NCBI GenBank assembly: GCA_029258915.1
Contig: JAPDJU010000012.1
Span: 1-64,000 of the forward strand
DNA: 64,000 bases
DNA from: Thermoproteota archaeon
GTDB taxonomy: Archaea; Thermoproteota; Thermoprotei_A; EX4484-217-1
Direction of reading: 5' to 3'
Shown here: positions 1 to 64,000 of the stretch, one piece after another
Layout: the number at the start of each line of letters is the position of its first letter
How positions within the stretch are numbered: position 1 is the first letter of the stretch
The notes under the pieces: model-generated
Database searches by the model: none
Told to the model about the DNA's origin: nothing
What the model saw: only the letters and a program-made list of their open reading frames with translations
Translations under genes and position numbers: made by a program

Positions 1-2
1 CT

Positions 3-614
3 AAACCTAGTATTATATTGAAGGTTAAGGAAATTGTTAGCCTAAACAATCCGAAGTGCGAAGTAAGTGCAGCTATAGGTGACATCAAATGTTGTCCATC
101 AACTGTAAGGCTTGCTTCTTATGCACTATCTTCTATAGGGCTAGATTATGTTAAGGTAGGTATTGAAACAGCAGATTTTAAGTTAGCATATAGTATAGCT
201 GAAAATGCTGTTGAAGGAGCCAGAGAAGGAGGTAAAGCACAGGTTATTATTGTGGCATATGCTGATTTTAAAAGAATAAATTCACTTAACCCCTTAACTT
301 TGCCTGAAATAGCTTATAGCGTGAACGCGGACGGTGTTATGATCGATACCAGGATTAAAGATGGAAGAAATACTTTTAACCACTTATCTTTAAACGAATT
401 AAAACAATTTGTATCTAAAGCTAAAAAGTATGGATTAATTACAGCACTAGCTGGTGGTCTGAATATAGAACATGTAGAAGCTGCTTATAAGCTTGGATTT
501 GATGTTATAGGTTTTAGAACAGCAGTATGTGATGGAGGAAGGCTTGGCAAACTTTCTAAAGATAAAATATGTACATTCAAAAATATTATTAAAAAATTAG
601 AGAAAGATAGATAA
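3..614 (+). CDS. mfnB: (5-formylfuran-3-yl)methyl phosphate synthase, 5'-truncated by window edge
   Basis: AIGDIKCCPSTVRL, DYVKVGI, DGVMIDTRIKDG and TALAGGL match the MfnB (DUF556) pattern; frame stays open to the window edge, so the TTG at 18 is probably not the real start. Confidence 0.88.
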   Translation, partial: KPSIILKVKEIVSLNNPKCEVSAAIGDIKCCPSTVRLASYALSSIGLDYVKVGIETADFKLAYSIAENAVEGAREGGKAQVIIVAYADFKRINSLNPLTLPEIAYSVNADGVMIDTRIKDGRNTFNHLSLNELKQFVSKAKKYGLITALAGGLNIEHVEAAYKLGFDVIGFRTAVCDGGRLGKLSKDKICTFKNIIKKLEKDR

Positions 615-680
615 GCGTTATATGTGTTATCTATATTTACCCATTAAATTTAAAACATAATTCAAGCAACGAAGTAAGTT

Positions 681-1292
681 TTGGGGTTTAGCGTGGCTGG
701 AAAGTACTACGACATCCCTTTTTTTGATAAGAAACATAGCAATGAAATAAAGAAGATATTGAAAAGCAAAAAAGCTGGAGAAAAAATTACCCATTCAATA
801 TATAAGCTTAATAGCGAACTTGCTAGAGTAAATAGATTCTTATCCAGATTAGAGGAGCGTGAAAGAAGACTATATAATGAAATTATTCAATCAAAGCTTA
901 GAGGAGATGAGGTAAGGGCAGCCATTTACGCTAACGAATTAGCCGAGTTAAGAAAAATTATAGGTACACTAACTACTTCTAAATTAGCCTTGGAAAAAGT
1001 GTTACTAAGATTAGAAACAATACTTCACGCCAAAGATGCAGCTAATGCTGTTATGCAATTAGAACCTATAGTTTTAGAACTAAGCAAGTCCATGAAAAAC
1101 ATAATGCCTGAAGTATCTATGGAGCTCGAAAACATACATTATTCTTTAAGTGACGTAGCTCATATTCTTTCAACTGAAGCACTAAATTTCACAGTCGAAG
1201 CACCTTACGTTTCAAGTGAAGCAGAAAAAATACTTGAAGAAGCACAGAAAGCTGCAAGGAAAAAACTTAAGGAAAAATTCCCTAAGCCGTAA
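681..1292 (+). CDS. ESCRT-III/Snf7-family protein (CdvB-like)
   Basis: Highly charged all-helical 203 aa with archaeal CdvB-like pattern (RLEERERRLYNEIIQSKLRGDEVRAAIYANELAELRKI...). Confidence 0.75.
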   Translation: MGFSVAGKYYDIPFFDKKHSNEIKKILKSKKAGEKITHSIYKLNSELARVNRFLSRLEERERRLYNEIIQSKLRGDEVRAAIYANELAELRKIIGTLTTSKLALEKVLLRLETILHAKDAANAVMQLEPIVLELSKSMKNIMPEVSMELENIHYSLSDVAHILSTEALNFTVEAPYVSSEAEKILEEAQKAARKKLKEKFPKP

Positions 1293-1420
1293 CGAATACA
1301 GTTGATCATTTCTGCTTCTTAACAGTAATTCGTTATTTCATATTCTACGTTACCTGCATATACTCAACTTATGGAAGAATTAATAAAGGTCTAAAAACAT
1401 ACTCCATAAGGGTTTTATTT

Positions 1421-2341
1421 ATGAAGGTAAATGGAGTTGAAATAGAAGAGACCTTCGCTGAAGCTTTCCCAATGTATGCTACAAGAGTTCTAATAACAGC
1501 TAAAGACTATAAATGGGCTGAAATAGCTGGTTTAGAAGCAACAGGTTTCGGGTCCTCAATAATAATGTCTCCTGCAGAATCAGGTATAGAGAAATTTGTA
1601 CCTCCAGAGAAAACACCGGATAAGAGACCTGGAGTTTTAATACAAGTGTTTCAGAAATCCTATCCGGAACTTAGACAGCAAGTAATAGCCAGGCTTAGCC
1701 AGTGTATTTTGACAGCTCCAACAACAAGGGCTTTTGACGGCTTACCTCCTGTTAAAAGGAAAATGAGAATAGGCAATGTTATAGCAATGTTCGGTGATGG
1801 GTATCAAAGAAAAGTTAAAATGTTCGGCAGAACAATGTGGGTTGTCCCTGTAATGGAAGGAGAATTCATGATAGAAGAAACTATAGCTGTAATTAAAGGT
1901 GTTGCCGGGGGGAACGTATTTATACTTGCCGAAAACATGGATGCAGGGCTTGAAGCAGCAACTAGAGCTGTGAAAGCAATACATAAATACGTTACAGGAG
2001 CCATAACACCATTTCCAGGAGGAATTGTTAGATCAGGTTCAAAACCCGGTTCTATGAGATATCCTAAGCTAATAGCTACGACGAATCATAAATACTGTCC
2101 AACACTTAGAGAAGTAGCTCCAGACAGTGAAATACCTGAAGGTGTTAAGAGTGTTTATGAAATAGTAATTAATGGTTTAACAGTTAAGGCAGTAACGAAA
2201 GCTATGGGTGTCGCAATAAAAGCAGCATTAAAAGCTCCGGGAATAGTTAAAATAACAGCAGGTAATTTCGGTGGAAAACTAGGGCCATACAAAATTTACC
2301 TTACAGAAGCCTTAAAGGCTGTCGAGGACATAGTCTTTTAA
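1421..2341 (+). CDS. ftr: Formylmethanofuran:tetrahydromethanopterin N-formyltransferase
   Basis: MKVNGVEIEETFAEAFPMYATRVLITA, TGFGSSIIMSPAESGIE, full-length Ftr. Confidence 0.95.
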   Translation: MKVNGVEIEETFAEAFPMYATRVLITAKDYKWAEIAGLEATGFGSSIIMSPAESGIEKFVPPEKTPDKRPGVLIQVFQKSYPELRQQVIARLSQCILTAPTTRAFDGLPPVKRKMRIGNVIAMFGDGYQRKVKMFGRTMWVVPVMEGEFMIEETIAVIKGVAGGNVFILAENMDAGLEAATRAVKAIHKYVTGAITPFPGGIVRSGSKPGSMRYPKLIATTNHKYCPTLREVAPDSEIPEGVKSVYEIVINGLTVKAVTKAMGVAIKAALKAPGIVKITAGNFGGKLGPYKIYLTEALKAVEDIVF

Positions 2342-2353
2342 GGTGATTTTCTC

Positions 2354-3190
2354 ATGAGCGCTGAAGAGAAAGTTGTAAAAATAGGAATTATAAAACCAGG
2401 AGCTATAGGAACATCGGTTATCCTAGAATATCTGCTAGACGAAAGAGCCGATAGAAGAGATATTGACGTTAGGGTTTATGGTACAGGCGCTAAAATGGTT
2501 GTTGATGAAAACCTCTTAAAAGCTGCTATAGAAGCAAACCATGACTTATATATTGTAGCAGCACCTGCGAATGTGAAAATAATAAAGAAAATAGCTAAAA
2601 AGCTAAAGGAAGCGGGTAAGAGAGTCATAATAATTTCTGATGAACCAACGAAGAAAGCTGCGAAAGACTTTGAAGCAGAAGGATACGGATACATACTGGT
2701 TTATGGAGATCCAATGATAGGTGCTAGAAGAGAATTCTTAGATCCAACAGAAATGGCTCTATTTAACTCATATGTTCTAGGAGTACTATCTGCTACAGGA
2801 GCGTTAAGAATAGTTACAGAAGCTATAGACAAGGTAGTAGAAGCTTTAAAGAAAGGTGAAGAACCGGAGCTACCGAAGCTAAAGATAGATAAAAATGCTA
2901 TTGAAAGACAAGGTGGTTTTACAAACCCCTATGCTAAAGCAAAAGCTATTGCAGCATACGAAATAGCTAGAAGAGTAGCTTCTCTAACTACAGAAGCATG
3001 CTTTGTTATTCAAGAACCAGAACGCTATATTGTGATTGCTGCTGCAGGACATGAAATGCTTAAAGTAGCTGCAAGACTTGCTGAAGAAGCAAGAGACCTT
3101 GAAAAATCAGAAGACACCGTATTGAGAACACCACATCATCCAACAGGAAGAACATTAAGCAAAACTAAGCTACTTGAAAAACCAAGGTGA
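2354..3190 (+). CDS. mtd: F420-dependent methylenetetrahydromethanopterin dehydrogenase
   Basis: LLDERADRRDIDVRVYGTGAKM, DPMIGARREFLDPTEMALFN, GRTLSKTKLLEKP. Confidence 0.95.
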   Translation: MSAEEKVVKIGIIKPGAIGTSVILEYLLDERADRRDIDVRVYGTGAKMVVDENLLKAAIEANHDLYIVAAPANVKIIKKIAKKLKEAGKRVIIISDEPTKKAAKDFEAEGYGYILVYGDPMIGARREFLDPTEMALFNSYVLGVLSATGALRIVTEAIDKVVEALKKGEEPELPKLKIDKNAIERQGGFTNPYAKAKAIAAYEIARRVASLTTEACFVIQEPERYIVIAAAGHEMLKVAARLAEEARDLEKSEDTVLRTPHHPTGRTLSKTKLLEKPR

Positions 3191-3197
3191 GCAGTTT

Positions 3198-4943
3198 TTG
3201 TCTAAAACAGTAAATTCACTTAACCTTATTTTAGTTACAGGTAGAACAATACTTCAAGGAACTAAAGTAGAGGAGAAGCTAACAAAACACTATGAAGAAT
3301 ACGCAGCAATAGTAAGAATGCATCCAAGAGACTTGGCTAAATTAGGTTTGAAAAGCGGTGACCATGTGAAAGTTATAGGTCCTGGTGGAGAAGTAATCGT
3401 AAAAGCTCAGCGAGGTGCAGATGTACCAGAAGGAATAGCGTTCATACCCTTAGGCCCATGGGCCGAATGTGTTGTTGAACCTAAAACAGATAGTACTGGT
3501 ATGCCTGGTTTCAAAGGTATACCAGTCAAGGTAGTGAAAACAGGTGAACCTATTACATCATTAAGTAAAATTTATGGTTATAATGGTTACCCTATTCTTA
3601 ACTTGGGTGTTTCATTAGATATTGAAGCTAAAGGCGAAATTAAGAGATATACAGATGTAGTTTGTCCTTTCTGTGGAAGCTTATGTGATAGCTTAATCGT
3701 TAACGTGTATGGCAATAGAATAGTTAAAGTAGTAAATGCTTGTCCTCTAGGAATGTCTAAAATTATGGGCATTTACGAGAACAGAGTACTTGAACCACGG
3801 ATAAGAGTTAATGGCGAGTTAGTTAAAGTAGCTTTAGAGGAGGCAATAGATAGGGCAGCTGAAATTCTTGTAAACGCTAAATATCCCGTGCTTTATGGGT
3901 GGGCATCTACAAGTGTTGAAACAATAAGACTAGGTTTAGAATTAGCTGAAATAGTGGGAGGAGTCTTTGACCATACAGCAACATTCTGTCATGGACCTAC
4001 GGCTTTAGGATTTCACGAAATAGGCATGCCGAAATCTACTCTTGGCCAAATAAAGAACAGAGCTGACGTAATAGTTTACTGGGGGTCTAATGTAACTGAA
4101 GCCCATCCAATGCATCCAAGCAGATATTCGTTCACATCCATAGGTAGGTTTAGGAAAGGTAGAAAAGATAGAAAACTAATTGTCATTGATGTCAGGAAAA
4201 CAGGGGCAGCAAGAAATGCAGACATGTTTATACAGGCTGAACCAGGTAAAGATTTCGAACTTCTAGTGGCACTAAGACTTCTTGTTCAAGGTAAGGAACT
4301 TGAAGCACCGGTAATAGCAGGAGTACCCCGAGAAAAAGTTGTTGAACTAGCTGAAATACTAATGTCAGCTAAGTTTGGGGTAATGTTTGTTGGTGTAGGA
4401 TTAACTATGAGTGGCGCTAAAGAAAAGAACTTTGAAGAACTTTTCAGACTACTACACGACTTAAACACCATATCAAAATGGGTTGTAATACCTATGAGAG
4501 GGCATTTTAACGTTACTGGCGCTGATCTTGTAACCATATGGATTACAGGATATCCTTATGCAGTTGACTTTTCAAGAAGATATCCAAGATACCAGCCTGG
4601 AATAACTTCAACAGCTGATATTTTCCTAAGAGAAGAAGCAGATGCTCTTCTAAACATTGCATCAGATCCTTTAGCACACTTCCCGAAGAAAGTCGCTGAA
4701 AAAATGTTGAAAGTACCGATAATAACTATTGATCCCAAATGGTCGTTAACCGCAGCATTCTCTGAGGTAGTTATTCCATCAGCTTTCGTGGGAATAGAAT
4801 GTCCAGGAACTGCTTATAGAATGGATGATGTGCCTATTAGGCTAAAGAAAATCGTAGAACCACCACCAGGCGTTCTATGCGATGAAGAAATAGTTCGCAT
4901 GCTTCTTGAAAAAGTTAAGGAAAAACTTGGGGTGAAAAAGTAA
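3198..4943 (+). CDS. Formylmethanofuran dehydrogenase, fused subunits D and B
   Basis: N-terminal FwdD-like molybdopterin-dinucleotide domain joined to FwdB (VVCPFCGSLCDS..., TFCHGPTALG). TTG start at 3198 preferred over the track start 3174 because AAGGTGA lies at 3184-3190. Confidence 0.9.
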   Translation: MSKTVNSLNLILVTGRTILQGTKVEEKLTKHYEEYAAIVRMHPRDLAKLGLKSGDHVKVIGPGGEVIVKAQRGADVPEGIAFIPLGPWAECVVEPKTDSTGMPGFKGIPVKVVKTGEPITSLSKIYGYNGYPILNLGVSLDIEAKGEIKRYTDVVCPFCGSLCDSLIVNVYGNRIVKVVNACPLGMSKIMGIYENRVLEPRIRVNGELVKVALEEAIDRAAEILVNAKYPVLYGWASTSVETIRLGLELAEIVGGVFDHTATFCHGPTALGFHEIGMPKSTLGQIKNRADVIVYWGSNVTEAHPMHPSRYSFTSIGRFRKGRKDRKLIVIDVRKTGAARNADMFIQAEPGKDFELLVALRLLVQGKELEAPVIAGVPREKVVELAEILMSAKFGVMFVGVGLTMSGAKEKNFEELFRLLHDLNTISKWVVIPMRGHFNVTGADLVTIWITGYPYAVDFSRRYPRYQPGITSTADIFLREEADALLNIASDPLAHFPKKVAEKMLKVPIITIDPKWSLTAAFSEVVIPSAFVGIECPGTAYRMDDVPIRLKKIVEPPPGVLCDEEIVRMLLEKVKEKLGVKK

Positions 4944-6659
4944 ATGACCCAGTTACTTATCAAAAACGGTTTCGTAATAGATCCTTTAAACAATATTCAT
5001 GGAGAAGTCGTGGATATAGGGGTTAAAGATGGTAAAATAGTTCCCCCAGACGATGTCGATTTAAGATACGCTAAGGTTATAGATGCATCAGGAAAGCTTG
5101 TTGTTCCCGGAGGAGTAGATGTTCATACTCATGTTGCTGGGCCTAAAGTCTCCGTTGGAAGACTTCTAATGCCCAACGACCATTATAAGAAGGGAGGCAG
5201 AGTAGTAGCAATACCTGGTATTAAACGCTCAGGTACGGGTATTGCTGTACCATCAGTTACAACTATAGGTTACAAGTATGCTCGCATGGGCTGGACCATG
5301 GTTATGGAAGCTGCTAGCCCGCCACTATACACTAGACACACTCATCACGAACTTGACGACACACCTATAGTTGATAAAGGAGTAAACCTGCTTCTAGACT
5401 CTAACTGGTTCATACTCGAGTATATTGAGCAAAAAGCTCAGGAAAGAGTAAACGCATTTATAGCCTGGATTCTTGAAGCTACAAAGTCTTATGCCGTTAA
5501 ACTTGTAGATCCAGGTTCTGCAGAAGCTTGGAGCTTAGGTGTAGCTACAAAACCATTAGATGTTGATGAAGTTATTCCAGGAACTTCGGTTACGCCTAAG
5601 GATATTCTTGTAGCTTTAGCTAATGCTGTTAGAGATTTGAAAATACCCCATCCAATACATGTTCACGCTAATATGCTCGGTATTCCAGGAAACTACGTTT
5701 CAACAATAAATACGATAAAAGCTGTAGCAGACATAGTTAATCAAAGAGGTTTAAGCATACATTTAGCACACATTCAATTTAACGCTTATAAAGGAGATTC
5801 TTACGCTACAATGACTTCTGGAGCCGAAGAACTAGCCAAACTTATCAACACATTAACTGGCGTAACATTCGATATGGGCCAAGTAGTCTTCATGCCTACA
5901 GTAACCATGACCGCTGATGCACCATGGGAATATGTGCTATACCATATAACTAAATGGAAATGGGCTGCAGGAGATGTCGAAAACGAAACAGCTTCAGGAG
6001 TAGTACCTTACACCTTTAGAAGACACATATATACTAACGTAATTCAGTGGGGTATAGGTTTAGAACTCGCTCTCCTGGTCAAGGATGCTAGTAAAGTCGT
6101 TATTTCAACAGATCATCCTAACGCAGGTCCGTTTACAAGATATCCCCAAATAATAGCTTGGCTTATGAGTAAAAAGGCTAGAGAAAATGAAATGAAGAAG
6201 CTAAATAAGAGAGCATTAAAGAGACTAGCATTGCCTGCAATTGATAGAGAATATACTTTCGAAGAATTTGTTTTAACAACAAGAGTAGCTCCAGCGAAAA
6301 TAATCGGTGTTGAAAAGTTTAAAGGACACTTAGGTGTAGGCGCAGATGCAGACATAGCAATCTATGATATCGATCCAAGAACATATGATCCATCTAGAGA
6401 CTACAAGAAGCTAGTTAAAGCAATAAAGTATGCAGCATACACGATAAAGGGTGGTGAAATAGTAGTTAAAGACGGCAAAATAGTTAAAACAATTTATGGT
6501 AGAACCTTCTACACCAAAACTAGAACCGACCCTAAAATAATGCATGAAGTTCTTGAAGACATTAAATCGAAGTTTAATGAATGGTACACTATAACGTTCA
6601 ATAACTACACAATATTGGAGCAGGAGCTTCACAAACCATATGCAATAACTCCAGTTTAA
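4944..6659 (+). CDS. fwdA: Formylmethanofuran dehydrogenase subunit A
   Basis: Amidohydrolase family; VVPGGVDVHTHVAGPKV, HIQFNAYKGDS, STDHPNAGPFTRYPQII. Confidence 0.95.
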   Translation: MTQLLIKNGFVIDPLNNIHGEVVDIGVKDGKIVPPDDVDLRYAKVIDASGKLVVPGGVDVHTHVAGPKVSVGRLLMPNDHYKKGGRVVAIPGIKRSGTGIAVPSVTTIGYKYARMGWTMVMEAASPPLYTRHTHHELDDTPIVDKGVNLLLDSNWFILEYIEQKAQERVNAFIAWILEATKSYAVKLVDPGSAEAWSLGVATKPLDVDEVIPGTSVTPKDILVALANAVRDLKIPHPIHVHANMLGIPGNYVSTINTIKAVADIVNQRGLSIHLAHIQFNAYKGDSYATMTSGAEELAKLINTLTGVTFDMGQVVFMPTVTMTADAPWEYVLYHITKWKWAAGDVENETASGVVPYTFRRHIYTNVIQWGIGLELALLVKDASKVVISTDHPNAGPFTRYPQIIAWLMSKKARENEMKKLNKRALKRLALPAIDREYTFEEFVLTTRVAPAKIIGVEKFKGHLGVGADADIAIYDIDPRTYDPSRDYKKLVKAIKYAAYTIKGGEIVVKDGKIVKTIYGRTFYTKTRTDPKIMHEVLEDIKSKFNEWYTITFNNYTILEQELHKPYAITPV

Positions 6660-6671
6660 GGAGGTGTTTAT

Positions 6672-7541
6672 ATGGCAACTTTAATACTTAAACCAAAACA
6701 TGAATTTACTGTTCCAGTTGAAGTAGAAAAAATTATACCTGACAATATAGCTGGAAAGTCATTAGATGAAGTACTTAAAATAAGGGTTTATGAAGGAAAT
6801 AGAAGAAGAACATTAGGAGAACTATTTGAAGTTTCTGGTGAAGTAGCAGAAAAGCCTGCAGAACAGGAGATAATATTTCAAAGAAACACATGCAGGATCA
6901 GGCGTATTGGAGAGGAAATGTCTGCGGGAAAAATAATTATTGAAGGAGATGCAGGGCCTTTAGCAGGCTTTAAGATGAAAGGAGGTACATTAATAATTAA
7001 AGGAAATGCAGGACCGTGGCTTGGAGCTAAAATGAAAAAAGGCTTCATAGAAGTTTTCGGAGATGCTGAAGGATTTGTTGGCAGCAAGCTAAGAGGTGAA
7101 GAACTTTACTCAGGAATGTCAGGAGGCATGATAGTTATACATGGAAATGCAGGTAGAGAAATTGGAGCACACATGGCCGGAGGCGCAATACTTGTAGAGG
7201 GGAATGCAGGTATTCTTCCAGGAATGCACATGGCTAAAGGAGAAATAATGATTAAAGGGAACTGTGCCGGATGGCCTGGAACCCATATGATAGGAGGTAA
7301 AATCATCATCTTAGGCAAAGTAGAATCTATTGCTCCAAGCTTCTATTTCGAAGCCGTCAAGAAGAAAGCAAAGTTCGTTAAAGAGAAAATACCTGGACCA
7401 TTCTACTTATTCTTAGGAGACGTTTTAGATAACATAGCTATTCCAGGTAAGCTCCTAATTTCAGTTAAAAACAATCCTCATCTCAAGTATTATGAACAAT
7501 TTGTTGAAGAGGTGAAAGATGAATGGGTAGAAATAGTTTAA
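6672..7541 (+). CDS. fwdC: Formylmethanofuran dehydrogenase subunit C
   Basis: Repeated GNAG...G.HM.GG beta-helix motifs (GXGXG/GltB C-terminal-like). Confidence 0.93.
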   Translation: MATLILKPKHEFTVPVEVEKIIPDNIAGKSLDEVLKIRVYEGNRRRTLGELFEVSGEVAEKPAEQEIIFQRNTCRIRRIGEEMSAGKIIIEGDAGPLAGFKMKGGTLIIKGNAGPWLGAKMKKGFIEVFGDAEGFVGSKLRGEELYSGMSGGMIVIHGNAGREIGAHMAGGAILVEGNAGILPGMHMAKGEIMIKGNCAGWPGTHMIGGKIIILGKVESIAPSFYFEAVKKKAKFVKEKIPGPFYLFLGDVLDNIAIPGKLLISVKNNPHLKYYEQFVEEVKDEWVEIV

Positions 7542-8497
7542 GTGTAAATAAGTTAGGCCTTAAAGTGGCTCAGAAACTAATAGAGAACCATAAGGAATAC
7601 AATGTAAAGGTAGTTAGCGGACCATTAGGTTCAACCATAATCGATGCAGGAATCGAAGCTAAAGGAGGAATTGATGCAGGAATTCTAGTAGCTGAAGCAA
7701 CTATGGGTGGTTTGGGAAGGATAAAATTAGGGTTTAGAGACTATGATGGCCTAACTTTGCCAACAGTAGAAGTTTATACGGATCATCCTATAATAGCATG
7801 CATGGCATCTCAATATGCTGGATGGAGAGTTTCAACAAAAGATTATTTCGCTATGGGAAGCGGGCCAGCTAGGGCATTAGCGCTTAAGCCTAAGAAATTG
7901 TTTCGGGAAATAGGCTATAAAGATGAATACGATGAAGCAATAATTGTTCTTGAAGCAGGAAAATATCCTACAGAAGAAGCAATAAAGCTAATTGCTGAAA
8001 AATGCAGTGTAAAACCGCAAAACGTAACAGTTATAATAACACCAACCCAGAGCATAGCAGGTTCCGTTCAGATAAGCGCTAGAATAGTTGAAACAGGAAT
8101 TCATAAACTACATACAGTAGGTTTTCATCTAGACAGGTTCATTGTAGGTCAAGGAGAGGCACCAATAGCACCGCCTCATCCGGATCCAACAGTAGCTATG
8201 GGTAGAACAAACGACATGATACTCTACGGTGGAGTAGCTACATACTTCGTAAATGCTGAAGACAATGAAATAGTAGAGTTATTAAAGAAAGCTCCATCAT
8301 GTACTTCAAGAGACTATGGTAAACCATTCTACGAAGCATTTAAGGAAGCAGGCTTTGACTTTTACAAAATAGATCCAAACCTGTTTGCACCAGCAATGTA
8401 CGTTGTTTTCAACGTTAAAACAGGTTCAACGTTTAGAGCAGGATACATAAACGCAGATGTTTTGAAGAGAAGCATAGCTTATCAGGAAGTTAAATAG
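7523..8497 (+). CDS. mch: Methenyltetrahydromethanopterin cyclohydrolase
   Basis: ATMGGLGRIKLGFRDYDGLTLPTVEV, GSGPARAL, PPHPDPTVAMGRTNDMILYGG. Confidence 0.95.
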   Translation: MGRNSLSVNKLGLKVAQKLIENHKEYNVKVVSGPLGSTIIDAGIEAKGGIDAGILVAEATMGGLGRIKLGFRDYDGLTLPTVEVYTDHPIIACMASQYAGWRVSTKDYFAMGSGPARALALKPKKLFREIGYKDEYDEAIIVLEAGKYPTEEAIKLIAEKCSVKPQNVTVIITPTQSIAGSVQISARIVETGIHKLHTVGFHLDRFIVGQGEAPIAPPHPDPTVAMGRTNDMILYGGVATYFVNAEDNEIVELLKKAPSCTSRDYGKPFYEAFKEAGFDFYKIDPNLFAPAMYVVFNVKTGSTFRAGYINADVLKRSIAYQEVK

Positions 8498-8539
8498 ACT
8501 TTTTTATTACCTTCCTTTCCCTACTTTTTAACGGTAGAC

Positions 8540-9433
8540 TTGCTCATGATAACTATAGGTATTGTAACAAGAAATGTTCATGGATGGGCTACAACACAGC
8601 TAACAAGAGCAATCATAGAACTAGGCTACGAACCTTTCCCATTCAACTATAATAGTCTTTACACCGAAATTCACCAAGGAGGCTATGAGGTTTTTTCAAA
8701 CAGAATAAATCTTGGTAAAAAACTTTCAGCATTAATAGTTAGACCACTAGGCAGACTCTCATTTGAACAAGCGTTTTTTAGAATGGATACTTTACACTTA
8801 ATAGAAAACCTTGGAATACCGGTAATAAACTCTCCCAAAGCAATAGAGATAGCAATAAATAAACACAGAACCTTAGCCCTTCTAGCTAAAAACGGGATAA
8901 AGGTACCATATACTGTAGTTACAGAAAATGTTAACGAAATTGTTAAGAAATTAGACTATAGTAGGGGAATTGTTGTTAAACCCTTATTTGGATCTAAGGG
9001 TTTAGGCTCATTTTTGCTAAAAGATAGAGACTACGCCTGGAGAGTTCTTGCAGATCTACGATATTTAAGACACGTACTTTACTTACAACGGTTTCTAAGA
9101 CATGGAGGTAGAGATATAAGAGCATTTGTTATAGGAGACAGGGTAGTGGCTGCAATGTATAGAGAGCTACCAGGATCATGGAAAACAAATATTGCCAGAG
9201 GGGCTAAACCTAAACCCCTTAAGGTAACCGATGAAATAGCTGAGATAGCAGTGAAATCAGCGAAGATCGTTAGCTGCGATGTAGCAGGCGTCGATATAGT
9301 GGAGTCTGAGGGAGAAAAATATGTTATAGAAATAAATAGCCAACCTGGATGGAAAGGTATACAGAAAGTAACTAAAGTAGATATTGCAAAGAAAATTATT
9401 GAGTATGTGGTTGAGGAGAAAATTAAGCGGTAA
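8540..9433 (+). CDS. mptN: RimK-family ATP-grasp ligase, probably tetrahydromethanopterin:alpha-L-glutamate ligase
   Basis: RimK/MptN-like N-terminus and ATP-grasp motifs (VVKPLFGSKGLGSFLL, VAGVDIVESEGEKYVIEINSQPGW); position after mch. Confidence 0.75.
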   Translation: MLMITIGIVTRNVHGWATTQLTRAIIELGYEPFPFNYNSLYTEIHQGGYEVFSNRINLGKKLSALIVRPLGRLSFEQAFFRMDTLHLIENLGIPVINSPKAIEIAINKHRTLALLAKNGIKVPYTVVTENVNEIVKKLDYSRGIVVKPLFGSKGLGSFLLKDRDYAWRVLADLRYLRHVLYLQRFLRHGGRDIRAFVIGDRVVAAMYRELPGSWKTNIARGAKPKPLKVTDEIAEIAVKSAKIVSCDVAGVDIVESEGEKYVIEINSQPGWKGIQKVTKVDIAKKIIEYVVEEKIKR

Positions 9434-10067
9434 TTACCGTATGCGGATAAGGACAATGTTCTTCTTGAACTATCAGCCTTAATATTTCAGGTTTCAAACC
9501 ATTAACTATGGCTACCTTAACTTTATACTTCCTAATAAGCTCTAATACATAGTCATCAGCATAACCTTTAAGGCTGCGAATTTTACCTGCTTTTAATTCT
9601 CTAACGATTTTCCCTTCAATAAATACTCCATCTACGCTCTTTAACAGTATTGCAAAATCCGCCTTTAATAGTGCAGCCAAGAAAACAGCTATAGAATCAC
9701 TAGTTATTTTCCATAGCGCAGGAAGTGTTCTTGTTTTACTAATTATTTTATAAGGCAAAATAATAGCTATTTTACCTTCATCCATTGCAGATCTAACTTG
9801 CTCTAATGATGAACATAGTTTAGAGTTTTTAATTCTACTAGCCAAGAGGATACCGTAAACTTCCATAGCCTTAATAGCCATATAGTGGGCTTCAATAGAA
9901 GAAATTTCGTGCCTAACAAATAACTCCCTGACTTTATTTGCGAAAACTCCCCCACCAGGAACTAAAGCTATTCTTGCGTTTAAGCTTGTAAGGACTTCTG
10001 AAAGGGAATCTATAATTGTAGTTTTATGTAGTAAGCTTCCACCGATCTTAACAATTATTGTTTTCAT
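9423..10067 (-). CDS. mfnE: Amino-acid-kinase-fold protein, [5-(aminomethyl)furan-3-yl]methyl phosphate kinase
   Basis: MKTIIVKIGGSLL, ALVPGGGVFA, next to mfnF. Confidence 0.85.
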   Translation of the reverse strand: MKTIIVKIGGSLLHKTTIIDSLSEVLTSLNARIALVPGGGVFANKVRELFVRHEISSIEAHYMAIKAMEVYGILLASRIKNSKLCSSLEQVRSAMDEGKIAIILPYKIISKTRTLPALWKITSDSIAVFLAALLKADFAILLKSVDGVFIEGKIVRELKAGKIRSLKGYADDYVLELIRKYKVKVAIVNGLKPEILRLIVQEEHCPYPHTVITA

Positions 10068-11122
10068 TTACCCAGCCTCTCTAAGGACATTAATGCAGCA
10101 GCATATGCTGGAAATACTTGAGAAATCTTTCTTCCATAAATATTCGAGATATCTACAATATCCTTAAATCCGGCTCTTAAAGCTGCTTCTTTAGCTAAAA
10201 ATGACCCTAAGCCCGTAGTACATACTTTAAAACCATTTAGGTCATAACCTAAGCTAAGAATTCTTGTTCTTACCTGAATTAATGCTTTAAAAATCTTAAA
10301 CACCATAGCCTCATAAATATAACGCGCTATTTCAACAATTTCATTATCGTTTAAAATCTCATTATCAGCACACGGCACTCTAGAAAGCCTATCTAAACAC
10401 TCTCTTAGACTTCTCCCCCTACCATCAGCTGTTTCGGTGGTATAATCTTCGACACTTATTTTGTTTAGTATTAAGCACACATCCCCTGAAAGAGCAAATT
10501 TTTCTGAAGAAACGCGAGCGAAAAGTCCTTTGTAAGGAACTTCACTTACAATAGAACAAATGCTTGTTCTAAGCGCGCCTAGGTAAACTAGTTCTCCATA
10601 AACTAGTTTTTCAGGGTCAGTAAACCCTTTTACGGATACCTTGCCATCTACTATAGGCACAATGGTAGTGCTTGTACTCCCAATATCTATGAAAATGCAG
10701 TTATTGAACTTCTTAGAAATAAGCCATGCTGAAGCAGCCCAATTAGCAGCAGCTACATTTAAAGGTTTTTTAATAGCCTCCATGTACGATATAAGTTTCC
10801 CTTCAACATTAACGTAAAATCTACTGTGAGCATCATCAAATATTTTCTCCACAGCTTTAACTACGAACCTTACACCTTCACTTTTATTCCTAAAAACATC
10901 GCTCAGTTCGGCAGTCATAGTTGTAGAAACTACGTATTCTTTTGAAGGACCAAGTTTCTCCCTTATCTTCTCTATTCCTTTAACCAATCCCTCCTTACCT
11001 GCAATCCACACTGGAAAATACTCTCTCACCGTATATCCAACCTGGAATTCTTTACCCGAAGCAACGAACAATTTAACGGCTTTTAAATTAGCTCCGCCAA
11101 TATCTAACCCGACGATTTCCAT
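10064..11122 (-). CDS. mfnF: Methanofuran biosynthesis condensing enzyme (hydantoinase/ROK-like fold)
   Basis: MEIVGLDIGGANLKAVK, FIDIGSTSTTIVPIVDGKV. Confidence 0.88.
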   Translation of the reverse strand: MEIVGLDIGGANLKAVKLFVASGKEFQVGYTVREYFPVWIAGKEGLVKGIEKIREKLGPSKEYVVSTTMTAELSDVFRNKSEGVRFVVKAVEKIFDDAHSRFYVNVEGKLISYMEAIKKPLNVAAANWAASAWLISKKFNNCIFIDIGSTSTTIVPIVDGKVSVKGFTDPEKLVYGELVYLGALRTSICSIVSEVPYKGLFARVSSEKFALSGDVCLILNKISVEDYTTETADGRGRSLRECLDRLSRVPCADNEILNDNEIVEIARYIYEAMVFKIFKALIQVRTRILSLGYDLNGFKVCTTGLGSFLAKEAALRAGFKDIVDISNIYGRKISQVFPAYAAALMSLERLGK

Positions 11123-11198
11123 AATAGGTTACCGAAAAGTTTTAACTTAAACTGGAAAATAAAATGTTTGCTTAAAATGCATCCTAGGTGCATGGAAC

Positions 11199-11885
11199 TT
11201 GATCAAAGTAATTCCGGTATTAGACATAATGAACGGATTAGTTGTTCACGCGGTTGCTGGAATCAGAGAGAAATATAGACCACTAAGAAATAGTGTTATA
11301 GTAAACTCAGCAAGCCCCTATGATTTGCTTAGGAAATTAAAGAACTTAGGATTTGACGAAGTCTATATAGCTGACTTAGATTCCATACTTAGAGCAGGAG
11401 AAAACATAGAAGTTATAAGCAAAGCTCTTTCTTTAGGATTCAGAGTTTTAGCCGATATAGGGGTTAAAGGAGTAAGAATGAAAGATAAACCTAAACTAGA
11501 GTTAGTTATCGGTACAGAATATTTAAGCAGTCCTGAACAGCTGAAAGAGCTTAAAAATAGGAGCATAAGTATTGATGTATATCATGGCAAGGTTAAGTTT
11601 AAAGATAAAAGACATGATATACATGGTGTCTTAAAGAAAATTAAAAACATAACGTACAGCAATGTGTTAGTCATATTTTTAAACCTCGTAGGGACATTTA
11701 AGGGTCCAGACTTTGAACTAATTAAACTTGTACTAGATAATGTTTCAAGTAAAGAGATTATTGTAGGCGGAGGCATAAGAGGCGTAGAAGACCTGAAGAA
11801 ATTAGAGAACATAGGTATATCTAAAGTTTTAGTTGCTTCAGCCTTACATAAAGGAATTATAGTTAAACCCTATTATAGCTTCTAA
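11199..11885 (+). CDS. HisA-like (beta/alpha)8 protein of unknown function
   Basis: IKVIPVLDIMNGLVVHAVAG, DEVYIADLDSI, IIVGGGIRGVEDL; no other his genes nearby. Confidence 0.8.
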   Translation: MIKVIPVLDIMNGLVVHAVAGIREKYRPLRNSVIVNSASPYDLLRKLKNLGFDEVYIADLDSILRAGENIEVISKALSLGFRVLADIGVKGVRMKDKPKLELVIGTEYLSSPEQLKELKNRSISIDVYHGKVKFKDKRHDIHGVLKKIKNITYSNVLVIFLNLVGTFKGPDFELIKLVLDNVSSKEIIVGGGIRGVEDLKKLENIGISKVLVASALHKGIIVKPYYSF

Positions 11886-13008
11886 GCTTATTAATCCTCA
11901 AAATAGCTTCGGAAATAGTTGGCACTTTACCTAGAACTATGTTTTTCTTTGCTGCTCCCACGCTAAGTATTCTTTCATTTGAAAGAATCTCTCTCTTCTT
12001 TTCCGAAATAACGTAATATGCATAGCCTACGTTTTTAACATCAACTTTTGCTTCAGCCTCTACTTTTTCACCTACAGAATATAGCATTAGCTTTCCAAGA
12101 TCGGCTCCAAATATTTCAGCTAGCCCTAAGAAAGAAGTAGTTAGTCTTGGATTAATTTCAACAATGTAAGGCTTCCAATTTACCCATACTAAATCTAAGC
12201 CAAAATATCCTTTAAGCCCTTTACAAATTTTCACAATCTTATATACTAGATCCATGGATTTCTTATGAAGGCCCTTATTTTTTAATGGAGTTATTCCACC
12301 ATAGTATTTTAAATGGCCTCTACTATCCATTTTTATTAGTTGGATATTGTTTGAAAGAAAGATTATTTCTTGACCATTAGATATAACAGATATGCTTGCG
12401 TGGATACCTACTAAATATTCTTGAATAGCTACTTCATCTAAGAATGTGTTTTGAAAAGCATAGTCTATAGCGTATTTTAATTGTTCATGAGATTTAGCCA
12501 AGGTTATTCCTGCTGAACCAGCCATATCAATTGGTTTAACAATGACAGGATAACGTACATTAATGGTTGATTCTTTCCTTAAAAACACAGTCTTGGGAAC
12601 TAATACATCATGTTCCTTTAGAAATAGGAATGTGTTCTTCTTATTAGAAAATAATTGAATGCAATTGCATGTAGGTCCCAGTACTTTATCCTTTACTATT
12701 TTAGCTAATTCTATAAGTTCTTTAGGGGGCGCTATGAGAATAACATAGTCGACTAAGCTAGCATGTTTTTCAAGAACACCGAGATAATCTTCATAGTCTT
12801 TAACGACTATCATTTTGAAGGGAGAGCTTATATTTTCAAATATGCTGTTTAATGTGATGTACACGTCTGCGCCTGCTTCCTTTAAAACTTTAGTCGCTGT
12901 ATACGCCATAGAGAAGCCTTCAACAACTAAATCCCAATAGGATTTAACTGTTCCTTTACTGCGAGGACCGATGCTCGAAATGAACTCAGTAACTAAAACT
13001 TTAGGCAT
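11863..13008 (-). CDS. mfnD: ATP-grasp ligase, MfnD-like (tyramine-glutamate ligase family)
   Basis: ATP-grasp motifs (VIVKPIDMAGSAGITLA, LDLVWVNWKPYIVEINPRLTTSF) within the methanofuran cluster. Confidence 0.65.
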   Translation of the reverse strand: MPKVLVTEFISSIGPRSKGTVKSYWDLVVEGFSMAYTATKVLKEAGADVYITLNSIFENISSPFKMIVVKDYEDYLGVLEKHASLVDYVILIAPPKELIELAKIVKDKVLGPTCNCIQLFSNKKNTFLFLKEHDVLVPKTVFLRKESTINVRYPVIVKPIDMAGSAGITLAKSHEQLKYAIDYAFQNTFLDEVAIQEYLVGIHASISVISNGQEIIFLSNNIQLIKMDSRGHLKYYGGITPLKNKGLHKKSMDLVYKIVKICKGLKGYFGLDLVWVNWKPYIVEINPRLTTSFLGLAEIFGADLGKLMLYSVGEKVEAEAKVDVKNVGYAYYVISEKKREILSNERILSVGAAKKNIVLGKVPTISEAILRINKLRSYNRV

Positions 13009-13095
13009 TGTCTCTCACTGCTAGAACACTGTTGTAAACATTTTTAAATGTACCCAAATGTTATTAAACTTAAAATATAAAGTACAATTACGTGT

Positions 13096-13893
13096 ATGCC
13101 TGGTGTTGTTTACTTGGTCAGCATATATTTACCTACAATAGTTGAACGTAACTATAAGGAAAAACCCATATTCCTGAGTCTCACGCTCAGAAATGTACCA
13201 GGGATTATAGCTAAAATAGCCAAGATCCTTTCTGAAAACAATGTAAACATACTTTACGGAATACATTCTGTAGAAAAACACATAGGGTACTGGATTTTTT
13301 TAGCTGAGTTTTCGGATGCTAAAAAACCTTTAGGACAAATTATAGAGGAAATAAAGAGTATGGAAGGTGTTTTGGAAATAAACTATGGAATAGATAGTGT
13401 AGGTGATATGTTAATCAACCCCTTCCCCTTCACTATAACGCTACCATACGGCATAGGTAGGGCTTCTATAATCCCTATTACAATTTTAAAGAAAGCTGTT
13501 AGTGATTTAAGAGAAAAATGGGGTATAGCAGCTTCAGTTTTCTTATACCATGTAGGATATCATATAGGTGAAACTTTAGGGAACATGTTTAAGGAAAAGA
13601 GTTTCGGATATGAGGAAATACTTAAGGCATCGTTAGAATATTTAAAGTATTTAAACCTGTTTAAAGATTATAGCATTAAATTCTTTTCACTAATAAATAA
13701 CGCAGCTTCCATAAAAATCTATGATTCGTTTGAATGTGAAAATGTAAAGTCAGATAAGCCTGTAAGCCATTTCCTTAGAGGAATACTTGGGGGAATACTC
13801 TTTACAATATTTAGAAAAGAAATAACAGTTTATGAAACAAAATGTATAGCTAAGGGAGATAAGTTTTGTGAATACACTATAAAACAAGCGTGA
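13096..13893 (+). CDS. ACT domain plus V4R domain protein
   Basis: ACT-like LTLRNVPGIIAKIAKILSENNVNILYG; V4R-like GYHIGETLGN...CIAKGDKFCEYTIK. Confidence 0.75.
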   Translation: MPGVVYLVSIYLPTIVERNYKEKPIFLSLTLRNVPGIIAKIAKILSENNVNILYGIHSVEKHIGYWIFLAEFSDAKKPLGQIIEEIKSMEGVLEINYGIDSVGDMLINPFPFTITLPYGIGRASIIPITILKKAVSDLREKWGIAASVFLYHVGYHIGETLGNMFKEKSFGYEEILKASLEYLKYLNLFKDYSIKFFSLINNAASIKIYDSFECENVKSDKPVSHFLRGILGGILFTIFRKEITVYETKCIAKGDKFCEYTIKQA

Positions 13894-14028
13894 ATTTTTA
13901 GTTAATTCTATTCAAAACTCTAGGATACTATAGTAGTTCTAATTACAGTTCTGTTTAAAAGCCAAAATTAGTTATAGTGTTTTAAACATCAAAGGGTATA
14001 TTAAAAAAATACAAAGTACGTTGTCTTT

Positions 14029-15042
14029 CTATTTGGCAATAAATTTGTCTAAATGTCTAAGTCTTTTTGCTGGATGTGGGTGTGTACTAAATAGTTCTTC
14101 AAGAATGCTTGGTTTCCTCCTTTTTATGAGTTCTACTAGCTGGTCTATGTTTCTGACATATTCTGCTTTTATAGGTTTATCGGGATCTGCTATAAAGAAC
14201 ATTTTAAAGTGGCTATATGATTTACTTTCTTTACCGAGATATCTTTTCATTCTACCAGTGTAATACATTATTCTTACAAGTGCTCTTTGCAGTTTCTTTG
14301 CACCATTATCTACATTTAACGCTGCATGGGTGTCAGCATAGTATTCTCTAAGCCTGCTCATGTAGAATACGAACAAGTTTAATAGATAGCTTACTACCAT
14401 TAACAATATTCCTACAAGTAGTAGCAGTGGTCCGCCTCCTCTTTCCCTTCTGAATCCTCCAAACCATCCTGAAATATATAGCACATATCCTATGTAGTAT
14501 ACTATTGCAGGTATTATACTTATCATCATCATAACTATTACATCTCTATGTTTTAAATGTCCCAATTCATGCCCTAGAACCGCTTCTACCTCGTCCAAGG
14601 GTAATGTTTCCAATAAGCCTCTTGTAACAGCAACCCTATATCCTGTAAACGGATTGCCGTAAGCAAACGCATTAGGTATATCTATTTCGGCAATCGTTAA
14701 CCTTGGCACATACTTCAGCCTGCTTCTCTTAGCTATTCTTTCAATGATTTCAAATAGCTCTGGGTGTTCATGCCTGCTTAAAGGTTTTACATGGTATATT
14801 GCATCAATAAGATGAGGGCCTATAAGCCACTGTATTACGTGGAAGAACACTACGAAAATGAGTATCCCATAGAGGCCGTAAAAACTTATGTTCAGCCATG
14901 TAAGTATCATTACGAAAATTAATGTAGCTATGGCGGTTATCACTGCAAATGTCCCTAGCATTGCGAATCTAAGTTTCCAAAGAGTAATTTTAGGCACAGG
15001 TGTTTTCGGTATAGTATGCTTAGGATACATGGCTGGTCTCAC
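14029..15042 (-). CDS. htpX: HtpX-like M48 membrane zinc metalloprotease
   Basis: GHELGHLKHRD zinc motif, transmembrane helices, C-terminal STHPHPAKRLRHL. Confidence 0.92.
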   Translation of the reverse strand: MRPAMYPKHTIPKTPVPKITLWKLRFAMLGTFAVITAIATLIFVMILTWLNISFYGLYGILIFVVFFHVIQWLIGPHLIDAIYHVKPLSRHEHPELFEIIERIAKRSRLKYVPRLTIAEIDIPNAFAYGNPFTGYRVAVTRGLLETLPLDEVEAVLGHELGHLKHRDVIVMMMISIIPAIVYYIGYVLYISGWFGGFRRERGGGPLLLLVGILLMVVSYLLNLFVFYMSRLREYYADTHAALNVDNGAKKLQRALVRIMYYTGRMKRYLGKESKSYSHFKMFFIADPDKPIKAEYVRNIDQLVELIKRRKPSILEELFSTHPHPAKRLRHLDKFIAK

Positions 15043-15081
15043 CTAAACCTCCTTAATATTTAGCCAGTATTTAAACATTAA

Positions 15082-15582
15082 CTATTGGAGTAAAGTGCTG
15101 AGAACCTTTACTAATATATCTGCTGTTCTTTTAACATCGCTAGTCATGGGAGATCCGAAACTTATATCGCTTACCTGAATACCTAATAAGTACTGTTCAG
15201 CTTTAGGTAACATATACTCTAGGTATCTGCGAAGCATAGAATATGATGGTTTATGAGTTGTAGGGAAAACTACTTCCAGTTCTTCTATTTCCTTTAAAGA
15301 ACCAAAGACCAGGAAACCAGGGTTTAAACCTGCCTTTACGGCGTCTATGAAAACCACCACCTCTGGTCTAGCATTTACAGCTACGCCCAGAAAACTTTCA
15401 GGTGAAAGCCCAGCATCAACAACATTATTTAGCCCTCTTAACCTAAGATTACTAGCAACATATGAGCCAACATAATCATCTCCTCGGAGATCATTACCTA
15501 CACCTATAATGAATACCTTTCTACCTGAAAGAACCTTAACTATGCTATCTTTAACTTCGCTGAAACTTCCTAAAACAAACAT
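15082..15582 (-). CDS. Hydrogenase maturation endopeptidase (HycI/HyaD family)
   Basis: FIIGVGNDLRGDDYVGSYVA; directly follows the hydrogenase genes. Confidence 0.88.
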   Translation of the reverse strand: MFVLGSFSEVKDSIVKVLSGRKVFIIGVGNDLRGDDYVGSYVASNLRLRGLNNVVDAGLSPESFLGVAVNARPEVVVFIDAVKAGLNPGFLVFGSLKEIEELEVVFPTTHKPSYSMLRRYLEYMLPKAEQYLLGIQVSDISFGSPMTSDVKRTADILVKVLSTLLQ

Positions 15583-15621
15583 TATAGCTAAACCTTCAAG
15601 AAAGTAAAATTAGAAGTAAAC

Positions 15622-16503
15622 TTATTTTTTGCTTTTTCTCCTGCGTAATGGTGGCGGTAAATCCGGTAGGAATTTTATAGCATCTACTGGACATGCTTCA
15701 TAGCATTGTCCGCAAAAGAGACACTTATTGATATTGTATATTGGTAAAAGTCTTCCACCAATATCTTTCATTGTTATTGCTTCTGTAGGGCAGACCCTAG
15801 CACATAAGGTACATCCAGTACATATGTTTCTATCTATTTGAATAGTTCTATACCTTAGTAAACCTGCTTTCTCCAGCGGAGATTCCGGTATTTTCTCCGG
15901 TATTTTCTCTACTTTCTCAGGGAACTTCACTAATGGTGAAATTGCTTCAGAGGAACAAATTTCAACACATTTATGGCAGAAAACACATAAATCAACATCG
16001 TAAGATGGAATCACCCTACCATCCTTAATAACCATGGTTATCGCGTGAGTTGGGCAAACAGCTGCGCAAAGCTCGCACTCAACACATTTAGAATAATCTA
16101 TCTTCATGTACCTTATCTTTTCTAGACCCGCTAAAACATACGGTGCTATAGGTACTTTAGGTAATCCCTCATACGCAGACTTCTTTGCTGAGGAAAGCTC
16201 AAATTCGGTCGATGAAACTATTGCGTTTGTTGGGCAATTATATATACATTCATAGCAGAAACAGCATCTACTTACATCATACCATGGCACGGATCTTCCA
16301 TCAGTCCATTTAAGCTTAATTGCGAAAGTAGGGCATACGTCTTCACAAACACCGCATTCAACACATCTATTCCATAAAAATACTGGTTTACCCCTAAACC
16401 CTTCAGCTATTACTGGTTTTTCAAAGGGATATTTGTGTGTTGCTGGTTTCTTAAATAAGTAACTAAAAACTTCAGCTATTAGGGAGGGTATTTTCTTACC
16501 CAT
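15622..16503 (-). CDS. Polyferredoxin with six [4Fe-4S] motifs, MbhN-like
   Basis: Six CxxCxxC...CP-type motifs arranged as three tandem 2x[4Fe-4S] units (sixth Cys of one motif followed by S). Confidence 0.92.
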   Translation of the reverse strand: MGKKIPSLIAEVFSYLFKKPATHKYPFEKPVIAEGFRGKPVFLWNRCVECGVCEDVCPTFAIKLKWTDGRSVPWYDVSRCCFCYECIYNCPTNAIVSSTEFELSSAKKSAYEGLPKVPIAPYVLAGLEKIRYMKIDYSKCVECELCAAVCPTHAITMVIKDGRVIPSYDVDLCVFCHKCVEICSSEAISPLVKFPEKVEKIPEKIPESPLEKAGLLRYRTIQIDRNICTGCTLCARVCPTEAITMKDIGGRLLPIYNINKCLFCGQCYEACPVDAIKFLPDLPPPLRRRKSKK

Positions 16504-16506
16504 CCC

Positions 16507-17670
16507 CTACCTCCTCCAATATTTCTTCTTAATTTCACCTATGGTCATGGTTTTTCTTGTTCCCGATTTAGCATCTAAAAGCATTACTGTTGTTCTATCG
16601 GTACATGCGAAACATGGGTCTATGCTTCCTAGGATAACTGGGATATCTGCTACATGGTAGCCCTTGAACATTTCGCAAACTCCAGGTATGTTTGCATATG
16701 TTGGCGTTCTAACCCTGTGCCTCCAAGGAGTTACTCCACCTCTCCATATGGTGTGATGTAGCACTTCTCCCCTAGGAGCTTCAACTCTACCTTCTCCCTT
16801 ACCCTCAATAGTCCTTGGAACTTTAGTACATATTGGGCCTTGAGGTAAGTGGTCTAATGCATACAATATTATGTTTATTAGTTCTAAACATTCATCAACT
16901 CTGACCATGTATCTTGCCCAACTATCTCCTTCCTTATATGTTATGACTTTGAAAGGTATTTCATCATAAGCCTCGTATGGATCAGTATATCTTAGATCTA
17001 TTTTTACTCCAGAACCCCTAATTGTTGGACCTACCGCGCCTAACGCTAGTAGCTTGGATCCACTAATATATCCTACGTCCATAGTTCTAGTGGTGAAAGT
17101 TGGGTCCTCGCTTAAGACCTTTTTATATCTTTCAATTCTCTTGTAAAGCTTAGGCAGCTTATCCTTCATCTTATCAACAAGCGCTGGAGAAATGTCTCTT
17201 GTAACACCTCCAACTCTTACATATGCGGATATTACTCTATTACCTGTAAGTTCCTCAAACAAGCTCATTACTAGTTCTCTGTCTCTCCAAAACAGCATAA
17301 ATAGCGTTTCAAAACCCATTAGCTCTGCTGCAACACCTAGTAAGAGTAAGTGGCTGTGTAACCTATTAAGTTCATGAGCAATTACTCTCAAATACTTCGC
17401 TCTTGGAGGAACTTCAACATCTGCTGCTTGCTCAACTGCTTCGGCAAAACAGAGAGTATGGGCTACATTACAAATACCACAAATTCTTTCAGCAAGATAT
17501 AGTCCTTCAATGAACGTTTTTGTTTCCATAAGCTTCTCTATTCCCCTATGCATATAGCCTATTCTAGGTATAACATCTATAACGGTCTCACCCTCAACTT
17601 TAAAGAGGAACCTTTCTGCTTCATGCAATGCCGGGTGCTGAGGACCTACAATTAAGCTTATTGCTGGCAC
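16507..17670 (-). CDS. [NiFe]-hydrogenase large subunit, group 4 (MbhL/Ech-like)
   Basis: Both Ni-ligand motifs intact: RICGICNVAH and DPCFACTDR. Confidence 0.93.
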   Translation of the reverse strand: MPAISLIVGPQHPALHEAERFLFKVEGETVIDVIPRIGYMHRGIEKLMETKTFIEGLYLAERICGICNVAHTLCFAEAVEQAADVEVPPRAKYLRVIAHELNRLHSHLLLLGVAAELMGFETLFMLFWRDRELVMSLFEELTGNRVISAYVRVGGVTRDISPALVDKMKDKLPKLYKRIERYKKVLSEDPTFTTRTMDVGYISGSKLLALGAVGPTIRGSGVKIDLRYTDPYEAYDEIPFKVITYKEGDSWARYMVRVDECLELINIILYALDHLPQGPICTKVPRTIEGKGEGRVEAPRGEVLHHTIWRGGVTPWRHRVRTPTYANIPGVCEMFKGYHVADIPVILGSIDPCFACTDRTTVMLLDAKSGTRKTMTIGEIKKKYWRR

Positions 17671-17672
17671 TT

Positions 17673-18194
17673 CTACCTCACCTTTTTAATCTTCTTTATC
17701 AGCTTAATCTCCTTTCTAAGAGGATAAATGTTGTCAGGCCATTCTTCGGGAAGAAATACTTTCCCCAAAGCCGGATGCCCTACAAACCTTACGCCAAACA
17801 TTTCATAATTTTCACACTCATATAGGAGTGCCCCGGGTACTATGTCTGTTATGGTTTCAACTTCAGGGTTTGCCCGGGGAATATTCATTTTAAGTGTTAA
17901 ATGTAGTTTAAAATCGTCTTCTGCTAACTGTATCTCATACTGTAACTCAAAATATTCTTTATCAATATAATCCACCGTGTTTATTGTTACTAAATATGAG
18001 GATTCGGCGAATTGGTTCCTAAGCCATTTAATTATCTGCTTATGTGAATTACGTACTATTTTTAACTCGGCACGAGTGGGGGTAAGAACTTTAACGCTTA
18101 ATATCTTATCCTTAAACTCTCTCCTTAGCTCTTCTAAGAACTTGGAAACTTTTTCCGGAACTTTTTTTACCTTACTTTCTACCGCCATTTCCAC
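17673..18194 (-). CDS. NuoC/MbhK-like 30-kDa-type subunit
   Basis: CENYEMFGVRFVGHPALGKVFLPEEWPDNIYPLRKE. Confidence 0.85.
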   Translation of the reverse strand: MEMAVESKVKKVPEKVSKFLEELRREFKDKILSVKVLTPTRAELKIVRNSHKQIIKWLRNQFAESSYLVTINTVDYIDKEYFELQYEIQLAEDDFKLHLTLKMNIPRANPEVETITDIVPGALLYECENYEMFGVRFVGHPALGKVFLPEEWPDNIYPLRKEIKLIKKIKKVR

Positions 18195-18612
18195 CGCCCT
18201 TAATCTTCTTTATCAAAGTAACTATACCGTGAATTATTGCTTCGGGTCTTGGAGGACATCCAGGAATATAAACATCAACAGGGATTACTCTGTCAACTCC
18301 CTCATATACGAAGGGCGATCCTTGAAATACATTACCATTTACTGCACATGTTCCAACGGCAATGACGAATTTTGGCTCAGGCATTTGCTCATAAATTCTC
18401 TTTAACCTTCTAGCTACTTGTTTAGATACTGCACCTGTAACTATCAGTATGTCTACATGTCTAGGAGATGGTTTAAGTAGTATTCCGAAACGTTCAACAT
18501 CATATCTTGGAGTTAATGCTGCTAGAACTTCGATATCGCATCCATTACATCCGGGAGATGGGAAATGTAGAATCCATGGAGATTTTATTCTTGCCCACTG
18601 AACAATTCCCAT
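18172..18612 (-). CDS. [NiFe]-hydrogenase small subunit (MbhJ-like)
   Basis: PGCNGCDIE, GTCAVNGN, PGCPPRPEAI proximal-cluster cysteines. Confidence 0.93.
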   Translation of the reverse strand: MGIVQWARIKSPWILHFPSPGCNGCDIEVLAALTPRYDVERFGILLKPSPRHVDILIVTGAVSKQVARRLKRIYEQMPEPKFVIAVGTCAVNGNVFQGSPFVYEGVDRVIPVDVYIPGCPPRPEAIIHGIVTLIKKIKGGGNGGRK

Positions 18613-18871
18613 AACTCAGCCTCCTCACTGGAAGAGTTTCCTTGTTCATCTAGGTTATTGGGTCTATATTAAATAAGATACTCTATAGTAGAAGTATATA
18701 GATAACATAGGAAGGTAATGAATTAAACCATTTAGGCTAAATAGTAAATTCTTCACATTATCATTGCTGACCTCCTTCATATTCTACTATAAGTTATTTT
18801 TATTTATACATGCTAGGAAAAGGGTTATACGAACTTCAAGTGATGATAAAGACTGGTTAAGGGAAATTCTG

Positions 18872-19156
18872 ATGGCTTTAGAAAATTTCATATCTACGTT
18901 CATAGTCGTGTTACTGCCAGCATTTCTAATATCCTTAAGCTTATACGCTATAAGAGTAATTAAAGGTCCTTCAGTAACCGATATGGTTTTAGCTATTGAC
19001 TGTATAACCTATGATCTATGTTTTCTTATGGGGCTACTTTCGATACTTTTCAAAATAGGCTTCCTAATGGTTGCAGCTTTGGCCTTGGCCTTATGGGCTT
19101 ACGTTTTAGATGTTTACGTAGCTAAGTATTTAGAAGCAAGAGAGGTTGGAGATTAA
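18872..19156 (+). CDS. MrpF/MnhF-like antiporter subunit
   Basis: VIKGPSVTDMVLAIDCITYDL; ATG 18872 with upstream AAGGGA preferred over track start 18764. Confidence 0.85.
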   Translation: MALENFISTFIVVLLPAFLISLSLYAIRVIKGPSVTDMVLAIDCITYDLCFLMGLLSILFKIGFLMVAALALALWAYVLDVYVAKYLEAREVGD

Positions 19157-19554
19157 TGTTCATATTTCCTGAGCTAAACCCATTAGAAGAGATAGCTTTA
19201 ATCATAGGGATAATCTTAACGTTAATTGGTGTATTCTGCGATATTGTTGGATCTATCGGTATGGTTAGGTTTCCTAATTTCTTTGTTAGGCTTCATGCTG
19301 CAACAGTAGGAACAATAGGAGGAGCAGTTTACCCACTGTTTGGCATTACACTTATGTCTCTTGCTCTAAACTACTTAGGTGTGATGAGATACTTCATAGC
19401 CACTGGAGCTTTTCTTACAGCTATAGCTATTGTCTTAACAGCTCCTGTGGGTTCCCACGCTCTTGCTAGAGCAGCTCATAGATCCAAAACTGTTCCCGTA
19501 GAACCTAAGGTTTGTGATTTTCTAAAAGAAGATGAGAGGCTGATTGAAGAATGA
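19156..19554 (+). CDS. MrpG/MnhG-like antiporter subunit
   Basis: GSIGMVRFPNFFVRLHAATVGTIGG. Confidence 0.9.
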   Translation: MFIFPELNPLEEIALIIGIILTLIGVFCDIVGSIGMVRFPNFFVRLHAATVGTIGGAVYPLFGITLMSLALNYLGVMRYFIATGAFLTAIAIVLTAPVGSHALARAAHRSKTVPVEPKVCDFLKEDERLIEE

Positions 19555-19814
19555 TTGAAGCAACGTTAATTGCTGAAATACTCTTAGCTTTTTCACTTAC
19601 GCTAGCCTTAATCTTCGCCTACCTTGCTATTAGGGAAAGAGATTTAATTAAGGCAATAGTGTTCTCAGCATTACAGTCTGTTGCCTTCGCCTACGCTTAC
19701 TACCTGTTGTTTGCTCCAGACATAGTGTTAGCATACATCGCCGTTGGTGTTGGTATTTATTCGATACTGTTAATTTATGGTGTAAGTAAAACCGAAAGGT
19801 ATGAAGAGGTGTAA
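19551..19814 (+). CDS. MbhD-like (DUF4040) subunit
   Basis: DLIKAIVFSALQSVAFAYAYYLLFAPDIVLAYIAVGVG. Confidence 0.85.
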   Translation: MIEATLIAEILLAFSLTLALIFAYLAIRERDLIKAIVFSALQSVAFAYAYYLLFAPDIVLAYIAVGVGIYSILLIYGVSKTERYEEV

Positions 19815-19816
19815 TT

Positions 19817-20644
19817 ATGGTTATTAGTAAGGTAAGACCTCGTAGTGAAATAATTATAGGTTTAGGCGTAGCATTACTGCTTGTACTTACATTATTTGCT
19901 GTTATTGCTGGAGCTACAGGGTTTACACCTAAAGAGGATATTAGGCCTCTAGCTAAGTTCTATCTCTATTATGCAATTAACTGGTATGAGAAGAAATTCT
20001 GGGCAGCAAGTCCTGAAGCAGTAAACTCTATGGTCTGGGACTATAGAGGTTACGATACACTGTACGAAACCTCAGTATTCTTCCTAGCCATTATAGGCGC
20101 TATAGCTGTTTTTAGAATACCCGGCGTTAAAGACGTTTTCTCCAAGGGAATTTTAAGCGGTAGAGGCTTATCACTTATAGTTAAAACAATAACTAAACTT
20201 GTAATAGCCTTTGTACTTATAGTTTCAATAGCAATAGCTGTTCATGGAAACTTAACACCTGGAGGAGGCTTCCAGGCCGGATCAGCAATATCAATAGCGA
20301 CCCTTTTAGCAATCGCAGCTTTCTCAAGAATATTCTTAGAAGAAAGAAAAATTACAACAAAACTTATGCTGCCTATCAGAGTTTTAGGAGTTTTAGGTAT
20401 AGGATTACTTGCCCTAGGTCCAGCATTAATTGCTTTAAGCGGTATAATGTCCTTTGTTATTCAAAACCAACCTAAACCATGGGCTGACTGGGGATTTATA
20501 CCTGGAGTAGGACCATTCTGGCTCTCTGGAAACCAATTCTTCTACAACTTCTTTGAATTCGTAGCTGTAGGAGCCGGATTTACTGTTATTTACTTGATAT
20601 TCTCAATACCTGAACTAATTTACAAGAGGGTGTTGAAAAAATGA
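19817..20644 (+). CDS. MbhE/F - MrpB-like subunit
   Basis: VHGNLTPGGGFQAGSAISIATLLAIAA; N-terminal MbhE-like region. Confidence 0.87.
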   Translation: MVISKVRPRSEIIIGLGVALLLVLTLFAVIAGATGFTPKEDIRPLAKFYLYYAINWYEKKFWAASPEAVNSMVWDYRGYDTLYETSVFFLAIIGAIAVFRIPGVKDVFSKGILSGRGLSLIVKTITKLVIAFVLIVSIAIAVHGNLTPGGGFQAGSAISIATLLAIAAFSRIFLEERKITTKLMLPIRVLGVLGIGLLALGPALIALSGIMSFVIQNQPKPWADWGFIPGVGPFWLSGNQFFYNFFEFVAVGAGFTVIYLIFSIPELIYKRVLKK

Positions 20645-21036
20645 CAAGCATAGTATCCCAGGCTCTGTGGATTTATTTCTACATAACGCTAATAGGCTTA
20701 ATTGCAATTGCCGTTTACGGTATTGTTGTCAGACCTAATTTGTTAAAGAAGATAATTGCTTTATCTATTTTAGGAGATACTGCAAACACGTTTATAATAT
20801 TCTTAGGCTTTAGAAGAGGAGGAGCTGCTGTACCTATAATTCCAACTATTAAACCCACACTAGAAGAGTTATTGTGGTTTAAAGAAACAGCTGTTGACCC
20901 GTTACCTCAATGCTTAGTTATAACTGCAATCGTTATCAACATGTCTGTTACAGCATTTCTAATAGCTTTAGCCATCCAGCTTTACAGGCTTTACGGAACT
21001 CTTGATGTTAGAAAAGCAGTTAGGCTAAGAGGGTGA
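20641..21036 (+). CDS. MrpC/NuoK-like subunit
   Basis: GIVVRPNLLKKIIALSILGDTANTFIIFLG, DPLPQCLVITAIVIN. Confidence 0.88.
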   Translation: MTSIVSQALWIYFYITLIGLIAIAVYGIVVRPNLLKKIIALSILGDTANTFIIFLGFRRGGAAVPIIPTIKPTLEELLWFKETAVDPLPQCLVITAIVINMSVTAFLIALAIQLYRLYGTLDVRKAVRLRG

Positions 21037-21042
21037 AGAACA

Positions 21043-21558
21043 GTGGGTGTTTTAGAAAGAACACTTAAAATAGTTGCCGTAGCAGTAATGTTGTTTGCAG
21101 TTTTCATAATAGCCTCGGCCAGTGTGGCACCGCAAGACATAATTTACGGTATCATATTCTCCATTGCTGTTGCAGTTGTCGTTTCAGAACTTCTAATAGC
21201 CAAGCATACTAAACCATATGATATTAAGAGATGGTTTTGGACAATAGCTTATACTTTCTACTACTTCATAGTTGCAGAGTATAAGGCTCACTCAGATGTT
21301 ATAATGAGAATACTTCATCCTAAAATGCCTATTAAACCAGGTATTGTTAGAGTTCCTTTCCATGTTAATACAGACTATGCTATAGTTACAATTGCGAATT
21401 CAATAACAAATACTCCTGGTACAGTTGTCGTAGATCTGGATACAAAGAGAAAATACTTTTATGTCCACTGGATTAACGTTAAAGCACCTGATGAAAAAAC
21501 AACTTTTGAAAATATTTCTAAGATGTTTGAATATTTTGCTAAAAGAATATTTGACTAG
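21043..21558 (+). CDS. MrpE/MnhE-like subunit
   Basis: Two N-terminal TM helices; NSITNTPGTVVVDLD. Confidence 0.87.
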   Translation: MGVLERTLKIVAVAVMLFAVFIIASASVAPQDIIYGIIFSIAVAVVVSELLIAKHTKPYDIKRWFWTIAYTFYYFIVAEYKAHSDVIMRILHPKMPIKPGIVRVPFHVNTDYAIVTIANSITNTPGTVVVDLDTKRKYFYVHWINVKAPDEKTTFENISKMFEYFAKRIFD

Positions 21559-21568
21559 GTGATGATGG

Positions 21569-23176
21569 ATGGAAATATATCCTCCACTACCTCCAATAAT
21601 GATACACTCATTAGCTCTAGCACCAGTAACAGCTATAGTATCTGCTTTCGCAATGCCACTAATAGGTTTAACAATTAAGAATAGGAAAGTATGGGATGCT
21701 TTTGCATTAACGATATCAACAATTGTTTTCATACTTACAGGAATAGGCTATGCTACGGTTCGGTATTTAGGTAAGCCGTTTGTATACTTGCTTGGAGGAT
21801 GGCCACCACCTGTAGGTATAGTTTACGAGGTTGATGAGTTTGCTGCACTCTTAGGCCTTGTTTCAGCCTTCATTATATGGTTAGTGGTAATTTACGGTGT
21901 AAAATACTTTGATTCAAACGAGGATGGCATGGAATGGTACTATACGATGCTTTTAGGATTAGAAGCAGGTGTTCTAGGGTGCATATATACTGGCGACGTA
22001 TTCAACGTATTCGTACTTTTTGAAGTACTTTCAATAACATCCTACGGTTTAGTAGCCTTTTGGAATAGAAGAGGAGAATGTATTGAAGCTGCTATAAAGT
22101 ATTCGCTTATAGGTGCTTTAGCTACAACAATATACTTCCTAGCTGTAACATTCATTTACGCTTCTCTTGGAACATTAAACATGGCGGATATTGCAGCTAA
22201 AATAAGAGGTTTATTCTTCCCGGTAACAGGTGAACCTTATGGAAGCATAGCTTTAGGTGTTGGCTTATTCTTAGCATTGTCTATATGGGCTTTTACCGTT
22301 GAAGCAGGTGTAGCACCGAATCACTTTAGAGTTCTTGACGCATATCAGGTTTCACCATCAACAGTGGCTGCATTGCTTTCAGCAGTGGCTGCTAATGTAG
22401 GATTCTATCTATTAGCAAGGTATTTGATAACTCTTCTAAGTGGAGCTAGAGCAGTTGAAACAATAGTTAATGCCGGATTATTAATAGTACTTATCATGGG
22501 TTTAGTTTCAATAATTGTAGGGTCGTTCTTAATGATTGTTCAGTCTGATGTTAATAGAATTTTAGCTTACAGTTCAGTATTAAACTATGGTTATGTGTGT
22601 TTAGCTATAGGATTAGCTACGCCTTTAGGTATTATAGCAGCGCTATTTCACATGATAAACCATGCTGTAGCTAAAACGCTTATATTCTTAACAGCAGGAG
22701 TTTACGTTAAAGCTTCTGGAACAAGGCGTCTGGACGGAATGGAGGGTGTTGGAAGGTATGCTCCTATTACATCAGCTCTAATGGTTATAGCAGCATTAGC
22801 TTTAGCAGGTGTTCCACCTTTCAACGGTTTTGTAAGTAAGCTAATACTCTATGAAGCCCTTCTAGAAGTTAACCTAGCCCCGCTAGTTATAATAATAGTT
22901 TTATCAAGTGCACTATCACTCTTAGGCTATTTGAAAATAATTTACCATGCATACACTAAACCCCCGATGAAAGACTATGGTAAAGTTGAACCTCCAAAGG
23001 CAATGCTTTGGCCTATGATTATTCTTGCGGCTCTATGTATAATCTTAGGTGTCGCATCCCCCTGGATATACGATATGTTCATAGAGCCTGCAGCACATAC
23101 TATTTTTGAAACCGATAAGTTTATAGAAGTAGCTTACGAATTCGCTGAAAAACTACTCATAGGTGTTAGGATATGA
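21569..23176 (+). CDS. MrpD/NuoN-like proton-translocating antiporter subunit
   Basis: GLEAGVLGCIYTGDVFNVFVLFEVLSI, FHMINHAVAKTLIFLTAG. Confidence 0.92.
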   Translation: MEIYPPLPPIMIHSLALAPVTAIVSAFAMPLIGLTIKNRKVWDAFALTISTIVFILTGIGYATVRYLGKPFVYLLGGWPPPVGIVYEVDEFAALLGLVSAFIIWLVVIYGVKYFDSNEDGMEWYYTMLLGLEAGVLGCIYTGDVFNVFVLFEVLSITSYGLVAFWNRRGECIEAAIKYSLIGALATTIYFLAVTFIYASLGTLNMADIAAKIRGLFFPVTGEPYGSIALGVGLFLALSIWAFTVEAGVAPNHFRVLDAYQVSPSTVAALLSAVAANVGFYLLARYLITLLSGARAVETIVNAGLLIVLIMGLVSIIVGSFLMIVQSDVNRILAYSSVLNYGYVCLAIGLATPLGIIAALFHMINHAVAKTLIFLTAGVYVKASGTRRLDGMEGVGRYAPITSALMVIAALALAGVPPFNGFVSKLILYEALLEVNLAPLVIIIVLSSALSLLGYLKIIYHAYTKPPMKDYGKVEPPKAMLWPMIILAALCIILGVASPWIYDMFIEPAAHTIFETDKFIEVAYEFAEKLLIGVRI

Positions 23177-23520
23177 GCCTGCTTATGGTTGTTTTAGAAA
23201 CCGCAGTTTCAATGTTTATAGTAACATTGTTAGCCTATGGACTCTACCTTTACTCAGTAAAGGTAACTAAAAGTTTTTCCAGGAAAACTAGGGAGAAAGT
23301 TCTTATCTATGCGTGTGGCGAAGACATTACCGAAAAAGAGGCACTTTTAGCAGATAGGCATTTATTTACAACGATCTGGAATGAAGTTTTCAAGCCACTA
23401 TATGATTCTCTTAGAGGGAAAGTACATACGGGAATACTTAATGACTGGTTTTTCTGGATGTTCCTAGCTTTAATCATAGCTTACACTATAATAATTGTGT
23501 TAGGTGGTGTAAGTGGCTAA
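23173..23520 (+). CDS. MbhI-like small membrane subunit
   Basis: Two TM helices around KVLIYACGEDITEK; between MrpD-like and NuoH-like genes. Confidence 0.72.
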   Translation: MSLLMVVLETAVSMFIVTLLAYGLYLYSVKVTKSFSRKTREKVLIYACGEDITEKEALLADRHLFTTIWNEVFKPLYDSLRGKVHTGILNDWFFWMFLALIIAYTIIIVLGGVSG

Positions 23521-24502
23521 CGGAATATTTGAAACGCTAATGCTGGTAGGAGAGACGTTAATCTATCCTGGAGCAGTATTCTCTTTCATAGTTGCAATAT
23601 TTACTCAGTGGTTTAGAAGAAAAGCTTACGCTAGAATGCAGAATAGAATGGGTCCAACATATACAGGTCTTGCAGGAACACTACAGCCTTTCGCAGACTA
23701 CGTTAAATTATTCTTTAAAGAGGACATAGTTATTATTAGAGGCTACGCTAAATTACCAGCATTCCTGCTCGCATTAGCAATAGGTGCCCTAATAGCGATA
23801 CTTTTAATGTTACCCATATCCCCGTATAGTGTTTATGCACCGTACGATATTATAGTAGCAGCATATTTGCTAATATGGCCAACACTAACCCTTGCCGCTC
23901 TGGGATTCCTAACACCAAGCCCCTATGGTGCTTTAGGTTCTTCAAGACTACTTACATTAACAATAGCATATGAAGTAGCTTTCCTAATTTCAATACTAAC
24001 ACCCGTAGTTCTAGCTAATAGAATACTTGGAGCACAATACTCACTATACCTCTCATCAATTTACAGTTGGCTACTATGGACAAACCCCGTATTAATACCG
24101 TTAATTATAATATCACTACTTACCGCATTAATTTCATTGCAATGTAAACTACTAGAGAAGCCATTCGATATTCCAGAAGCAGAACAAGAAATAGTTGCAG
24201 GGCCTTTCACAGAGTATTCAGGGCCAAAATTAGCATTCATAATATTCATTCACGATATCGAACAATACGTAAACTCGCTGATCATAGTATTCTTATTCCT
24301 AGGTGGTGTAGCACCCTTCGTGGAAGGCCCATTATGGGCTCAAATACTAGTAGTTGCTATTAAGTATATTGTTGTAGTTCTTGTTCTAACATGGATTAAA
24401 GCTATGGTAGCAAGGTTTAGAGTAGATCAAGCAATAAAAATGCTATGGAAATACATAGTACCTTTATCACTATTCGCATTAATAGTTTCCACAGTAATAT
24501 AG
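23513..24502 (+). CDS. NuoH/MbhM-like membrane anchor subunit
   Basis: RMQNRMGPTYTGLAGTLQPFADYVKLFFKE, PFDIPEAEQEIVAGPFTEYSG. Confidence 0.93.
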   Translation: MANGIFETLMLVGETLIYPGAVFSFIVAIFTQWFRRKAYARMQNRMGPTYTGLAGTLQPFADYVKLFFKEDIVIIRGYAKLPAFLLALAIGALIAILLMLPISPYSVYAPYDIIVAAYLLIWPTLTLAALGFLTPSPYGALGSSRLLTLTIAYEVAFLISILTPVVLANRILGAQYSLYLSSIYSWLLWTNPVLIPLIIISLLTALISLQCKLLEKPFDIPEAEQEIVAGPFTEYSGPKLAFIIFIHDIEQYVNSLIIVFLFLGGVAPFVEGPLWAQILVVAIKYIVVVLVLTWIKAMVARFRVDQAIKMLWKYIVPLSLFALIVSTVI

Positions 24503-24678
24503 AGGTGTCAGCTTAATACACAGTTTAAATATCTATTCACTTCCTATCCTTCCTCAAACCTCTACATAGCGATGGAATTTCTTGTAATTAAAATAGAGGT
24601 ATATGGTGTTTTATTGAAGGCAAAGTTATTTAAACACCGTTAAATATTTTAAATACTGTCAAAGATAGGTGAGTATTT

Positions 24679-25176
24679 ATGGAGATAGAGGATTTACTTA
24701 AATACCTTGTTGAACATTTTAATGCTAAAATCAGTATCGAGAAAGATAGGAACTTTGTATTAGCTAGAGTTGATAAATACTCCTACGTTAATGTAGCAGA
24801 GTTTTTGTTCAAAGAAGGATTTAGAAGATTGCTAACAGTTTCAGCTATCGATTGGCTTTCGAGAAACGTTATTGAAATATACTTTATCACGTATAACCAT
24901 GTTATGAACGTCTATGTTAAAGTTTCAACAGAAATACCTAGAGATTTCCCGGAAATACCTTCTTTATCAAGTATGTGGGAAAATGCTGCTATGCATGAAA
25001 GAGAAGTGTGGGAGCTTTTCGGTGTTTCGTTTATAGGGAATAAGATGCTTAAGCCATTATTCCTAGAAAACTGGAAAGGTCCTCCACCTTTCAGAAAGGG
25101 TTTTGACTGGAGAGAGTATGTCGTTAAGGAATACGGTTTAAAATATCCTCCAGTACCTAAAACTGTTTATCAATAA
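24679..25176 (+). CDS. Second NuoC-like 30-kDa-type subunit
   Basis: HEREVWELFGVSFIGNKMLKPLFLENWKGPPPFRKGFDWREYV. Confidence 0.88.
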   Translation: MEIEDLLKYLVEHFNAKISIEKDRNFVLARVDKYSYVNVAEFLFKEGFRRLLTVSAIDWLSRNVIEIYFITYNHVMNVYVKVSTEIPRDFPEIPSLSSMWENAAMHEREVWELFGVSFIGNKMLKPLFLENWKGPPPFRKGFDWREYVVKEYGLKYPPVPKTVYQ

Positions 25177-25203
25177 CAAAATAAAATAAAGAGGCAATCT
25201 ATC

Positions 25204-27213
25204 GTGAAAATAAGTAATATATTTAAACCTTTCAAAACTGTAGGTAAGTTTCTAGTGGAAAAACCTTTGACATTCCACTTCCCACCTGAATCCCCAGTAT
25301 TTACTGAAAGATTTAGGGGAAGACACATATATCATCCTGAGCTTTGTATAGAGTGCAAACTTTGCGGTATAGTATGTCCGAATAATGCCATAGATTTCCT
25401 ATTTGAAAAGGATGAAAAAGGTTTAGTTCATTTTAGAACTCAAGTAGACTATGCTAAATGCTGCTTCTGCGGGCTATGCGAAGACGTATGTCCCACTAAA
25501 GCACTAGAAATGACTAATTTCCCATTTCTTGTAGCTATGGATAAAAAAGAGCTATATTATAGCTGGAAAAAACTTTCTGAAAAACCCTCACTCACCCTTC
25601 CCTCAATAAAAGAAAGAAAAGGGCTAATACCATGGGCTAGAGCTAGAAGCTTCTGGATAGTAAACTACTTTACGGGATGCTGTTTCATAGAAGCTGTACC
25701 CTGGGTTGCAAGTAGCTTCGACATGGAGAGATTTGGTCTCTTAGCTACAGCATCGCCGAGACATTCTGATGTCCTTCTTATAGGAGGCTATGTTACACCT
25801 AAAACTCTTAAAAGAATAATCAGAATATATTCTCAAATGCCAAAGCCAAAGTTCGTTTTAGTTCTTGGAAATTGCCCCATGACCGGTGGAACATATTGGG
25901 ACAGCTACAATACTATCAAGGAACTTGATAAATACATTCCAGTAGATCTCTGGATAGCTGGATGTCCTCCAAGAGTTGAAAACGTAGGATACGCCATATT
26001 CTTAGCTATATGGGCTGTTCAGCATGGATATACTGGTAAGGAGGAATACGTAAATACTGAGCATGGAAAATACGCTTTGCCCTATGTAGTACCTAAAATA
26101 AATAAGGACTATAACATCGTAGAGTTTGGTCCACAACACCCTGCAAGCGGGAATTTCAACATACTTCTTAAGCTTAAAGGGGAGCGCGTAGTAGAGGCAA
26201 CGCCCAATGTCGGATACTTACATAGAGGGTTTGAGAAGCTTATGGAGTATAGAACATGGTGTCAAAACATAATGATAGTTCAAAGAGTTTGTGTACTAGA
26301 TGGTGCATCATATGAACTAGCATACGTTGGTGCAGTAGAGAAGATTGCCGGTTTAGAAGTTCCAGAAAGAGCTAAATATTTACGTGTTATTCAAGCAGAG
26401 CTTAGTAGAATTCAAAGCCACTTACTCAACCTAGGACTATTAGCTGCATCTGCAGGATTCGATACAATAACCAGAATAACGTGGGGCGATAGGGACAAAA
26501 TACTTTACCCACTAGAATACATGACCAGAGGAAGAGTATATCAAATATACAATATTCCAGGCGGTGTAAGATACGATATCCCACTAGATTTCGTAGATAA
26601 GGCTTTTGAAGTAATAAAGTACATGGAGAAGAGACTTAAAATATACGATGACCTACTATTTAACAACCAAGTATTTATAGATAGAACAAAGAACATAGGT
26701 AAATTACCTAAAGAAATGGCTATAGAGCTTGATGTAACAGGCCCGAACATGAGAGCTTCAGGCATAGATTTTGATGTTCGAAGAAATGTTCCTTATGAAG
26801 CATATAAAGACGTTGATTTTAAAGTTCAAGTTCTACAAGACGGAGACGTATACTCTAGAGCCCTATGTAGAAGAAGAGAAATAGAGGAGAGCCTTCACAT
26901 AATAAAGCAAGCTATAGGTAAATTGCCTAAAGGTCCTATAGCCGAGAGGAAAATGTCTAGAGGAGGATATTTCTCATTTATGTCTTCTATACCTACTGGA
27001 GAAGCAATACATTGTGTCGAAAGCGCTAGAGGAGAACTCTGCTTCCACATAGTGAGTACAGGCGGGGTTAAGCCTTACAGAGTTAAAATTAGAGGGCCAA
27101 CATTTGACACTATACTTGTAGCGTTACCTAAATTATTGAAAGGCGTTCAAGTGGCTGACGTACCAGTAATATATTGGAGCTTAGATAATTGCCCGGCAGA
27201 TCATGACAGGTAA
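25204..27213 (+). CDS. NuoI-NuoB-NuoD-like fusion protein (ferredoxin + small + large subunit, Mbx/complex-I-like)
   Basis: Uninterrupted 669-aa ORF: 2x[4Fe-4S], then TGCCFIE...GNCPMTG...AGCPPR, then PQHPASGN...QRVCVLD...DNCPADHDR. Confidence 0.93.
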   Translation: MKISNIFKPFKTVGKFLVEKPLTFHFPPESPVFTERFRGRHIYHPELCIECKLCGIVCPNNAIDFLFEKDEKGLVHFRTQVDYAKCCFCGLCEDVCPTKALEMTNFPFLVAMDKKELYYSWKKLSEKPSLTLPSIKERKGLIPWARARSFWIVNYFTGCCFIEAVPWVASSFDMERFGLLATASPRHSDVLLIGGYVTPKTLKRIIRIYSQMPKPKFVLVLGNCPMTGGTYWDSYNTIKELDKYIPVDLWIAGCPPRVENVGYAIFLAIWAVQHGYTGKEEYVNTEHGKYALPYVVPKINKDYNIVEFGPQHPASGNFNILLKLKGERVVEATPNVGYLHRGFEKLMEYRTWCQNIMIVQRVCVLDGASYELAYVGAVEKIAGLEVPERAKYLRVIQAELSRIQSHLLNLGLLAASAGFDTITRITWGDRDKILYPLEYMTRGRVYQIYNIPGGVRYDIPLDFVDKAFEVIKYMEKRLKIYDDLLFNNQVFIDRTKNIGKLPKEMAIELDVTGPNMRASGIDFDVRRNVPYEAYKDVDFKVQVLQDGDVYSRALCRRREIEESLHIIKQAIGKLPKGPIAERKMSRGGYFSFMSSIPTGEAIHCVESARGELCFHIVSTGGVKPYRVKIRGPTFDTILVALPKLLKGVQVADVPVIYWSLDNCPADHDR

Positions 27214-27235
27214 AAAGTGTTTTCGACTAAAGTTC

Positions 27236-28075
27236 CTACTTCGATGTAATAGCTGATATACCCGTAGCGACTATTAGGAATAATTCTAAAAACCTATAAG
27301 CTTCCAGGATATTTTTTGCTAATACCTTCACAGTTAGTTTTTCCCTCTTTACGAAAGGTAAGATTTCCAAAGCTTCAGGTATAGCTGAATTTGTAAATTC
27401 TACTTCCATATTAATAGGTTCACCTACTTTAAAAGGCTTGATTTTGCTAGATTTAAGTTTCTCGAAGGCTTTTAGACACTTCTCTCTGAGTTCTTCCTCA
27501 ATGTTCTTGAGGGCTAAGGATATCGAAGAGAATCTCCCAATAGATCTCTTAAACTCTACAAGCTCAATGTTTTCAATAAGCTCCTTAGCTTCACTAACCA
27601 CTTTATCATCTCCACCCACAAGAATTACCGGGACATTATAATACCCGGCTACTGCTGCATTAAGGTAGAATTCGCTAGCTTCAATACCGTTAACAATGAT
27701 TCTTTGGATATGTCTACCGCTCATAGTATGGTCCATTACAGCATGTTCTGTACCTTTTTTAGCATGATATCCTAAGAATATCGCTGCATTAAAACTATTA
27801 TCAATACCACACATCATAGATACGGATTTGGGAAAACCTGAAATAAGGTACGTGTTTCCAGCTAGTTTCTCATAAAGAATATTTATCATTAATCCATGAG
27901 CATCGTTAACATAGACCTCCTTAAACCCGTAGCTAAAAGCTGTTGAAGCAACAATATTTACAATTTCTGTCATCCATTTCCTAGCTCTATCGTAGTCTTT
28001 ACCTGTAGTTGAAACCTGGGATATTGAAGTTATTCCTGGCAAACCCTCCATGTCAACTGAAACATAGAGTTTCAT
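27236..28075 (-). CDS. M55-family D-aminopeptidase (DppA-like)
   Basis: MKLYVSVDMEGLPGITS, VNDAHGLM, GYHAKKG, DHTMSG. Confidence 0.9.
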   Translation of the reverse strand: MKLYVSVDMEGLPGITSISQVSTTGKDYDRARKWMTEIVNIVASTAFSYGFKEVYVNDAHGLMINILYEKLAGNTYLISGFPKSVSMMCGIDNSFNAAIFLGYHAKKGTEHAVMDHTMSGRHIQRIIVNGIEASEFYLNAAVAGYYNVPVILVGGDDKVVSEAKELIENIELVEFKRSIGRFSSISLALKNIEEELREKCLKAFEKLKSSKIKPFKVGEPINMEVEFTNSAIPEALEILPFVKREKLTVKVLAKNILEAYRFLELFLIVATGISAITSK

Positions 28076-28157
28076 GGAATAACCCGATACTACTAAGTAC
28101 GTTAACTACTACATAAAATTAACCTTGTTTTACACAGAAATCTATCTAAGATAATTC

Positions 28158-28706
28158 CTATCTAGCTGAGGTTCTTGTTCTTAAATGTTTCTTTTCAGCA
28201 AGTATTTTAGCTTTTAGCAAATCTATGATCCATAGTTCTCCAATAATTCTCTTATTCTTGTCAATTACAGGTATTTCCTTGAGGTTATGTGTTAGCATTT
28301 TGCGTAATACTTCATCTAAGCTTTCTTCAGGATATGTGTAGTGAACAGACCTTGATGCTAGTTCTCCTGCTTTTTCTGAAGTATATACCCTTAGAATACT
28401 CGATGTCGCTATTGCAGATATGGCTCTAGCTCTGTATTTTCTAAAAAGAACTTTCATAAGCATACCTAGCGAAATAATACCTTTCAACCTATTCTCAGCA
28501 TCTACCACGTAAGCTATCCTACTATATCTGCACTGAGCAAGCTTTTCAACAACATCATCTAATGTTTCATCTTCATGTGCTGTAACAGGTCTTCTCCAAA
28601 CCTTATCCATTAAGTCTTTAACTTTGAGTTTCCTTAGAGGCAGCGTAGGCACCAATATATATTTCGTCTTACCCCTTATATGCTTCTCCTGCTTTGAATA
28701 TCGCAT
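28158..28706 (-). CDS. CBS-domain pair protein
   Basis: VKDLMDKVWRRPVTAHEDETLDDVVEKL... and second CBS repeat; overlaps antiporter gene 3' end. Confidence 0.85.
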   Translation of the reverse strand: MRYSKQEKHIRGKTKYILVPTLPLRKLKVKDLMDKVWRRPVTAHEDETLDDVVEKLAQCRYSRIAYVVDAENRLKGIISLGMLMKVLFRKYRARAISAIATSSILRVYTSEKAGELASRSVHYTYPEESLDEVLRKMLTHNLKEIPVIDKNKRIIGELWIIDLLKAKILAEKKHLRTRTSAR

Positions 28707-29862
28707 ATTTCGTTAACGGAGGAGCTGCAAGTTCGTTCAGTATAACTGAAGCTAAAATCGTGTTTAAAGCTATTTCTATGAAGGGTTCAAAAGAAGCTAC
28801 TTCGGCGACAAATAGTATTAAACCTACAGTTACACCGGCTTTAGGAAGCAACCCTAGTCCTATATATTTTCTTATTACTTCTGGTGCTTTAGAGATTACC
28901 CCCCCAATATATGATCCTATGTATTTACCACTAAAACGGCCTGCCATTACTATTAGAGCTAAAGGAAGCGCTGCTGTCATTAAGCCTGGGTCGAAATGGG
29001 TTCCAGCAAGAGTGAAAAACAATGCAAAAATTACATTTTCAATACTTTCCAAGACGGTGAACATGTTTTCAAATCCTACGTAGTTTTCAACGATAAACCC
29101 AAAAACCATATTAGCTAATAACGGATCAGCATTAAGTAGTCTAGCTAAACCAGATGTAACAAAGATCATGCTTAAAGCCACGGTTAAAACCTCTTCATTA
29201 CCATGGACAATCTTCTTTAAGAAATGAGAAACTGCTGATACGGTAATTCCTAGTAGTATAGAGGATAATATACTAATTAATGGTTGGAAAACAGAGTATA
29301 ATGATATCCCTGAACCTATAACTATTTCAGCTAGTGCAGCACATAGAACGAAAAACACTATACATACTGCGTCGTCTAGTGCCACTATTGCTAGGAGTGC
29401 TGTTGTTAAGGGTCCTTTAGCCCTATACTCATGAACAATAGCCAATGTGGCAGCAGGAGCAGTAGCAGCAGATACAGCGCCCAAAATAAGGGCCATAGAA
29501 ATAATAAATGAAAAGTCTAAGTTAGTCATATAGGGAACAAGAAGTATTATGAGTAAGGCAACAAATATTGTGGCTAAACTTGCTTGAACCATTGTTATCC
29601 ATAAAATTTGCTTACTAAGCCTCTTAAGCCTTCTAATACTCAATGAGCCTCCTACGAGAAAGGCTATAATACCTAAGGCGATATCAGTTATTGGTGCAAC
29701 CTGTTTAATTAATTCTTTAGAAATAATTCCTGAAACCGATGGGCTTAGTAGCATTCCTACGACTATGAAGCCTGTTACCATAGGGAACTTAAGCCTATTA
29801 CTAACCTTAGCGCCCAGAAAACCCAGCAGCATCAGTATTCCAAGAGCCAATATTATTTCCAT
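28669..29862 (-). CDS. CPA2-type cation/H+ antiporter
   Basis: About 12 TM helices, LGFLGAKVSNRLKFPMVTGFIVVGMLLSP, ALDDAVCIVFF. Confidence 0.88.
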   Translation of the reverse strand: MEIILALGILMLLGFLGAKVSNRLKFPMVTGFIVVGMLLSPSVSGIISKELIKQVAPITDIALGIIAFLVGGSLSIRRLKRLSKQILWITMVQASLATIFVALLIILLVPYMTNLDFSFIISMALILGAVSAATAPAATLAIVHEYRAKGPLTTALLAIVALDDAVCIVFFVLCAALAEIVIGSGISLYSVFQPLISILSSILLGITVSAVSHFLKKIVHGNEEVLTVALSMIFVTSGLARLLNADPLLANMVFGFIVENYVGFENMFTVLESIENVIFALFFTLAGTHFDPGLMTAALPLALIVMAGRFSGKYIGSYIGGVISKAPEVIRKYIGLGLLPKAGVTVGLILFVAEVASFEPFIEIALNTILASVILNELAAPPLTKYAIFKAGEAYKG

Positions 29863-30008
29863 TAACTTGCGCCCCTATTTTAAAGGAACTCCCTGTGAAA
29901 CCAGATGTGTCTATTTACGCTTTTTCCGTATAAAACTAACTGCCTATATTAACAGCGCTAAAGTTCTCTCATAAATAACTAGGTCTCTTTTGTAAAAAAT
30001 TTATTATT

Positions 30009-31688
30009 TCATCTACTAATAAGCCTGTTAAAGAACATATATCCTCTCTTTAAATAATCTAATGAAATCCCTAGGTCTATATGGCTCCAAGGCAGTTCTT
30101 CGTCTAAACTTCTACCCTCCTTAATGTACTCCACATTTACATTAGAGTATCTTAAGGCTCTATGCCATCCACTCACAGTTTTACCGTAGAAATACCATAG
30201 TTCAAGAGCCTTGCCTAGGTCTCTATCTCCTAAGGCTATGGTGGCTTGCACCCGAGCCCATTTAGGTTCATAGAAGTCAGTAGTAATCGAAATTTTTCTA
30301 AGTTCTTTAGTTAAATAATTCATTTTTCTATGTAAGGTTTTTAGGTTTTCTAAAGGTAACCATTGCAGTGGTGTTTGAGGCTTAGGTATTAAGGGATTTA
30401 CCGAGAACCTTACTTGACTAGACTTTAATGATTTTATTTTTTTAAATATTTTCCTTGAAAATTCTATAATCCGAGAAACCTCTTCAAAACCTATGTTTGG
30501 AAAACCTATTATAAAATAGAGTTTTATGTTTCTGAAACCTGCTTTAACAGCTTTACCTACGAGTTCAATTAGCTTATGTTCCATTATAAACTTCTTTATT
30601 GCAGCGCCAATATTCCAACATAGAGTTTCAGGGGCTATAGTGAGGGTTTTTTGCCCTGCCTTAATCATTAATTCTAATCTGTAATCGTTTAGCGTATTAG
30701 GTCGTAGCGAAGGTATTGAAGCATTTATACCTAAATCGTTGACTGTGAATTCTAAAATCCTATCTGCTTCATTATGGTCAAAAAACGATAGGGCATAGAA
30801 AACAACTCTGCTAACATTATTTACTTCTAAACCTTTTTCAATAATTTTCCTAATTTTCGCAAAGCTTCTATCTCTTTTAGGTTTACTTATAAATCCTTCC
30901 ATACAAAATTGGCAATGCCATTTACATCCTCTAGTTGTTTCAACAATAACTCCGCGACCATATGCTGGTTCAATACCCTCAGTTTGAATTTGAGCTATAG
31001 GATAAAATACTTCATCAAGGTTTTCAACATAGTTTTTAGAGACCCTATGTTTACCGTGCATGGGAACATATATTCCCCTAATACTGGCTACTGCATCTAA
31101 AAACTCAGACTTATTTCTGGATGAAAAATAAGTATCAACTACTTTGCCGAGAATGTTTTCAATTTCACCTATAACCAGCACATCAGCTATTTCAGCTAAA
31201 GGTTCAGGGTTAGCCGTAACTGTGGGACCACCCACAATGATTACAGGATATTCTCCATGCCTATCTTTAGCATATAATGGTATTTTCGAGTTAACAAGCA
31301 TATCAACAATATTGACATAGTTAGGTTCATAATGTACGGAGAAAAATAAAATATCAAAGTCCCTCATTTTTCTACGAAACTCTATGCTCCTATATTTTTC
31401 AAGACCGCTTCCCTCAGGATATTTTAAGAAAACGCGTTCAGCAATAACGGAATCCATACGGTTAAGCATGAAGTATAACATATGGGTGGCTAAGCTAGAA
31501 ATAGCAGCAACATATGTTGAAGGATAGACTATAGCAGCATGTAGATCAGAAGGTCTACCATGCTTCTTAACAACATTGCACTCTCTGAGCAATAGTTTTA
31601 CACCTGCTCCTATTCTCACTCGCTCCTGCATTCTTAAATATTTGACATATGGCATTACTGTAGCAACATATTTATACCGTATATACAT
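30009..31688 (-). CDS. Radical SAM protein with N-terminal B12-binding-like domain
   Basis: TRGCKWHCQFCMEG (CxxxCxxC), GGPTVTANPEPLAEIADVLVIGEIE. Confidence 0.88.
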   Translation of the reverse strand: MYIRYKYVATVMPYVKYLRMQERVRIGAGVKLLLRECNVVKKHGRPSDLHAAIVYPSTYVAAISSLATHMLYFMLNRMDSVIAERVFLKYPEGSGLEKYRSIEFRRKMRDFDILFFSVHYEPNYVNIVDMLVNSKIPLYAKDRHGEYPVIIVGGPTVTANPEPLAEIADVLVIGEIENILGKVVDTYFSSRNKSEFLDAVASIRGIYVPMHGKHRVSKNYVENLDEVFYPIAQIQTEGIEPAYGRGVIVETTRGCKWHCQFCMEGFISKPKRDRSFAKIRKIIEKGLEVNNVSRVVFYALSFFDHNEADRILEFTVNDLGINASIPSLRPNTLNDYRLELMIKAGQKTLTIAPETLCWNIGAAIKKFIMEHKLIELVGKAVKAGFRNIKLYFIIGFPNIGFEEVSRIIEFSRKIFKKIKSLKSSQVRFSVNPLIPKPQTPLQWLPLENLKTLHRKMNYLTKELRKISITTDFYEPKWARVQATIALGDRDLGKALELWYFYGKTVSGWHRALRYSNVNVEYIKEGRSLDEELPWSHIDLGISLDYLKRGYMFFNRLISR

Positions 31689-31709
31689 TGTAACGTCTTG
31701 CGATAAGCT

Positions 31710-31935
31710 ATGGCCACTATAACTGTTAGAATAAGTCCTGAAGTTAAAAAGCTTATGAAAAAGTATAGGTATATTAATTGGAGTGAAGTTGTACGAGAAG
31801 CAATTTTAAATAAGATTCACGAAGAAGAGAAAAAACCTTGCAGAGGCTCTTCTGATTAATGAAAAATTACGAAGAAGTGGTCCCAAAAACTGGGATTCTG
31901 CAGAGGTTATTAAGAAATGGAGGAGACTAAGATAG
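31710..31935 (+). pseudogene. VapB-type antitoxin, frameshifted (absent from ORF track)
   Basis: ATG 31710: MATITVRISPEVKKLMKKYRYINWSEVVREAILNKIHEEEKK, shift in A6 tract at 31830-31835, then NLAEALLINEKLRRSGPKNWDSAEVIKKWRRLR ending at 31935. Confidence 0.85.
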
Positions 31936-32336
31936 TTTTAGATGCCAGTATTATTGTGAAATGGTTTCTTAAAGAACTATACAGTGAAGAAGCTATAAGG
32001 ATAAGAAACGATTATGTTCAAAGAAAAGTAAGCATTGCAGTTCCTTCTCTTCTAATATATGAAGTACTAAACGCTTTAAAGTACAGTGACATATATTCTG
32101 AAGAAGAGTTGAAAGAAATATGTTTAGCACTCAATAAGTACGGTTTCGAAATACATGATCTTGAAGAAGATCTAAAGGATAAAGCTATCACGATAGCATA
32201 TAAGTATAATATTACGGTATATTATGCAAGCTATATAGCATTAGCAATGAAACTTAAAACAGTACTCTACACAGCTGATAATGAATTATTAGAGAGGTTC
32301 CCGAAAATAGCAAGGCACGTAAAGGAATATAGCTGA
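31917..32336 (+). CDS. VapC-like PIN-domain protein, possibly inactive
   Basis: VLDASIIVKWF, YEVLNAL, TADNELL present, but third acidic motif reads YYASYIALA instead of the usual YDASY. Confidence 0.85.
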   Translation: MEETKIVLDASIIVKWFLKELYSEEAIRIRNDYVQRKVSIAVPSLLIYEVLNALKYSDIYSEEELKEICLALNKYGFEIHDLEEDLKDKAITIAYKYNITVYYASYIALAMKLKTVLYTADNELLERFPKIARHVKEYS

Positions 32337-32860
32337 AACATTAAATGGAACATTAAGACGTGTAGCTCATCATCGATAAAAACCAGTAAAGAACTTGGAA
32401 AGCATTTTCAACAAAATGATTTATCTGCTAAGAGTTTTTATTATTCTTAAAGCTAAACTTATGTGAGTTTTGAAAACCCTGTTTTCTCATATAATAAGTT
32501 AATGTCCATTATACCTTTCATAGTATATGATCTTACAGTATCAACAACCTCTCTAGGCACGGTTTTACAACTATTTCTTTACTCTACAAATGAAAGCATA
32601 AAACATATCACCGTAAAGAACGACTGCAGTGTTTCCTTTAATCCCTCTTAACAACATATGTTCGAACACCAAGTTCTTTAGCTATCTCCAAAGCAACAGC
32701 TTCGCCGCCTAAGTCTTTAACCTTAAAAAGTAAAATCGATATCCATGCCTCTTAGTTAAAATACCATCTATTATAGTTCCTTTACCACCCATAACCTCTC
32801 CCTTTTATATTACGTAATTTTTAAATTATGATTGAAGGTTTATGTCTATAAGAATTGGGT

Positions 32861-33456
32861 ATGTTAAAAAGAGGATATATAGTTGTACTAGCCCTACTTT
32901 TGCTTTCCATAATACCATATATTCATGTGTTTGAAGAGGCTAAATATTTTAAAGTACTTAGCGTAGATCATAGAGGGCCTGTTTTTCCTGAAACACCTTC
33001 TGTTCCCTTTATCAGCATCTATGCATCTTGAGGGATTTGAGAGATATATTTTCCGGCATGATCAGTTAGAACTTCTAAGATACATGTTTAAAGATAGTTA
33101 TTGGTTAAACGAAACATTATTTTAACTACTACTTCAAGGCTTGCTACAACATTAGAACTACATCCGCAAATGCTTAACAATGGAAAGTATCTTGTGAAAG
33201 CTTTTATAGTCATTCCTAAAAACTGTTACCTTACTCTATAGGGTTTAAGGAAAAACCTGTATGTGAGTTATTCATGTATAGTGTTAATGGTAAATGGATT
33301 ATTACTCCGGTAAATGTTTTTCGTTTAACTACTGCTTATGCCGGCGTTATTGAAAAATATGTGTTAAATATAGAATCACCTTATATGGCGTTAGTTAAGG
33401 TTATATCCTGGATATTGTTTCCACTACTCTTTACCATTGTGTTACTTGTGGTGTAG
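32861..33456 (+). pseudogene. Decayed membrane-anchored/secreted protein gene
   Basis: Signal-anchor N-terminus MLKRGYIVVLALLLLSIIPYIHVF to a stop at 33029, coding-like continuation in other frames, C-terminal TM at 33370-33456. Confidence 0.5.
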
Positions 33457-33495
33457 AAAACATTTAAGAACGTAAGTGTTTAAACTAAGCTAATT

Positions 33496-34279
33496 TTGGT
33501 AATTATAATTGCAGCAAGTACATTACTTTATATTGATTCTATACTAAGCTACGATACTGGTCTCTACACAAAATATGTTAATACACTATTCTTCACTGCT
33601 TCACGAGAAGAGATCGTTAAAGGCAATATAACCACGGTATATGGTATTACAAGTAGGGCAGAAACCTTAGATTATAGCTTTCTGTACCATAGTGCGTCTT
33701 TTTCATTCCCTAAAAATTATAGGGAATTAAGGATTCACAAATCAACTGGTGTGTATCGAACTCGATGAGGATGGCGAGGGTGATGAGCCTTAGACGTGCT
33801 CCTAGTTCGATGATGGGGGTGCCGGAACAGGTGTGTAGGTACTCCCGTAGTTGGGTTAGGGGTGAAAAATAGCCGTAATGAACCCGAGGGTGGACATAAA
33901 AGAACATCAAAGACAATAAACAACCACTCTCGGGCGAACGGTTCTGCTTAATAACACTGATATGGTTGAAGTAAGACTTACTGACTTGCTTGGCAATTAC
34001 GAGATGAAAGCTTTGAAAACACTATTAGAGATGAAAAATTCGAGTAACATAGCTTTTGCAATAATTTCTAACGCATACTATGAGGTTCTAGGTGCTAGCG
34101 AGCTACCTTCTAAAGGATATTATTCTAAAGTATATACCGTATCTGCTGATAAATTAAATGAGGTACGTATTAGAGTTCATGTTAATTTCGTAGAAGACTT
34201 TAGAAGCTTAGAGTTGACTATAGGTATTCCGAAAACAGTAAATACTTATATAGAGGAGTTTTATCGAAAAGCTCCATAG
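33496..34279 (+). pseudogene. Hypothetical membrane-anchored protein, apparently split by a GC-rich insertion
   Basis: Two ORFs (33496-33768 and 33962-34279) separated by compositionally alien sequence. Confidence 0.4.
33740..33960. mobile_element. GC-rich insert, possible MITE or IS fragment
   Basis: GC-rich in AT-rich surroundings; inverted repeat CCCGAGGGTGG (33883-33893) / CCACTCTCGGG (33924-33934), one mismatch. Confidence 0.35.
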
Positions 34280-34523
34280 AATTTTAATGAAACATATTAG
34301 AAAAGTTAAACGCAGACTTAACTAAAACGTTAAGATGCTTCATAAATGTTAACTTATACACTAAAAATTTTGCTTCAACAAGCATTCTAGACGCCTACCT
34401 ATATACGAAATCCGTGAAGAAATAGGAATTCATAGACTCTCACATAGTTACCATAGTTTTCGACTTTCTCGAACATGCAGTTCTACTGCGTAGATCTAAA
34501 TATGCTATCTTACATTTGGAAAA

Positions 34524-35783
34524 TTGAGGTTGAAGCTTGTGCGTAAAGCTGCGATAGCATTTGTGATCTTAGTGTTAATGGTTGCTGCATTTGCAATATT
34601 TGTTTTGCCGCTTAGACTATTAAATCAGTTAATGCCATCTCCTGTTAAGGCTAGGGAAATTGCAGTTCCCGAATTAACTAGTAGAATGAATAACTTTACC
34701 CTTAAACTCTATGGTGAATTGTTGAGAGATAATTGGAAGAGAAATATTGTGGTTTCACCTTTCAACGCATATATAGCGCTGACCCTACTATACGAGGGCA
34801 CTAACGGAACTACTAGAACTGAAATAGGTGAGGTACTAGGTCTTATAGGCGTCGATCCATGTAATGCATATCAGCAACTCCTAGACTCACTTCCTCTAAA
34901 CATGGATGACAATACAACACTCATAATTACAAATGCAGTTTGGCTTAGAGAAGGATTCTCGTTCAAAACAAAATACATAGAAACGGTAAGGAAATATTAC
35001 AAGGCAGAGGTCAAGTATTTCAATAATGTACCTCAACTTGTTACAGAAGTTAACAGTTGGGTTAGCAAGAAGACTAGAGGACTCATAAAGAATATTTTAA
35101 ATCCAAACGATGTTAGCGAAAATGTCGTAGCAGTTCTAGTATCGGCCATTTACTTTAAAGGAGAATGGGTTGAGAAGTTTAAGCCTATAGGACCTTTCAA
35201 ATTCTGGGCTGGGGAAGAGTATGTTAACGCTCCTGGAATGGAGGTAATAAGCGACGTTATAAAAGTTGTGCATGGCGCAGATTATACTGCAGTAGAAATA
35301 CCCTACAAGAATATAAACATTACAATGGTTATAATAATGCCTGAAAAGTACACCGACATACCCAGTAAGTATGAGGAATTAATTTTGGATGCTTTAAGAA
35401 GGCTAAATAGGGCTAATACCAGGAAAACCGTATGGCTGACTATGCCGAAATTCAACATATCGCTTAAAACAAATATGGTTAATCATCTCCAAAATATGGG
35501 GATAGTAGAGGTATTTACACCCGGCAAAGCAGATTTAACCAGAATGGCTAACGTAAGAGTAGGGGAAATATGGGCTGATAAGATTATACACCAAGCAGTA
35601 ATCAAAGTGAATGAGGAAGGCACTGAAGCAGCAGCTACTACCGTTATTGTTATTGTAAGAGGACCCCTCCAAGCAGACGAAAAAGTAGTAGTAAACAAAC
35701 CATTCATATACGTACTTCGAGATAAGGAAACTAACACAATACTATTCATAGGACATATCATAAACCCTATTGAATCTGAGTAG
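34524..35783 (+). CDS. Serpin with N-terminal membrane anchor/signal
   Basis: NIVVSPFNAYIALTLLYEGTNG, LVSAIYFKGEW, hinge NEEGTEAAATTVIVIV, NKPFIYVLRDKETNTILFIGHIINP. Confidence 0.94.
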   Translation: MRLKLVRKAAIAFVILVLMVAAFAIFVLPLRLLNQLMPSPVKAREIAVPELTSRMNNFTLKLYGELLRDNWKRNIVVSPFNAYIALTLLYEGTNGTTRTEIGEVLGLIGVDPCNAYQQLLDSLPLNMDDNTTLIITNAVWLREGFSFKTKYIETVRKYYKAEVKYFNNVPQLVTEVNSWVSKKTRGLIKNILNPNDVSENVVAVLVSAIYFKGEWVEKFKPIGPFKFWAGEEYVNAPGMEVISDVIKVVHGADYTAVEIPYKNINITMVIIMPEKYTDIPSKYEELILDALRRLNRANTRKTVWLTMPKFNISLKTNMVNHLQNMGIVEVFTPGKADLTRMANVRVGEIWADKIIHQAVIKVNEEGTEAAATTVIVIVRGPLQADEKVVVNKPFIYVLRDKETNTILFIGHIINPIESE

Positions 35784-35972
35784 ACGCATTAACATTTAAT
35801 CTCAAAATTACAACATTAGTGCTTCACAAAGAAACGTGAGAGCATAGTAAACCCAATTTTTCATTTCTCTTTGTTAAATGAACCCAGCTTGGCCAATAAT
35901 GTATAGCTTACAATAACGCGTTGCCTCGGAATCGCTTATCTAGTATCTTATGATATAGGGTGGTTTCAAACA

Positions 35973-36362
35973 TTGAACATTAAAAGCTTAAAATACTACA
36001 GTTTAAGCGCTGAAGAAAAGCGCAAAGTAATTGGTTTGATTAGGGAAGTATTGTCTAAAGAAGAACAAGTACTATTGGCAATTATTTTCGGAAGCTTTGT
36101 AGAGTTAAGCTCTTTTAGAGACATAGATATAGCTGTTTATTCCTTAAACACTACACTTAACTATCTTACAGAATTAGCTGTTAAAATCGAGGAAAAATTA
36201 AAAATCCCCGTTGATGTGGTTCCTATAAATAATCTTCCCTCTAAGTTTAAACATTATGTTCTTATTAAAGGTTTAGTAATTCTTGAAAAGAACCCCGGTC
36301 TTTACGAAGCGCTTTTAAGCCAGGTAACTGATGAATTAACATTGATGAGAAAAACTATATAG
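35973..36362 (+). CDS. MNT-type minimal nucleotidyltransferase
   Basis: IFGSFVELSSFRDIDIAVYS; no HEPN partner beside it. Confidence 0.78.
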   Translation: MNIKSLKYYSLSAEEKRKVIGLIREVLSKEEQVLLAIIFGSFVELSSFRDIDIAVYSLNTTLNYLTELAVKIEEKLKIPVDVVPINNLPSKFKHYVLIKGLVILEKNPGLYEALLSQVTDELTLMRKTI

Positions 36363-36414
36363 ATAAATAGAATTCTTTATTTCACATGAAACTTATGGTG
36401 TTCTCGGTGATTAA

Positions 36415-36963
36415 ATGGAGGTAAAAACTAAGCAGTATTTAATATTACATCCTAGACCTGTTTACATTATTGGCTCTGGAAAGTATGGTGAAAAAGAGAA
36501 TCTTATGGCTGCTTCATGGGTTATGCCTGTTTCCGAGGAACCTCCAAAGGTGGCTGTTTCAGTTGATAGAGAATCATATACTCACGAGCTTATTGAAAAA
36601 TATGGCGAATTCACTATTAATGTTGTTGAGGAGAATTATTTAGACGAAATTTGGCTTTTAGGGACAACGTCTGGCAAAGAGGTAAATAAAATAGCTAAAA
36701 CCAAGTTAACAGTAGTTGAAGGTAAGAAGGTAAATGCCCCGATAGTTAAAGAAGCAATAGGTATTTTAGAGGTTAAGGTAACAGATAAAGTAGATATTGG
36801 AGAATGCAGATTATATATTGGAGAAATAATTTATGCAGAAGCCGATCTTGAAAAATACAATTTAAGATATGGGTGGAACCTTAGAAAAGCAAAACTAATA
36901 CATCACTTAGCGGGAAAAGCATTTATGACAAACGGCAAAGTGTTATTTCCTAAGACTGAGTAA
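36415..36963 (+). CDS. Flavin reductase-like (FMN-binding split barrel) protein
   Basis: MAASWVMPVSEEPPKVAVSVDRESYTHELI. Confidence 0.85.
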   Translation: MEVKTKQYLILHPRPVYIIGSGKYGEKENLMAASWVMPVSEEPPKVAVSVDRESYTHELIEKYGEFTINVVEENYLDEIWLLGTTSGKEVNKIAKTKLTVVEGKKVNAPIVKEAIGILEVKVTDKVDIGECRLYIGEIIYAEADLEKYNLRYGWNLRKAKLIHHLAGKAFMTNGKVLFPKTE

Positions 36964-37012
36964 ATCCAGTAGGCTATATGGTCTATGTGCCTTATCTTCT
37001 GCAAAGCTATAC

Positions 37013-37495
37013 TCACTTTATAACCCATATTGGTGCAGGTATTATGGCTCCTTCGGCGGTGACAAGTTTAACGGACATCTGATAACGTTCATTACCCGAA
37101 CATACATTAATATCATCCACTATAAAGTAACTAATACCTTCAACAATGTAATTAACTCTTCTTAATTCAACATTACCATTATAATATAGGAAAATAAAAA
37201 CAATACGGAGTCTCATAGGGGACTTAACAGTAACATTAATAGCATCAGCATCACCAACAACAGGCTTAAAATAAGCCTCACTAATACTAACAATATTAAG
37301 CTTAGCTTTCTCTCTAGTTAAAGACTCCTCAACAAGCCTTCTAACACGAAAATTAATAGAATAATAAAGTAAACCAATAAAAGCTAGTACAAAAAATAAA
37401 GAACCTAAAATAATAGCAACTCCAATGGCTCCTCTTTGAAACTTATTTTTAATCATGCTAACTGCCAAAATATTTTCTATAAATTTCGTTGACAA
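37013..37495 (-). CDS. Pilin-like membrane-anchored protein
   Basis: KNKFQRGAIGVAIILGSLFFVLAFIGLLYYSI, class-III-signal-peptide-like N-terminus; start may be the internal MIKNKF. Confidence 0.55.
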   Translation of the reverse strand: MSTKFIENILAVSMIKNKFQRGAIGVAIILGSLFFVLAFIGLLYYSINFRVRRLVEESLTREKAKLNIVSISEAYFKPVVGDADAINVTVKSPMRLRIVFIFLYYNGNVELRRVNYIVEGISYFIVDDINVCSGNERYQMSVKLVTAEGAIIPAPIWVIK

Positions 37496-38813
37496 TTAGT
37501 TTTAAGGGATTATATGTGAAATTAATCCATTCACTATCATCAGTAGAGCATTCACTAGAACAGTACGTAATAGCAGTTTTAATCCAAAGACTATCGCCAA
37601 ATCCAACATTAAGCAAATCCTCTACTGGAACATATATAGCAAACTGATCTATAGAGGGTATTGGATCTTTTATATTGTATGTTCTATAGAAAGCAGTAGC
37701 ATTTATTATATTGCCGTTAACATAAAGAGTTGCATTAATGTTTTTACCTGTTTTGTCCACGTAAAACTTTGCTATTAAGTCTGATTCACTAACATCGCTA
37801 ACTTTTACTTTAGAAACATATATTGTTCCATTATAAAGACCTGTTTCCTCGGGGTTATTAAATTCTACGCCGATAACTATATGGTCATAACCATTATTTA
37901 TTAGCGTGTACTTTAACGGCCCATTATCATCACTATCATCGTATTTTGAAACAAAGCTATAGCCAAGCCCATAAATTGCATGTTCACCTCTTATATGAAA
38001 TGTATAACAGTATGTATTATAACATCCGATATTAGATTGAGTATAATCATATGATGTGGTGGTATTAATTACCATTAATAGGTAATCGCCCACATCATAC
38101 CGTTCAATTGTAAGATCAATATTAGGATCCTCTATTTTAAGATCAGCTCTAAATGCAAGAGGCATGTAGCCTGAACCTGTAGATTCAGGGGTAGGTACTA
38201 AAGTTCCATTGATGAATATGAGAGTGTTATTAACTGTTTTTCTTATTAAACCATGAGCAAATGTTTCACTACCTGTTGCTGCTAATAATCCTCCCGGTGC
38301 CTGCTCTTCTCCTAGAAGCATGTTTAACGATATTCCTCTTATAACTATTGCTACTTTGCTACAATAGGGTGGCTGAATTATTGTTCCTCTTAACGTCACC
38401 AATTTTAGTGTTTCTATTTCACTTGAATTTAGTGTTATTCCTATACTAGCTATTGGTATTCTGTTTATTCCTGGAGCTATTATTAATGTTCCTGGTTGAT
38501 AACATTTTATCTCCTCATTCTCACCATCTGAAGCATAGGCTAAAATTATTATTACATTTTCTCCTAAAGTATTATTTATACTTATTATTCCACTTGATGG
38601 ATCATAACATGATATTAATCCTTTTTCCTCTATTTCCTTTAGCTCTTTAAGCATTGTAGCGTATTCTTCTATTTGGTAACTTTCAGTTATGTGCTGCTGA
38701 TATTGCATCATTACTGGAAAGGCTATTACTAAGAGAACTATTGCCGCTATTAGCCCTGCAACTAAACCTGCTAACCCTTTTTTTAACTTAATTTTCTTGA
38801 TCATTCTGGTCAC
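37458..38813 (-). CDS. Large pilin-like extracellular protein
   Basis: KLKKGLAGLVAGLIAAIVLLVIAFPVMM followed by a long beta-rich Asn/Thr-rich domain. Confidence 0.55.
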   Translation of the reverse strand: MTRMIKKIKLKKGLAGLVAGLIAAIVLLVIAFPVMMQYQQHITESYQIEEYATMLKELKEIEEKGLISCYDPSSGIISINNTLGENVIIILAYASDGENEEIKCYQPGTLIIAPGINRIPIASIGITLNSSEIETLKLVTLRGTIIQPPYCSKVAIVIRGISLNMLLGEEQAPGGLLAATGSETFAHGLIRKTVNNTLIFINGTLVPTPESTGSGYMPLAFRADLKIEDPNIDLTIERYDVGDYLLMVINTTTSYDYTQSNIGCYNTYCYTFHIRGEHAIYGLGYSFVSKYDDSDDNGPLKYTLINNGYDHIVIGVEFNNPEETGLYNGTIYVSKVKVSDVSESDLIAKFYVDKTGKNINATLYVNGNIINATAFYRTYNIKDPIPSIDQFAIYVPVEDLLNVGFGDSLWIKTAITYCSSECSTDDSEWINFTYNPLKLIVNEIYRKYFGS

Positions 38814-38860
38814 GCTTATCTCTAACTATGTTTATATTTAAGCATTATAGTTACTTGCAT

Positions 38861-39490
38861 TTAAGTCGTTAGTTGGGCTGCATAAAGCTTACATAAATAC
38901 GCTTTATTATATATATTTACTATTGTCCATACTTCTATGTTGTACGTAGAATTCGTGTTTAAGGTAGCAGATATTTCTACTTTATAATATCCGTTTATTT
39001 CATTGTAGGGTTCCAAAATGTAGGCATTTATTTCATCTGTGATTGCTGAGGGGTCCCTTATTTCTAAGTTCTCTAAATACTCTGAAAGACCACCTATATT
39101 CATAGTTAAAAACGATGCATAGCTCTCTGTAGAATCTACTACAACCTTAGCTTCATATTTTCCAAACCATATTCCTTCTGGTGTGAATATGTCTTCATAG
39201 TCTGTAGATCTTAGTTCCTTTATTCTTATCGGTCCTAAGAATATCTTATTGTACCCCATGTTTAATAAATACATTATCACTTTATTTTGACTTGCATTAT
39301 ATGTTACATGGACTATGACTAAGTTTTCTTTTGCTGCCTGCTCTGATCTTAGTAGGTCTATTTGGCTTTGCTTAATAACCATTGATGAGTGTCCTGAAAT
39401 CCACATTAGAACTATTACGCCTACAGCAATTATTGCTGCAGCTAGAATTACTGCACTTAAAACCGGAGACATGGACTTACGGTTAAACAT
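38861..39490 (-). CDS. Archaeal pilin/flagellin-like protein
   Basis: MFNRKSMSPVLSAVILAAAIIAVGVIVLMWISG. Confidence 0.65.
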   Translation of the reverse strand: MFNRKSMSPVLSAVILAAAIIAVGVIVLMWISGHSSMVIKQSQIDLLRSEQAAKENLVIVHVTYNASQNKVIMYLLNMGYNKIFLGPIRIKELRSTDYEDIFTPEGIWFGKYEAKVVVDSTESYASFLTMNIGGLSEYLENLEIRDPSAITDEINAYILEPYNEINGYYKVEISATLNTNSTYNIEVWTIVNIYNKAYLCKLYAAQLTT

Positions 39491-39586
39491 ATTCTACGCA
39501 ACCTATTATCATATGCTATTTCTCTTTTTCACTATAGTTAAGTGTTGTCAAGTATTTTGAATATTCTCCTATTTTAATTTTCTAGT

Positions 39587-40165
39587 CTAATCTTCTACCT
39601 TGCCTTTAATGGCCTGTTTTCCTATAATGTACGCTTTTTCTGCAGCTTTTTCAGGGTTTTCCTCAAAAATTATTCTAATTATTCTTCTTGTATCTAAGTA
39701 TCCTTCATCATCAACAAGTAATTTGAGTTTATCAGTTAAATACCCTGTATCTGTTATTACTATTGTAGGTTTTGCATTAAGGTATGCTACTAAAACCTCT
39801 ATTAGAGTGCCTGCTTCTCCACCTAAACATACGAAAACATCACTACTCCTAACCATGGGTATGCTCCTGGCTTGGAAACTTGAGCTTGCAAAGACTTCTA
39901 TAGTATTGTAGGGATTCCATCTCGGATGTTTTACAGTTATTTTCTCTATTTCTAAGGGTATAAAGCCTATTACCATACCTCCTCTTTCACTAAACTCTTT
40001 AGAAACAACAGTCATCAATCCCCCTCCACCACCTGTAAGCAAAATCACTTCATCCCTATACTCTGCAAGTTTTCTAGCAAATCTAACTGCTTTTTCTAAG
40101 GCCTTATGTAATGGCTTAGTATTACTTGAAGCAGCAACACCTATTTGAATCAACTTATGAACCAC
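39587..40165 (-). CDS. SLOG/LOG-like (TIGR00725-type) nucleotide-binding protein
   Basis: LTGGGGGLMTVVSKEFSERGGMVIGFIP, CLGGEAGTLIEVLVAY. Confidence 0.82.
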   Translation of the reverse strand: MVHKLIQIGVAASSNTKPLHKALEKAVRFARKLAEYRDEVILLTGGGGGLMTVVSKEFSERGGMVIGFIPLEIEKITVKHPRWNPYNTIEVFASSSFQARSIPMVRSSDVFVCLGGEAGTLIEVLVAYLNAKPTIVITDTGYLTDKLKLLVDDEGYLDTRRIIRIIFEENPEKAAEKAYIIGKQAIKGKVED

Positions 40166-40347
40166 GAATCCTACACCCTTCAGACATTTGAAGTATTAAG
40201 AGATATTTAAATTTATAAATTACTACGTATAAAAGCCAAGTTCATGCTTAAAAGCTGAAAGAAGTAAAGGATTCTATAGGGTTTAAAGATTCTATTAGCA
40301 ATATGTGGAAGGAACTGAGATATAAAAATCCAAGGTTTATAGTAAGA

Positions 40348-40485
40348 TTAAAATTCAGAAACAACTACTTTTGAGTTGCTTTCTGAAATATATCCGCAAA
40401 CTCTACATGTATAAATACCATTTACTAGCTGAAGAGGATTCCCGCACTTTGGGCAGACTCTATAGTATACATTGTGGTTTGACAT
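40348..40485 (-). CDS. 45-aa zinc-ribbon microprotein (absent from ORF track)
   Basis: MSNHNVYYRVCPKCGNPLQLVNGIYTCRVCGYISESNSKVVVSEF. Confidence 0.75.
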   Translation of the reverse strand: MSNHNVYYRVCPKCGNPLQLVNGIYTCRVCGYISESNSKVVVSEF

Positions 40486-40576
40486 TCAAGTACCCATAGT
40501 AATATATTTTACTCTGAGTAATATATTTGTTTTGGGCTATCATTAAACTAATAAAATATAAGAGCTAAGGTTGTTT

Positions 40577-41131
40577 TTATCTTCTCCTCCTTATTCCTTC
40601 AGAATAACCTAATTCTAATGCTTTAATGTTTATCTTCACCCATTGCTCTTTAATGTTCCCTTTAATAGATCTTTTCAGAGATTCAAGGTCGATTATGTTT
40701 GTTAATGCTAGCAAGTAACCTAGCATTACAACATTAGCTACCCTTGATGTTCCTAACTTCTGCTCGGCTATTATAGTAAATGGAATTTTATGTATTTTTA
40801 TTTTCGGGGAAATACCTGTTAAAATTACGTTAAAAGATGAGTCTACGAGAACTATTGTGTTCTCTTTTATGTTTTTAACATACTTTGAAATGTACTCTGG
40901 ATGCATAAATACTGCTATATCCGGTTTTTTAGCCATGAAGTAGTCTGCTTCTTCTTCATTATCTGTAATAACTATTTCTGTTCTAGACTCTGTTCCTCGT
41001 GTTTCTGCGCTATAGAATGCCATGTTTATTACATGGTATTTTGTATTTTTTGCTATGGCATCTGAGAGCAAATGTCCTGCTAAAAGTATTCCTTGACCGC
41101 CTTTACCTATTATTACTATTTCTTTTCTCAT
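40577..41131 (-). CDS. korC: 2-oxoacid:ferredoxin oxidoreductase gamma subunit
   Basis: IVIIGKGGQGILLAGHLLSDAIA. Confidence 0.9.
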   Translation of the reverse strand: MRKEIVIIGKGGQGILLAGHLLSDAIAKNTKYHVINMAFYSAETRGTESRTEIVITDNEEEADYFMAKKPDIAVFMHPEYISKYVKNIKENTIVLVDSSFNVILTGISPKIKIHKIPFTIIAEQKLGTSRVANVVMLGYLLALTNIIDLESLKRSIKGNIKEQWVKINIKALELGYSEGIRRRR

Positions 41132-41138
41132 AATATTT

Positions 41139-41966
41139 TCACCCTTCTTTAACCTTAAAGAATCTATTGTATAGCTCTATGTATCCTGGCTTCTCCATAT
41201 CAAGAAATACTCCGCAGTCAATAACTTTAAACCAATCATATTCTGCTTCTAATGGTGAAATATTCTTTCTAATTCTAACTATTTTCCTAAGGTATTTTAG
41301 AAGTTCTACAGGGTCTCTGTATCCTATATGTCTTCCAAATATTTCAGGACATGTGGAAATAACCTCTATAAATCTGAATCCTTTTTTAACTAGTGCTCTT
41401 TCTATTGATTTTTGAAGCATTAAAGGTAATGTTATAGGCCATCTGGCAATATATGTTGCACCTGCAACAGCAGCTATCTTGACAGAATCTAATGGTGGTT
41501 CAGGGTTTCCATAAGGCGTTGTTGTAGTATATACTCCTTGAGGTGTTGTTGGTGCTAACTGTCCTCCTGTAAGAGCATATATCATGTTGTTAACCATAAT
41601 GACAAGTAAATCAAAGTTTCTTCGTGCAGCATGTAGGAAGTGGTTTCCACCTATACCTACAAGATCTCCATCTCCAGTAAAGACAACAACTTTTAACTCG
41701 GGTTTTGCAAGTTTAACTCCAACAGCATATGCTAATGCTCTACCATGAGGAGTATGTGCAGCATCAAGTTTAACATAGCCTGCAGCTCTACCTGTACATC
41801 CTATACCTGATACGAAAACAATCTTTTTAGGATCTACTTTACCTCTTCTAGTAAGTGTTTTTACTGCTCTTAGGAAAGCAGATAATGCAATACCTATACC
41901 GCAGCCTGGACACCAAACATGTGGTAACCTCTCTACCCTAAGTAAATCATCTAACTCATGTATCAT
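41139..41966 (-). CDS. korB: 2-oxoacid:ferredoxin oxidoreductase beta subunit
   Basis: WCPGCGIGI, TGDGDLVGIGGNHFLHAARRN. Confidence 0.92.
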   Translation of the reverse strand: MIHELDDLLRVERLPHVWCPGCGIGIALSAFLRAVKTLTRRGKVDPKKIVFVSGIGCTGRAAGYVKLDAAHTPHGRALAYAVGVKLAKPELKVVVFTGDGDLVGIGGNHFLHAARRNFDLLVIMVNNMIYALTGGQLAPTTPQGVYTTTTPYGNPEPPLDSVKIAAVAGATYIARWPITLPLMLQKSIERALVKKGFRFIEVISTCPEIFGRHIGYRDPVELLKYLRKIVRIRKNISPLEAEYDWFKVIDCGVFLDMEKPGYIELYNRFFKVKEG

Positions 41967-43090
41967 AACAGTTCACCTATAGCAGAATATACGTCATCAA
42001 TTACTGGAGGGTCAGGTGTAATTATCGGCAGTAAATGAACTTCCCTATTTCTTAGAATACTTAAAACTTCACGGTATAGTTGCCCATAATTCATTTCGAC
42101 AACAACAATTTTCTTAGCGCTCCTAGCAGCTTCTTTAACCTTAATATCATCTAATGGCCAAAGTGTTATAGGCCTAAATAAACCTGCTTTAACCCCTTTC
42201 TTTCTAAGTTCTCTAACAATAGCATGCACTACCCTAGACACGGAGCCAAAAGCTATAAATAAAAAATCAGCATCCGATGTCATGTATGTTTCTGACATAA
42301 CTATTCTATGCTTATTTTTAACTATCTTCATTGTTAAACGTTTAATAAGTTCAGCATAGGTTTCTCTCGAAGGATCATAGTAACCTCTTTCATCGTGAGA
42401 TAGAGATTCAGCTAAAACAGCATATCCTTCACCATAACATGCCATCGGCGGGACAAGGTCTTCAGGGTCAGGTTTAAAGGGTTTATATTGTTCAGGAGGA
42501 ACTTTAGGTTTCTTTCTTGTAATCAGCTTTACTTCTTTAGGTGATTTCCAAGTATATTTTTCAGCCATATGTGATAAAACAGCATCTATAAGAACTATAA
42601 CTGGTACTCTAAAACTCTCAGCAAGATTAAACGCCTCTATAGTTAAATCAAAACACTCTTGAACATTATTCGGAGCTAAAACAATTAATTCGTAATGTCC
42701 GTGAGAAGACCATTTAGACTGAATAACATCACCCTGACCTGTTCCAGTAGCAACTCCAGTGCTTGGCCCTGCTCTCATACTGTAAACTACTACTATTGGT
42801 GCTTCAACCATCACAGCATAGCCTATGCTTTCAGCCATTAAACTATATCCAGGGCCGCTGGTTGCAGTCATGGCTTTAACCCCCGTCCATGAAGCCCCTA
42901 TGATAGCGTTTATTGCTGCTATTTCATCTTCGGCTTGATATATTATTCCTCCATGTTTAGGTAGCTCATGTGATAGGTATTCGAATATTTCATTTACTGG
43001 AGTTATGGGGTATCCTGCAAAGAATTTTAACCCAGCAACAATAGCTCCTTCAGAAACGGCTATATTTCCCGGTTGAAACTTAACCTTCAA
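41963..43090 (-). CDS. korA: 2-oxoacid:ferredoxin oxidoreductase alpha subunit
   Basis: GNIAVSEGAIVAGLKFFAGYPITPVNEI, TATSGPGYSLMAE. Confidence 0.92.
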   Translation of the reverse strand: MKVKFQPGNIAVSEGAIVAGLKFFAGYPITPVNEIFEYLSHELPKHGGIIYQAEDEIAAINAIIGASWTGVKAMTATSGPGYSLMAESIGYAVMVEAPIVVVYSMRAGPSTGVATGTGQGDVIQSKWSSHGHYELIVLAPNNVQECFDLTIEAFNLAESFRVPVIVLIDAVLSHMAEKYTWKSPKEVKLITRKKPKVPPEQYKPFKPDPEDLVPPMACYGEGYAVLAESLSHDERGYYDPSRETYAELIKRLTMKIVKNKHRIVMSETYMTSDADFLFIAFGSVSRVVHAIVRELRKKGVKAGLFRPITLWPLDDIKVKEAARSAKKIVVVEMNYGQLYREVLSILRNREVHLLPIITPDPPVIDDVYSAIGELL

Positions 43091-43343
43091 TCTGAAGAAC
43101 CACCTCAGAATGTGGTTTTGGAGAATATTTTACTACGATAGCGAATTCAGGGCACATGTACTCACACATTTTGCATCCAACACAAAGCTCTGGATGTGAA
43201 GGTGAAACAATCCAATAACCTTTCCTATTCATTTTACTTCTTGACTTCTCAAAAACATTTGTCGGACATATGTAAACGCATATTCCGCAGTCTTTACATC
43301 TTTCACCTATAACCAATACTTTATAATGTCTCTTAATGGGCAT
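43080..43343 (-). CDS. korD: 2-oxoacid:ferredoxin oxidoreductase delta (ferredoxin) subunit
   Basis: [12 protein letters not shown]...[16 protein letters not shown]. Confidence 0.9.
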
Positions 43344-44217
43344 TTTTTAACACCTTTGAAACTAGTTTAGGTATTTCATAAGGTGTTTTTGCAATAGCTA
43401 CTCCTGCATTTTTAAACGCTCTAATTTTGCTTTCATAACTCCCCATACCCATTGTTATGATAGCTCCTGCATGCCCCATTCTTTTACCTGGCGGGGCATA
43501 TTTGCCGGCAATATAAGTTACTATGGGTTTGCTTATTTTACCTCTAGCATATGCTTTAGCTAGCTCTTCTTCCATAACTCCTCCGATTTCACCTATAACA
43601 ACTATGGCCTTAGTTTCTTCGTCTTCTTCAAATAATTCAGCAGCTTCAAGCAGTGTAAGGCCTGTTATAGGGTCTCCACCTATACCTATGGCTGTTGTTT
43701 GCCCAAAACCTACTTTAGCAAGTGAATAAGCTACTTCATATGTTAATGTGCCGCTTCTAGAAATTATACCTATACTTCCTTTACTAAAAGCACTTGCAGG
43801 CATTATGCCGATTTTACATATGCTTGGGGAAATTATTCCAGGAGTGTTAGGTCCAATAATTATTACACTATGTTTTTTAGCATAGTGGACAAGCTTTACT
43901 TCATCGTGTAAAGGTATATGCTCTGTAATTACAACTATTAACTTTATTCCGTTATCTATAGCTTCATATATTGCATCTAATGTAAAAGGTGCTGGAACAA
44001 ATACTATTGAAGAATTAATTTCCGGGTGCTTCTTTAGAGCATTTTCAACACTATCATACACGGGAACTCCATGAACATTTAAACCGCCCTTTCCCGGTGT
44101 AACTCCAGCAACGATTTTCGTACCATATTCTATCATTAACTTTGTATGAAACGATCCCTCTCTTCCTGTTATTCCCTGAACAAGCACATACCTTTTTTCA
44201 TCAGCTAATACTACCAT
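43333..44217 (-). CDS. sucD: Succinyl-CoA synthetase alpha subunit
   Basis: [43 protein letters not shown]. Confidence 0.93.
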
Positions 44218-44219
44218 GA

Positions 44220-45374
44220 CTAAATCACCATTAATGATCTTAGTTTTTCTAATGCACCCTCAATATCCTCGTAAGCCTCTACATTGTTTTGTTTAAGAAT
44301 TAAACGTGCCTCCTTATCTCTAGTTCCTTTAATTCTAACAACTAATAGTTTTACGAGCTTAGCTTGTTTTAAAGCCTCGACTATACCTAAAGCTACTTCA
44401 TCGCACCTAGTGATACCTCCAAAAATATTTATGAAAACAGCTTTTACCTTAGGATTTTCTAAAAGTATGTTAACAGCTTCTTTAACCCTTGCTTTTGAAG
44501 CACCTCCACCTATATCTAAAAAACATGCTGGTCTCATACCATGTAATCCTATTAGATCCATTGTTGCCATAGTTAACCCTGCTCCATTACCTATAACCCC
44601 TACATTGCCGTCTAATTCTACATAGCTTAACCCTAATGTTTTAGCCTTTTCTTCTTTAGCTGTTTTTCCTCTAAACATTTCCCTTGAAATGTATTTTAAT
44701 AATTTATCCTTCTGCCTAAAAAGCGAGTTTTCATCAATAATTATCCTAACATCTAAGGCATAAAGTCCCTTATCAGTTAAAGCTAATGGATTAACTTCTA
44801 CAAGTTCGGCATCAAATTCTCTAAACATGTTGAACATAGCTCTTGCTATGAAGGTAAATGACCTTACATTGTTCTTAGGGATTCCAAGCTTGTACGCTAT
44901 ATTTCTAACTACATAGTCTTTAAGACCTATGTAAGGATCTATAGGCACCTTATGAAGTAAGTAAGGTTTTTCCTTAATTGTTTCTTCAATATCTACCCCT
45001 CCTTCGGTAGAAGCCAAGAATACAATGTTTCTTAAAGAATAATCTATGGTGAATGCTACATAGTATTCTTTTATAACCTTTAAGAATTTTTCTATGAGAA
45101 CCGTACGTACAGGTATTCCTTTAATAGTGCATTTTAAAAGTTTAGAAGTAATCAATTTAAGTTCTTTAAAATTATTTACTTTTAATATTCCTCCAGCTTT
45201 CCCTCTACCAGAAACTGGGACCTGAGCTTTTACAATTAAGGGGAAGCCTAAACTATCTGCTTTTTCTCTATTTAGCTTGTCTATTGATGAAATAGTAAAT
45301 CCTGCGGGGATAGGTATATTATAATCCTTGAAAATATTCTTGGCCTCGTACTCAAGGATTTCCACGTATAACAC
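44220..45374 (-). CDS. sucC: Succinyl-CoA synthetase beta subunit
   Basis: [45 protein letters not shown]. Confidence 0.93.
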
Positions 45375-45544
45375 CTATATTGCAAAATTTCTAGTTAACA
45401 ACGCTATTATATAAGTGTTAACTATAATGAAATACTTTCACTCGACTCTCTCATAAACTGTTATCAAATATCCCTTAAAATAATACTTGAAGCATTTTAA
45501 GACTGAGAGAAACTATTAATTAAGATCTCTGAAACAAACAGCTC

Positions 45545-45630
45545 TAAGTACTTTGTATTAGAGAAAAAGCTTAGAAATGCGGGGCGGGGTCTCGGGCTAG
45601 CTCCTGCCCTTAGTTCCCCTTTTATCTTTT
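45545..45630 (+). ncRNA. Candidate structured small RNA (GC-rich hairpin plus T-rich tail)
   Basis: GGGG 45586-45589 pairs CCCC 45616-45619; GGGC 45594-45597 pairs GCCC 45606-45609; TTTTATCTTTTTT follows. Strand and boundaries uncertain. Confidence 0.35.
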
Positions 45631-45631
45631 T

Positions 45632-46126
45632 TCACCTATGTTCTCCAATAACGTATAAGAATAATGTATGACCCACTATACCGTCATGTATTCTAATTGT
45701 TCTTTTAGGTTTCCACCCGGGTATTTGAAATTCATGGGATACTATTCTTGTTCCAGGTCTTAGTTCCTTCTCTAGCTTAGGTCTTAACATTTCATTAACA
45801 CTTGTTAAGAGAAAGAGCGTTACTACAGTTGCATCTTTAATATTTACGTTAAACATATCGTCCTTTATTATTTCAGCACGATTATTAAGGCGTAATTCAT
45901 CTATTTTCCTTCTAGCTTGAACAACAAGGTCGTCTCTTATTTCAACCCCTATAGCTTTTTTAACTTTAAATTCTTTAGCTGCTGTTATTACTATTCTTCC
46001 ATCTCCACAGCCTAAATCGTAAACTACATCCTCTGGACCTGCATTGGCAAGTTCAAGCATTGCCTTAACTACAGGTTCAGGGGTCGGCACGTAGGGCACT
46101 AGGTATCCTCTATAGTAGGTGGTCAA
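45632..46126 (-). CDS. aKMT4-like SAM-dependent protein-lysine methyltransferase
   Basis: YVPTPEPVVKAMLELA, VVYDLGCGDGRIVITAAKEF, FLLTSVNEMLRPKLEKELRPGTRIVSHEF resemble crenarchaeal aKMT4. Confidence 0.8.
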   Translation of the reverse strand: MTTYYRGYLVPYVPTPEPVVKAMLELANAGPEDVVYDLGCGDGRIVITAAKEFKVKKAIGVEIRDDLVVQARRKIDELRLNNRAEIIKDDMFNVNIKDATVVTLFLLTSVNEMLRPKLEKELRPGTRIVSHEFQIPGWKPKRTIRIHDGIVGHTLFLYVIGEHR

Positions 46127-46225
46127 AGCGTGTTCCCCAGAGTCTCACTCACTGTATTCCATTAATTACTACTATGAATTTAAGTTTTAATTTTCTATAC
46201 CTCCAACTTAATATATTACACCTAG

Positions 46226-46648
46226 TTAAAGACGTATGTTAAGGACTATCATAGTATTGGTGCTAGCAACACCATCAATATTTCTTATAGAATTTATTAT
46301 GCTGTCTAGCGCTAAAACATTGTCTGCTCTAATTACAGCTAATATATCATGCTCTCCAGTTATCTCGTAAACATGATCTACTCCCTGCAGGTTAGCTATT
46401 TCCTTAGATATTTTAAAAACAGGTACTTGAGGTAAAGTTTTCACCAAAACTACTGCTTTAATTTCATTTTGTAAGGAATACTCTATGGTGAACCTTTTAA
46501 TTACTCCTTGCCTTAGGAGCTTGCTGATTCTTTTTCTTATAGCTGCTTCGCTTAATCCAAGCTTCTTAGCTATGGTCATGTAGGGTGTTCTTGCATTCCT
46601 CTTAAGTATTTCAATTATTTCCCTATCTATATCATCTATGAAGCTCAT
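46226..46648 (-). CDS. Lrp/AsnC-family transcriptional regulator
   Basis: N-terminal HTH (IDREIIEILKRNARTPYMTIAKKLGLSEAAIRKRI) plus RAM domain. Confidence 0.92.
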   Translation of the reverse strand: MSFIDDIDREIIEILKRNARTPYMTIAKKLGLSEAAIRKRISKLLRQGVIKRFTIEYSLQNEIKAVVLVKTLPQVPVFKISKEIANLQGVDHVYEITGEHDILAVIRADNVLALDSIINSIRNIDGVASTNTMIVLNIRL

Positions 46649-46661
46649 GGTTCCCAGTACC

Positions 46662-47312
46662 TTATGTTGTAATTAATGGAGTTACTAATAAGTAGGTTAG
46701 TATTGAAGCTAAAGGTACACCTAAATTATCATCTACGAATTGCTGTTTCTCTGCTAAAGTAGCTATGATAGCCATGAGTAATCCTAAAGAACCTAAGAAT
46801 ACGTATCCTATAATCGACGTTGTTATTAGCATAGCTAAACTACCTACCCGGTGCTTGCATCTCTCCCTACATACCCTCATCCTAACAAGACCCGTTACCG
46901 CATCGCCAACTGCCATGAATAACATTACTGTTACAGCAAGTTCCCTCATATACCACATAGTTAAGGCTATTACAGAATAGCTTGCTGTAAAATATACTTC
47001 CCCTAAATTCCCCCTAATTTGAAACCATGACATTTCATTTTTCCTTAGGTGATGCAATACTAAAAGTAATGTTATAAGAACGCCATATGTGAAAAACGCG
47101 TATGGCTCTTTAAATATGTACAAATACATGAAAACAGCAGGAACCGATGATAGGTGTATTATTTTTCTGTTAAACCATGGGTTTTTGATTCTTTTAGTTA
47201 AGAATATTGTAAGGCCGATAAGTATGGCTGCTGGAATGGCTATAACCATGTCAGTAAGATAGTCGTTAATATTAAACTCAGGTAGTACAAAAATAGCACT
47301 GTTCTTGCCCAT
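46662..47312 (-). CDS. Dolichol kinase/polyprenol kinase-like membrane protein
   Basis: RKIIHLSSVPAVFMYLY, AVGDAVTGLVRMRV. Confidence 0.72.
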   Translation of the reverse strand: MGKNSAIFVLPEFNINDYLTDMVIAIPAAILIGLTIFLTKRIKNPWFNRKIIHLSSVPAVFMYLYIFKEPYAFFTYGVLITLLLVLHHLRKNEMSWFQIRGNLGEVYFTASYSVIALTMWYMRELAVTVMLFMAVGDAVTGLVRMRVCRERCKHRVGSLAMLITTSIIGYVFLGSLGLLMAIIATLAEKQQFVDDNLGVPLASILTYLLVTPLITT

Positions 47313-47519
47313 TGATTAGAACCTCAGTGTAATAGTTTTTCGTCTAGAAAGCTATAAAAGTATTTCTTGAGATGTATTAAAATTTCTCATAAGAAACTTT
47401 AAATCTTAAATTAGTATCAGAGGTCACTTAGGTAAGCAGTAGTATTAATGTTATAGGATTAAAGAGAGTAACTTTTTTCTACCTCTATAAGGTCTAATAT
47501 TGTTTAGATTGTTTCATAT

Positions 47520-48548
47520 GTGGTTGAAATGCTACGTGTAGCCCACAGCTCCGTTGAATTAATAGGTAATACTCCAATAGTTAGATTATCAAAAATAGAC
47601 AAAGATTATCCCTTTGAAATATGGGGTAAATGCGAGTTCCTAAATCCGACAGGTAGCGTCAAGGATAGAATGGCGCTATATATGATTAAGGAAGCTGAGA
47701 AGCAAGGGAGACTAAAACCTGGAATGACTATAGCAATACCAACTACTGGAAATACGGGGATATCTTTTGCAGCTTGGGGGGCTTATTTTGAATACAAAGT
47801 GTTGATAGTAATGCCTGAAGAAATGAGCTATGAGAGAAAACTTTTAGACTTGCTTTTTGGAGCGGAACTTATACACACGCCTGGCGGAGAAAGCGACGCT
47901 ATGGGAGCTCTAAACTATGCTAAAGAACTTGAAAGAAAGCATCCTGACAAATATGTGGCATTAGATCAGTGGAGTGATGAAGCTAACGTTAAGGCGCACT
48001 ATGAGACAACAGGTAAAGAAATTCTCGAACAATTAGGCAAGGATAAAATAAAGGCCTTCGTTGCTGGTGTTGGTTCTGGAGGAACTCTTGCTGGTATTGC
48101 TAAGAGGCTTAAAGAGGCTAATCCAAACATTATTGTTGTAGGTATGGAACCTGCAGAATGCCCTATAGCTGAGGGATGGTTTAAGACAGGTAAATGGGGT
48201 AAATGGGGAAGACATGAAATTGAAGGTATTGGCGACGGATTTGTCCCTGACATAATAGCTAGATACAGAAAGTATTTTGATGATTGGGTTGTTGTAAGTA
48301 GTGACGAAGCAATAGAAATGGCTAGACTTATAGCTAGAAAGGAAGGATTGCCGCTAGGCATATCATCTGGAGCAAATGTTGCTGCAGCTATTAAGGTTGG
48401 TGAAAAGTATAAGCTTAAAGAGGAAGATGCTGTAGTAACGATACTTCCAGATTACGCTGCAAGATACTTTAGCACAAGACTATTTCTGAAAAGAAGATGG
48501 ACTACTGAAGAACATAGAAGAATGCTTGAACTAGCTAGGGTAGATTGA
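47520..48548 (+). CDS. Cysteine synthase-family PLP enzyme
   Basis: NPTGSVKDRMA, TTGNTGISFAAWG, GVGSGGTLAGIAKRL; ATG at 47529 is an alternative start. Confidence 0.9.
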   Translation: MVEMLRVAHSSVELIGNTPIVRLSKIDKDYPFEIWGKCEFLNPTGSVKDRMALYMIKEAEKQGRLKPGMTIAIPTTGNTGISFAAWGAYFEYKVLIVMPEEMSYERKLLDLLFGAELIHTPGGESDAMGALNYAKELERKHPDKYVALDQWSDEANVKAHYETTGKEILEQLGKDKIKAFVAGVGSGGTLAGIAKRLKEANPNIIVVGMEPAECPIAEGWFKTGKWGKWGRHEIEGIGDGFVPDIIARYRKYFDDWVVVSSDEAIEMARLIARKEGLPLGISSGANVAAAIKVGEKYKLKEEDAVVTILPDYAARYFSTRLFLKRRWTTEEHRRMLELARVD

Positions 48549-48553
48549 AAAAA

Positions 48554-50932
48554 TTAGAGTTTAATTAACCCTTTTCTCTTAAGCTCCAAATATACTTTTT
48601 CCGGCGTCATTGGTAAACTCTTTATTCTTACACCTACGGCGTTCGCTATAGCGTTTGCTATTGCTGGTGCAATACCGTTTATTGATGGTTCACCCAAGCC
48701 CTTTGCCCCAAATGGTCCTCTAATATATCCTGCTTCTACAAATATCGGTATTATCTCTTTAGGTATATCTAGGATTGTTGGTATGTAGTATGCATAGAGG
48801 TTTGGGTTCCAGACCTTACCTTCTGGGCTGTGAACTATTTCCTCCATTAGCGCGTAGCCTAGTCCCTGTATTGCTCCTCCTTCAGCATGTAGTTCCGCAC
48901 CTACTCTGTTAACTACTCTTCCAATATCGTATGCTGTTACCATTCTCTCAACATATGTTTTACCGGTTTCCATGTCTACAACTACTTCTGCTATTATTGC
49001 TCCGAAAGTATATGTGAAGTATGGTTCTCCATGACCTGTTTCATCATCCCATCTCGCCTTAGGCGCTCTATAGTAGCCGTATTCTTGTAATGAAATACCT
49101 TTCCAGAAACATTCTTCAATAAGGTCAATCCATCTTATCTTTCTGGCTGGATCACTTCTGCAGTAAACTTCTGGAGCCTTTATCTCAATGTCATCTGGAC
49201 TACATTTTAACATGTCAGCTGCTACTTCGTTAAGCTTCTTCCTTAACTTATAAGCAGCAACTAATGTCGCATTACCGCCCATTGCTGTTGTTCTTGAAGC
49301 AACTGTAGGACCAGCATCAGGTACTGAAGCTGTATCCGGCATTTCAACTCTAAAGTATTCTGGAGGTACCCCTAGAATTTCAGCAGCTAACATTATTAAA
49401 CCTTGAATTGCTCCTTGACCAAAATCTGTTAACCCTGTCCTAAACGTTACACTACCATCTCTATTGATTATTATTGAAACCGCGCTATAATCGGCTCCTT
49501 CAGCTCCAATACTATTACCATGCCATAATAAAGCAGCTCCAATACCTTTACGTATAGTTCCCGTTTGTTTAGCATACTCTGCTCTTTTACGATACCAGTT
49601 AGCTATTTTAGCAGCTTTAACTAATGCTCCCTCTAAACCTACACCATGGTCTAATAATTGTCCATGAACTGTTCGATCACCATTTCTTAGTATGTTTTTA
49701 AGTCTAAACTCTACAGGGTCTATGTCCAATTCTTCAGCTAAAAGATCCATTTGCTGTTCTATGGCAAAATGTATTTGCGGATTTCCGAATCCTCTGAATG
49801 CACCTGCGTAGATACCATTAGTATACACTGCTACAGTATCTACTTTAGCATTAGGTACCTTATATGGGCCTACAGAATGTACTGTTGCTCTCCATGCAAC
49901 AAATGGCCCTAATGAGGCATAGGCTCCTGTATCTAGGATTATTCTTGCTTCAACAGCTACTAGCTTGCCGTCTCTAGAAGCACCATGCTTATACCACATT
50001 ATTGCTGGATGTCTCTTACTATGGCCAATAATTGATTCTTCTCTAGTATGTACTGCGATTGCTGGTCTCCCTGTTAGGAGTGTTGCTAAAGCGGCTTTAG
50101 CACCTATTTCATTAGCAACATCTTCTTTACCTCCGAAGCCTCCGCCTAAAGGTGGCACTACTACTCTAACCTTATTAAACGGCATTCCTAGAACTTTTGA
50201 TATTGCTCTTCTGGCCTCGTAAGGGCATTGGGTTGAGGCAATAATTGTTATACCACCATCAGGCTCGGGTATTGCCAGTGCTGCTTCAGGCTCCATATAT
50301 GCGTGCTCTGCATATTGTGTTCTATATTCATTTTCTACAATCACTGATGCTTGGTCAAAGCCTTTCTTAACATCTCCTGTTCTTATCCTATACCTTGCAA
50401 CAATATCTGATTCTCTTTCGTCATGTATTAAAACATGTTTTTTCTCTTCAAGAGTTATAGGATCAACTATTTCCAGCGGATCAATAATTACAGGTAATGG
50501 TTCGTAATCTACGTAAACTTTTTCGCCAGCTTCTTCTGCAATATAGGGGTCTTCAGCCACAATAAGAGCTACTATATCTCCGATATATCTTACCTTACTG
50601 TAAGCTAATAATGGCTGGTCTGGAATAACATATCCTACATCATTTACTCCTGGAACATCCTTATGCGTAATAACTTTAAGTACTCCTGAAACTTTTTCTG
50701 CTTCAGAAACGTCTATCTTCCTTATTTTTGCATGAGCATATTTTGCCCTAACAGAGTAAACATACACTAAATTCCTGTAAAGGTTAGCGTAGTCTGCTGT
50801 AAACCTTGTTTTACCAAGTATTTTCTCTATAGCATCCCATCTTTGCATATGCTTTCCGACATAAGTGAACTTTTTAACTTTCTCAAACAATTCTTCAACT
50901 ATTTTAACATATTCCGCCGTAGGAAGAGCCAT
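48554..50932 (-). CDS. Molybdenum hydroxylase large subunit (CoxL/xanthine dehydrogenase-like)
   Basis: VVPPLGGGFGGKEDVANEIGAKAALA, GAFRGFGNPQ, RGPFGAKGLGEPS. Confidence 0.93.
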   Translation of the reverse strand: MALPTAEYVKIVEELFEKVKKFTYVGKHMQRWDAIEKILGKTRFTADYANLYRNLVYVYSVRAKYAHAKIRKIDVSEAEKVSGVLKVITHKDVPGVNDVGYVIPDQPLLAYSKVRYIGDIVALIVAEDPYIAEEAGEKVYVDYEPLPVIIDPLEIVDPITLEEKKHVLIHDERESDIVARYRIRTGDVKKGFDQASVIVENEYRTQYAEHAYMEPEAALAIPEPDGGITIIASTQCPYEARRAISKVLGMPFNKVRVVVPPLGGGFGGKEDVANEIGAKAALATLLTGRPAIAVHTREESIIGHSKRHPAIMWYKHGASRDGKLVAVEARIILDTGAYASLGPFVAWRATVHSVGPYKVPNAKVDTVAVYTNGIYAGAFRGFGNPQIHFAIEQQMDLLAEELDIDPVEFRLKNILRNGDRTVHGQLLDHGVGLEGALVKAAKIANWYRKRAEYAKQTGTIRKGIGAALLWHGNSIGAEGADYSAVSIIINRDGSVTFRTGLTDFGQGAIQGLIMLAAEILGVPPEYFRVEMPDTASVPDAGPTVASRTTAMGGNATLVAAYKLRKKLNEVAADMLKCSPDDIEIKAPEVYCRSDPARKIRWIDLIEECFWKGISLQEYGYYRAPKARWDDETGHGEPYFTYTFGAIIAEVVVDMETGKTYVERMVTAYDIGRVVNRVGAELHAEGGAIQGLGYALMEEIVHSPEGKVWNPNLYAYYIPTILDIPKEIIPIFVEAGYIRGPFGAKGLGEPSINGIAPAIANAIANAVGVRIKSLPMTPEKVYLELKRKGLIKL

Positions 50933-50938
50933 AACTTA

Positions 50939-51454
50939 TCACCCTTTAAATTCGAAATAAACTTGACCTTTACGAATATATTCTGCCGCAAGCTTAGCAG
51001 CCTTAATAAATCTCAAATAACTGCCGCATCGACAGAGATTGCCGCTAAGTGCCTCCCTAATCTCATCTTCTGTTGGATTAGGGTTTCTATCTAAAAGACT
51101 CTTCATAGCCATAATTACACCCGGGAAGCAAAAACCACATTGCATAGCATAAGTATCTAGTAATGCTTTCTGAATTGCATGTAACTTGCCAGGAGGCGCT
51201 AATCCTTCAAGAGTAAGTATTTTCTTACCTCTAGCTTGAATAGCGAGCACTAAACAAGAAGCTATAAGCTTGCCATCCATTATAACTGCACATGTACCAC
51301 ATTCTCCTCTTCCACAACCTTCTTTAACGCTTGAAAGTCCTAACTTATATCGTAACACATCAAGAAGCCTCTCATAAGGTTTAACTTTAACTGTATAATC
51401 CTTACCGTTAACGTTTAATGTAATTTCTATTTCGGGATATTCTTCCGTTGACAT
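50939..51454 (-). CDS. Molybdenum hydroxylase 2x[2Fe-2S] small subunit
   Basis: KEGCGRGECGTCAVIMDGKLIASC, CGFCFPGVIMA, NLCRCGSYLRF. Confidence 0.95.
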   Translation of the reverse strand: MSTEEYPEIEITLNVNGKDYTVKVKPYERLLDVLRYKLGLSSVKEGCGRGECGTCAVIMDGKLIASCLVLAIQARGKKILTLEGLAPPGKLHAIQKALLDTYAMQCGFCFPGVIMAMKSLLDRNPNPTEDEIREALSGNLCRCGSYLRFIKAAKLAAEYIRKGQVYFEFKG

Positions 51455-51457
51455 GGA

Positions 51458-52342
51458 TTAAACACCTTCTACAATACGTGATTTAGCTTGTAAAAGTGTT
51501 CTCTTCATTAAAACCTTGGATAAATCAAGTCTATACTCTCCTGAAGCTCTAAAATCGCTTTTTCTTACCATCTCTGCTGGCAAAACCTTATTATATGCTT
51601 CTCTTATGATATCAACGCTAAATTCTTTACCTTTAAGAAATTCCTCTGTTTTCTTTGCTCTACTCGGAATACGTTTATTTACACGGTCAAACGCTATTCT
51701 AACATCAGCTATTTTATTATTCTCTATTTTTAAACAAACAGCTGTAGTTATATAACCTGTTACTATAACTTCTCTTCTATCAATCTTCATAAAGGCTGTT
51801 GAATAATTTTCCGGGAGCTCAGGAAATATTATTTCATATATTAGCTCATTAGGATCTTTAGCTAATGTTCTTTTTTCAACAACAAGCTCTTCTAGAGAAA
51901 CAAGTCTTTCTCCTTCAACACTTACAAGTTTTACTTTAGCATTTAATGTTAGCAAGAATGTTAAATAGTCGGATGCTGAAACGGCAACGCCGATGTTACC
52001 GCCTATTGTAGCTAATGGTTTCAATATTGGTGATGCAAACTTCTTATAGATATCGTAAAACCCTAAGTATTTTTTGTCTTTATGTAAAAATGTTTCAGCT
52101 AAATCTTCTGGTGTTGTGAGAGCTCCGATAGCTATATTGTCATTAACCTTTCTGACGTAGGATAGTTTATCCTTTAACCCTGACAGGTCCACTAAAACCT
52201 TGGGTTTAATTTTTCGCTCTCTTATCTGTATTAATAAATCTGTACCACCTGCTAAGGGTACAGCATCTGGAGCATTTTTATCTAAATATTCTAAAGCGTC
52301 GTTAAGATCCTTAGGAATATATACATTAAACCTAGGTATAAT
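51458..52342 (-). CDS. Molybdenum hydroxylase FAD-binding medium subunit; 5' end lacks a canonical start
   Basis: Track ORF begins at 52192, but the same frame continues upstream with IIPRFNVYIPKDLNDALEYLDKNAPDAVPLAGGTDLLIQIRERKIKPKVL; only ATT/ATA after SD AGGAGGT. Confidence 0.85.
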   Translation of the reverse strand: MIPRFNVYIPKDLNDALEYLDKNAPDAVPLAGGTDLLIQIRERKIKPKVLVDLSGLKDKLSYVRKVNDNIAIGALTTPEDLAETFLHKDKKYLGFYDIYKKFASPILKPLATIGGNIGVAVSASDYLTFLLTLNAKVKLVSVEGERLVSLEELVVEKRTLAKDPNELIYEIIFPELPENYSTAFMKIDRREVIVTGYITTAVCLKIENNKIADVRIAFDRVNKRIPSRAKKTEEFLKGKEFSVDIIREAYNKVLPAEMVRKSDFRASGEYRLDLSKVLMKRTLLQAKSRIVEGV

Positions 52343-52614
52343 TCATCAACCTCCTAAAAAGCAATTAATCTTCCACTGTTAAATAATGATGCGTATTGAA
52401 TTTAAGAATTTTCATGAAGAATAAAGCTGGTCTGTTGAAGAAGATGTTAAGAAATAGTTTAAACACATGTTTCTCTGTTAAAGATAACATTTCCTAGTTA
52501 AGTATGCAATATTCGTTTAAATATGTTATCTTTAACTTATAATCCCTGCCATGAATAATAGCTTCATACAGCCACTATGGGAAATACTATAAGTTATCAT
52601 CAAGGTAAAGTACT

Positions 52615-53775
52615 ATGGAGTATTATAAGGTGTCTATCATGGTAGATTTAACTGTCGAAATTGCTGGTTTAAAATTTAGAAACCCTATTCTTCCAGCAGC
52701 TGGACCCCCTGTCAGGGATGGTATAAGGATTAAGAAATGTATTGAAGGTGGAGCTGGAGGTATTGTTACGAAGACTATTTCCATAAAAGCTGCCGATCCT
52801 TTAATTCCACGACCACATATGGCTGAAGTTAGAGGAGGATTTTTAAATACTGAACTCTGGAGCGAATTGCCTCCTGAAGTTTGGGCTGAAAAGGAGCTTA
52901 AAATAGCTAGGGAAGCAACTAGAGCTGCCGGAATACCCTTAATTGTTAGTTTAGGCTATAGGGCTGATGAAATATCTAAACTTGTAGAAATGTTTGATGA
53001 ATATGCTGACGCCTATGAGCTTTCAGTACACTATATAGGCAGAGATCCTACACCTATGATGGAAGCTGTTAAAGCAGCTAAGAAAACAGGTAAACCTGTG
53101 TTTCTGAAATTAAGCCCTCATCCAGGCATAGACTATGTTGAATGGGCTAAGAAAGCTATTGAAGCAGGTGCTGACGGGATCTCTGCTATAAACTCTTTTG
53201 GCCCAGTACTCGCTCTAGACCTAAGCACACCATTGCCAGACTATATGCTTAAAGGACTACCTGTTATGGGTGGACCTGACGGTACAGGATGGCTTTCAGG
53301 ATCAGCTCTAAAATACTTGGCCTTAAAAATAGTTTTTGACCTGTATAAGGCTATGCCCAATGTTCCAATGTTAGGTGTTGGAGGTATTTCTACCGGGCGT
53401 GACGCTATGGAAATGATTATGGTAGGAGCTAATGCTGTTCAAGTATGTACAGCAGCGATACTTTACGGGCTAAACATATTTAGCAAAATAGTTAAACAGC
53501 TAAAGGCCCTTATGGAGAAAATGGGTTTCGATAGCATTAAAGAACTTAGAGGATATACTCACAAAATATGGAAGAAAAGATATATTAGATATATTTCAAC
53601 GCCTCCAAAATATTATCCTGAAAAATGTACTGGATGTAAGTTATGTGAAATAAGCTGTCCATATGATGCAATAGTTGTTGTTAACGGTAAAGCAGTACTT
53701 TACAAGGACAAATGTTTTGGATGTGGAGTTTGTGTCACAAGATGTAGATTTGGAGCTCTAGAAATAGAATGGTAA
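52615..53775 (+). CDS. Dihydroorotate/dihydropyrimidine dehydrogenase-like (PreA-like) with C-terminal 2x[4Fe-4S]
   Basis: DHOD-type barrel plus CTGCKLCEISCPYDAI / CFGCGVCVTRCRFGAL. Confidence 0.88.
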   Translation: MEYYKVSIMVDLTVEIAGLKFRNPILPAAGPPVRDGIRIKKCIEGGAGGIVTKTISIKAADPLIPRPHMAEVRGGFLNTELWSELPPEVWAEKELKIAREATRAAGIPLIVSLGYRADEISKLVEMFDEYADAYELSVHYIGRDPTPMMEAVKAAKKTGKPVFLKLSPHPGIDYVEWAKKAIEAGADGISAINSFGPVLALDLSTPLPDYMLKGLPVMGGPDGTGWLSGSALKYLALKIVFDLYKAMPNVPMLGVGGISTGRDAMEMIMVGANAVQVCTAAILYGLNIFSKIVKQLKALMEKMGFDSIKELRGYTHKIWKKRYIRYISTPPKYYPEKCTGCKLCEISCPYDAIVVVNGKAVLYKDKCFGCGVCVTRCRFGALEIEW

Positions 53776-53858
53776 AATAAATTATTTTTCTTTTAACCAT
53801 AGTTCTTTTAAAAACCTTATTTATATTAAATAATATTTTAAAGTTCTAGGTTTAGCCA

Positions 53859-53912
53859 ATGAATAAACTATTATTGCCTGAAGGAACTAAAGTCTTACTC
53901 TTAGGTAATGAG
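53859..53912 (+). pseudogene. iorA: N-terminal remnant of indolepyruvate:ferredoxin oxidoreductase alpha subunit
   Basis: MNKLLLPEGTKVLLLGNE then abrupt loss of similarity at the IS left edge. Confidence 0.5.
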
Positions 53913-54111
53913 GGTTCCTACCTACGTAGGCATTTATAGACCTACGTAGATGTTCATCGCCCCTTGTCTTCCCTGTGCCCTCCTACGGAGGTCTACCTCC
54001 CTCGGCGAACATGGGTGCATCGAGCCTCATAGACCTCGCTGCTTCATCAGTCTCAATACCTGAATGTTCAAATAAGCGTTGTTCTATATAAGTATTTTGG
54101 TGTTTAGAAGT

Positions 54112-54264
54112 ATGGGTATAATCCACGTTAAGATAGACGATAGGTTAGAGCTGGAGTTTAGAAAGAGAGTTCTAGAAGTCAAGGGGGTTAAGAAGAGGGC
54201 ATTAACGGAGGCGGTCGAGGAGGCGATAAGGCTGTGGCTAGAAAAACACAGAGGGAATACGTAG
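54112..54264 (+). CDS. Small RHH protein of the TnpB element
   Basis: MGIIHVKIDDRLELEFRKRVLEVKGVKKRALTEAVEEAIRLWLEKHRGNT. Confidence 0.7.
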   Translation: MGIIHVKIDDRLELEFRKRVLEVKGVKKRALTEAVEEAIRLWLEKHRGNT

Positions 54265-55261
54265 CCGTAAATGGAAAGTTGCTGATTACGGACAAGGTAG
54301 CTGAAGGGAAGTTGCTACATGCTATGAGGCTGTTCAGAGATGCCGTTAAAATGGCTCACCACCTGATTAAGGTGAGGCTGGATTGGAATAATGCTGAGAG
54401 GAGGTTAACTTCATACATTTCTAATGCACATTATGCCCATTCGGCGTAGCAAAAGGCTAAACTATGGGGGAAGCGACCTTACCTGAGATTGAGGAAGAAG
54501 ATTCTTTTCAGCGTCGGCAAAACGGCTGAAAAAGGAAATAGAAACATCAGGCTAATCCCGTCAGATAAGTGCTTCATTATTAGGATAAAGATCCCACATG
54601 CCGATGGAAAGCATGAATGGATTTATGCCAAAGCCATATTCGGTGAGAGGTACCTACCGCTACTAAAAGAATTATCTGGTGAGAATATCAGTTATGGAGA
54701 CGAGATAGGGGAAGATTACAGAATCCACGTATATGTACCAGTTGAGTTGTACTGTAAGCATTTGGGCAAGAAGATAGAGAGGAGAGGTAGGTCTTCCCAC
54801 ATCGCTGGATTTGACTTGAACAGCGACAGGATAAATATGGTCATAATCAACGATAGTGGAGAGTTGCTGGACGTTAAGGTAAAACACTTCCCAGAGGTTA
54901 CTCAACATGGCTTCCCCAAGGAGAAAGCTAGAGATATTAGGCTTAAAGCCCTGTCGGAGCTAATAGATTATGCATGCTATCATAATGTTGAGTATTTTGT
55001 ATTTGAGAGATTAGGGAAGAGAAAGAAAAAGAAGACTAGTAACAGAAATGTTAATAGAAAGCTAAGTAAGTTTCCTAAGAAGCAATTGCTTACTCATGCT
55101 AAGGTAATGGTAATGAAAAGGGTAAGAAGTTTTGCGAGGTAAACCCAGCGTACTCATCTCAAGATGCTGAATTAATAGCTAAAAAACTAAGACTCGATAC
55201 TCATACAACATCAGCATACATACTAGCATATAGATACCTAAAGTCTACAAACCCCTATTAA
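54234..55261 (+). pseudogene. tnpB: TnpB (IS605 OrfB) relic with in-frame TAG and a 3' frameshift
   Basis: In-frame TAG 54447-54449 between ORFs in the same frame; AGFDLNSDR, VFERLGKRK, then VNPAYSSQDAELIAKKLRLDTHTTSAYILAYRYLKSTNPY in another frame to 55261. Confidence 0.82.
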
Positions 55262-55319
55262 TACCTATAAAAAATGAACAGTTACGCTAGGCCATACCAG
55301 CGGGGTTTAAAAATGGCAG

Positions 55320-56007
55320 AGATTTGAGGCTTAGACTACGATTATTGGTGCTAAGTTTTGGTCTGAGCATTCGAGGAAAAGAATAGAGAACACTCTTGGC
55401 ATTGAAGCTTATAATAACTGCGGATTAGCTGAAGCTTGTGGACCTGAGATTGCGGTTGAAACACCTGAACATAAGGGATTAATGCATGTTTGGCAGATCG
55501 CTTCTACATAGAAGTTATTGATCCTAAAACAGGTGAAAATGTTGATGAGAGAGGGAGGAGAACTAGTAATAACAACATTGCAGAGAGAAGCCATGCCCCT
55601 AATAAGATGTAGGACAGGCGATATAGTTAAACTGATAGTCTATGTTTGCGGCTTAAGACCGGGTCATCCTTTAATCTCCTGAATTAAGGGCAGAGTAGAT
55701 GATATGGTTAAAGTTAAAGGTGTAGGATTATACCCTGAAAGCGTGGAAAGAATAGTTATGAAATATCATGAACTGTGACCTGACTATCTAATAATGTTAA
55801 CAGGTTACGACAGAGTAAAAGTGCTTGCAGAGGCAAAGAAGAATATAACGCAAAAGAGAATAAGTGGCATAGTGGAGGAAATTAGGAGAAAGTTAAAAAG
55901 AAGAAATATTCATTAGAATAAGTGTTAAAGTAGTTAAACAAGGTAAAATAGACGAAATTAGAGGAGCAGGTAAGGTAAAAAGGATTCTAGACTTAAGGAA
56001 GTTATAA
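55320..56007 (+). pseudogene. paaK: C-terminal relic of phenylacetate-CoA ligase family protein
   Basis: Multi-frame GAKFWSEHSRKRIENTLGIEAYNNCGLAEACGPEIAVETPEHKG, VIDPKTGE.VDE, AMPLIRCRTGDIVKLI, RIKGRVDDMVKVKGVGLYPESVERIV. Confidence 0.85.
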
Positions 56008-56022
56008 TGCAAGGTGTTTTTC

Positions 56023-56445
56023 ATGGCGAGAAGAAAATACGGATTATTAACTGAAGAACAATATGAAGTACTTAAACTTAGAATTCAAGGGCTTACACAA
56101 AAGAAAATAGCTGAAATACTTAAAACATCAAGGGAAAATGTTGCCGTAGTTGAGAGAAGAGCTAAAAGAAACATAAGGCTAGCTGAAGAAACACTAAAAG
56201 CGTACAAAGAACTCTTGGCTATAACTAAAGTTGAAATTAAGGAAGGAACACACTTAGTTGACGTACCAAGGATAGTTATCAACGCAGCAGATAAGGTAGG
56301 TGTGAAATTAAGAGCTAACTTTACCCGAATATATGATGAAATAAGGTTTAAAGCAGGAGAATGTGTAAAAGGCACCCATGTGGTTAAACCTATAGTAATT
56401 CTCATATATAGAAACGGGGATGTTGAAGTTTTAAAATGCTATTAG
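56023..56445 (+). CDS. Tfx-family transcriptional regulator
   Basis: MARRKYGLLTEEQYEVLKLRIQGLTQKKIAEILKTSRENVAVVERRAKRNI. Confidence 0.85.
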   Translation: MARRKYGLLTEEQYEVLKLRIQGLTQKKIAEILKTSRENVAVVERRAKRNIRLAEETLKAYKELLAITKVEIKEGTHLVDVPRIVINAADKVGVKLRANFTRIYDEIRFKAGECVKGTHVVKPIVILIYRNGDVEVLKCY

Positions 56446-57164
56446 ATTTCTTCAGAGACACACCATCTTTTAAGCTTCAAAATCTTAGCTGCACCAGCGC
56501 ATGTAACACCATAAAGTATGGTTTTTTCCTTGAACGGCATGATTTCATGTAAGGTATCATTAACTATCATACTACCTGTCGCTAACACTATGTCTGCCCA
56601 TGAAGAAACTTCGACATTTCTTAAATAGCTTTCCACCAAGATCCCGAATTTTATTTTTCCAATATTCTTTTCACACATATCCGTAACTCTAACCTTAAAG
56701 TACTTAGACAGTGTTTTTACAAGAGCCGGTTGATACCCTATGATACCTACTTTAGGTTTACCGTAAATCTGTCTAATATATTCTGCGAGTTTTTCAGCAC
56801 ATATCCATGGACCGCTGTTTCTACAGTGTCTCGTATTTTTAATTAAACCTAAATACTTCATTACCGCGTTTAGTGAGGCTATAAATAATGCTCTTTCCTT
56901 ATTTGATGTTAAACTTAGATTAATAATATCCCTTAGCCTACCATAGAAGTTCGAAGGTTCATCAGTAAAGGCTTGTCCTACATCATCTCTAAACACTGCT
57001 TCAACAAGGACTTCCTCTCCTCTAACGAGAGCAAACTCTTTATCTAAAAGTTTTCCTATAGCCTCTTCCTTACTTAAAGGCCTGATCTTAATTGCTATGT
57101 TTTCTTCTTCTAAACCATGCTTTCTAATTATTTCACCAAACGTTCTACGTAAAACATTGAACAT
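56442..57164 (-). CDS. DUF364-like putative heavy-metal chelation protein
   Basis: VGIIGYQPALVKTLSKYFKVRVTDM, ADIVLATGSMIVNDTLHEIM, LYGVTCAGAAKIL. Confidence 0.75.
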   Translation of the reverse strand: MFNVLRRTFGEIIRKHGLEEENIAIKIRPLSKEEAIGKLLDKEFALVRGEEVLVEAVFRDDVGQAFTDEPSNFYGRLRDIINLSLTSNKERALFIASLNAVMKYLGLIKNTRHCRNSGPWICAEKLAEYIRQIYGKPKVGIIGYQPALVKTLSKYFKVRVTDMCEKNIGKIKFGILVESYLRNVEVSSWADIVLATGSMIVNDTLHEIMPFKEKTILYGVTCAGAAKILKLKRWCVSEEI

Positions 57165-57190
57165 TACATTAGTACCTCTTCAAGGAAAAA

Positions 57191-57445
57191 CTACCTAGCA
57201 CCTGTCTCTTTAACTATCCTGTCAACTATTTTCTCTAAACTTAAGGCTTCCTTTACAGTATTGAATTTAATGAGAAAAATTTTGTCTCCATATAAAACTC
57301 TAAATACATCATATGCTTTACCAGACCCTTTTGGAGAATTAAACCTGTATATGTCCAGTAATTTTATTTCATGTTTCTTAAGCTCTGTTCTTATTTTTTC
57401 CACTAATTTAACCATAACTACAACACCTTCGACATCTGATGCCAT
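57191..57445 (-). CDS. Hypothetical protein, 84 aa
   Basis: ORF adjacent to the DUF364-like gene, plausible protein composition. Confidence 0.5.
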   Translation of the reverse strand: MASDVEGVVVMVKLVEKIRTELKKHEIKLLDIYRFNSPKGSGKAYDVFRVLYGDKIFLIKFNTVKEALSLEKIVDRIVKETGAR

Positions 57446-57540
57446 TATACTGTAAACTGATTTTTAAACATATTTTAAAGTAGCTTCCTTAAGTTTAATG
57501 CATAGCATATTTAACCAACTTAAATATAGGTTATAGTTAG

Positions 57541-58539
57541 ATGATAGCTATGAAGGAAATTTATAGGAAATGGTATGAGCAAGTAATTAAGGAGTTAGAA
57601 GTAATGAATGGTATAAGATGGAGAAAGCTGGGAAAAACGCCGAGAGCCATATTAATCTCAGGCATGGGTGGCTCGGGTATTGTTGGAGACTACGTTCAAA
57701 CATTAGCCAGTAAGAGGGTTGAAGTACCTATTTTCGTAGTTAAAGATTATAAAATACCGATGTGGGTTAGCAGTGATGATCTTACCATAGTAATTAGCTA
57801 CTCTGGAAATACAAGAGAAACCATAAGATGTTACCGAGAAGCATTAAAGGCTAGAGCACAAGTAGTTGTTATAACTTCTAATGGTCTTCTTAAAGAATAC
57901 GCCAAGAAGGATAATATACCGTTAATACCAGTAATTCAGGGTCTTGTACCTAGAGCTTCACTACCTTCAATGCTTATTGCATGCTTATATGTTTTAGAGA
58001 AATTCGGCCTACCCGTAGTAAGTAGGGATGAAATTCATGAATCCATACATGTTTTAAAGGAAATTCACGAAAATGAATTACTAAGTATAGCTGATAAAAT
58101 CATTGGTAAAATCCCTGTAATTATAACGGTGACCGACTATTCTCCACTTGCCTGGAGGTTTAAAAATGAGCTTAATGAGAATTCAAAAATGCCGGCTAAA
58201 GTTGAAATTATACCGGAATGGGCACATAACGATATTGTAGGATGGGAAGCACCATATAATATAGAAAAATATATTGTACTAATGCTGAAACCTAGGATAC
58301 CTACTGACGAATTATCTTTGCAAATGCTGAACTATGCTAAAAAATACTTTGAAAAACAAGGTTTAAACGTTATTGGAATAGAGATTGCTGGCAAATCGCT
58401 ACTAGCCCAACTACTATATGGTAGTTTAATTGCGGGACTAATTTCAGTAATTGTCGCTGAAAAAAGAGGTATAAGTCCTATAACAACGGAAAGCATTAAC
58501 GAATATAAGAACTACATTGTAAAATATTTTACCATATGA
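57541..58539 (+). CDS. Bifunctional phosphoglucose/phosphomannose isomerase
   Basis: ISGMGGSGIVGDYV, VISYSGNTRETI, ISPITTESINEYK. Confidence 0.9.
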   Translation: MIAMKEIYRKWYEQVIKELEVMNGIRWRKLGKTPRAILISGMGGSGIVGDYVQTLASKRVEVPIFVVKDYKIPMWVSSDDLTIVISYSGNTRETIRCYREALKARAQVVVITSNGLLKEYAKKDNIPLIPVIQGLVPRASLPSMLIACLYVLEKFGLPVVSRDEIHESIHVLKEIHENELLSIADKIIGKIPVIITVTDYSPLAWRFKNELNENSKMPAKVEIIPEWAHNDIVGWEAPYNIEKYIVLMLKPRIPTDELSLQMLNYAKKYFEKQGLNVIGIEIAGKSLLAQLLYGSLIAGLISVIVAEKRGISPITTESINEYKNYIVKYFTI

Positions 58540-58571
58540 TTTTTTATTGTTAATTAAGTTAAAAAATTGTT

Positions 58572-59453
58572 TTACTTGATATATTTCCTTAATTCCTCAA
58601 CAACTCTCATGAATTTCTTTACTCTGCTAACGTCTACAGGGTTTTGGGTTATACCATTTACTTTAAAATAAGTTCCTACAATAGCTCCGTCAGCATGTTT
58701 TAAAAACATCTTAACATTGCTTAAGTTTACACCACTACCTAAGATTACTGGCCTTTCCGGAACCGCTTTTTTAACTTCAACAACGTCTTCTACTTTAGGT
58801 GGCACGCCTGTCATAGTACCTGATACTATAAGTGCGTCTGCCATATAGAAATCACACCATATTGCATGAGTTCTTAAGTTTATTCCTGGAAACATTACTG
58901 CATGTTTCTTACATACATCAGTAAAAATTCTAATATCCTCAGCATAAAGCATTTTCCTTACTCTTAAAAGTTCAGCTGCACATCCGTGATCAAATTCTCC
59001 AGTATCCCAAACTAAAGCCCCCGTCAAAAGACATACTCTTATGAACCTAGCTCCAGCAGCTTTAGCAATGGCTAAAGTAACTCTACCACCATTGTGAATA
59101 ACATTAATACCTACAGGTACATTTGAAAACTTAACTACCTCTCTAGCAGCTACGGCTTGAACAGCAATTTCCTCTGGAGGAACATCTTTACCTACATAGT
59201 ACGGTAAATCCCACATATTCTCGACAATAAGACCGTCAACACCACCCTCAATAAGTGCTGAAGCCTCCTTTAAAGCAAAATCAATAACGTTGTCTATTGG
59301 CTCACCTTCATATGCTGGTGCCCCTGGAAGAGGAAGTAAATGAACCATACCTATTATGGGCTTACTAACACCGAAAAGTTCTTCTAAAGAACTTAATCTC
59401 TTGCTATAGAATCTATTAGCCCATTTAACCTTAAACTTAGACATGCTGTTCAC
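58572..59453 (-). CDS. BtpA-family protein
   Basis: IGMVHLLPLPGAPAYEG, DGLIVENMWDLPYY, ADALIVSGTMTG. Confidence 0.9.
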   Translation of the reverse strand: MNSMSKFKVKWANRFYSKRLSSLEELFGVSKPIIGMVHLLPLPGAPAYEGEPIDNVIDFALKEASALIEGGVDGLIVENMWDLPYYVGKDVPPEEIAVQAVAAREVVKFSNVPVGINVIHNGGRVTLAIAKAAGARFIRVCLLTGALVWDTGEFDHGCAAELLRVRKMLYAEDIRIFTDVCKKHAVMFPGINLRTHAIWCDFYMADALIVSGTMTGVPPKVEDVVEVKKAVPERPVILGSGVNLSNVKMFLKHADGAIVGTYFKVNGITQNPVDVSRVKKFMRVVEELRKYIK

Positions 59454-59535
59454 CTATGAATACTAAGAAGACATGGGGAATATAAATATCGAACAATAAA
59501 GCAATTACATAAGGTTAAAATCAACCTAGAATTAT

Positions 59536-59673
59536 GGCTCAATATGAGCCAGCAGCTTATAAATAAAATATGCCATACACGCTGTTATTGGCACCTACAC
59601 CATACAATATGGTGCTCATGCATATAAAGGTATAACTCTATATACTAGTTATACCTAGTATACTATATGGTGC
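59536..59673. promoter_or_regulatory. Palindrome-rich putative operator array
   Basis: GGCTC-AATAT-GAGCC (59536-59550), CACCATA-CAA-TATGGTG (59598-59614), GGTATAAC-N11-GTTATACC (59629-59655), TATACTAG-N6-CTAGTATA (59641-59662); ATATGGTGC repeated at 59607 and 59665. Confidence 0.65.
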
Positions 59674-59679
59674 ATACAC

Positions 59680-60075
59680 TTGAGGAATGTTATTGTTGTT
59701 AAAAATGTTGATAAGAATTTATATAGGAGATTGAAAAGTACTGCCTCTCTTAAAGGCTATACTATTGGTGAAGCGTTAAATGAAGCCATTAAACTATGGT
59801 TAATGTTAAATGAGGCGATAAGTAGAGATTATTTAGACTATTTAACGTGTAGAGAAAGAAGCGAAGAAAAGCTTAAAGAGATCAATGAAAAATATTGTAA
59901 GAAATGTAAAGGAAAGTACGTAGTTGTTTGCGATGGTATTTTCATTGGAATATTTGATAATGAGAAAGAAGCGTTAAATAGTGCATGCAAATCTAAGGCA
60001 AGAGAATGTATCGTAGCTAAGTTGGGCGAACCCATTAAAGAAGAGAAAGTGGAATTTGGCATGGGTGTTCTCTAA
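59680..60075 (+). CDS. RHH-like N-terminal domain plus DUF5678-like C-terminal domain protein
   Basis: VIVVKNVDKNLYRRLKSTASLKGYTIGEALNEAIKLWL; GKYVVVCDGIFIGIFDNEKEALNSACK. Confidence 0.72.
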   Translation: MRNVIVVKNVDKNLYRRLKSTASLKGYTIGEALNEAIKLWLMLNEAISRDYLDYLTCRERSEEKLKEINEKYCKKCKGKYVVVCDGIFIGIFDNEKEALNSACKSKARECIVAKLGEPIKEEKVEFGMGVL

Positions 60076-60456
60076 TTGAAGTTCAAGTACAATGAAAATG
60101 TTAAGCCTCCAATACCTAAGATGAAGGTTAAAATATGGACTCCGAAAATAAAGGACTACGAATTAGAATTAGTGGTAGATACAGGTTTTAGTGGTGGCAT
60201 ACTTATACCTTATCGCCTATATGATGAATTAAAGTTAGCCTTAGTTGAAGTGCCAAGTAGGTACTTTGGAATCTTACCTGTAGGAATACCTATAATGCTA
60301 CATACGGCTCTAACGGAGGCAAGCATAGAAAAGCTTAAATTCAAAGTACACGTTCATTCACATCCATTAATAAATAAGAAGCTAGCTGGAAGAGAATTAC
60401 TAAACCAATTGAAAATACTACTTAACGGGCCGAAAAGAGAGCTAGAAATTCTATAA
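60076..60456 (+). CDS. Retropepsin-like (clan AA) aspartic protease
   Basis: ELELVVDTGFSGGILIPYRLYDEL, GRELLNQLKILLNGPKRELEIL; start immediately after upstream stop. Confidence 0.8.
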   Translation: MKFKYNENVKPPIPKMKVKIWTPKIKDYELELVVDTGFSGGILIPYRLYDELKLALVEVPSRYFGILPVGIPIMLHTALTEASIEKLKFKVHVHSHPLINKKLAGRELLNQLKILLNGPKRELEIL

Positions 60457-61398
60457 GGTTTCAGCTAAACTCTCGTAACCATATGCTCTTAAGAACTTCT
60501 TTAATTCATAAAGTCTAGGCAGATATCTTGCACCATGTCCTTGACACTTCCATGCTGCTAAAGCACTAGCAAGAATTAAAGCTTCTCTAAAGGATAAACG
60601 CTTAAGAAACCCTGCGATAAACCCTGCGTCAAAAGCGTCCCCTGCACCTGTTGTATCAATAACCTTTACATTGAATGTCGGTACTTTTACTTTGAACCTC
60701 GAAGTTATCGCTTCAGCTCCTTTCTTGCCCATTTTAACAACTATGATTTCTGAATATTTTTCTAGAAAAGTCTCGATATCGCTTTTACTATCCCTAAATA
60801 GTATCTTGAACTCTTTAAGGTTTAGAAACGTACAAGAGATTTTCCCGATAATTTTTGAAAGCTTTGAAGCACCGTAATTGGCGAGGGGTTCGCAAATATC
60901 AATAAATATCTTAACGTTACTTCTCCTAGCTAAGCTAATAACCTCGAGTGCGGCACTTCTTTGTGGTTCTTCTAGAAGTGCATAACCTGAAATGAAAACT
61001 ATCTTCGAGGAAATAACGTAGTCCTTCTTAACGTCTTTAGGGCTTAAGAGTTTATTTGCTCCTCTAAAACCCATTATTGTTCTCTCACCATCTCCTGTAA
61101 CAGCAATAGACATTATGCCTGAAAACTCGTCTTTCCAGATGATGCTAGATAAGTCAATATTTTCCTTAATAAGCTCATCATATAGGAACTTACCTACAAT
61201 GTCCTTACCTAAAGTGCCAACAAAACCTACTTTAAATCCTAACCTAGCTAAAGCAGTAGCAACATTTGCTGCTGCTCCACCTGAAGAAATAACCATTTTT
61301 GAAGCAGTAGACTCACTACCTAAACTTGGAAGAGTATCTACGTAGTATAGTATGTCTAAGTTTATGTCGCCTAAACATATTACGTCAAATTTTTTCAA
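60451..61398 (-). CDS. PfkB-family carbohydrate/nucleoside kinase
   Basis: SSGGAAANVATALARLGFKVGFVGTLGKD, DTTGAGDAFDAGFIAGFL. Confidence 0.9.
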   Translation of the reverse strand: MKKFDVICLGDINLDILYYVDTLPSLGSESTASKMVISSGGAAANVATALARLGFKVGFVGTLGKDIVGKFLYDELIKENIDLSSIIWKDEFSGIMSIAVTGDGERTIMGFRGANKLLSPKDVKKDYVISSKIVFISGYALLEEPQRSAALEVISLARRSNVKIFIDICEPLANYGASKLSKIIGKISCTFLNLKEFKILFRDSKSDIETFLEKYSEIIVVKMGKKGAEAITSRFKVKVPTFNVKVIDTTGAGDAFDAGFIAGFLKRLSFREALILASALAAWKCQGHGARYLPRLYELKKFLRAYGYESLAETL

Positions 61399-61483
61399 AA
61401 CAATATACCCTATTAGAATATATTCACCTTAATATTCAAAAAATTCTTTTTCCTCTAAACATATGGTAAAGTGAGGTTAAAAC

Positions 61484-62728
61484 ATGAGCTTTATTAACCT
61501 TGTAGATCGTGCAGTTGAAGAGAACAAGGAATTCTGTGTTAATGTTTTAAAGAAACTAATTTCAATACCTACAGTTAATCCTCCTGGAGAAAAATATGAG
61601 GAAATATCCAATTACCTAGCCGAAGTTCTCGAGAAAATAGGCTTAAAAGTCAAAGTAATTAAAGTCCCTAAGGATGTTGTGGAAAAGTATTATCCGCAAT
61701 ACGCTGATTATCCCAGGTTTATTGTATTAGCAGAGCTAGGTAAAGGAGAACCAATAGTACATTTCAGTGGACACTACGATGTCGTCCCTGCAGGTAGTGG
61801 CTGGACTAAAAACCCATTCAAACCTACTGTTGAGGAAGGTAAGCTTTACGGCCGTGGAGCTTCGGATATGAAAGGAGGTATAGCATCAATAATATTAACT
61901 GCAAAAGTAATTTCTGAGCTTAAAGCCGATTTAAAAGGTAAAATAGAACTATCATTTACTCCAGATGAAGAGACAGGCGGTCAAACAGGTGTAGGCTATT
62001 TAGTTGAACAAGGTATTGTTAAACCAAACTACGCTATTATCGCTGAGCCCAGCGGTTTAAATAGTATTTGGATCGGTAATAAAGGTGCAGTATGGATTAC
62101 TGTAGAGGTTTTCGGAAAACAAGCTCACGGAAGTACTCCATGGCTTGGAGTTAATGCTTTCGAAAAAATGGTTGAACTAGCTCATAGAATGGTTAGGGAG
62201 CTTAAACCGAAAATAGAAGCTAAAACAAGTAAATACGATTACGGTGTACCTGAAGGTGCAAAAGCAACTATAAACATTGGAGGAGAAGTCAAAGGAGGGG
62301 CTAAGGTAAATATTGTTCCAGGATACTTCTCATTCAGTATAGATAGAAGAACAATACCTGAAGAAACAGCTGATGAGGCAGCAAGAGAAATAGTAGAGTT
62401 CATAAACAATGTTACAAAAGAAATACCGGATCTCAAAGTAAATGTTAAAATAATGTCGAAATTTAATGCAACAGTATCTGAACCGACAACAGAACTAGTA
62501 AAAACAGCAGTTGAATCTGTAAAAGAAGTCCTAGGTATAGAACCTAAAACAACAGTTTGCATTGGGGGATTAGATACAAGGTATTTCCAAGAAAAAGGAA
62601 TACAAGCAATAACCTACGGACCCGGCGTCCCATCAACAGCCCACATGGCAGATGAGTACATTGAAATAGAAGATATGGTTAAGGCAGCTAAAATTTATTG
62701 TAGAATAATAGTTGGTCTCCTTAAATAG
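61484..62728 (+). CDS. M20-family peptidase/deacylase (ArgE/DapE-like)
   Basis: HFSGHYDVVPAG, GRGASDMKGGIAS, DEETGGQTGVGYL. Confidence 0.9.
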   Translation: MSFINLVDRAVEENKEFCVNVLKKLISIPTVNPPGEKYEEISNYLAEVLEKIGLKVKVIKVPKDVVEKYYPQYADYPRFIVLAELGKGEPIVHFSGHYDVVPAGSGWTKNPFKPTVEEGKLYGRGASDMKGGIASIILTAKVISELKADLKGKIELSFTPDEETGGQTGVGYLVEQGIVKPNYAIIAEPSGLNSIWIGNKGAVWITVEVFGKQAHGSTPWLGVNAFEKMVELAHRMVRELKPKIEAKTSKYDYGVPEGAKATINIGGEVKGGAKVNIVPGYFSFSIDRRTIPEETADEAAREIVEFINNVTKEIPDLKVNVKIMSKFNATVSEPTTELVKTAVESVKEVLGIEPKTTVCIGGLDTRYFQEKGIQAITYGPGVPSTAHMADEYIEIEDMVKAAKIYCRIIVGLLK

Positions 62729-62823
62729 CTCAATTCCTTCTATTTTCGCCAAACTATTATAAATAGGTAAACGTTATAGTCTTACATTCTGTAGTAAGTA
62801 ACTGGCAGTACCACCAGTTACTG

Positions 62824-63936
62824 GTGATTTTAATGTTATTTGACATAGCACCTAAAACTAAAAGAGAAGATCTATACGACTTTGAACATGAACTCGGAGA
62901 ACTTCATAGGTCGATAGAACATAGTAGGTTAATCGCTATTTTAGCGCCGAGAAGATATGGAAAAAGCAGTTTACTTAAAGTATTTCTAGGTGAAACAAGA
63001 CATCTCCATATTTTCTTAGATTTAAGGAAAATAGTAATAGACTATGGTAGAGCCAGTATTAGGGCATTCTATGAATGTTTATCAGATGAACTAACAGGTT
63101 TCATATGTAAGTACGAGAATATAGGCGATAAACTCGTAAAAGCACTTAAACACGTGAAAGGAGTATCGATTTCAGGATTTTCCGTAAGTTTATCTTGGAG
63201 TAGAAAGTCAAGAGCAAACATAGCAACTTTATTCGAGAAAGTAAATGAAATAGCCGAGAAACATAATGTGAAAGTTATCCTAGCTTTAGATGAAGTTCAG
63301 GAGTTAAGAAATATAATTAATGTTCCAATGCTACTAGCCTATATTTATGATAATTTAAGAAATATAGTTACGATAATCACGGGTTCTGAAGTGGGTTTAG
63401 TTTATGATGTGTTGAAACTTGAAGACCCGGAATCACCCCTGTATGGTAGAGTTGTTAAGGAAATTAGGCTTAGAAAACTAAGCTACACTGAAGCCTACGA
63501 GTTCCTAAGGATGGGCTTTAAACAGTTAAACGTAGAGTTTAGCGAGGAACTACTAGATAAGATAATAAGCGAAGTGGATGGAATTATTGGATGGCTAACT
63601 TACTACGGATGGTTCATAACACAACACAGAGCTATAGACATAGAGGAAATTAAGAGAAAAGCGGCAACACAAGCAGCAGTTGAAATCAAAAGATTTCTTG
63701 AAAGAAGTAGAAGTAGGGAAAGATACTACAATATACTTAAAGCCATAAGTTCTGGCATTAAGAGATGGAGCGATATTAAAAGATTTCTAGAGGCCAAGGA
63801 GGGTATGGAAATAGACGATTCAACGTTTAATAAATTACTTAAAACACTAATTAAATTTAGCTTTGTAAGAAAAGCCGATGAAAACTATGCGTTTAACGAC
63901 CCTCTTTTAGAATATGCGGTAAAATACTTACTATAA
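62824..63936 (+). CDS. Archaeal AAA ATPase (COG1672-like)
   Basis: Walker A LAPRRYGKSSLLK, Walker B VILALDEVQEL, C-terminal winged helix. Confidence 0.85.
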   Translation: MILMLFDIAPKTKREDLYDFEHELGELHRSIEHSRLIAILAPRRYGKSSLLKVFLGETRHLHIFLDLRKIVIDYGRASIRAFYECLSDELTGFICKYENIGDKLVKALKHVKGVSISGFSVSLSWSRKSRANIATLFEKVNEIAEKHNVKVILALDEVQELRNIINVPMLLAYIYDNLRNIVTIITGSEVGLVYDVLKLEDPESPLYGRVVKEIRLRKLSYTEAYEFLRMGFKQLNVEFSEELLDKIISEVDGIIGWLTYYGWFITQHRAIDIEEIKRKAATQAAVEIKRFLERSRSRERYYNILKAISSGIKRWSDIKRFLEAKEGMEIDDSTFNKLLKTLIKFSFVRKADENYAFNDPLLEYAVKYLL

Positions 63937-64000
63937 CGTTTTTAACGCTAAATTTCTAATACCATGTACATAATGTATTTTACAACATATTCTTGAGGCA

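Follow-up and report, generated by a model that had tools for sequence, protein, structure and literature searches.

The window, a stretch of 64,000 nucleotides from a Thermoproteota archaeon, carries a locus built of three blocks: a [NiFe] arm on the minus strand (15082-18612), a membrane arm running from MrpF to NuoH on the plus strand (18872-24502), and, directly behind it on the same strand, a two-gene unit (24679-27213). This unit, here called C-IBD, encodes the second NuoC-like subunit of the locus and a protein in which NuoI, NuoB, and NuoD are fused. Gene calls and domain profiles bear out the gene positions and order that a first-pass annotation had given for 15082-27213 (Table 1). 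Could the arrangement be an artifact of assembly? A MAG of the same genus (L032) has the identical arrangement at 83 to 95% nucleotide identity, and misassembly is therefore ruled out. The gap in front of C-IBD may hold a separate promoter, which would count against a sharing of the membrane arm. SurR-type sites near the locus are no more frequent than expected by chance.

Table 1. Genes and features of the locus, in window positions
Feature	Position	Strand	Evidence or remark
HycI-type [NiFe] maturation protease	15082..15582	-	PF01750, 34.8 bits
NuoI-like polyferredoxin, six [4Fe-4S] motifs	15622..16503	-	Six CxxCxxCxxxC motifs; Fer4 x6
[NiFe] group 4 large subunit	16507..17670	-	Best PDB match MbhL (6cfw_L, E 1e-75); CCCC; C-terminal tail
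NuoC-like subunit of the NiFe arm	17673..18194	-	PF00329
[NiFe] small subunit, CNGC-type proximal cluster	18172..18612	-	PF01058; motif
MrpF	18872..19156	+	Sequence; homologue is MrpF of Mbh/Mbx loci; frame open from 18764, ATG at 18872 the likelier start
MrpG	19156..19554	+	TIGR01300
MbhD-like	19551..19814	+	Conserved gene order
MrpB (MnhB domain)	19817..20644	+	PF04039 match at 20177-20581
MrpC	20641..21036	+	
MrpE	21043..21558	+	
MrpD	21569..23176	+	PF00361; sole antiporter-like pump subunit of the arm
MbhI-like subunit	23173..23520	+	26-33% identity to the same-position gene of Mbh/Mbx loci; no match in a Pfam search
NuoH-like anchor	23513..24502	+	PF00146, 234 bits; sole NuoH of the locus
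Intergenic gap	24503..24678		TATA-like boxes TTTAAATA near 24524 and TTTTAAATA near 24647; kept in L032
Second NuoC-like subunit	24679..25176	+	PF00329; closest to MbsK (6u8y_K, E 1.2e-14)
I-B-D fusion	25204..27213	+	NuoI domain 1-140, NuoB 141-290, NuoD/MbsL about 291-669

In the left large subunit the four nickel cysteines are intact (RICGIC...DPCFAC), and a tail of 28 residues follows DPCFACTDR. With these ligands, a cleavable tail and a maturation protease, the left arm qualifies as a group 4 [NiFe] hydrogenase, which electrons would enter at the polyferredoxin. The middle arm has the Mbh-type order F-G-MbhD-B-C-E-D-MbhI-NuoH known from loci of the Smar_0018-0030 type (PMC2678158). Together the two form a complex of the MBH kind (PDB 6cfw), with which they share the nickel cysteines, the protease, and the order of the Mrp genes. 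They differ from it in having catalytic genes that run opposite to the arm and a polyferredoxin with six clusters.

What kind of protein is the I-B-D fusion? Its I domain carries two clusters, its B domain a tandem CC, and its D domain C-D-C-D at the four nickel-ligand positions. The chain ends with DNCPADHDR, at the point that matches the cleavage site, and has no tail; with two of the four nickel-binding cysteines, it falls outside the group 4 [NiFe] hydrogenases. Ser and Val occupy the positions of the quinone-site residues His38 and Tyr87 of NuoD. In all fusions the B domain reads TGCC (VGCC in one), the adjacent cysteines being those of complex I. The first-pass annotation had described the nickel ligands as degenerate. 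The altered ligands are there, but the site is not simply degenerate: it has a conserved signature of its own, so strict across phyla that a degenerate hydrogenase is ruled out. Nor is the fusion at all likely to be a noncatalytic relic or assembly placeholder. In one relative (G583) both residual cysteines are gone and in another (G498) there is an in-frame stop, but all cluster cysteines and many other positions are invariant in 16 fusion sequences across phyla.

In a tree of large subunits, the IBD proteins form one clade (100/100), and by their D domain they are the sister group of MBS/Mbx (98/93). The label Mbx, used for part of the locus at first, holds only approximately; the distinct clade and the complex I-type CC motif rule out an ordinary Mbx. 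The left [NiFe] large subunit is closest to one found with a Nuo-type arm in genome G003. By identity, the window NuoH is nearer to an Mbx-arm NuoH (42-43%) than to those of Mbh arms (38-39%). The mosaic character proposed for the locus is supported, since its two catalytic parts and its membrane arm differ in phylogenetic affinity. Trees of MrpB, MrpD, and MrpE, tried for dating the arm, were too weakly supported and were discarded.

Among known systems, the membrane-bound sulfane reductase MBS of Pyrococcus furiosus (PDB 6u8y) is the best PDB match of C-IBD in its D, B, and C parts. MbsL is also the top Foldseek match of a model of the fusion from 16 sequences, which, at a mean pLDDT of 61.7 (low confidence), we take as agreement only. 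MbsL keeps the same two nickel cysteines (Cys1 and Cys3) and, like the fusion, has no equivalents of Nqo4 His38 and Tyr87 (PMC7684303). The differences are as follows. (i) I, B, and D form one chain in C-IBD. (ii) Its B domain has adjacent CC where MBS has CxxC. (iii) MBS has its own Mrp-type arm with two antiporter-like subunits, whereas C-IBD is mostly armless and the window arm has one MrpD. (iv) The D domain lies outside the MBS clade. The proximal cluster of MBS is held by three cysteines, one Cys of the CxxC motif being nonbinding, and the open site is considered catalytic (PMC7684303). C-IBD has CC instead, and a sulfane reaction is therefore not implied by homology.

The MBX-type enzymes of Desulfurococcaceae (Smar_0645-0657 type) likewise combine a large subunit of the C-D-C-D type with a neighboring Mrp-type arm, one that resembles the window's in its single MrpD and MbhI-like subunit, but they have separate genes, a complete membrane arm of their own, and a CxxC-type B subunit. 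Complex I and the Fpo-type 11-subunit enzymes share the tandem CC of the NuoB domain, and lokiarchaeal C-IBD accompanies a NuoA-H-K-L-M-like arm; the fusion differs in lacking the His38/Tyr87 equivalents and an NADH module and in keeping two nickel-site cysteines. Hydrogenase-related complexes (Ehr) combine a degenerate nickel site with membrane subunits of their own. Set against this definition, the fusion has such a nickel site, and membrane subunits of its own only in Lokiarchaea. With an MBS-like large subunit and a complex I-like proximal cluster, C-IBD may have a chemistry intermediate between those of MBS and complex I. The literature searched, which lacked most subscription journals, contained no description of a stand-alone I-B-D fusion.

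Is the membrane arm the only one available? Within the locus it is, as first claimed, but a single arm in the whole genome (99.66% complete) is ruled out by two further NuoH-bearing complexes, one linked to CODH (C2:30-50 kb) and the other a third group 4 enzyme (C2:157-163 kb). A stand-alone Mrp antiporter is also present. A second complete arm had been considered incompatible with sharing; such arms do exist, and the proposal does not stand in its original form, although both arms have large subunits of their own. With four PF00346 large subunits and three PF00146 NuoH proteins, the genome has one catalytic subunit without its own NuoH, as do most genomes with C-IBD.

Might the arm at the locus be dedicated to C-IBD, with the divergent [NiFe] arm on another anchor? 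The opposite strand of the [NiFe] genes and the slightly Mbx-leaning identity of NuoH would fit. However, there is no other free NuoH for the [NiFe] set, and in Desulfurococcaceae the same gene set stands behind NiFe genes in one operon (Smar_0018-0030; PMC2678158), with a related Mrp-type arm paired with Mbx in another. The window NuoH branches before the split of these NiFe and Mbx arms (100/100 and 98/96), outside both types. We regard a dedicated arm as highly improbable.

C-IBD is a conserved two-gene module of Thermoproteota, Hecatellales/Bathyarchaeota, and Asgard archaea. Most copies are stand-alone pairs among unrelated genes, far from any membrane gene. Nineteen genomes with C-IBD have no arm dedicated to it, and in 16 of these the large subunits outnumber NuoH by exactly one; outside the window's own genus, the large subunit with no adjoining NuoH is the fusion. 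An excess of one occurs in 0 of 56 relatives without C-IBD (Fisher p ~1e-13, with lineages that are not independent); these controls include no Asgard genomes, and many surveyed genomes are fragmentary MAGs. All 19 encode a CCCC [NiFe] group 4 large subunit, and this [NiFe] enzyme owns the sole NuoH of G003, G280, and several Asgard genomes. This last fact, and the position of C-IBD directly behind the window NuoH, which L032 shares, speak against docking on the CODH-linked or the third group 4 arm. Both of those arms exist, and C-IBD is mostly not adjacent to its presumed partner across genomes, but we consider such docking improbable.

Two lokiarchaeal genomes (G065 and G066) are the exception. 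Here a NuoA-H-K-L-M-like arm immediately precedes C-IBD, and these genomes have neither a further large subunit or NuoH nor another group 4 enzyme. Their NuoH groups with that of the [NiFe] enzymes of G588 and G593 (96/97), and arm genes A, H, K, and L best match the G588 arm, while M best matches the [NiFe] arm of G600. From these matches, C-IBD seems to have replaced a [NiFe] arm there. The window, with C-IBD directly behind an Mbh-type NuoH, is a second and different linkage. The overall distribution is complementary: where C-IBD has an arm to itself the [NiFe] enzyme is missing, and where it is armless a [NiFe] enzyme is present.

Since relatives of C-IBD are nearly always armless beside an arm-bearing hydrogenase, docking on the hydrogenase pump is probable. 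The reading we prefer, at a probability of about one half, is that C-IBD, a self-contained member of the MBS branch within the complex I superfamily, serves as an alternative catalytic arm: it docks on the NuoH/Mrp arm of the [NiFe] enzyme, reduces an acceptor other than protons, and drives the pump. The analysis establishes which genes are present and in what order, that exactly one NuoH is wanting, the clade with its signature, conserved docking motifs, the two arm linkages, and the different module affinities; docking, switching, acceptor, and coupling are inferences. How would it work? Having no membrane anchor of its own, C-IBD would dock where the [NiFe] arm also docks. Electrons from reduced ferredoxin would enter at the I domain, travel through the cluster of the B domain, and reach a small hydrophobic acceptor, most likely sulfane sulfur or a disulfide compound, in the chamber formed by D, B, and NuoH. 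The reaction would drive the same ion pump as the [NiFe] arm, and which of the two is docked may depend on how strongly each is expressed relative to the other. One point against arm sharing is that NuoC-type domains can be complex specific (PMC7050243).

Most C-IBD pairs lie far from membrane genes, so a free enzyme is possible: a soluble or loosely membrane-attached, ferredoxin-dependent reductase uncoupled from pumping, its adjacency to NuoH being coincidence or co-regulation. The cytoplasmic MBS subcomplex is active in vitro without its membrane arm (PMC7684303), and in G583, G600, and G601 C-IBD adjoins genes for FlpD, molybdopterin oxidoreductase, and FrhB/FdhB, neighbors typical of soluble electron transfer. 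Yet stand-alone copies keep the N-terminal docking helix of NuoI, the KPxTxxFPP...GRH motif, and the D loop invariant or nearly so. Together with the linkage to two types of membrane arm and the complementary distribution, this makes a free reductase rather unlikely.

Docking on the [NiFe] arm's pump may, somewhat more tentatively, be general: an exchangeable, armless catalytic arm in several archaeal phyla would borrow the pump of a group 4 [NiFe] enzyme, giving two acceptors to one pump. In the usual view of complex I, MBH, and MBS, one catalytic arm is firmly paired with one membrane arm. If the proposal is true, a conserved arm without an anchor would show in living cells that respiratory complexes arose from modules, and would offer a direct way to test that origin; anaerobes with small genomes could change electron acceptor without a second pump of 9 to 11 genes. 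C-IBD also supplies a character set intermediate between MBS and complex I, two nickel-site cysteines with a tandem CC, and it was found only in genomes with a group 4 arm on offer.

The gene check of the window recovered every gene that the first-pass annotation had placed at this locus, at the coordinates it gave.

Genes of the locus, listed from left to right in the window
Feature	Position	Strand	Remark
HycI-type protease, six-cluster NuoI-like polyferredoxin, [NiFe] large subunit, NuoC-like subunit, small subunit (left arm)	15082-18612	-	Small subunit first in transcription order
MrpF, G, MbhD, MrpB, C, E, D, MbhI-like, NuoH, in that order (membrane arm)	ends at 24502	+	
Second NuoC-like gene	24679-25176	+	
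NuoI-NuoB-NuoD domain fusion	25204-27213	+	669 residues

In the left arm, the large subunit carries the full set of four Ni cysteines and ends in a 28-residue tail. The fusion, which together with the second NuoC-like gene is here called the C-IBD pair, has C-D-C-D at the Ni positions and terminates precisely at the position corresponding to the cleavage site. The arrangement is identical in L032, from a MAG belonging to the same genus (83-95% nucleotide identity). The fusion region of that MAG (L032 8168-9390 versus window 25101-26328) is 94.6% identical and the membrane arm about 85%, reflecting either strong constraint or recent exchange.

Does the C-IBD pair have a membrane anchor of its own? 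When large subunits (PF00346) and NuoH (PF00146) are counted per genome, the former exceed the latter by exactly one in G000 (the genome of the window), G003, G064, G067, G068, G280, G486, G488, G490, G491, G498, G583, G588, G593, G600, and G601, many of the genomes compared being MAGs. The exceptions are G061, with an excess of at least one that includes fragments; G062 (0.6 Mb), where NuoH was not found using PF00146; and G063, with two of each, one of the NuoH genes being on a short contig that carries no large subunit. G001, which a contig end truncates, was left out of the count. Among 56 fusion-free relatives of G000, a hand tally gives a difference of 0 in 46, -1 in 10, and +1 in none; these controls come from one class without Asgard members, and the count of their large subunits used the fusion as protein query, not PF00346. 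Fisher's test of carriers against controls yields p of about 1e-13, for lineages that are not independent. All 19 C-IBD genomes also encode at least one [NiFe] group-4 large subunit with four Ni cysteines; G003 and G280, for instance, have their sole NuoH in the locus of that hydrogenase. The missing anchor is a trait of the C-IBD family, not a local oddity.

The genome of the window (1.6 Mb, 99.66% complete) contains 4 large subunits, 3 NuoH, 7 PF00361 matches, and 3 MnhB genes. The first-pass annotation had named a second complete membrane arm in this genome as a finding against its reading, and further arms do exist: a CODH-linked complex at C2:30-50 kb includes a NuoH, a C-D fusion, and an Mrp set of its own, and a complex at C2:157-163 kb, adjoining hyp genes, has a NiFe large subunit and a NuoH to itself. 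C3 carries an Mrp antiporter without NuoH. The genome is still one NuoH short, and the deficit sits at the window locus, with two large subunits and one NuoH. The proposal that two catalytic arms of a mosaic locus share one ion-pumping module finds partial support, and in one respect it gains strength, from an anchor shortage seen across the family.

Both additional complexes have features of their own. The first (L021, G000:C2:30000-49999) pairs CooS/CooC CODH genes with a complete NiFe-Mrp complex; next to its MrpF is another NuoL-like ORF, the second, which is truncated to 295 aa (L021 11340-12227). In the third group-4 operon (L022, G000:C2:152001-172000), the gene for the NuoC-like subunit is separated from that for the NiFe large subunit by one for an HdrB-like CCG-domain protein (7592-8470), as is also the case in G002, of the same family (L226 454-831). 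At L022 5302-6950, a ferredoxin gene is followed by the only PF00361 subunit of this operon, which is short (384 aa) and matches the profile in its C-terminal half only; a full-length MrpD/NuoL was not found next to it.

The main rival explanation is that C-IBD is a free soluble enzyme, and the cytoplasmic subcomplex of MBS, the membrane-bound sulfane reductase of Pyrococcus furiosus, is indeed active on its own (PMC7684303). An argument for C-IBD acting on membrane arms is its linkage, in two separate cases, to arms of two kinds. In the lokiarchaeal genomes G065 and G066, which have only one large subunit and one NuoH each, the pair comes after a NuoA-H-K-L-M-like arm; in the window it comes after an arm of another kind, the Mrp type. 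The lokiarchaeal NuoH clusters with those of the [NiFe] enzymes of G588 and G593 (tree support 96/97), and arm genes A, H, K, and L best match the [NiFe] arm of G588, while M best matches that of G600.

The D domain of the fusion is most like MbsL of the sulfane reductase (E 3e-91), and in a 68-sequence tree the fusions group together as one clade (100/100) whose sister is the MBS/Mbx type (98/93). The two Ni cysteines of MBS, C85 and C385, which are reported to be dispensable for catalysis (PMC7684303), are kept in every complete fusion copy except that of G583, and the Nqo4 quinone residues are absent from the fusion as they are from MBS. The B domain differs: its cysteines are adjacent (TGCC, once VGCC), as in complex I, whereas MbsJ has CTGC. 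This probably gives the proximal cluster four cysteine ligands, and the open-iron mechanism proposed for MBS should not be assumed for the fusion. The I domain retains an N-terminal helix and a KPxTxxFPP...GRH motif resembling NuoI/NdhI, with K20, T23, F26, P27, P28, G39, and R40 invariant in 16 sequences. A single-chain structure model of low confidence (mean pLDDT 61.7) has MbsL as its best PDB match, which is agreement only. By the tests made, the right-hand module belongs to the complex I superfamily as a sister to MBS, not a member of it.

G600 and G601 encode a further complex with its own arm (L191, L160), a C-D-W-D large subunit, and a CC-type small subunit; it clusters with crenarchaeal Nuo-like proteins and is another MBS/complex I intermediate. 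As for the G583 and G498 fusions (L126 1489-3504 and L208 646-2658), the former has Asn and Ala in place of both residual Ni-site cysteines, and an in-frame TAA splits the D domain of the latter.

The description of the locus as a mosaic fits the different affinities of its three modules. The window NuoH branches off (100/100) ahead of the split between Mbh-type and Mbx-type NuoH (98/96) of Desulfurococcaceae, a family name that we infer for the compared operons from gene order and PMC2678158. These organisms have a separate copy of this arm for each catalytic type, as in Smar_0018-0030 and Smar_0645-0657 (PMC2678158), and duplication of the antiporter cassette and its combination with divergent catalytic subunits were proposed earlier (PMC2678158). 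The NiFe large subunit is nearest to that of G003 (93/94), where the arm that carries the enzyme is Nuo-type, and the kin of the fusion are asgard and bathyarchaeal. Trees of the other Mrp subunits gave no resolution.

A contig search with the fusion found nearly full-length relatives (58-66% identity) in a Thermoproteota MAG of the same order, Baldrarchaeota, Bathyarchaeota/Hecatellales, Lokiarchaeota, and Heimdallarchaeota. Genome searches of two phyla, that of the window (400 genomes) and that of the lokiarchaeal G066 (232 genomes), found it in 3 and 14 genomes, respectively. Nearly all copies form a two-gene unit, NuoC-like gene then fusion, with unrelated genes around it; on a methanomethylicotal contig (L034), I, B, and D are separate genes, and B shares the CC motif of the fusions. 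In three asgard genomes, the pair adjoins genes for FlpD (MvhD), a molybdopterin oxidoreductase, and FrhB/FdhB-like proteins (L194 10268-16536, L209 9576-15907, L207 596-7137), which may indicate a different electron route there.

How might two arms work on one pump? Reduced ferredoxin would pass electrons through the polyferredoxin of the NiFe arm to H2 or, alternatively, through the I domain of the fusion to an acceptor fitting the D/B/NuoH chamber, and both routes would push the same ion pump. Because of the kinship with MBS, a sulfane or disulfide compound would be the first choice of acceptor, a choice on which the CC motif, a real difference from MBS, weighs. TATA-like boxes in the 176-base gap between NuoH and the second NuoC-like gene may allow separate expression of the second arm. 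NuoC-type domains can be complex-specific in Escherichia coli (PMC7050243), and by analogy docking may be decided here by each NuoC-like subunit.

Elsewhere in the window, read from sequence only, are an ORF for a serpin-like protease inhibitor whose N terminus is hydrophobic and signal-like (34524-35783) and a three-gene molybdoenzyme cluster of the xanthine/aldehyde/CO-dehydrogenase-like kind (48554-52192).

Follow-up and report, generated by a model that had tools for sequence, protein, structure and literature searches.

On the prevailing view, complex I was built from separate modules, namely an ion pump and a hydrogenase-like arm. Subunits homologous to those of the arm described below are found in MBH and other group 4 [NiFe] hydrogenases (MbhJKLN), as well as in MBS, the membrane-bound sulfane sulfur reductase of Pyrococcus furiosus (MbsN/J/L, PDB 6u8y), and in the MBX of Staphylothermus. 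In MBS, whose genes are separate and come with their own MbsM, catalysis is performed by a site-differentiated proximal cluster held by three cysteines and exposing an open iron, while two remnant NiFe cysteines (MbsL C85/C385) are retained and are dispensable (PMC7684303). As for fusions of Nuo subunits, a survey of complex I in prokaryotes (2025), from which Candidatus genomes were excluded, records only the CD and BCD types (PMC12361115).

Here, I show that a further type of fusion, joining I, B and D in one chain with C encoded separately, forms a rare yet conserved archaeal family. The window, i.e. the whole stretch of 64,000 nucleotides that was analysed, belongs to the genome of a Thermoproteota archaeon (G000; 1.6 Mb, 99.7% complete) and encodes on its plus strand (25204..27213) a fused NuoI-NuoB-NuoD-like protein of 669 aa in the order MbsN-MbsJ-MbsL. 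That the three subunits share a single uninterrupted frame, C lying separately upstream, had been proposed in the original prediction and is borne out by the ORF listing (669 open codons from a GTG start codon, with AGAGG upstream of it) and by Pfam/NCBIfam matches to residues ~12-125 (NuoI/Fer4 dicluster), ~137-275 (NuoB/Oxidored_q6) and ~300-669 (NuoD/Complex1_49kDa). The joins fall at residues ~105-140 and 276-305, close to codons 125 and 300 where they had been expected. The N domain (NuoI/MbsN-like; 25204..25578, +) matches Fer4 twice as well as TIGR01971 NuoI, and carries two [4Fe-4S] motifs (C48/51/54/58 and C86/89/92/96). The J domain (NuoB/MbsJ-like; 25612..26058, +), identified by PF01058 and NF005012, has predicted N2-type cluster ligands at C159 and C160, which align as a tandem pair, and at C224 and C254. 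The L domain (NuoD/MbsL-like; 26092..27210, +), identified by PF00346 and NF004739, shows RVCVLD and DNCPAD and no NiFe motif. Of the structures in the PDB, P. furiosus MBS gives the closest matches, its subunits L (6u8y_L) and J (6u8y_J) pairing with the L and J domains. GC3 is alike over all three domains. AlphaFold2 models of ten fusion sequences had a mean pLDDT of 51.5 and a pTM of 0.46, values too low for cluster distances, docking, cavity geometry or fold search. Directly upstream lies the separate NuoC/MbsK-like (30-kDa) partner gene (24679..25176, +; PF00329), which holds the same position in the orthologous loci read (neighbour tables) and precedes each of the fusion frames (659-671 aa) confirmed by the contig scan.

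Besides the 669-aa protein, 17 full-length orthologues were recovered (659-687 aa, 59-66% identical), the hosts in the scan of genome contigs being Thermoproteota, Bathyarchaeota/Hecatellales, Baldr-, Heimdall- and Lokiarchaeota. Intact copies are present in 3 of 398 sampled Thermoproteota genomes, with one more, broken, in G217, and in 11 of 227 sampled Asgard genomes, with two more truncated or interrupted (G570 and G483); other archaeal phyla, and Bacteria, were covered only by an exact-peptide contig scan, which misses divergent members. The architecture is thus unusual, as predicted, and the idea that it is unique to G000 is rejected by the orthologues found in the contig scan and in the sampled phylum sets. 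Across the 18 full-length fusions, 197 of the 669 positions never vary, and every one of the 12 predicted Fe-S ligands (C48, 51, 54, 58, 86, 89, 92, 96, 159, 160, 224 and 254) is among them; both linkers are nearly constant in length, and invariant columns flank both joins. A contig of 'Desulfurococcales archaeon ex4484_217_1', apparently of the same genus as G000, spans both joins before ending (375 residues, ~95% identical). Some copies are irregular: the gene of G483 (L146, 646-2658) is interrupted by an in-frame stop, and in G217 (L105, 5492-6375) the frames are split near the first join and at the contig end, both cases reflecting either decay or assembly error. A Baldrarchaeota MAG has, on another contig (L017, 526-957), a second partial copy of the C-terminal part of the fusion.

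A tree built from 47 D domains places the fusions in a single clade (support 100/100), for which reason the fusion probably arose once, a single origin being the simplest reading; its spread over phyla could have been vertical or horizontal. This clade is nested in a non-hydrogenase clade (100/100), where it is sister to MBS/MBX together with unfused orphan arms of Asgard archaea (92/89), and it falls outside the NuoD/Fpo-like sequences, which form a clade of their own (100/99). The fusion is therefore closer to MBS/MBX than to Nuo: of the view that it is an unusual Nuo-like fusion, the rare I-B-D architecture stands, and what does not is its confinement to one genome and its placement with Nuo.

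The active-site signature agrees with this position only in part. The hydrogenase pattern CxxC...CxxC is cut down in the L domain to CVLD...CPAD, leaving one Cys per pair, and D366 and D666 are invariant; in the fusion of G565 both remnant cysteines are gone together. MBS and MBX share with the fusion the two remnant cysteines, the acidic residues replacing the other two, a shortened small-subunit loop and the lack of the quinone ligands H38/Y87 of complex I. In the alignment to Nqo4, the L domain of the fusion has an altered stretch without His in place of H38 and Val364 in place of Y87. The small-subunit loop of every fusion, however, reads TGCCFIE or VGCCFIE, i.e. the tandem cysteines of the complex I type (C159-C160) which, along with C224 and C254, take the place of a three-Cys cluster; no such pair is found in the alignment of P. 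furiosus MBS, Staphylothermus MBX or the Asgard unfused arms. The active site may accordingly be described as a hybrid, combining a tandem-Cys NuoB domain with a D domain that retains two of the NiFe cysteines. The mechanism of MBS should not be assumed for it, because the tandem GCC stands where MBS has its three-Cys catalytic site, nor should a quinone reduction of the complex I type.

Other features set the fusion apart from each of its relatives. With complex I and Fpo-like enzymes it has in common the same four domains and the tandem-Cys N2 ligands, while its D domain branches with MBS; the known Nuo fusions are CD or BCD, and no NuoEFG genes were seen adjoining the fusion. MBX clusters are ordered J-K-L-N, whereas the fusion loci have K and then N-J-L, in a single chain rather than in separate genes as in MBS. 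Unlike the group 4 hydrogenases, one of which presumably provides the host membrane arm (see below), the fusion has its subunits joined and no maturation extension, its L domain ending in ...DHDR.

In the window, the fusion follows a membrane arm of the Mrp/MBH type. The plus-strand order is MrpF-G-MbhD-MrpB-C-E, MbhH, MbhI-like, NuoH, a 176-bp gap, NuoC and the fusion. A Na+/H+ antiporter cassette of MrpF, MrpG, MbhD, MrpB/MbhEF, MrpC and MrpE-type genes (18764..21558, +; ORFs named by inspection, with order and similarity as in the S. marinus MBH cluster) is followed by an MrpD/MbhH-type antiporter subunit (21569..23176, +; PF00361, NF006240), by a small membrane protein, MbhI-like by position (23173..23520, +; no Pfam match, weak similarity and the same position in S. 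marinus), and by the NuoH/MbhM membrane anchor (23513..24502, +; PF00146), the sole NuoH of the locus. The gap between NuoH and NuoC (24503..24678, +) contains AT-rich TATA-like elements conserved in an alignment with the congeneric genome; as a putative promoter, it would fit a separate transcription of NuoC and the fusion. Divergently to the cassette lies an MBH-type peripheral arm (J-K-L-N; 15622..18612, -) that lacks its own NuoH, has full NiFe motifs (RICGIC, DPCFAC) and bears the C-terminal extension on its L subunit. The neighbouring gene for a HycI-type maturation protease (15082..15582, -; ORF named by inspection), whose homologues adjoin hydrogenase clusters in G370 and G249, is consistent with this divergent arm being a hydrogenase. 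Its NuoI/MbhN-like subunit (15622-16503, -; 293 aa) has six 4Fe-4S motifs in three tandem dicluster repeats, the homologue in G370 having only 130 aa. Another contig of G000 (C2; L109, L110) encodes two further group 4 hydrogenase clusters, one of them followed by a second Mrp cassette.

The clusters of S. marinus have been described (PMC2678158), and its MBH cluster runs J-K-L-N-F-G-D-B-C-E-H-I-M in one direction with no genes like NuoC or the fusion after M. As this MBH cluster is otherwise the same as that of the window, the membrane arm of the window most likely belongs to the hydrogenase, and NuoC with the fusion has the look of an addition to it.

Elsewhere, NuoC and the fusion stand alone in most loci, without membrane genes, and in the neighbour tables no constant neighbour other than NuoC was found for the orphan pair. 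Gene copy numbers follow the same line. Of the 20 fusion genomes that could be assessed, 18 have NuoD = NuoH + 1 in counts of PF00346 versus PF00146, the three best assemblies showing 4:3 (G000), 2:1 (G370) and 2:1 (G249). These counts are inexact, several genomes being incomplete drafts; G401 and G402 were left out for that reason, and the copies of G400, G407, G570 and G217 are fragmentary. In 30 fusion-free Thermoproteota genomes chosen by the author as controls, NuoD equals NuoH in 30/30 and is in excess in 0/30; the difference from the fusion genomes (Fisher p about 1e-11, kinship ignored) is only descriptive, because related genomes are not independent. NuoH is present in every fusion genome except one 0.6-Mb draft; across the Asgard set it is present in 140 of 227 genomes and absent from 87, and it occurs in all 13 of those with a fusion. 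The two exceptions to the NuoD excess are the Lokiarchaea G404 and G405, in which the fusion stands at the end of an operon NuoA-H-J-K-L-M/N-C, paired as in complex I with NuoA/H/J/K/L/M-type genes; the Lokiarchaeal G502 has the same type of operon up to the contig end. This synteny is evidence that the fusion arm works with a NuoH membrane arm. Along the same line, W144, R148, S149 and W151 of the J domain show no variation, whether the fusion is an orphan or linked to an operon; they belong to the WAR..S.W segment, which in NuoB-type small subunits faces the membrane anchor, and their conservation is in line with docking on NuoH.

A comparable case is that of the unfused orphan J-K-L-N arms of Asgard archaea (G416, G423, G437 and others), which are likewise non-hydrogenase, lack their own NuoH and are accompanied by a NuoD:NuoH ratio of 2:1 in 7/7 genomes. 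They differ from the fusion in having four genes in J-K-L-N order, a single, MBS-like Cys (NSC-GF) at the N2 position and no WAR motif. The NuoH-free loci with such arms are L135, L136 and L137 (G416, G423 and G437), and L128-L134.

As the fusion is usually without a membrane anchor of its own, it suggests the borrowing of the ion-pumping part of another complex. The fusion is best explained as the catalytic peripheral arm of an enzyme of the complex I superfamily, made as one chain and forming a two-protein arm with NuoC. Electrons would pass from ferredoxin, the putative donor, to the two clusters of the N domain, from these to the J-domain cluster, which is of the tandem-Cys N2 type, and from there to a probably hydrophobic acceptor in the J/L cavity. 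Where it has no NuoH of its own, as in most genomes, the arm most likely docks on the NuoH and ion-pumping membrane part of a group 4 hydrogenase from the same genome, where it would be an alternative to the hydrogenase arm; in the window, the Mrp-MbhH-I-M arm would be shared between NuoC plus fusion and the divergent JKLN arm. That NuoC and the fusion are in most genomes a non-hydrogenase arm docking in this way is, in my judgement, a proposition with about as much to be said for it as against it. The fuller proposal of exchangeable catalytic arms, in which NuoC and the fused I-B-D plug into the membrane arm of a co-resident energy-converting hydrogenase and two redox reactions share a single ion pump, the active site being intermediate between complex I and sulfane reductase, is put forward tentatively. 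Fusing I, B and D would add a fixed stoichiometry.

Other readings have to be weighed against the docking arm. NuoC and the fusion might be a soluble oxidoreductase without any membrane arm, moving electrons, for example, between ferredoxin, formate/F420 enzymes and a disulfide or sulfur acceptor. Apart from the lack of membrane genes at the orphan loci, it could draw on two genomes, G582 and G583, in which MvhD-FdhA-FrhB-like genes precede the pair and share its orientation, a neighbourhood that suggests a link to formate or F420 metabolism. Such genes adjoin the pair in three genomes only (L140, L141 and L143, of the Asgard G582, G583 and G565). Orphan arms could be soluble, or sit on an anchor that PF00146 does not recognise. 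The invariance of the WAR..S.W segment, the operon link in Lokiarchaea and the near-universal presence of NuoH in fusion genomes all speak against a soluble enzyme, which appears rather unlikely. Conversely, the fusion might be the arm of a standard MBS/Fpo-like enzyme that owns the NuoH and Mrp arm of the window, the divergent JKLN being extra or unrelated. The direct order NuoH-NuoC-fusion and the complete operon of Lokiarchaea would favour such a dedicated complex, yet in S. marinus the same Mrp-H-I-M arm occurs together with JKLN but without a fusion, the 176-bp gap with its conserved TATA-like elements separates NuoH from NuoC, and the pair is solitary in most other genomes; this reading is an improbable one.

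Two further candidates fare far worse. A [NiFe]-hydrogenase with three fused subunits, which the homology to group 4 hydrogenase subunits might bring to mind, is contradicted by the sequence motifs (one Cys per CxxC pair, none in G565, and no cleavable C-terminal extension) and is rejected as highly improbable. An assembly or frame error joining three adjacent genes, which the original prediction had named among the findings that would refute it, has a negligible probability: the fusion is found in 18 full-length sequences from many assemblies with conserved columns on either side of both joins, and the artefact is refuted by independent assemblies. Because the joins recur in the independent congeneric contig and in 17 orthologues, chance and frame error are excluded and sequencing reads are not needed.

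To sum up, a docking, non-hydrogenase arm is the preferred reading, and the occurrence of C plus I-B-D as an extra arm, usually without its own NuoH, is a more informative feature than the fusion alone. No description of the I-B-D fusion was found in the open-licence literature, and it is absent from the searched passages of papers on Asgard and Bathyarchaeal group 4 complexes (PMC11291895, PMC7886697, PMC9723677). The parts are all of known kinds; what is new, as far as checked, is their I-B-D fusion, together with the hybrid site and the pattern of orphan arms. Reconstructions of Asgard energy metabolism can easily mistake a NuoB/NuoD copy that lacks NuoH for a second complex I or hydrogenase. 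Because the hybrid site joins complex I cluster ligation to sulfane-reductase-like remnant cysteines, the order of changes leading from proton through sulfur to quinone reduction can be tested, and a family of anchor-less arms, spread over TACK as well as Asgard archaea, would illustrate the modularity of complex I in organisms living today.

Follow-up and report, generated by a model that had tools for sequence, protein, structure and literature searches.

A NuoI-NuoB-NuoD fusion in TACK and Asgard archaea with half of a former Ni site: a candidate non-hydrogenase head for a hydrogenase membrane arm

In the accepted account of the complex I superfamily, hydrogenase (MBH) lost its Ni ligands one step at a time, first giving MBS and then complex I, and MBS has a special cluster with three Cys. 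The window analysed here is a stretch of 64,000 nucleotides from a Thermoproteota archaeon (GenBank assembly GCA_029258915.1, contig JAPDJU010000012.1, positions 1 to 64,000). It encodes a large subunit in which both CxxC motifs of the Ni site have become CxxD. Does this symmetric pattern mark a different metal or substrate site, and what kind of enzyme carries it?

The large subunit is part of a longer chain, called here the fused head. Its open reading frame starts with GTG at 25204 and ends with the stop codon at 27211-27213. NCBIfam models match it in the order NuoI (residues 12-123), NuoB (137-267) and NuoD (306-669). The closest PDB structures are P. furiosus MbsL (6u8y_L, E 3e-91) and MbsJ (6u8y_J, E 3e-46). 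The features of the protein are as follows.

25204..27213 (+): fused MbsN/NuoI - MbsJ/NuoB - MbsL/NuoD protein, 669 aa (ORF; NuoI, NuoB and NuoD models)
25345..25493 (+): NuoI-like domain, two [4Fe-4S] ligand sets, C48-C58 and C86-C96; nine Cys, all kept in 21 of 21 orthologues
25678..25683 (+): NuoB-like domain, tandem Cys C159-C160 (FTGCCFIE), a complex I-type proximal cluster motif; 21 of 21 orthologues
25873..25965 (+): NuoB-like domain, the other proximal-cluster Cys, C224 (GNCP) and C254 (GCPP); 21 of 21 orthologues
26128..26157 (+): NuoD part, beta1-beta2 loop GPQHPASGNF, residues 309-318, with Asn as in Mbs
26284..26301 (+): motif 1, RVCVLD, residues 361-366, former L1 Ni site with C363 and D366 (ORF translation, alignment)
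27184..27201 (+): motif 2, DNCPAD, residues 661-666, former L2 Ni site with C663 and D666 (ORF translation, alignment)

Positions 26281-27213 cover the part of the NuoD/MbsL domain that runs from motif 1 through the stop. The translation of the 669-residue frame confirms the motifs as given in the preliminary description: RxCGxC is replaced by RVCVLD and DPCxxC by DNCPAD, so that each keeps its first Cys and has Asp at the second position. The motifs and domain models also bear out that the large subunit is fused, is of the Mbx/Mbs kind and has lost Ni ligands. As two of the four Ni-ligand Cys remain, the protein is predicted to have no Ni site. Motif 2 is followed by HDR and the stop; the C-terminus is thus ..DHDR, with no extension. 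An AlphaFold model from 18 sequences has a pLDDT of 59.8 overall and below 50 around both motifs.

All large subunits found were aligned to place the CxxD/CxxD pattern. True hydrogenases, including the three other large subunits of the window genome, have R[IV]CGIC/DPCxxC. MbsL of P. furiosus has RICVPE/DNCPPD, which is CxxE/CxxD. An Mbs-type subunit from the same family as the window genome (L017/L049) has RVCVPD/DNCPPD, and Mbs-type large subunits of ten more Thermoproteota genomes have R[FIV]CVED/DPCxPD; both are CxxD/CxxD. Archaeal NuoD of the quinone type has acids at both places but no Cys (for example RMAIHD/DYFPPE). The suggestion that CxxD/CxxD could mark a different metal or substrate site is therefore not borne out, since ordinary Thermoproteota Mbs-type subunits show it too; the pattern comes close to being simply the standard Mbx/Mbs one. 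The Mbs and NuoD sequences in the alignment indicate that acids at the second positions are a general trait of Ni-free archaeal members and not new ligands.

The distinctive trait lies elsewhere in the same chain, in its NuoB-like part, on which the preliminary description is silent. At the proximal site, the fused head has CC, Mbs has CTGCGG or CSACGA (CxxC-G) and hydrogenases have CNGC (CxxC). The beta1-beta2 loop has Asn in both the fused head and Mbs, His in archaeal NuoD and Glu in hydrogenases. At the position of Nqo4 Y87 the fused head has Val instead of Tyr; archaeal NuoD likewise lacks the Tyr.

There are 21 orthologues with the NuoI-NuoB-NuoD fusion. They are 58-67% identical to the window protein, or 95% within the genus. 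Every one of the 21 keeps D366, and 20 of them keep C363. The alignment shows a readable C-terminus for 18; all of these keep D666, and 17 keep C663. The motifs are not due to chance or assembly error, because they are conserved across the orthologues. The sole exception is the orthologue of genome G594 (L091:5122-7134), which has RINVLD/DNAPAD. Both Cys are gone together and both Asp are retained; judging from its motifs, it is a natural double mutant.

The fusion spans TACK and Asgard archaea and is present in about 20 sampled archaeal genomes. Carriers include Thermoproteota (three of the window's order, and G263), Hecatellales, Bathyarchaeota, Baldrarchaeota, Lokiarchaeota, one Heimdallarchaeota bin and other Asgard genomes. 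Few sampled genomes have the fusion: 3 of 397 in the window's phylum and 13 of 227 in the Asgard phylum. Fusions known in complex I are CD and BCD (PMC12361115), and those on record for archaeal complex I are BC and BCD (PMC11237513). No description of a NuoI-B-D fusion or its clade was found in the openly accessible literature searched. Two loci are irregular. In G512 (L094:646-2655) a single in-frame TAA breaks the fused gene into parts of 447 and 215 aa, through either assembly error or decay. Contig C270 of the Baldrarchaeota bin G061 (L015/L138) has a C-terminal fragment of a second fused head, either a second copy or contamination; its closest reference is the Asgard genome G612.

The concatenated NuoB and NuoD tree recovers the fused-head clade with support of 100/100 and joins it to Mbs with 99/97; grouping with archaeal Nuo is rejected (p-AU 0.0036). 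In the single-gene trees the clade is monophyletic (100/99 for both NuoD and NuoB) and has Mbs as its sister (96/93 for NuoD, 99/95 for NuoB). Single-gene AU tests do not reject kinship with archaeal Nuo/complex I (p-AU 0.287 for NuoB and 0.112 for NuoD). On the concatenated tree, whose root is uncertain, the fused-head clade is placed as the sister of Mbs.

The genes upstream of the fused head in the window encode a membrane arm and a second head.

15082..18612 (-): divergent [NiFe] hydrogenase head with NuoB, NuoC, large subunit, polyferredoxin and maturation protease (models)
18764..21558 (+): Mrp-type small subunits among the membrane arm ORFs: MrpF, MrpG, an 87-aa protein, MrpB-like, MrpC and MrpE
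21569..23520 (+): single MrpD-like antiporter (535 aa) and a 115-aa membrane protein at the MbhI position (PDB matches)
23513..24502 (+): NuoH/MbhM-like membrane anchor (models, sequence comparison)
24503..24678 (+): 176-nt gap with TTTAAA boxes between the NuoH and NuoC genes, possibly a separate promoter (sequence)
24679..25176 (+): NuoC/MbsK-like subunit, partner of the fused head (NuoC models)

The NuoC gene is the next gene upstream of the fused-head gene, and the two adjoin in all 20 loci examined. The 176-nt gap is similar in the same-genus genome G001 and may hold a promoter for NuoC. The antiporter is nearer to that of MBH (6cfw_H, 250 bits) than to that of MBS (6u8y_H, 206 bits). The 115-aa protein gave no usable match in the PDB; the lone weak one, with E about 1, is a chance match. 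The divergent [NiFe] large subunit has ERICGIC/DPCFAC and a 28-residue tail beyond DPCFACTDR, and its closest match is MbhL (6cfw_L). Its operon has no NuoH of its own. Both the window and G001 have one MBH-like membrane arm (18764-24502 in the window) between two heads, and the divergent [NiFe] head also appears to need this arm. On the simplest reading, the window would encode an MBH with its head genes oriented away from the arm, plus a second, non-hydrogenase head behind its own promoter.

Most copies of the module have no such arm beside them. Membrane genes of the superfamily are absent near the NuoC and NuoI-B-D pair in 17 of the 20 loci examined; about ten of these isolated loci are flanked on each side by 2.5 kb or more, the others lie nearer a contig end on one side, and several have less than 1 kb on one side of the module. 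Membrane genes adjoin the pair in the window, whose arrangement is common to G001, and in two Lokiarchaeota, which have a full NuoA-H-J-J-K-L-M-C-IBD operon. NuoH was counted by PF00146 and large subunits by the FpoD model. The number of NuoH equals that of non-fused large subunits in 16 of the 18 genomes other than Lokiarchaeota, most genomes compared being metagenome bins whose gene counts depend on completeness. In these 16, NuoH is thus matched one-for-one by other large subunits, and none is left over for the fused head. The two genomes that depart from this are G062, which has one NuoH too many, and G064, a 0.6-Mb bin that has none. In G003 (98% complete) and G263 (95%) there is just one NuoH, and it lies in a [NiFe] hydrogenase operon on another contig. 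The window genome conforms, with three NuoH, three NiFe subunits and one fused head. Non-fused large subunits are of [NiFe] types, apart from a quinone-type subunit in G611, another in G612 and, in G067, one weak match left unclassified. Group 4 [NiFe] hydrogenases co-occur with the fused head in every genome examined except two Lokiarchaeota.

Three sets of known enzymes are related to the fused head, and each differs from it. It resembles P. furiosus MBS (6U8Y) in its two leftover Ni-site Cys followed by acids, in its loop Asn and in a C-terminus that ends at the motif-2 Arg. In MBS, however, the genes are separate, three Cys ligate the proximal cluster at a CxxC-G site, and the enzyme has its own MbsM along with two antiporters, H and H'; the fused head has one 535-aa antiporter in the window and usually no arm of its own. 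With complex I, Fpo and archaeal Nuo it has in common the tandem CC of the NuoB part and, with archaeal NuoD, acids at the second-Cys positions. The quinone-site residues of complex I NuoD are a loop His and a Tyr, Nqo4 H38 and Y87. Unlike complex I and archaeal Nuo, the fused head retains two Ni-site Cys, has Asn in place of the loop His and lacks the Tyr equivalent to Y87. It has the superfamily fold of the group 4 [NiFe] enzymes MBH and Hfo (PMC7886697) and, in the window, an MBH-like arm; MBH and Hfo have four intact Ni ligands and a C-terminal maturation tail, whereas the fused head has two ligands and no tail.

By these features the protein would be none of the three: neither a [NiFe] hydrogenase, for which it lacks the full set of four Ni-ligand Cys and the C-terminal extension, nor MBS in the strict sense, as the three-Cys site, the H/H' arm and the separate genes are all missing, nor complex I, given the absent quinone-site residues and the two retained Ni-site Cys. 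Closer in kind is Ehr, including the proposed FDH-Ehr (PMC6349859), which is hydrogenase-related and has no Ni site; formate dehydrogenase genes adjoin the fused head in three Asgard genomes. Ehr has been described with Mrp-like subunits (PMC6349859), while most fused heads have none nearby. On sequence grounds, the fused head is best classed with hydrogenase-related (Ehr-type) heads, as a lineage of its own whose sister is MBS.

We favour, as somewhat probable, a non-hydrogenase head that oxidises ferredoxin and docks on a hydrogenase membrane arm; the docking, substrate, cofactors and ion pumping are what we infer. The peripheral arm in the window would consist of NuoC and the NuoI-NuoB-NuoD fusion, a member of the complex I/group 4 hydrogenase superfamily. 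Reduced ferredoxin would donate electrons to the two clusters of the NuoI type, which would relay them to a proximal cluster of the NuoB type (C159, C160, C224, C254); these clusters are assigned because the Cys are conserved and from homology. The proximal cluster would face the former Ni-Fe cavity, with two leftover Cys, two Asp and no bound Ni, and electrons would reach the acceptor from this cluster and not from a metal bound between the CxxD motifs. Because of the Mbs kinship and the loop Asn, a sulfane or disulfide seems a more likely acceptor than protons or quinone. Open-iron chemistry has been proposed for MBS; it may not apply here, as the tandem CC implies that four Cys hold the cluster. 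The fused head lacks the maturation-protease tail found on the neighbouring NiFe subunit, which counts for a non-hydrogenase head. It would be an alternative to the head of the group 4 [NiFe] hydrogenase in the same cell and would dock on that enzyme's arm, giving one ion pump with two acceptors.

More tentatively, and with rather less than even confidence, NuoC and NuoI-B-D may be an exchangeable second head that competes with or replaces the [NiFe] head on a shared NuoH-antiporter arm. If so, one ion pump would switch between H2 formation and another reduction, and the clade would record a step between hydrogenase and complex I at which the proximal cluster was already of the complex I type while half of the former Ni site remained.

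A soluble enzyme would likewise be without a NuoH of its own, which argues against docking on a shared arm. In most genomes the module could be a soluble ferredoxin-dependent oxidoreductase that has come away from the membrane and may supply a formate dehydrogenase or an F420 module. In most loci no NuoH or antiporter is near the module and none is spare in the genome, as such an enzyme would have it. The NuoC and NuoI-B-D pair has FlpD, a molybdopterin formate-dehydrogenase-type subunit and FrhB/FdhB as immediate neighbours in three Asgard genomes:

L092:7210-10906: FlpD-FdhA-FrhB set beside the module
L093:7838-11535: FlpD-FdhA-FrhB set beside the module
L091:599-4306: FlpD-FdhA-FrhB set beside the module

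In those three genomes the electron partner may instead be formate or F420. Beside isolated modules in general, this set is the only acceptor enzyme that recurs; other neighbours are unrelated. However, the GPQHPASGNF loop, through which MBS, MBH and complex I touch their membrane subunit, is kept whether or not a copy has membrane genes beside it. In the large-subunit tree, the Lokiarchaeota copies that belong to a full membrane operon branch from within a set of isolated copies, and in the window the module adjoins NuoH. A soluble module is on balance unlikely, if still worth serious consideration.

It is quite improbable that the fused head is an ordinary MBS, a sulfane reductase with trivial changes. 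The nearest solved structures are MbsL and MbsJ and Mbs is the sister clade, but a complex I-type CC replaces the three-Cys site held to define MBS catalysis, the I-B-D fusion is present, the window arm is MBH-like with a single antiporter, and most genomes have no arm for the head. A catalytic site in which the two Cys and two Asp of the CxxD/CxxD cavity bind another metal (for example Fe or Zn) would explain why all four are nearly invariant in the clade and would fit the paired loss of Cys in G594, but it is highly improbable: ordinary Mbs shows the same pattern, the P. furiosus C85A/C385A double mutant indicates that Mbs catalysis needs neither Cys (PMC7684303), archaeal NuoD has the Asp without Cys, and G594 retains the gene without Cys.

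The fused-head clade splits the steps of the accepted account, as one protein has lost Ni ligands in the manner of Mbs and yet carries a cluster of the complex I type. On the concatenated tree, with its uncertain rooting, the three-Cys site may be a later specialty of MBS instead of a general intermediate. A head without an arm alongside a group 4 hydrogenase in nearly all carriers would make such pumps modular at the protein level.

The window has some other features. The ferredoxin subunit of the [NiFe] head (15622-16503, -) is a three-repeat polyferredoxin of 293 aa and not of the short MbhN type. A PIN-domain-like protein of the VapC type is encoded at 31917-32336 (+), as judged by eye. 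At 34524-35783 (+) there is a gene for a 419-aa serpin-like protein, also judged by eye, with an N-terminal membrane anchor; such a protein is unusual for an archaeon.

Follow-up and report, generated by a model that had tools for sequence, protein, structure and literature searches.

The evidence points to a dedicated, regulated protease switch, apparently undescribed, encoded by two abutting genes in the window (the whole stretch of DNA analysed here, 64,000 nucleotides from an archaeal assembly of 1.6 Mb). The first gene encodes an RHH-DUF5678 protein, and the second encodes a retropepsin-like protease. Our preferred reading, to which we assign a probability of roughly one-half, is that they make up a protease module that is self-contained, regulates itself and has the architecture of a toxin-antitoxin (TA) system, in which the partner holds the retropepsin inactive. 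The analysis shows the operon layout, the near-obligate linkage, the conserved operator, the predicted retropepsin fold and a change of N-terminal module in which DUF5678 stays.

Layout of the locus and the two encoded proteins

The pair is bordered on one side by a 226-bp gap (59454-59679) and, beyond it, by a gene of the BtpA family that reads leftward from 59444 or 59453. A leftward PfkB kinase gene comes after the protease gene. The two genes are co-directional and adjacent, with the DNA-binding partner first and the enzyme second, and the TAA of the RHH gene (60073-60075) abuts the TTG start of the protease ORF at 60076 with zero gap. Both the TA-like layout and the abutting stop and start had been described in a first-pass annotation of this DNA, and both hold. 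The coding features are as follows.

59680-60075, + strand: RHH-DUF5678 protein, 131 aa, TTG start (homologue profiles and fold comparison); RHH domain at about residues 1-46, helix 49-72, DUF5678-like beta-beta-alpha-beta at about 80-114, tail 121-131
60040-60072, + strand: residues 121-131 (EEKVEFGMGVL), the tail at the C terminus, with a pLDDT under 50 in the monomer model
60076-60456, + strand: 126-aa aspartic protease of clan AA, retropepsin-like with a single lobe, TTG start (profile, motif and model)

The first protein carries an N-terminal RHH domain, and its C-terminal part is DUF5678-like, followed by an unstructured tail. Searched alone, it matched no relevant Pfam family, DUF5678 included. 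Among its 21 homologues, 11 matched RHH_1 and 4 matched DUF5678 (PF18929; best E = 1.3e-4); L188 scored 20.2 bits against a DUF5678 gathering score of 23.2. Profile comparison of the RHH domain matched ParG (E = 1e-4) and E73 (E = 4e-4), and residues 1-50 matched the folds of CopG, NikR, PutA and antitoxins with Z of 3-4, the fold matches including VapB12, FitA and KacA. The monomer model leaves the tail disordered, although its sequence is conserved per class (ELGLPW, EWLGGS, ELTGVF, MGMGVL), and Glu125 within it is nearly invariant. A cOA-sensing domain (CARF or SAVED), as in type III CRISPR ancillary effectors, was looked for in the window partner, and neither Pfam nor PADLOC gave a CARF match.

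The second protein contains the motif VDTGFSGG, with DTG at residues 35-37, and a hydrophobic-hydrophobic-Gly motif, LAGRELL, at residues 103-109, which we take to be the counterpart of the retroviral IIGRNLL motif. Its TIGR03698 score of 50.6 bits lies under the curated NCBIfam cut-off of 57.35; all 19 aligned homologues matched TIGR03698 (best E = 1.4e-35). An AlphaFold2 model (pLDDT 84) matched HIV-1 protease in Foldseek with an E value of 4.4e-5 and a TM score of 0.75 by target length. The protein is thus predicted, from its model, to have a retropepsin fold with DTG, the hydrophobic-hydrophobic-Gly motif and a single lobe, in line with its first description as a DTGFSGG aspartic protease. 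With a single DTG lobe per chain, the protease has to dimerise to build an active site. The closest relative of the window protease, at locus L008 (G122:C117:95-469), has DIG for DTG, and in two Sulfolobales loci, L017 and L018 (G203 and G205; ORF near 1456-1845), the catalytic Asp is replaced by Asn (VNTGF) in an otherwise intact protein. These substitutions suggest that protease activity may not always be needed. At L017, a TnpB-like ORF runs into the RHH gene.

Upstream palindromes and a probable operator

With a minimum arm of 7 bp and a maximum loop of 12 bp as the definition of an inverted repeat, the 226-bp gap held four, versus 0.44 expected from dinucleotide shuffles (P for four or more, 0.004); an arm of at least 10 had a P of 0.0085 in the same shuffles. 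Inverted-repeat density peaks in this gap, every other 226-bp stretch of the 64 kb having fewer. Two of the four overlap, and ATATGGTGC occurs twice, as the first-pass annotation had stated in claiming at least four inverted repeats, two of them overlapping, and a repeated sequence upstream. The features of the gap are as follows.

59535-59551, no strand: inverted repeat TGGCTCA-ATA-TGAGCCA, absent from L008, no operator-motif match
59598-59614, no strand: inverted repeat CACCATA-CAA-TATGGTG, absent from L008, overlapping the first ATATGGTGC
59607-59615: first copy of ATATGGTGC
59628-59662, no strand: probable operator, made of overlapping inverted repeats whose three half-sites span the presumed TATA box
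59628-59656, no strand: inverted repeat AGGTATAACT-N9-AGTTATACCT, part of the probable operator
59641-59662, no strand: inverted repeat TATACTAG-N6-CTAGTATA, overlapping the 59628-59656 repeat, part of the probable operator
59637-59644, + strand: TCTATATA, which reads TTTATATA in L008, a candidate archaeal TATA element within the operator (sequence and comparison with L008)
59665-59673, + strand: second copy of ATATGGTGC, whose GGTG (59669-59672) sits 7 nt 5' of the TTG start

The GGTG at 59669-59672 may be the Shine-Dalgarno sequence of the RHH gene; in L008, GGTG likewise lies 5' of the GTG start.

Motif discovery, run on the 60 bp that precede each of 33 non-redundant RHH genes, yielded a 14-bp operator motif, TTA[CAT]CTAGTTTAAC (form TTA.CTAGTTTAAC), just 5' of the RHH genes, with a log-likelihood of 154.5 versus 44-51 in shuffled sets. 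In leave-one-out scoring, 64% of the loci reached at least 10 bits, versus 0.75% of random 60-mers. Two sites stood exactly 9 bp apart in 15 of the 33 loci, compared with 0.1% of controls, and distances of 3-8 and 11-17 were absent across the 33. A tandem 9-bp array, not isolated palindromes, forms the operator in many relatives.

The window site is TATACTAGTTATAC (59641-59654), with an inverted half-site at 59628-59637 and the next CTAG 10 bp beyond it. It scored 10.0 bits with a matrix built without the window and L008, a score that 0.75% of random 60-mers reach. By bare score the site is unexceptional, since at least 11 places in the 64 kb score higher, and its weight comes from its position and its conservation in L008, which retains GGTATAGCTTTATATACTAGTTATACC at the operator and not the palindromes at 59535 and 59598. 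Those two palindromes (59535-59551 and 59598-59614) did not match the conserved operator of the 33 divergent loci. The earlier idea of a palindrome-array promoter is supported for the overlapping pair at 59628-59662, which fits an operator, and is left without support for the other two. The operator appears to overlie the TATA element, where a repressor would be expected to act, and the presence of a conserved operator directly upstream supports autoregulation by the RHH protein, which probably binds this DNA. A strong operator-matrix match at 55924-55946 was set aside as a chance match, as it lies in an apparently decayed gene (55143-56010) with fragments reminiscent of phenylacetate-CoA ligase. 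The stretch from 54079 to 55142 holds a small RHH-like ORF and then a TnpB-like ORF, possibly an insertion-sequence remnant.

A well-conserved operator would also be expected if the second gene encoded a housekeeping or stress protease that has other substrates, with the RHH protein setting transcription only and the two proteins never meeting; RHH repressors commonly control unrelated enzymes. We consider such an ordinary autorepressor unlikely, as it leaves unexplained why DUF5678, and not the DNA-binding domain, persists when the N-terminal module changes (see below).

Gene linkage and the constant partner domain

Conserved linkage in other genomes had been named beforehand as a check on the pair. 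In a class sample of 229 genomes, a relative of the protease was encoded in 35 (single-sequence search), and a relative of the RHH-DUF5678 protein was found in 38, with a patchy distribution and up to three copies per genome. Full-length RHH-DUF5678 matches (model start at 13 or less, end at 127 or more) numbered 34, one of them at a contig edge, and the protease lay directly downstream in all 33 testable genes of the class, coordinates being compared by eye. A tree of 97 proteases placed the window protease in a clade of 44 members (support 95/81), and 41 of them (41/42 testable) had an RHH-DUF5678 partner. Of the other three, two lie where their contigs end, and the third is a long branch whose placement is uncertain. 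The linkage of RHH-DUF5678 and protease is close to obligate, and the pair clearly passed this check. A collection scan with the closer subset of the alignment showed the pair in named relatives as well, among them a Marsarchaeota G2 genome, Candidatus Methanodesulfokora and MAGs of Thermoprotei and Desulfurococcales. A search for an ORF that joins RHH-DUF5678 to the protease in one chain found none.

The partner also follows the type of protease motif. Among loci drawn from the best-scoring protease matches, and not at random, a DUF5678-type partner was present for 53 of 72 DTGF/DTGY proteases versus 0 of 63 with DTG[ASTV] or DSG[AT]; the CARF-DUF5678 class in this count includes three loci without CARF (L060, L074 and L084). 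Generic TIGR03698-like DTGA/DSGA proteases, without a DUF5678-type partner, were set aside as a different subfamily. The genome that holds the window encodes a second, distant TIGR03698-like protease (L037; G000:C2:153172-153480) with an 87-aa CopG-type RHH protein just upstream. At L088 and L096, clan AA protease homologues lie downstream of an ORF resembling an MNT-type nucleotidyltransferase, and each locus holds two protease copies about 1.1 kb apart.

The RHH domain varies among the partners of the protease, and the DUF5678-like domain is the constant one. RHH_6-type partners occur at L053, L057, L064 and L076, and in Sulfolobales, CARF partners with a DUF5678-like C terminus, which are CARF-winged-helix proteins of the Cas_APE2256/Sso1393 family, lie directly upstream of proteases. 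Tandem-DUF5678 partners (L060 and L074) and stand-alone bacterial partners of 75-79 aa (L192 and L194; the L194 protein matches DUF5678 with E = 0.0036) have no recognised DNA-binding domain, and one Sulfolobales partner has two DUF5678 copies in one chain. Among CARF-winged-helix homologues of Sso1393, a protease accompanied 8 of 8 with a DUF5678-like extension, all from one family (f14) and thus few independent events, and 0 of 22 without it. The structure 3qyf (Sso1393, 324 aa) has the C-terminal extension, and 7pq2 and 7pq3, 275-aa chains of the same family, are without it. In hhalign comparisons, read as single comparisons with modest accompanying probabilities (24-74%), RHH_1-type partners matched RHH_6-type partners with E = 6e-5, an alignment that also spans the RHH domain, and matched the tandem-DUF5678 type with E = 8e-4. 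The tandem-DUF5678 type matched the CARF type with E = 2.7e-5, and the direct match between RHH-type and CARF-type C termini was weak (E = 0.059). Homology of the RHH-type and CARF-type C termini is thus supported stepwise, via the tandem-DUF5678 intermediate, at the level of sequence profiles. The first reading of the locus is partly supported: it was right on the TA-like layout and had overlooked the DUF5678-like domain as the constant partner.

In our preferred reading, the RHH domain would bind the array of half-sites that spans the TATA box and repress its own operon. The DUF5678-like domain, together with the flexible tail at the C terminus, would bind the neighbouring retropepsin and keep it inactive, until a signal, loss of the partner or release of the operator freed the protease. 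DUF5678 and a C-terminal tail recur in RHH, CARF, tandem and stand-alone partners alike. In the simplest account, these two parts would contact the protease, and the N-terminal module would link the pair either to a signal or to its own promoter. Because RHH and CARF modules form dimers and one partner has two DUF5678 copies, a dimeric or tandem partner may present two DUF5678 units to the two-fold symmetric protease. We infer that the two proteins make contact, that the partner inhibits the protease and that the proteolysis is toxic or regulatory in its effect.

A different outcome of the same contact would be cleavage: upon a signal, the retropepsin would cut its RHH-DUF5678 partner, for example, in the hydrophobic tail or a linker, and the operon would be derepressed. 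IrrE-DdrO and ImmA-ImmR likewise consist of a DNA-binding autorepressor encoded with a cognate protease, and IrrE acts on DdrO, and ImmA on ImmR, to relieve repression. IrrE and ImmA are zinc enzymes of COG2856 and their repressors are HTH proteins, both unlike the window pair. The obligate adjacency to a DNA-binding partner, the conserved, flexible, hydrophobic tail of a kind that a retropepsin could cleave and the resemblance of Sulfolobales CARF and winged-helix partners to transcription factors all speak for cleavage. We nevertheless hold this explanation to be possible but rather doubtful and favour inhibition, because two partner types, the tandem and the bacterial stand-alone DUF5678 proteins, are without a recognised DNA-binding domain, so that control of a repressor could not be the family-wide function.

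A tentative generalisation, for which we would claim less than an even chance, is that DUF5678 is an interchangeable dedicated inhibitor or adaptor for prokaryotic retropepsins. With RHH, it would make an autoregulated TA system with an effector of the HIV-protease fold; with CARF, it would make a cyclic-oligoadenylate-controlled switch; and alone, it would serve bacteria.

Known systems and mobility

It is already known, from PADLOC, that an aspartyl protease occurs in Sulfolobales type III operons. This PEPT_D model (PDLC01133), which goes with CARF7/Sso1393 (PDB 3qyf), belongs to the same protease fold family as the window protease, the profile match being weak. The window partner differs in having RHH instead of CARF and a winged helix and its own operator, with no cas genes in the examined flanks. 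One could suppose that the family is a CRISPR-type antiviral effector throughout, the RHH form being triggered by a virus-induced signal, given that the PADLOC model "Aspartyl protease, in the type III operon in Sulfolobales" matches the window protease weakly (E = 3e-5) and that related proteases adjoin RAMP genes (L050 and L106) or CARF sensors. This is very unlikely, as the window pair lies between the BtpA-family and PfkB kinase genes with no cas gene in the flanking genes scanned and the RHH form is without a recognised signal-sensing domain. In Sulfolobales, DTGF/DSGF-type proteases stand beside type III CRISPR RAMP-family genes at L039, L050 and L106 (RAMP calls by Pfam for L050 and L106 and by resemblance for L039).

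RHH-type type II TA operons (VapBC, FitAB, ParDE and KacTA/TacTA) likewise have the RHH gene first, the enzyme second, abutting genes, an operator at the promoter (binding being predicted here), a flexible C-terminal tail and a patchy multicopy distribution. Unlike them, the window has an aspartic protease as its second gene product, not a PIN, RelE-like or acetyltransferase toxin, and its first protein has DUF5678 between RHH and the tail. The window protease shares the fold, DTG, the hydrophobic-hydrophobic-Gly motif and a length of about 120 residues with the TIGR03698/COG5550 single-domain clan AA peptidases (PMC2642776), among which DUF5678-type partners are confined to the DTGF/DTGY subset. 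The survey of clan AA from 2009 covers prokaryotic proteases, and its text contains neither "operon" nor "antitoxin" (PMC2642776). In the CalpL/CalpT/CalpS type III CRISPR cascade, a signal-controlled protease acts on a partner protein to control transcription (PMC11417357); CalpL is a Lon-type protease with a SAVED sensor and is not homologous to the window protease. No description of an RHH-DUF5678 and protease module was found in the literature searched, although an earlier mention elsewhere is possible, and searches on DUF5678, on clan AA protease with toxin and on RHH or CARF with aspartic protease returned nothing relevant.

Prokaryotes encode many retropepsins, few of which have a known function or mode of regulation, and one large subset now has a named partner domain, which occurs with a DNA-binding module at some loci and with a second-messenger-sensing module at others. 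The control of HIV-like proteases in prokaryotes is now testable with two small proteins and 35 bp of DNA. If the protease is toxic or works in immunity, it would be a new effector class for TA or CRISPR-linked systems.

No relatives were found in plasmid and phage collections or IMG/VR, so that the search, at the sensitivity used, lends no support to an origin from a virus or plasmid. An empty insertion site was not demonstrated, same-order flanking genes being absent or too diverged. The nearest relative of the window pair, L008, with 67% and 60% protein identity, is in a different family (G122) and has upstream, instead of BtpA, a gene that we take from its ORF to be Pelota-like. The same-family genome G001 has a distant copy, with 31% protease identity. 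This distribution would fit horizontal transfer of a two-gene cassette.
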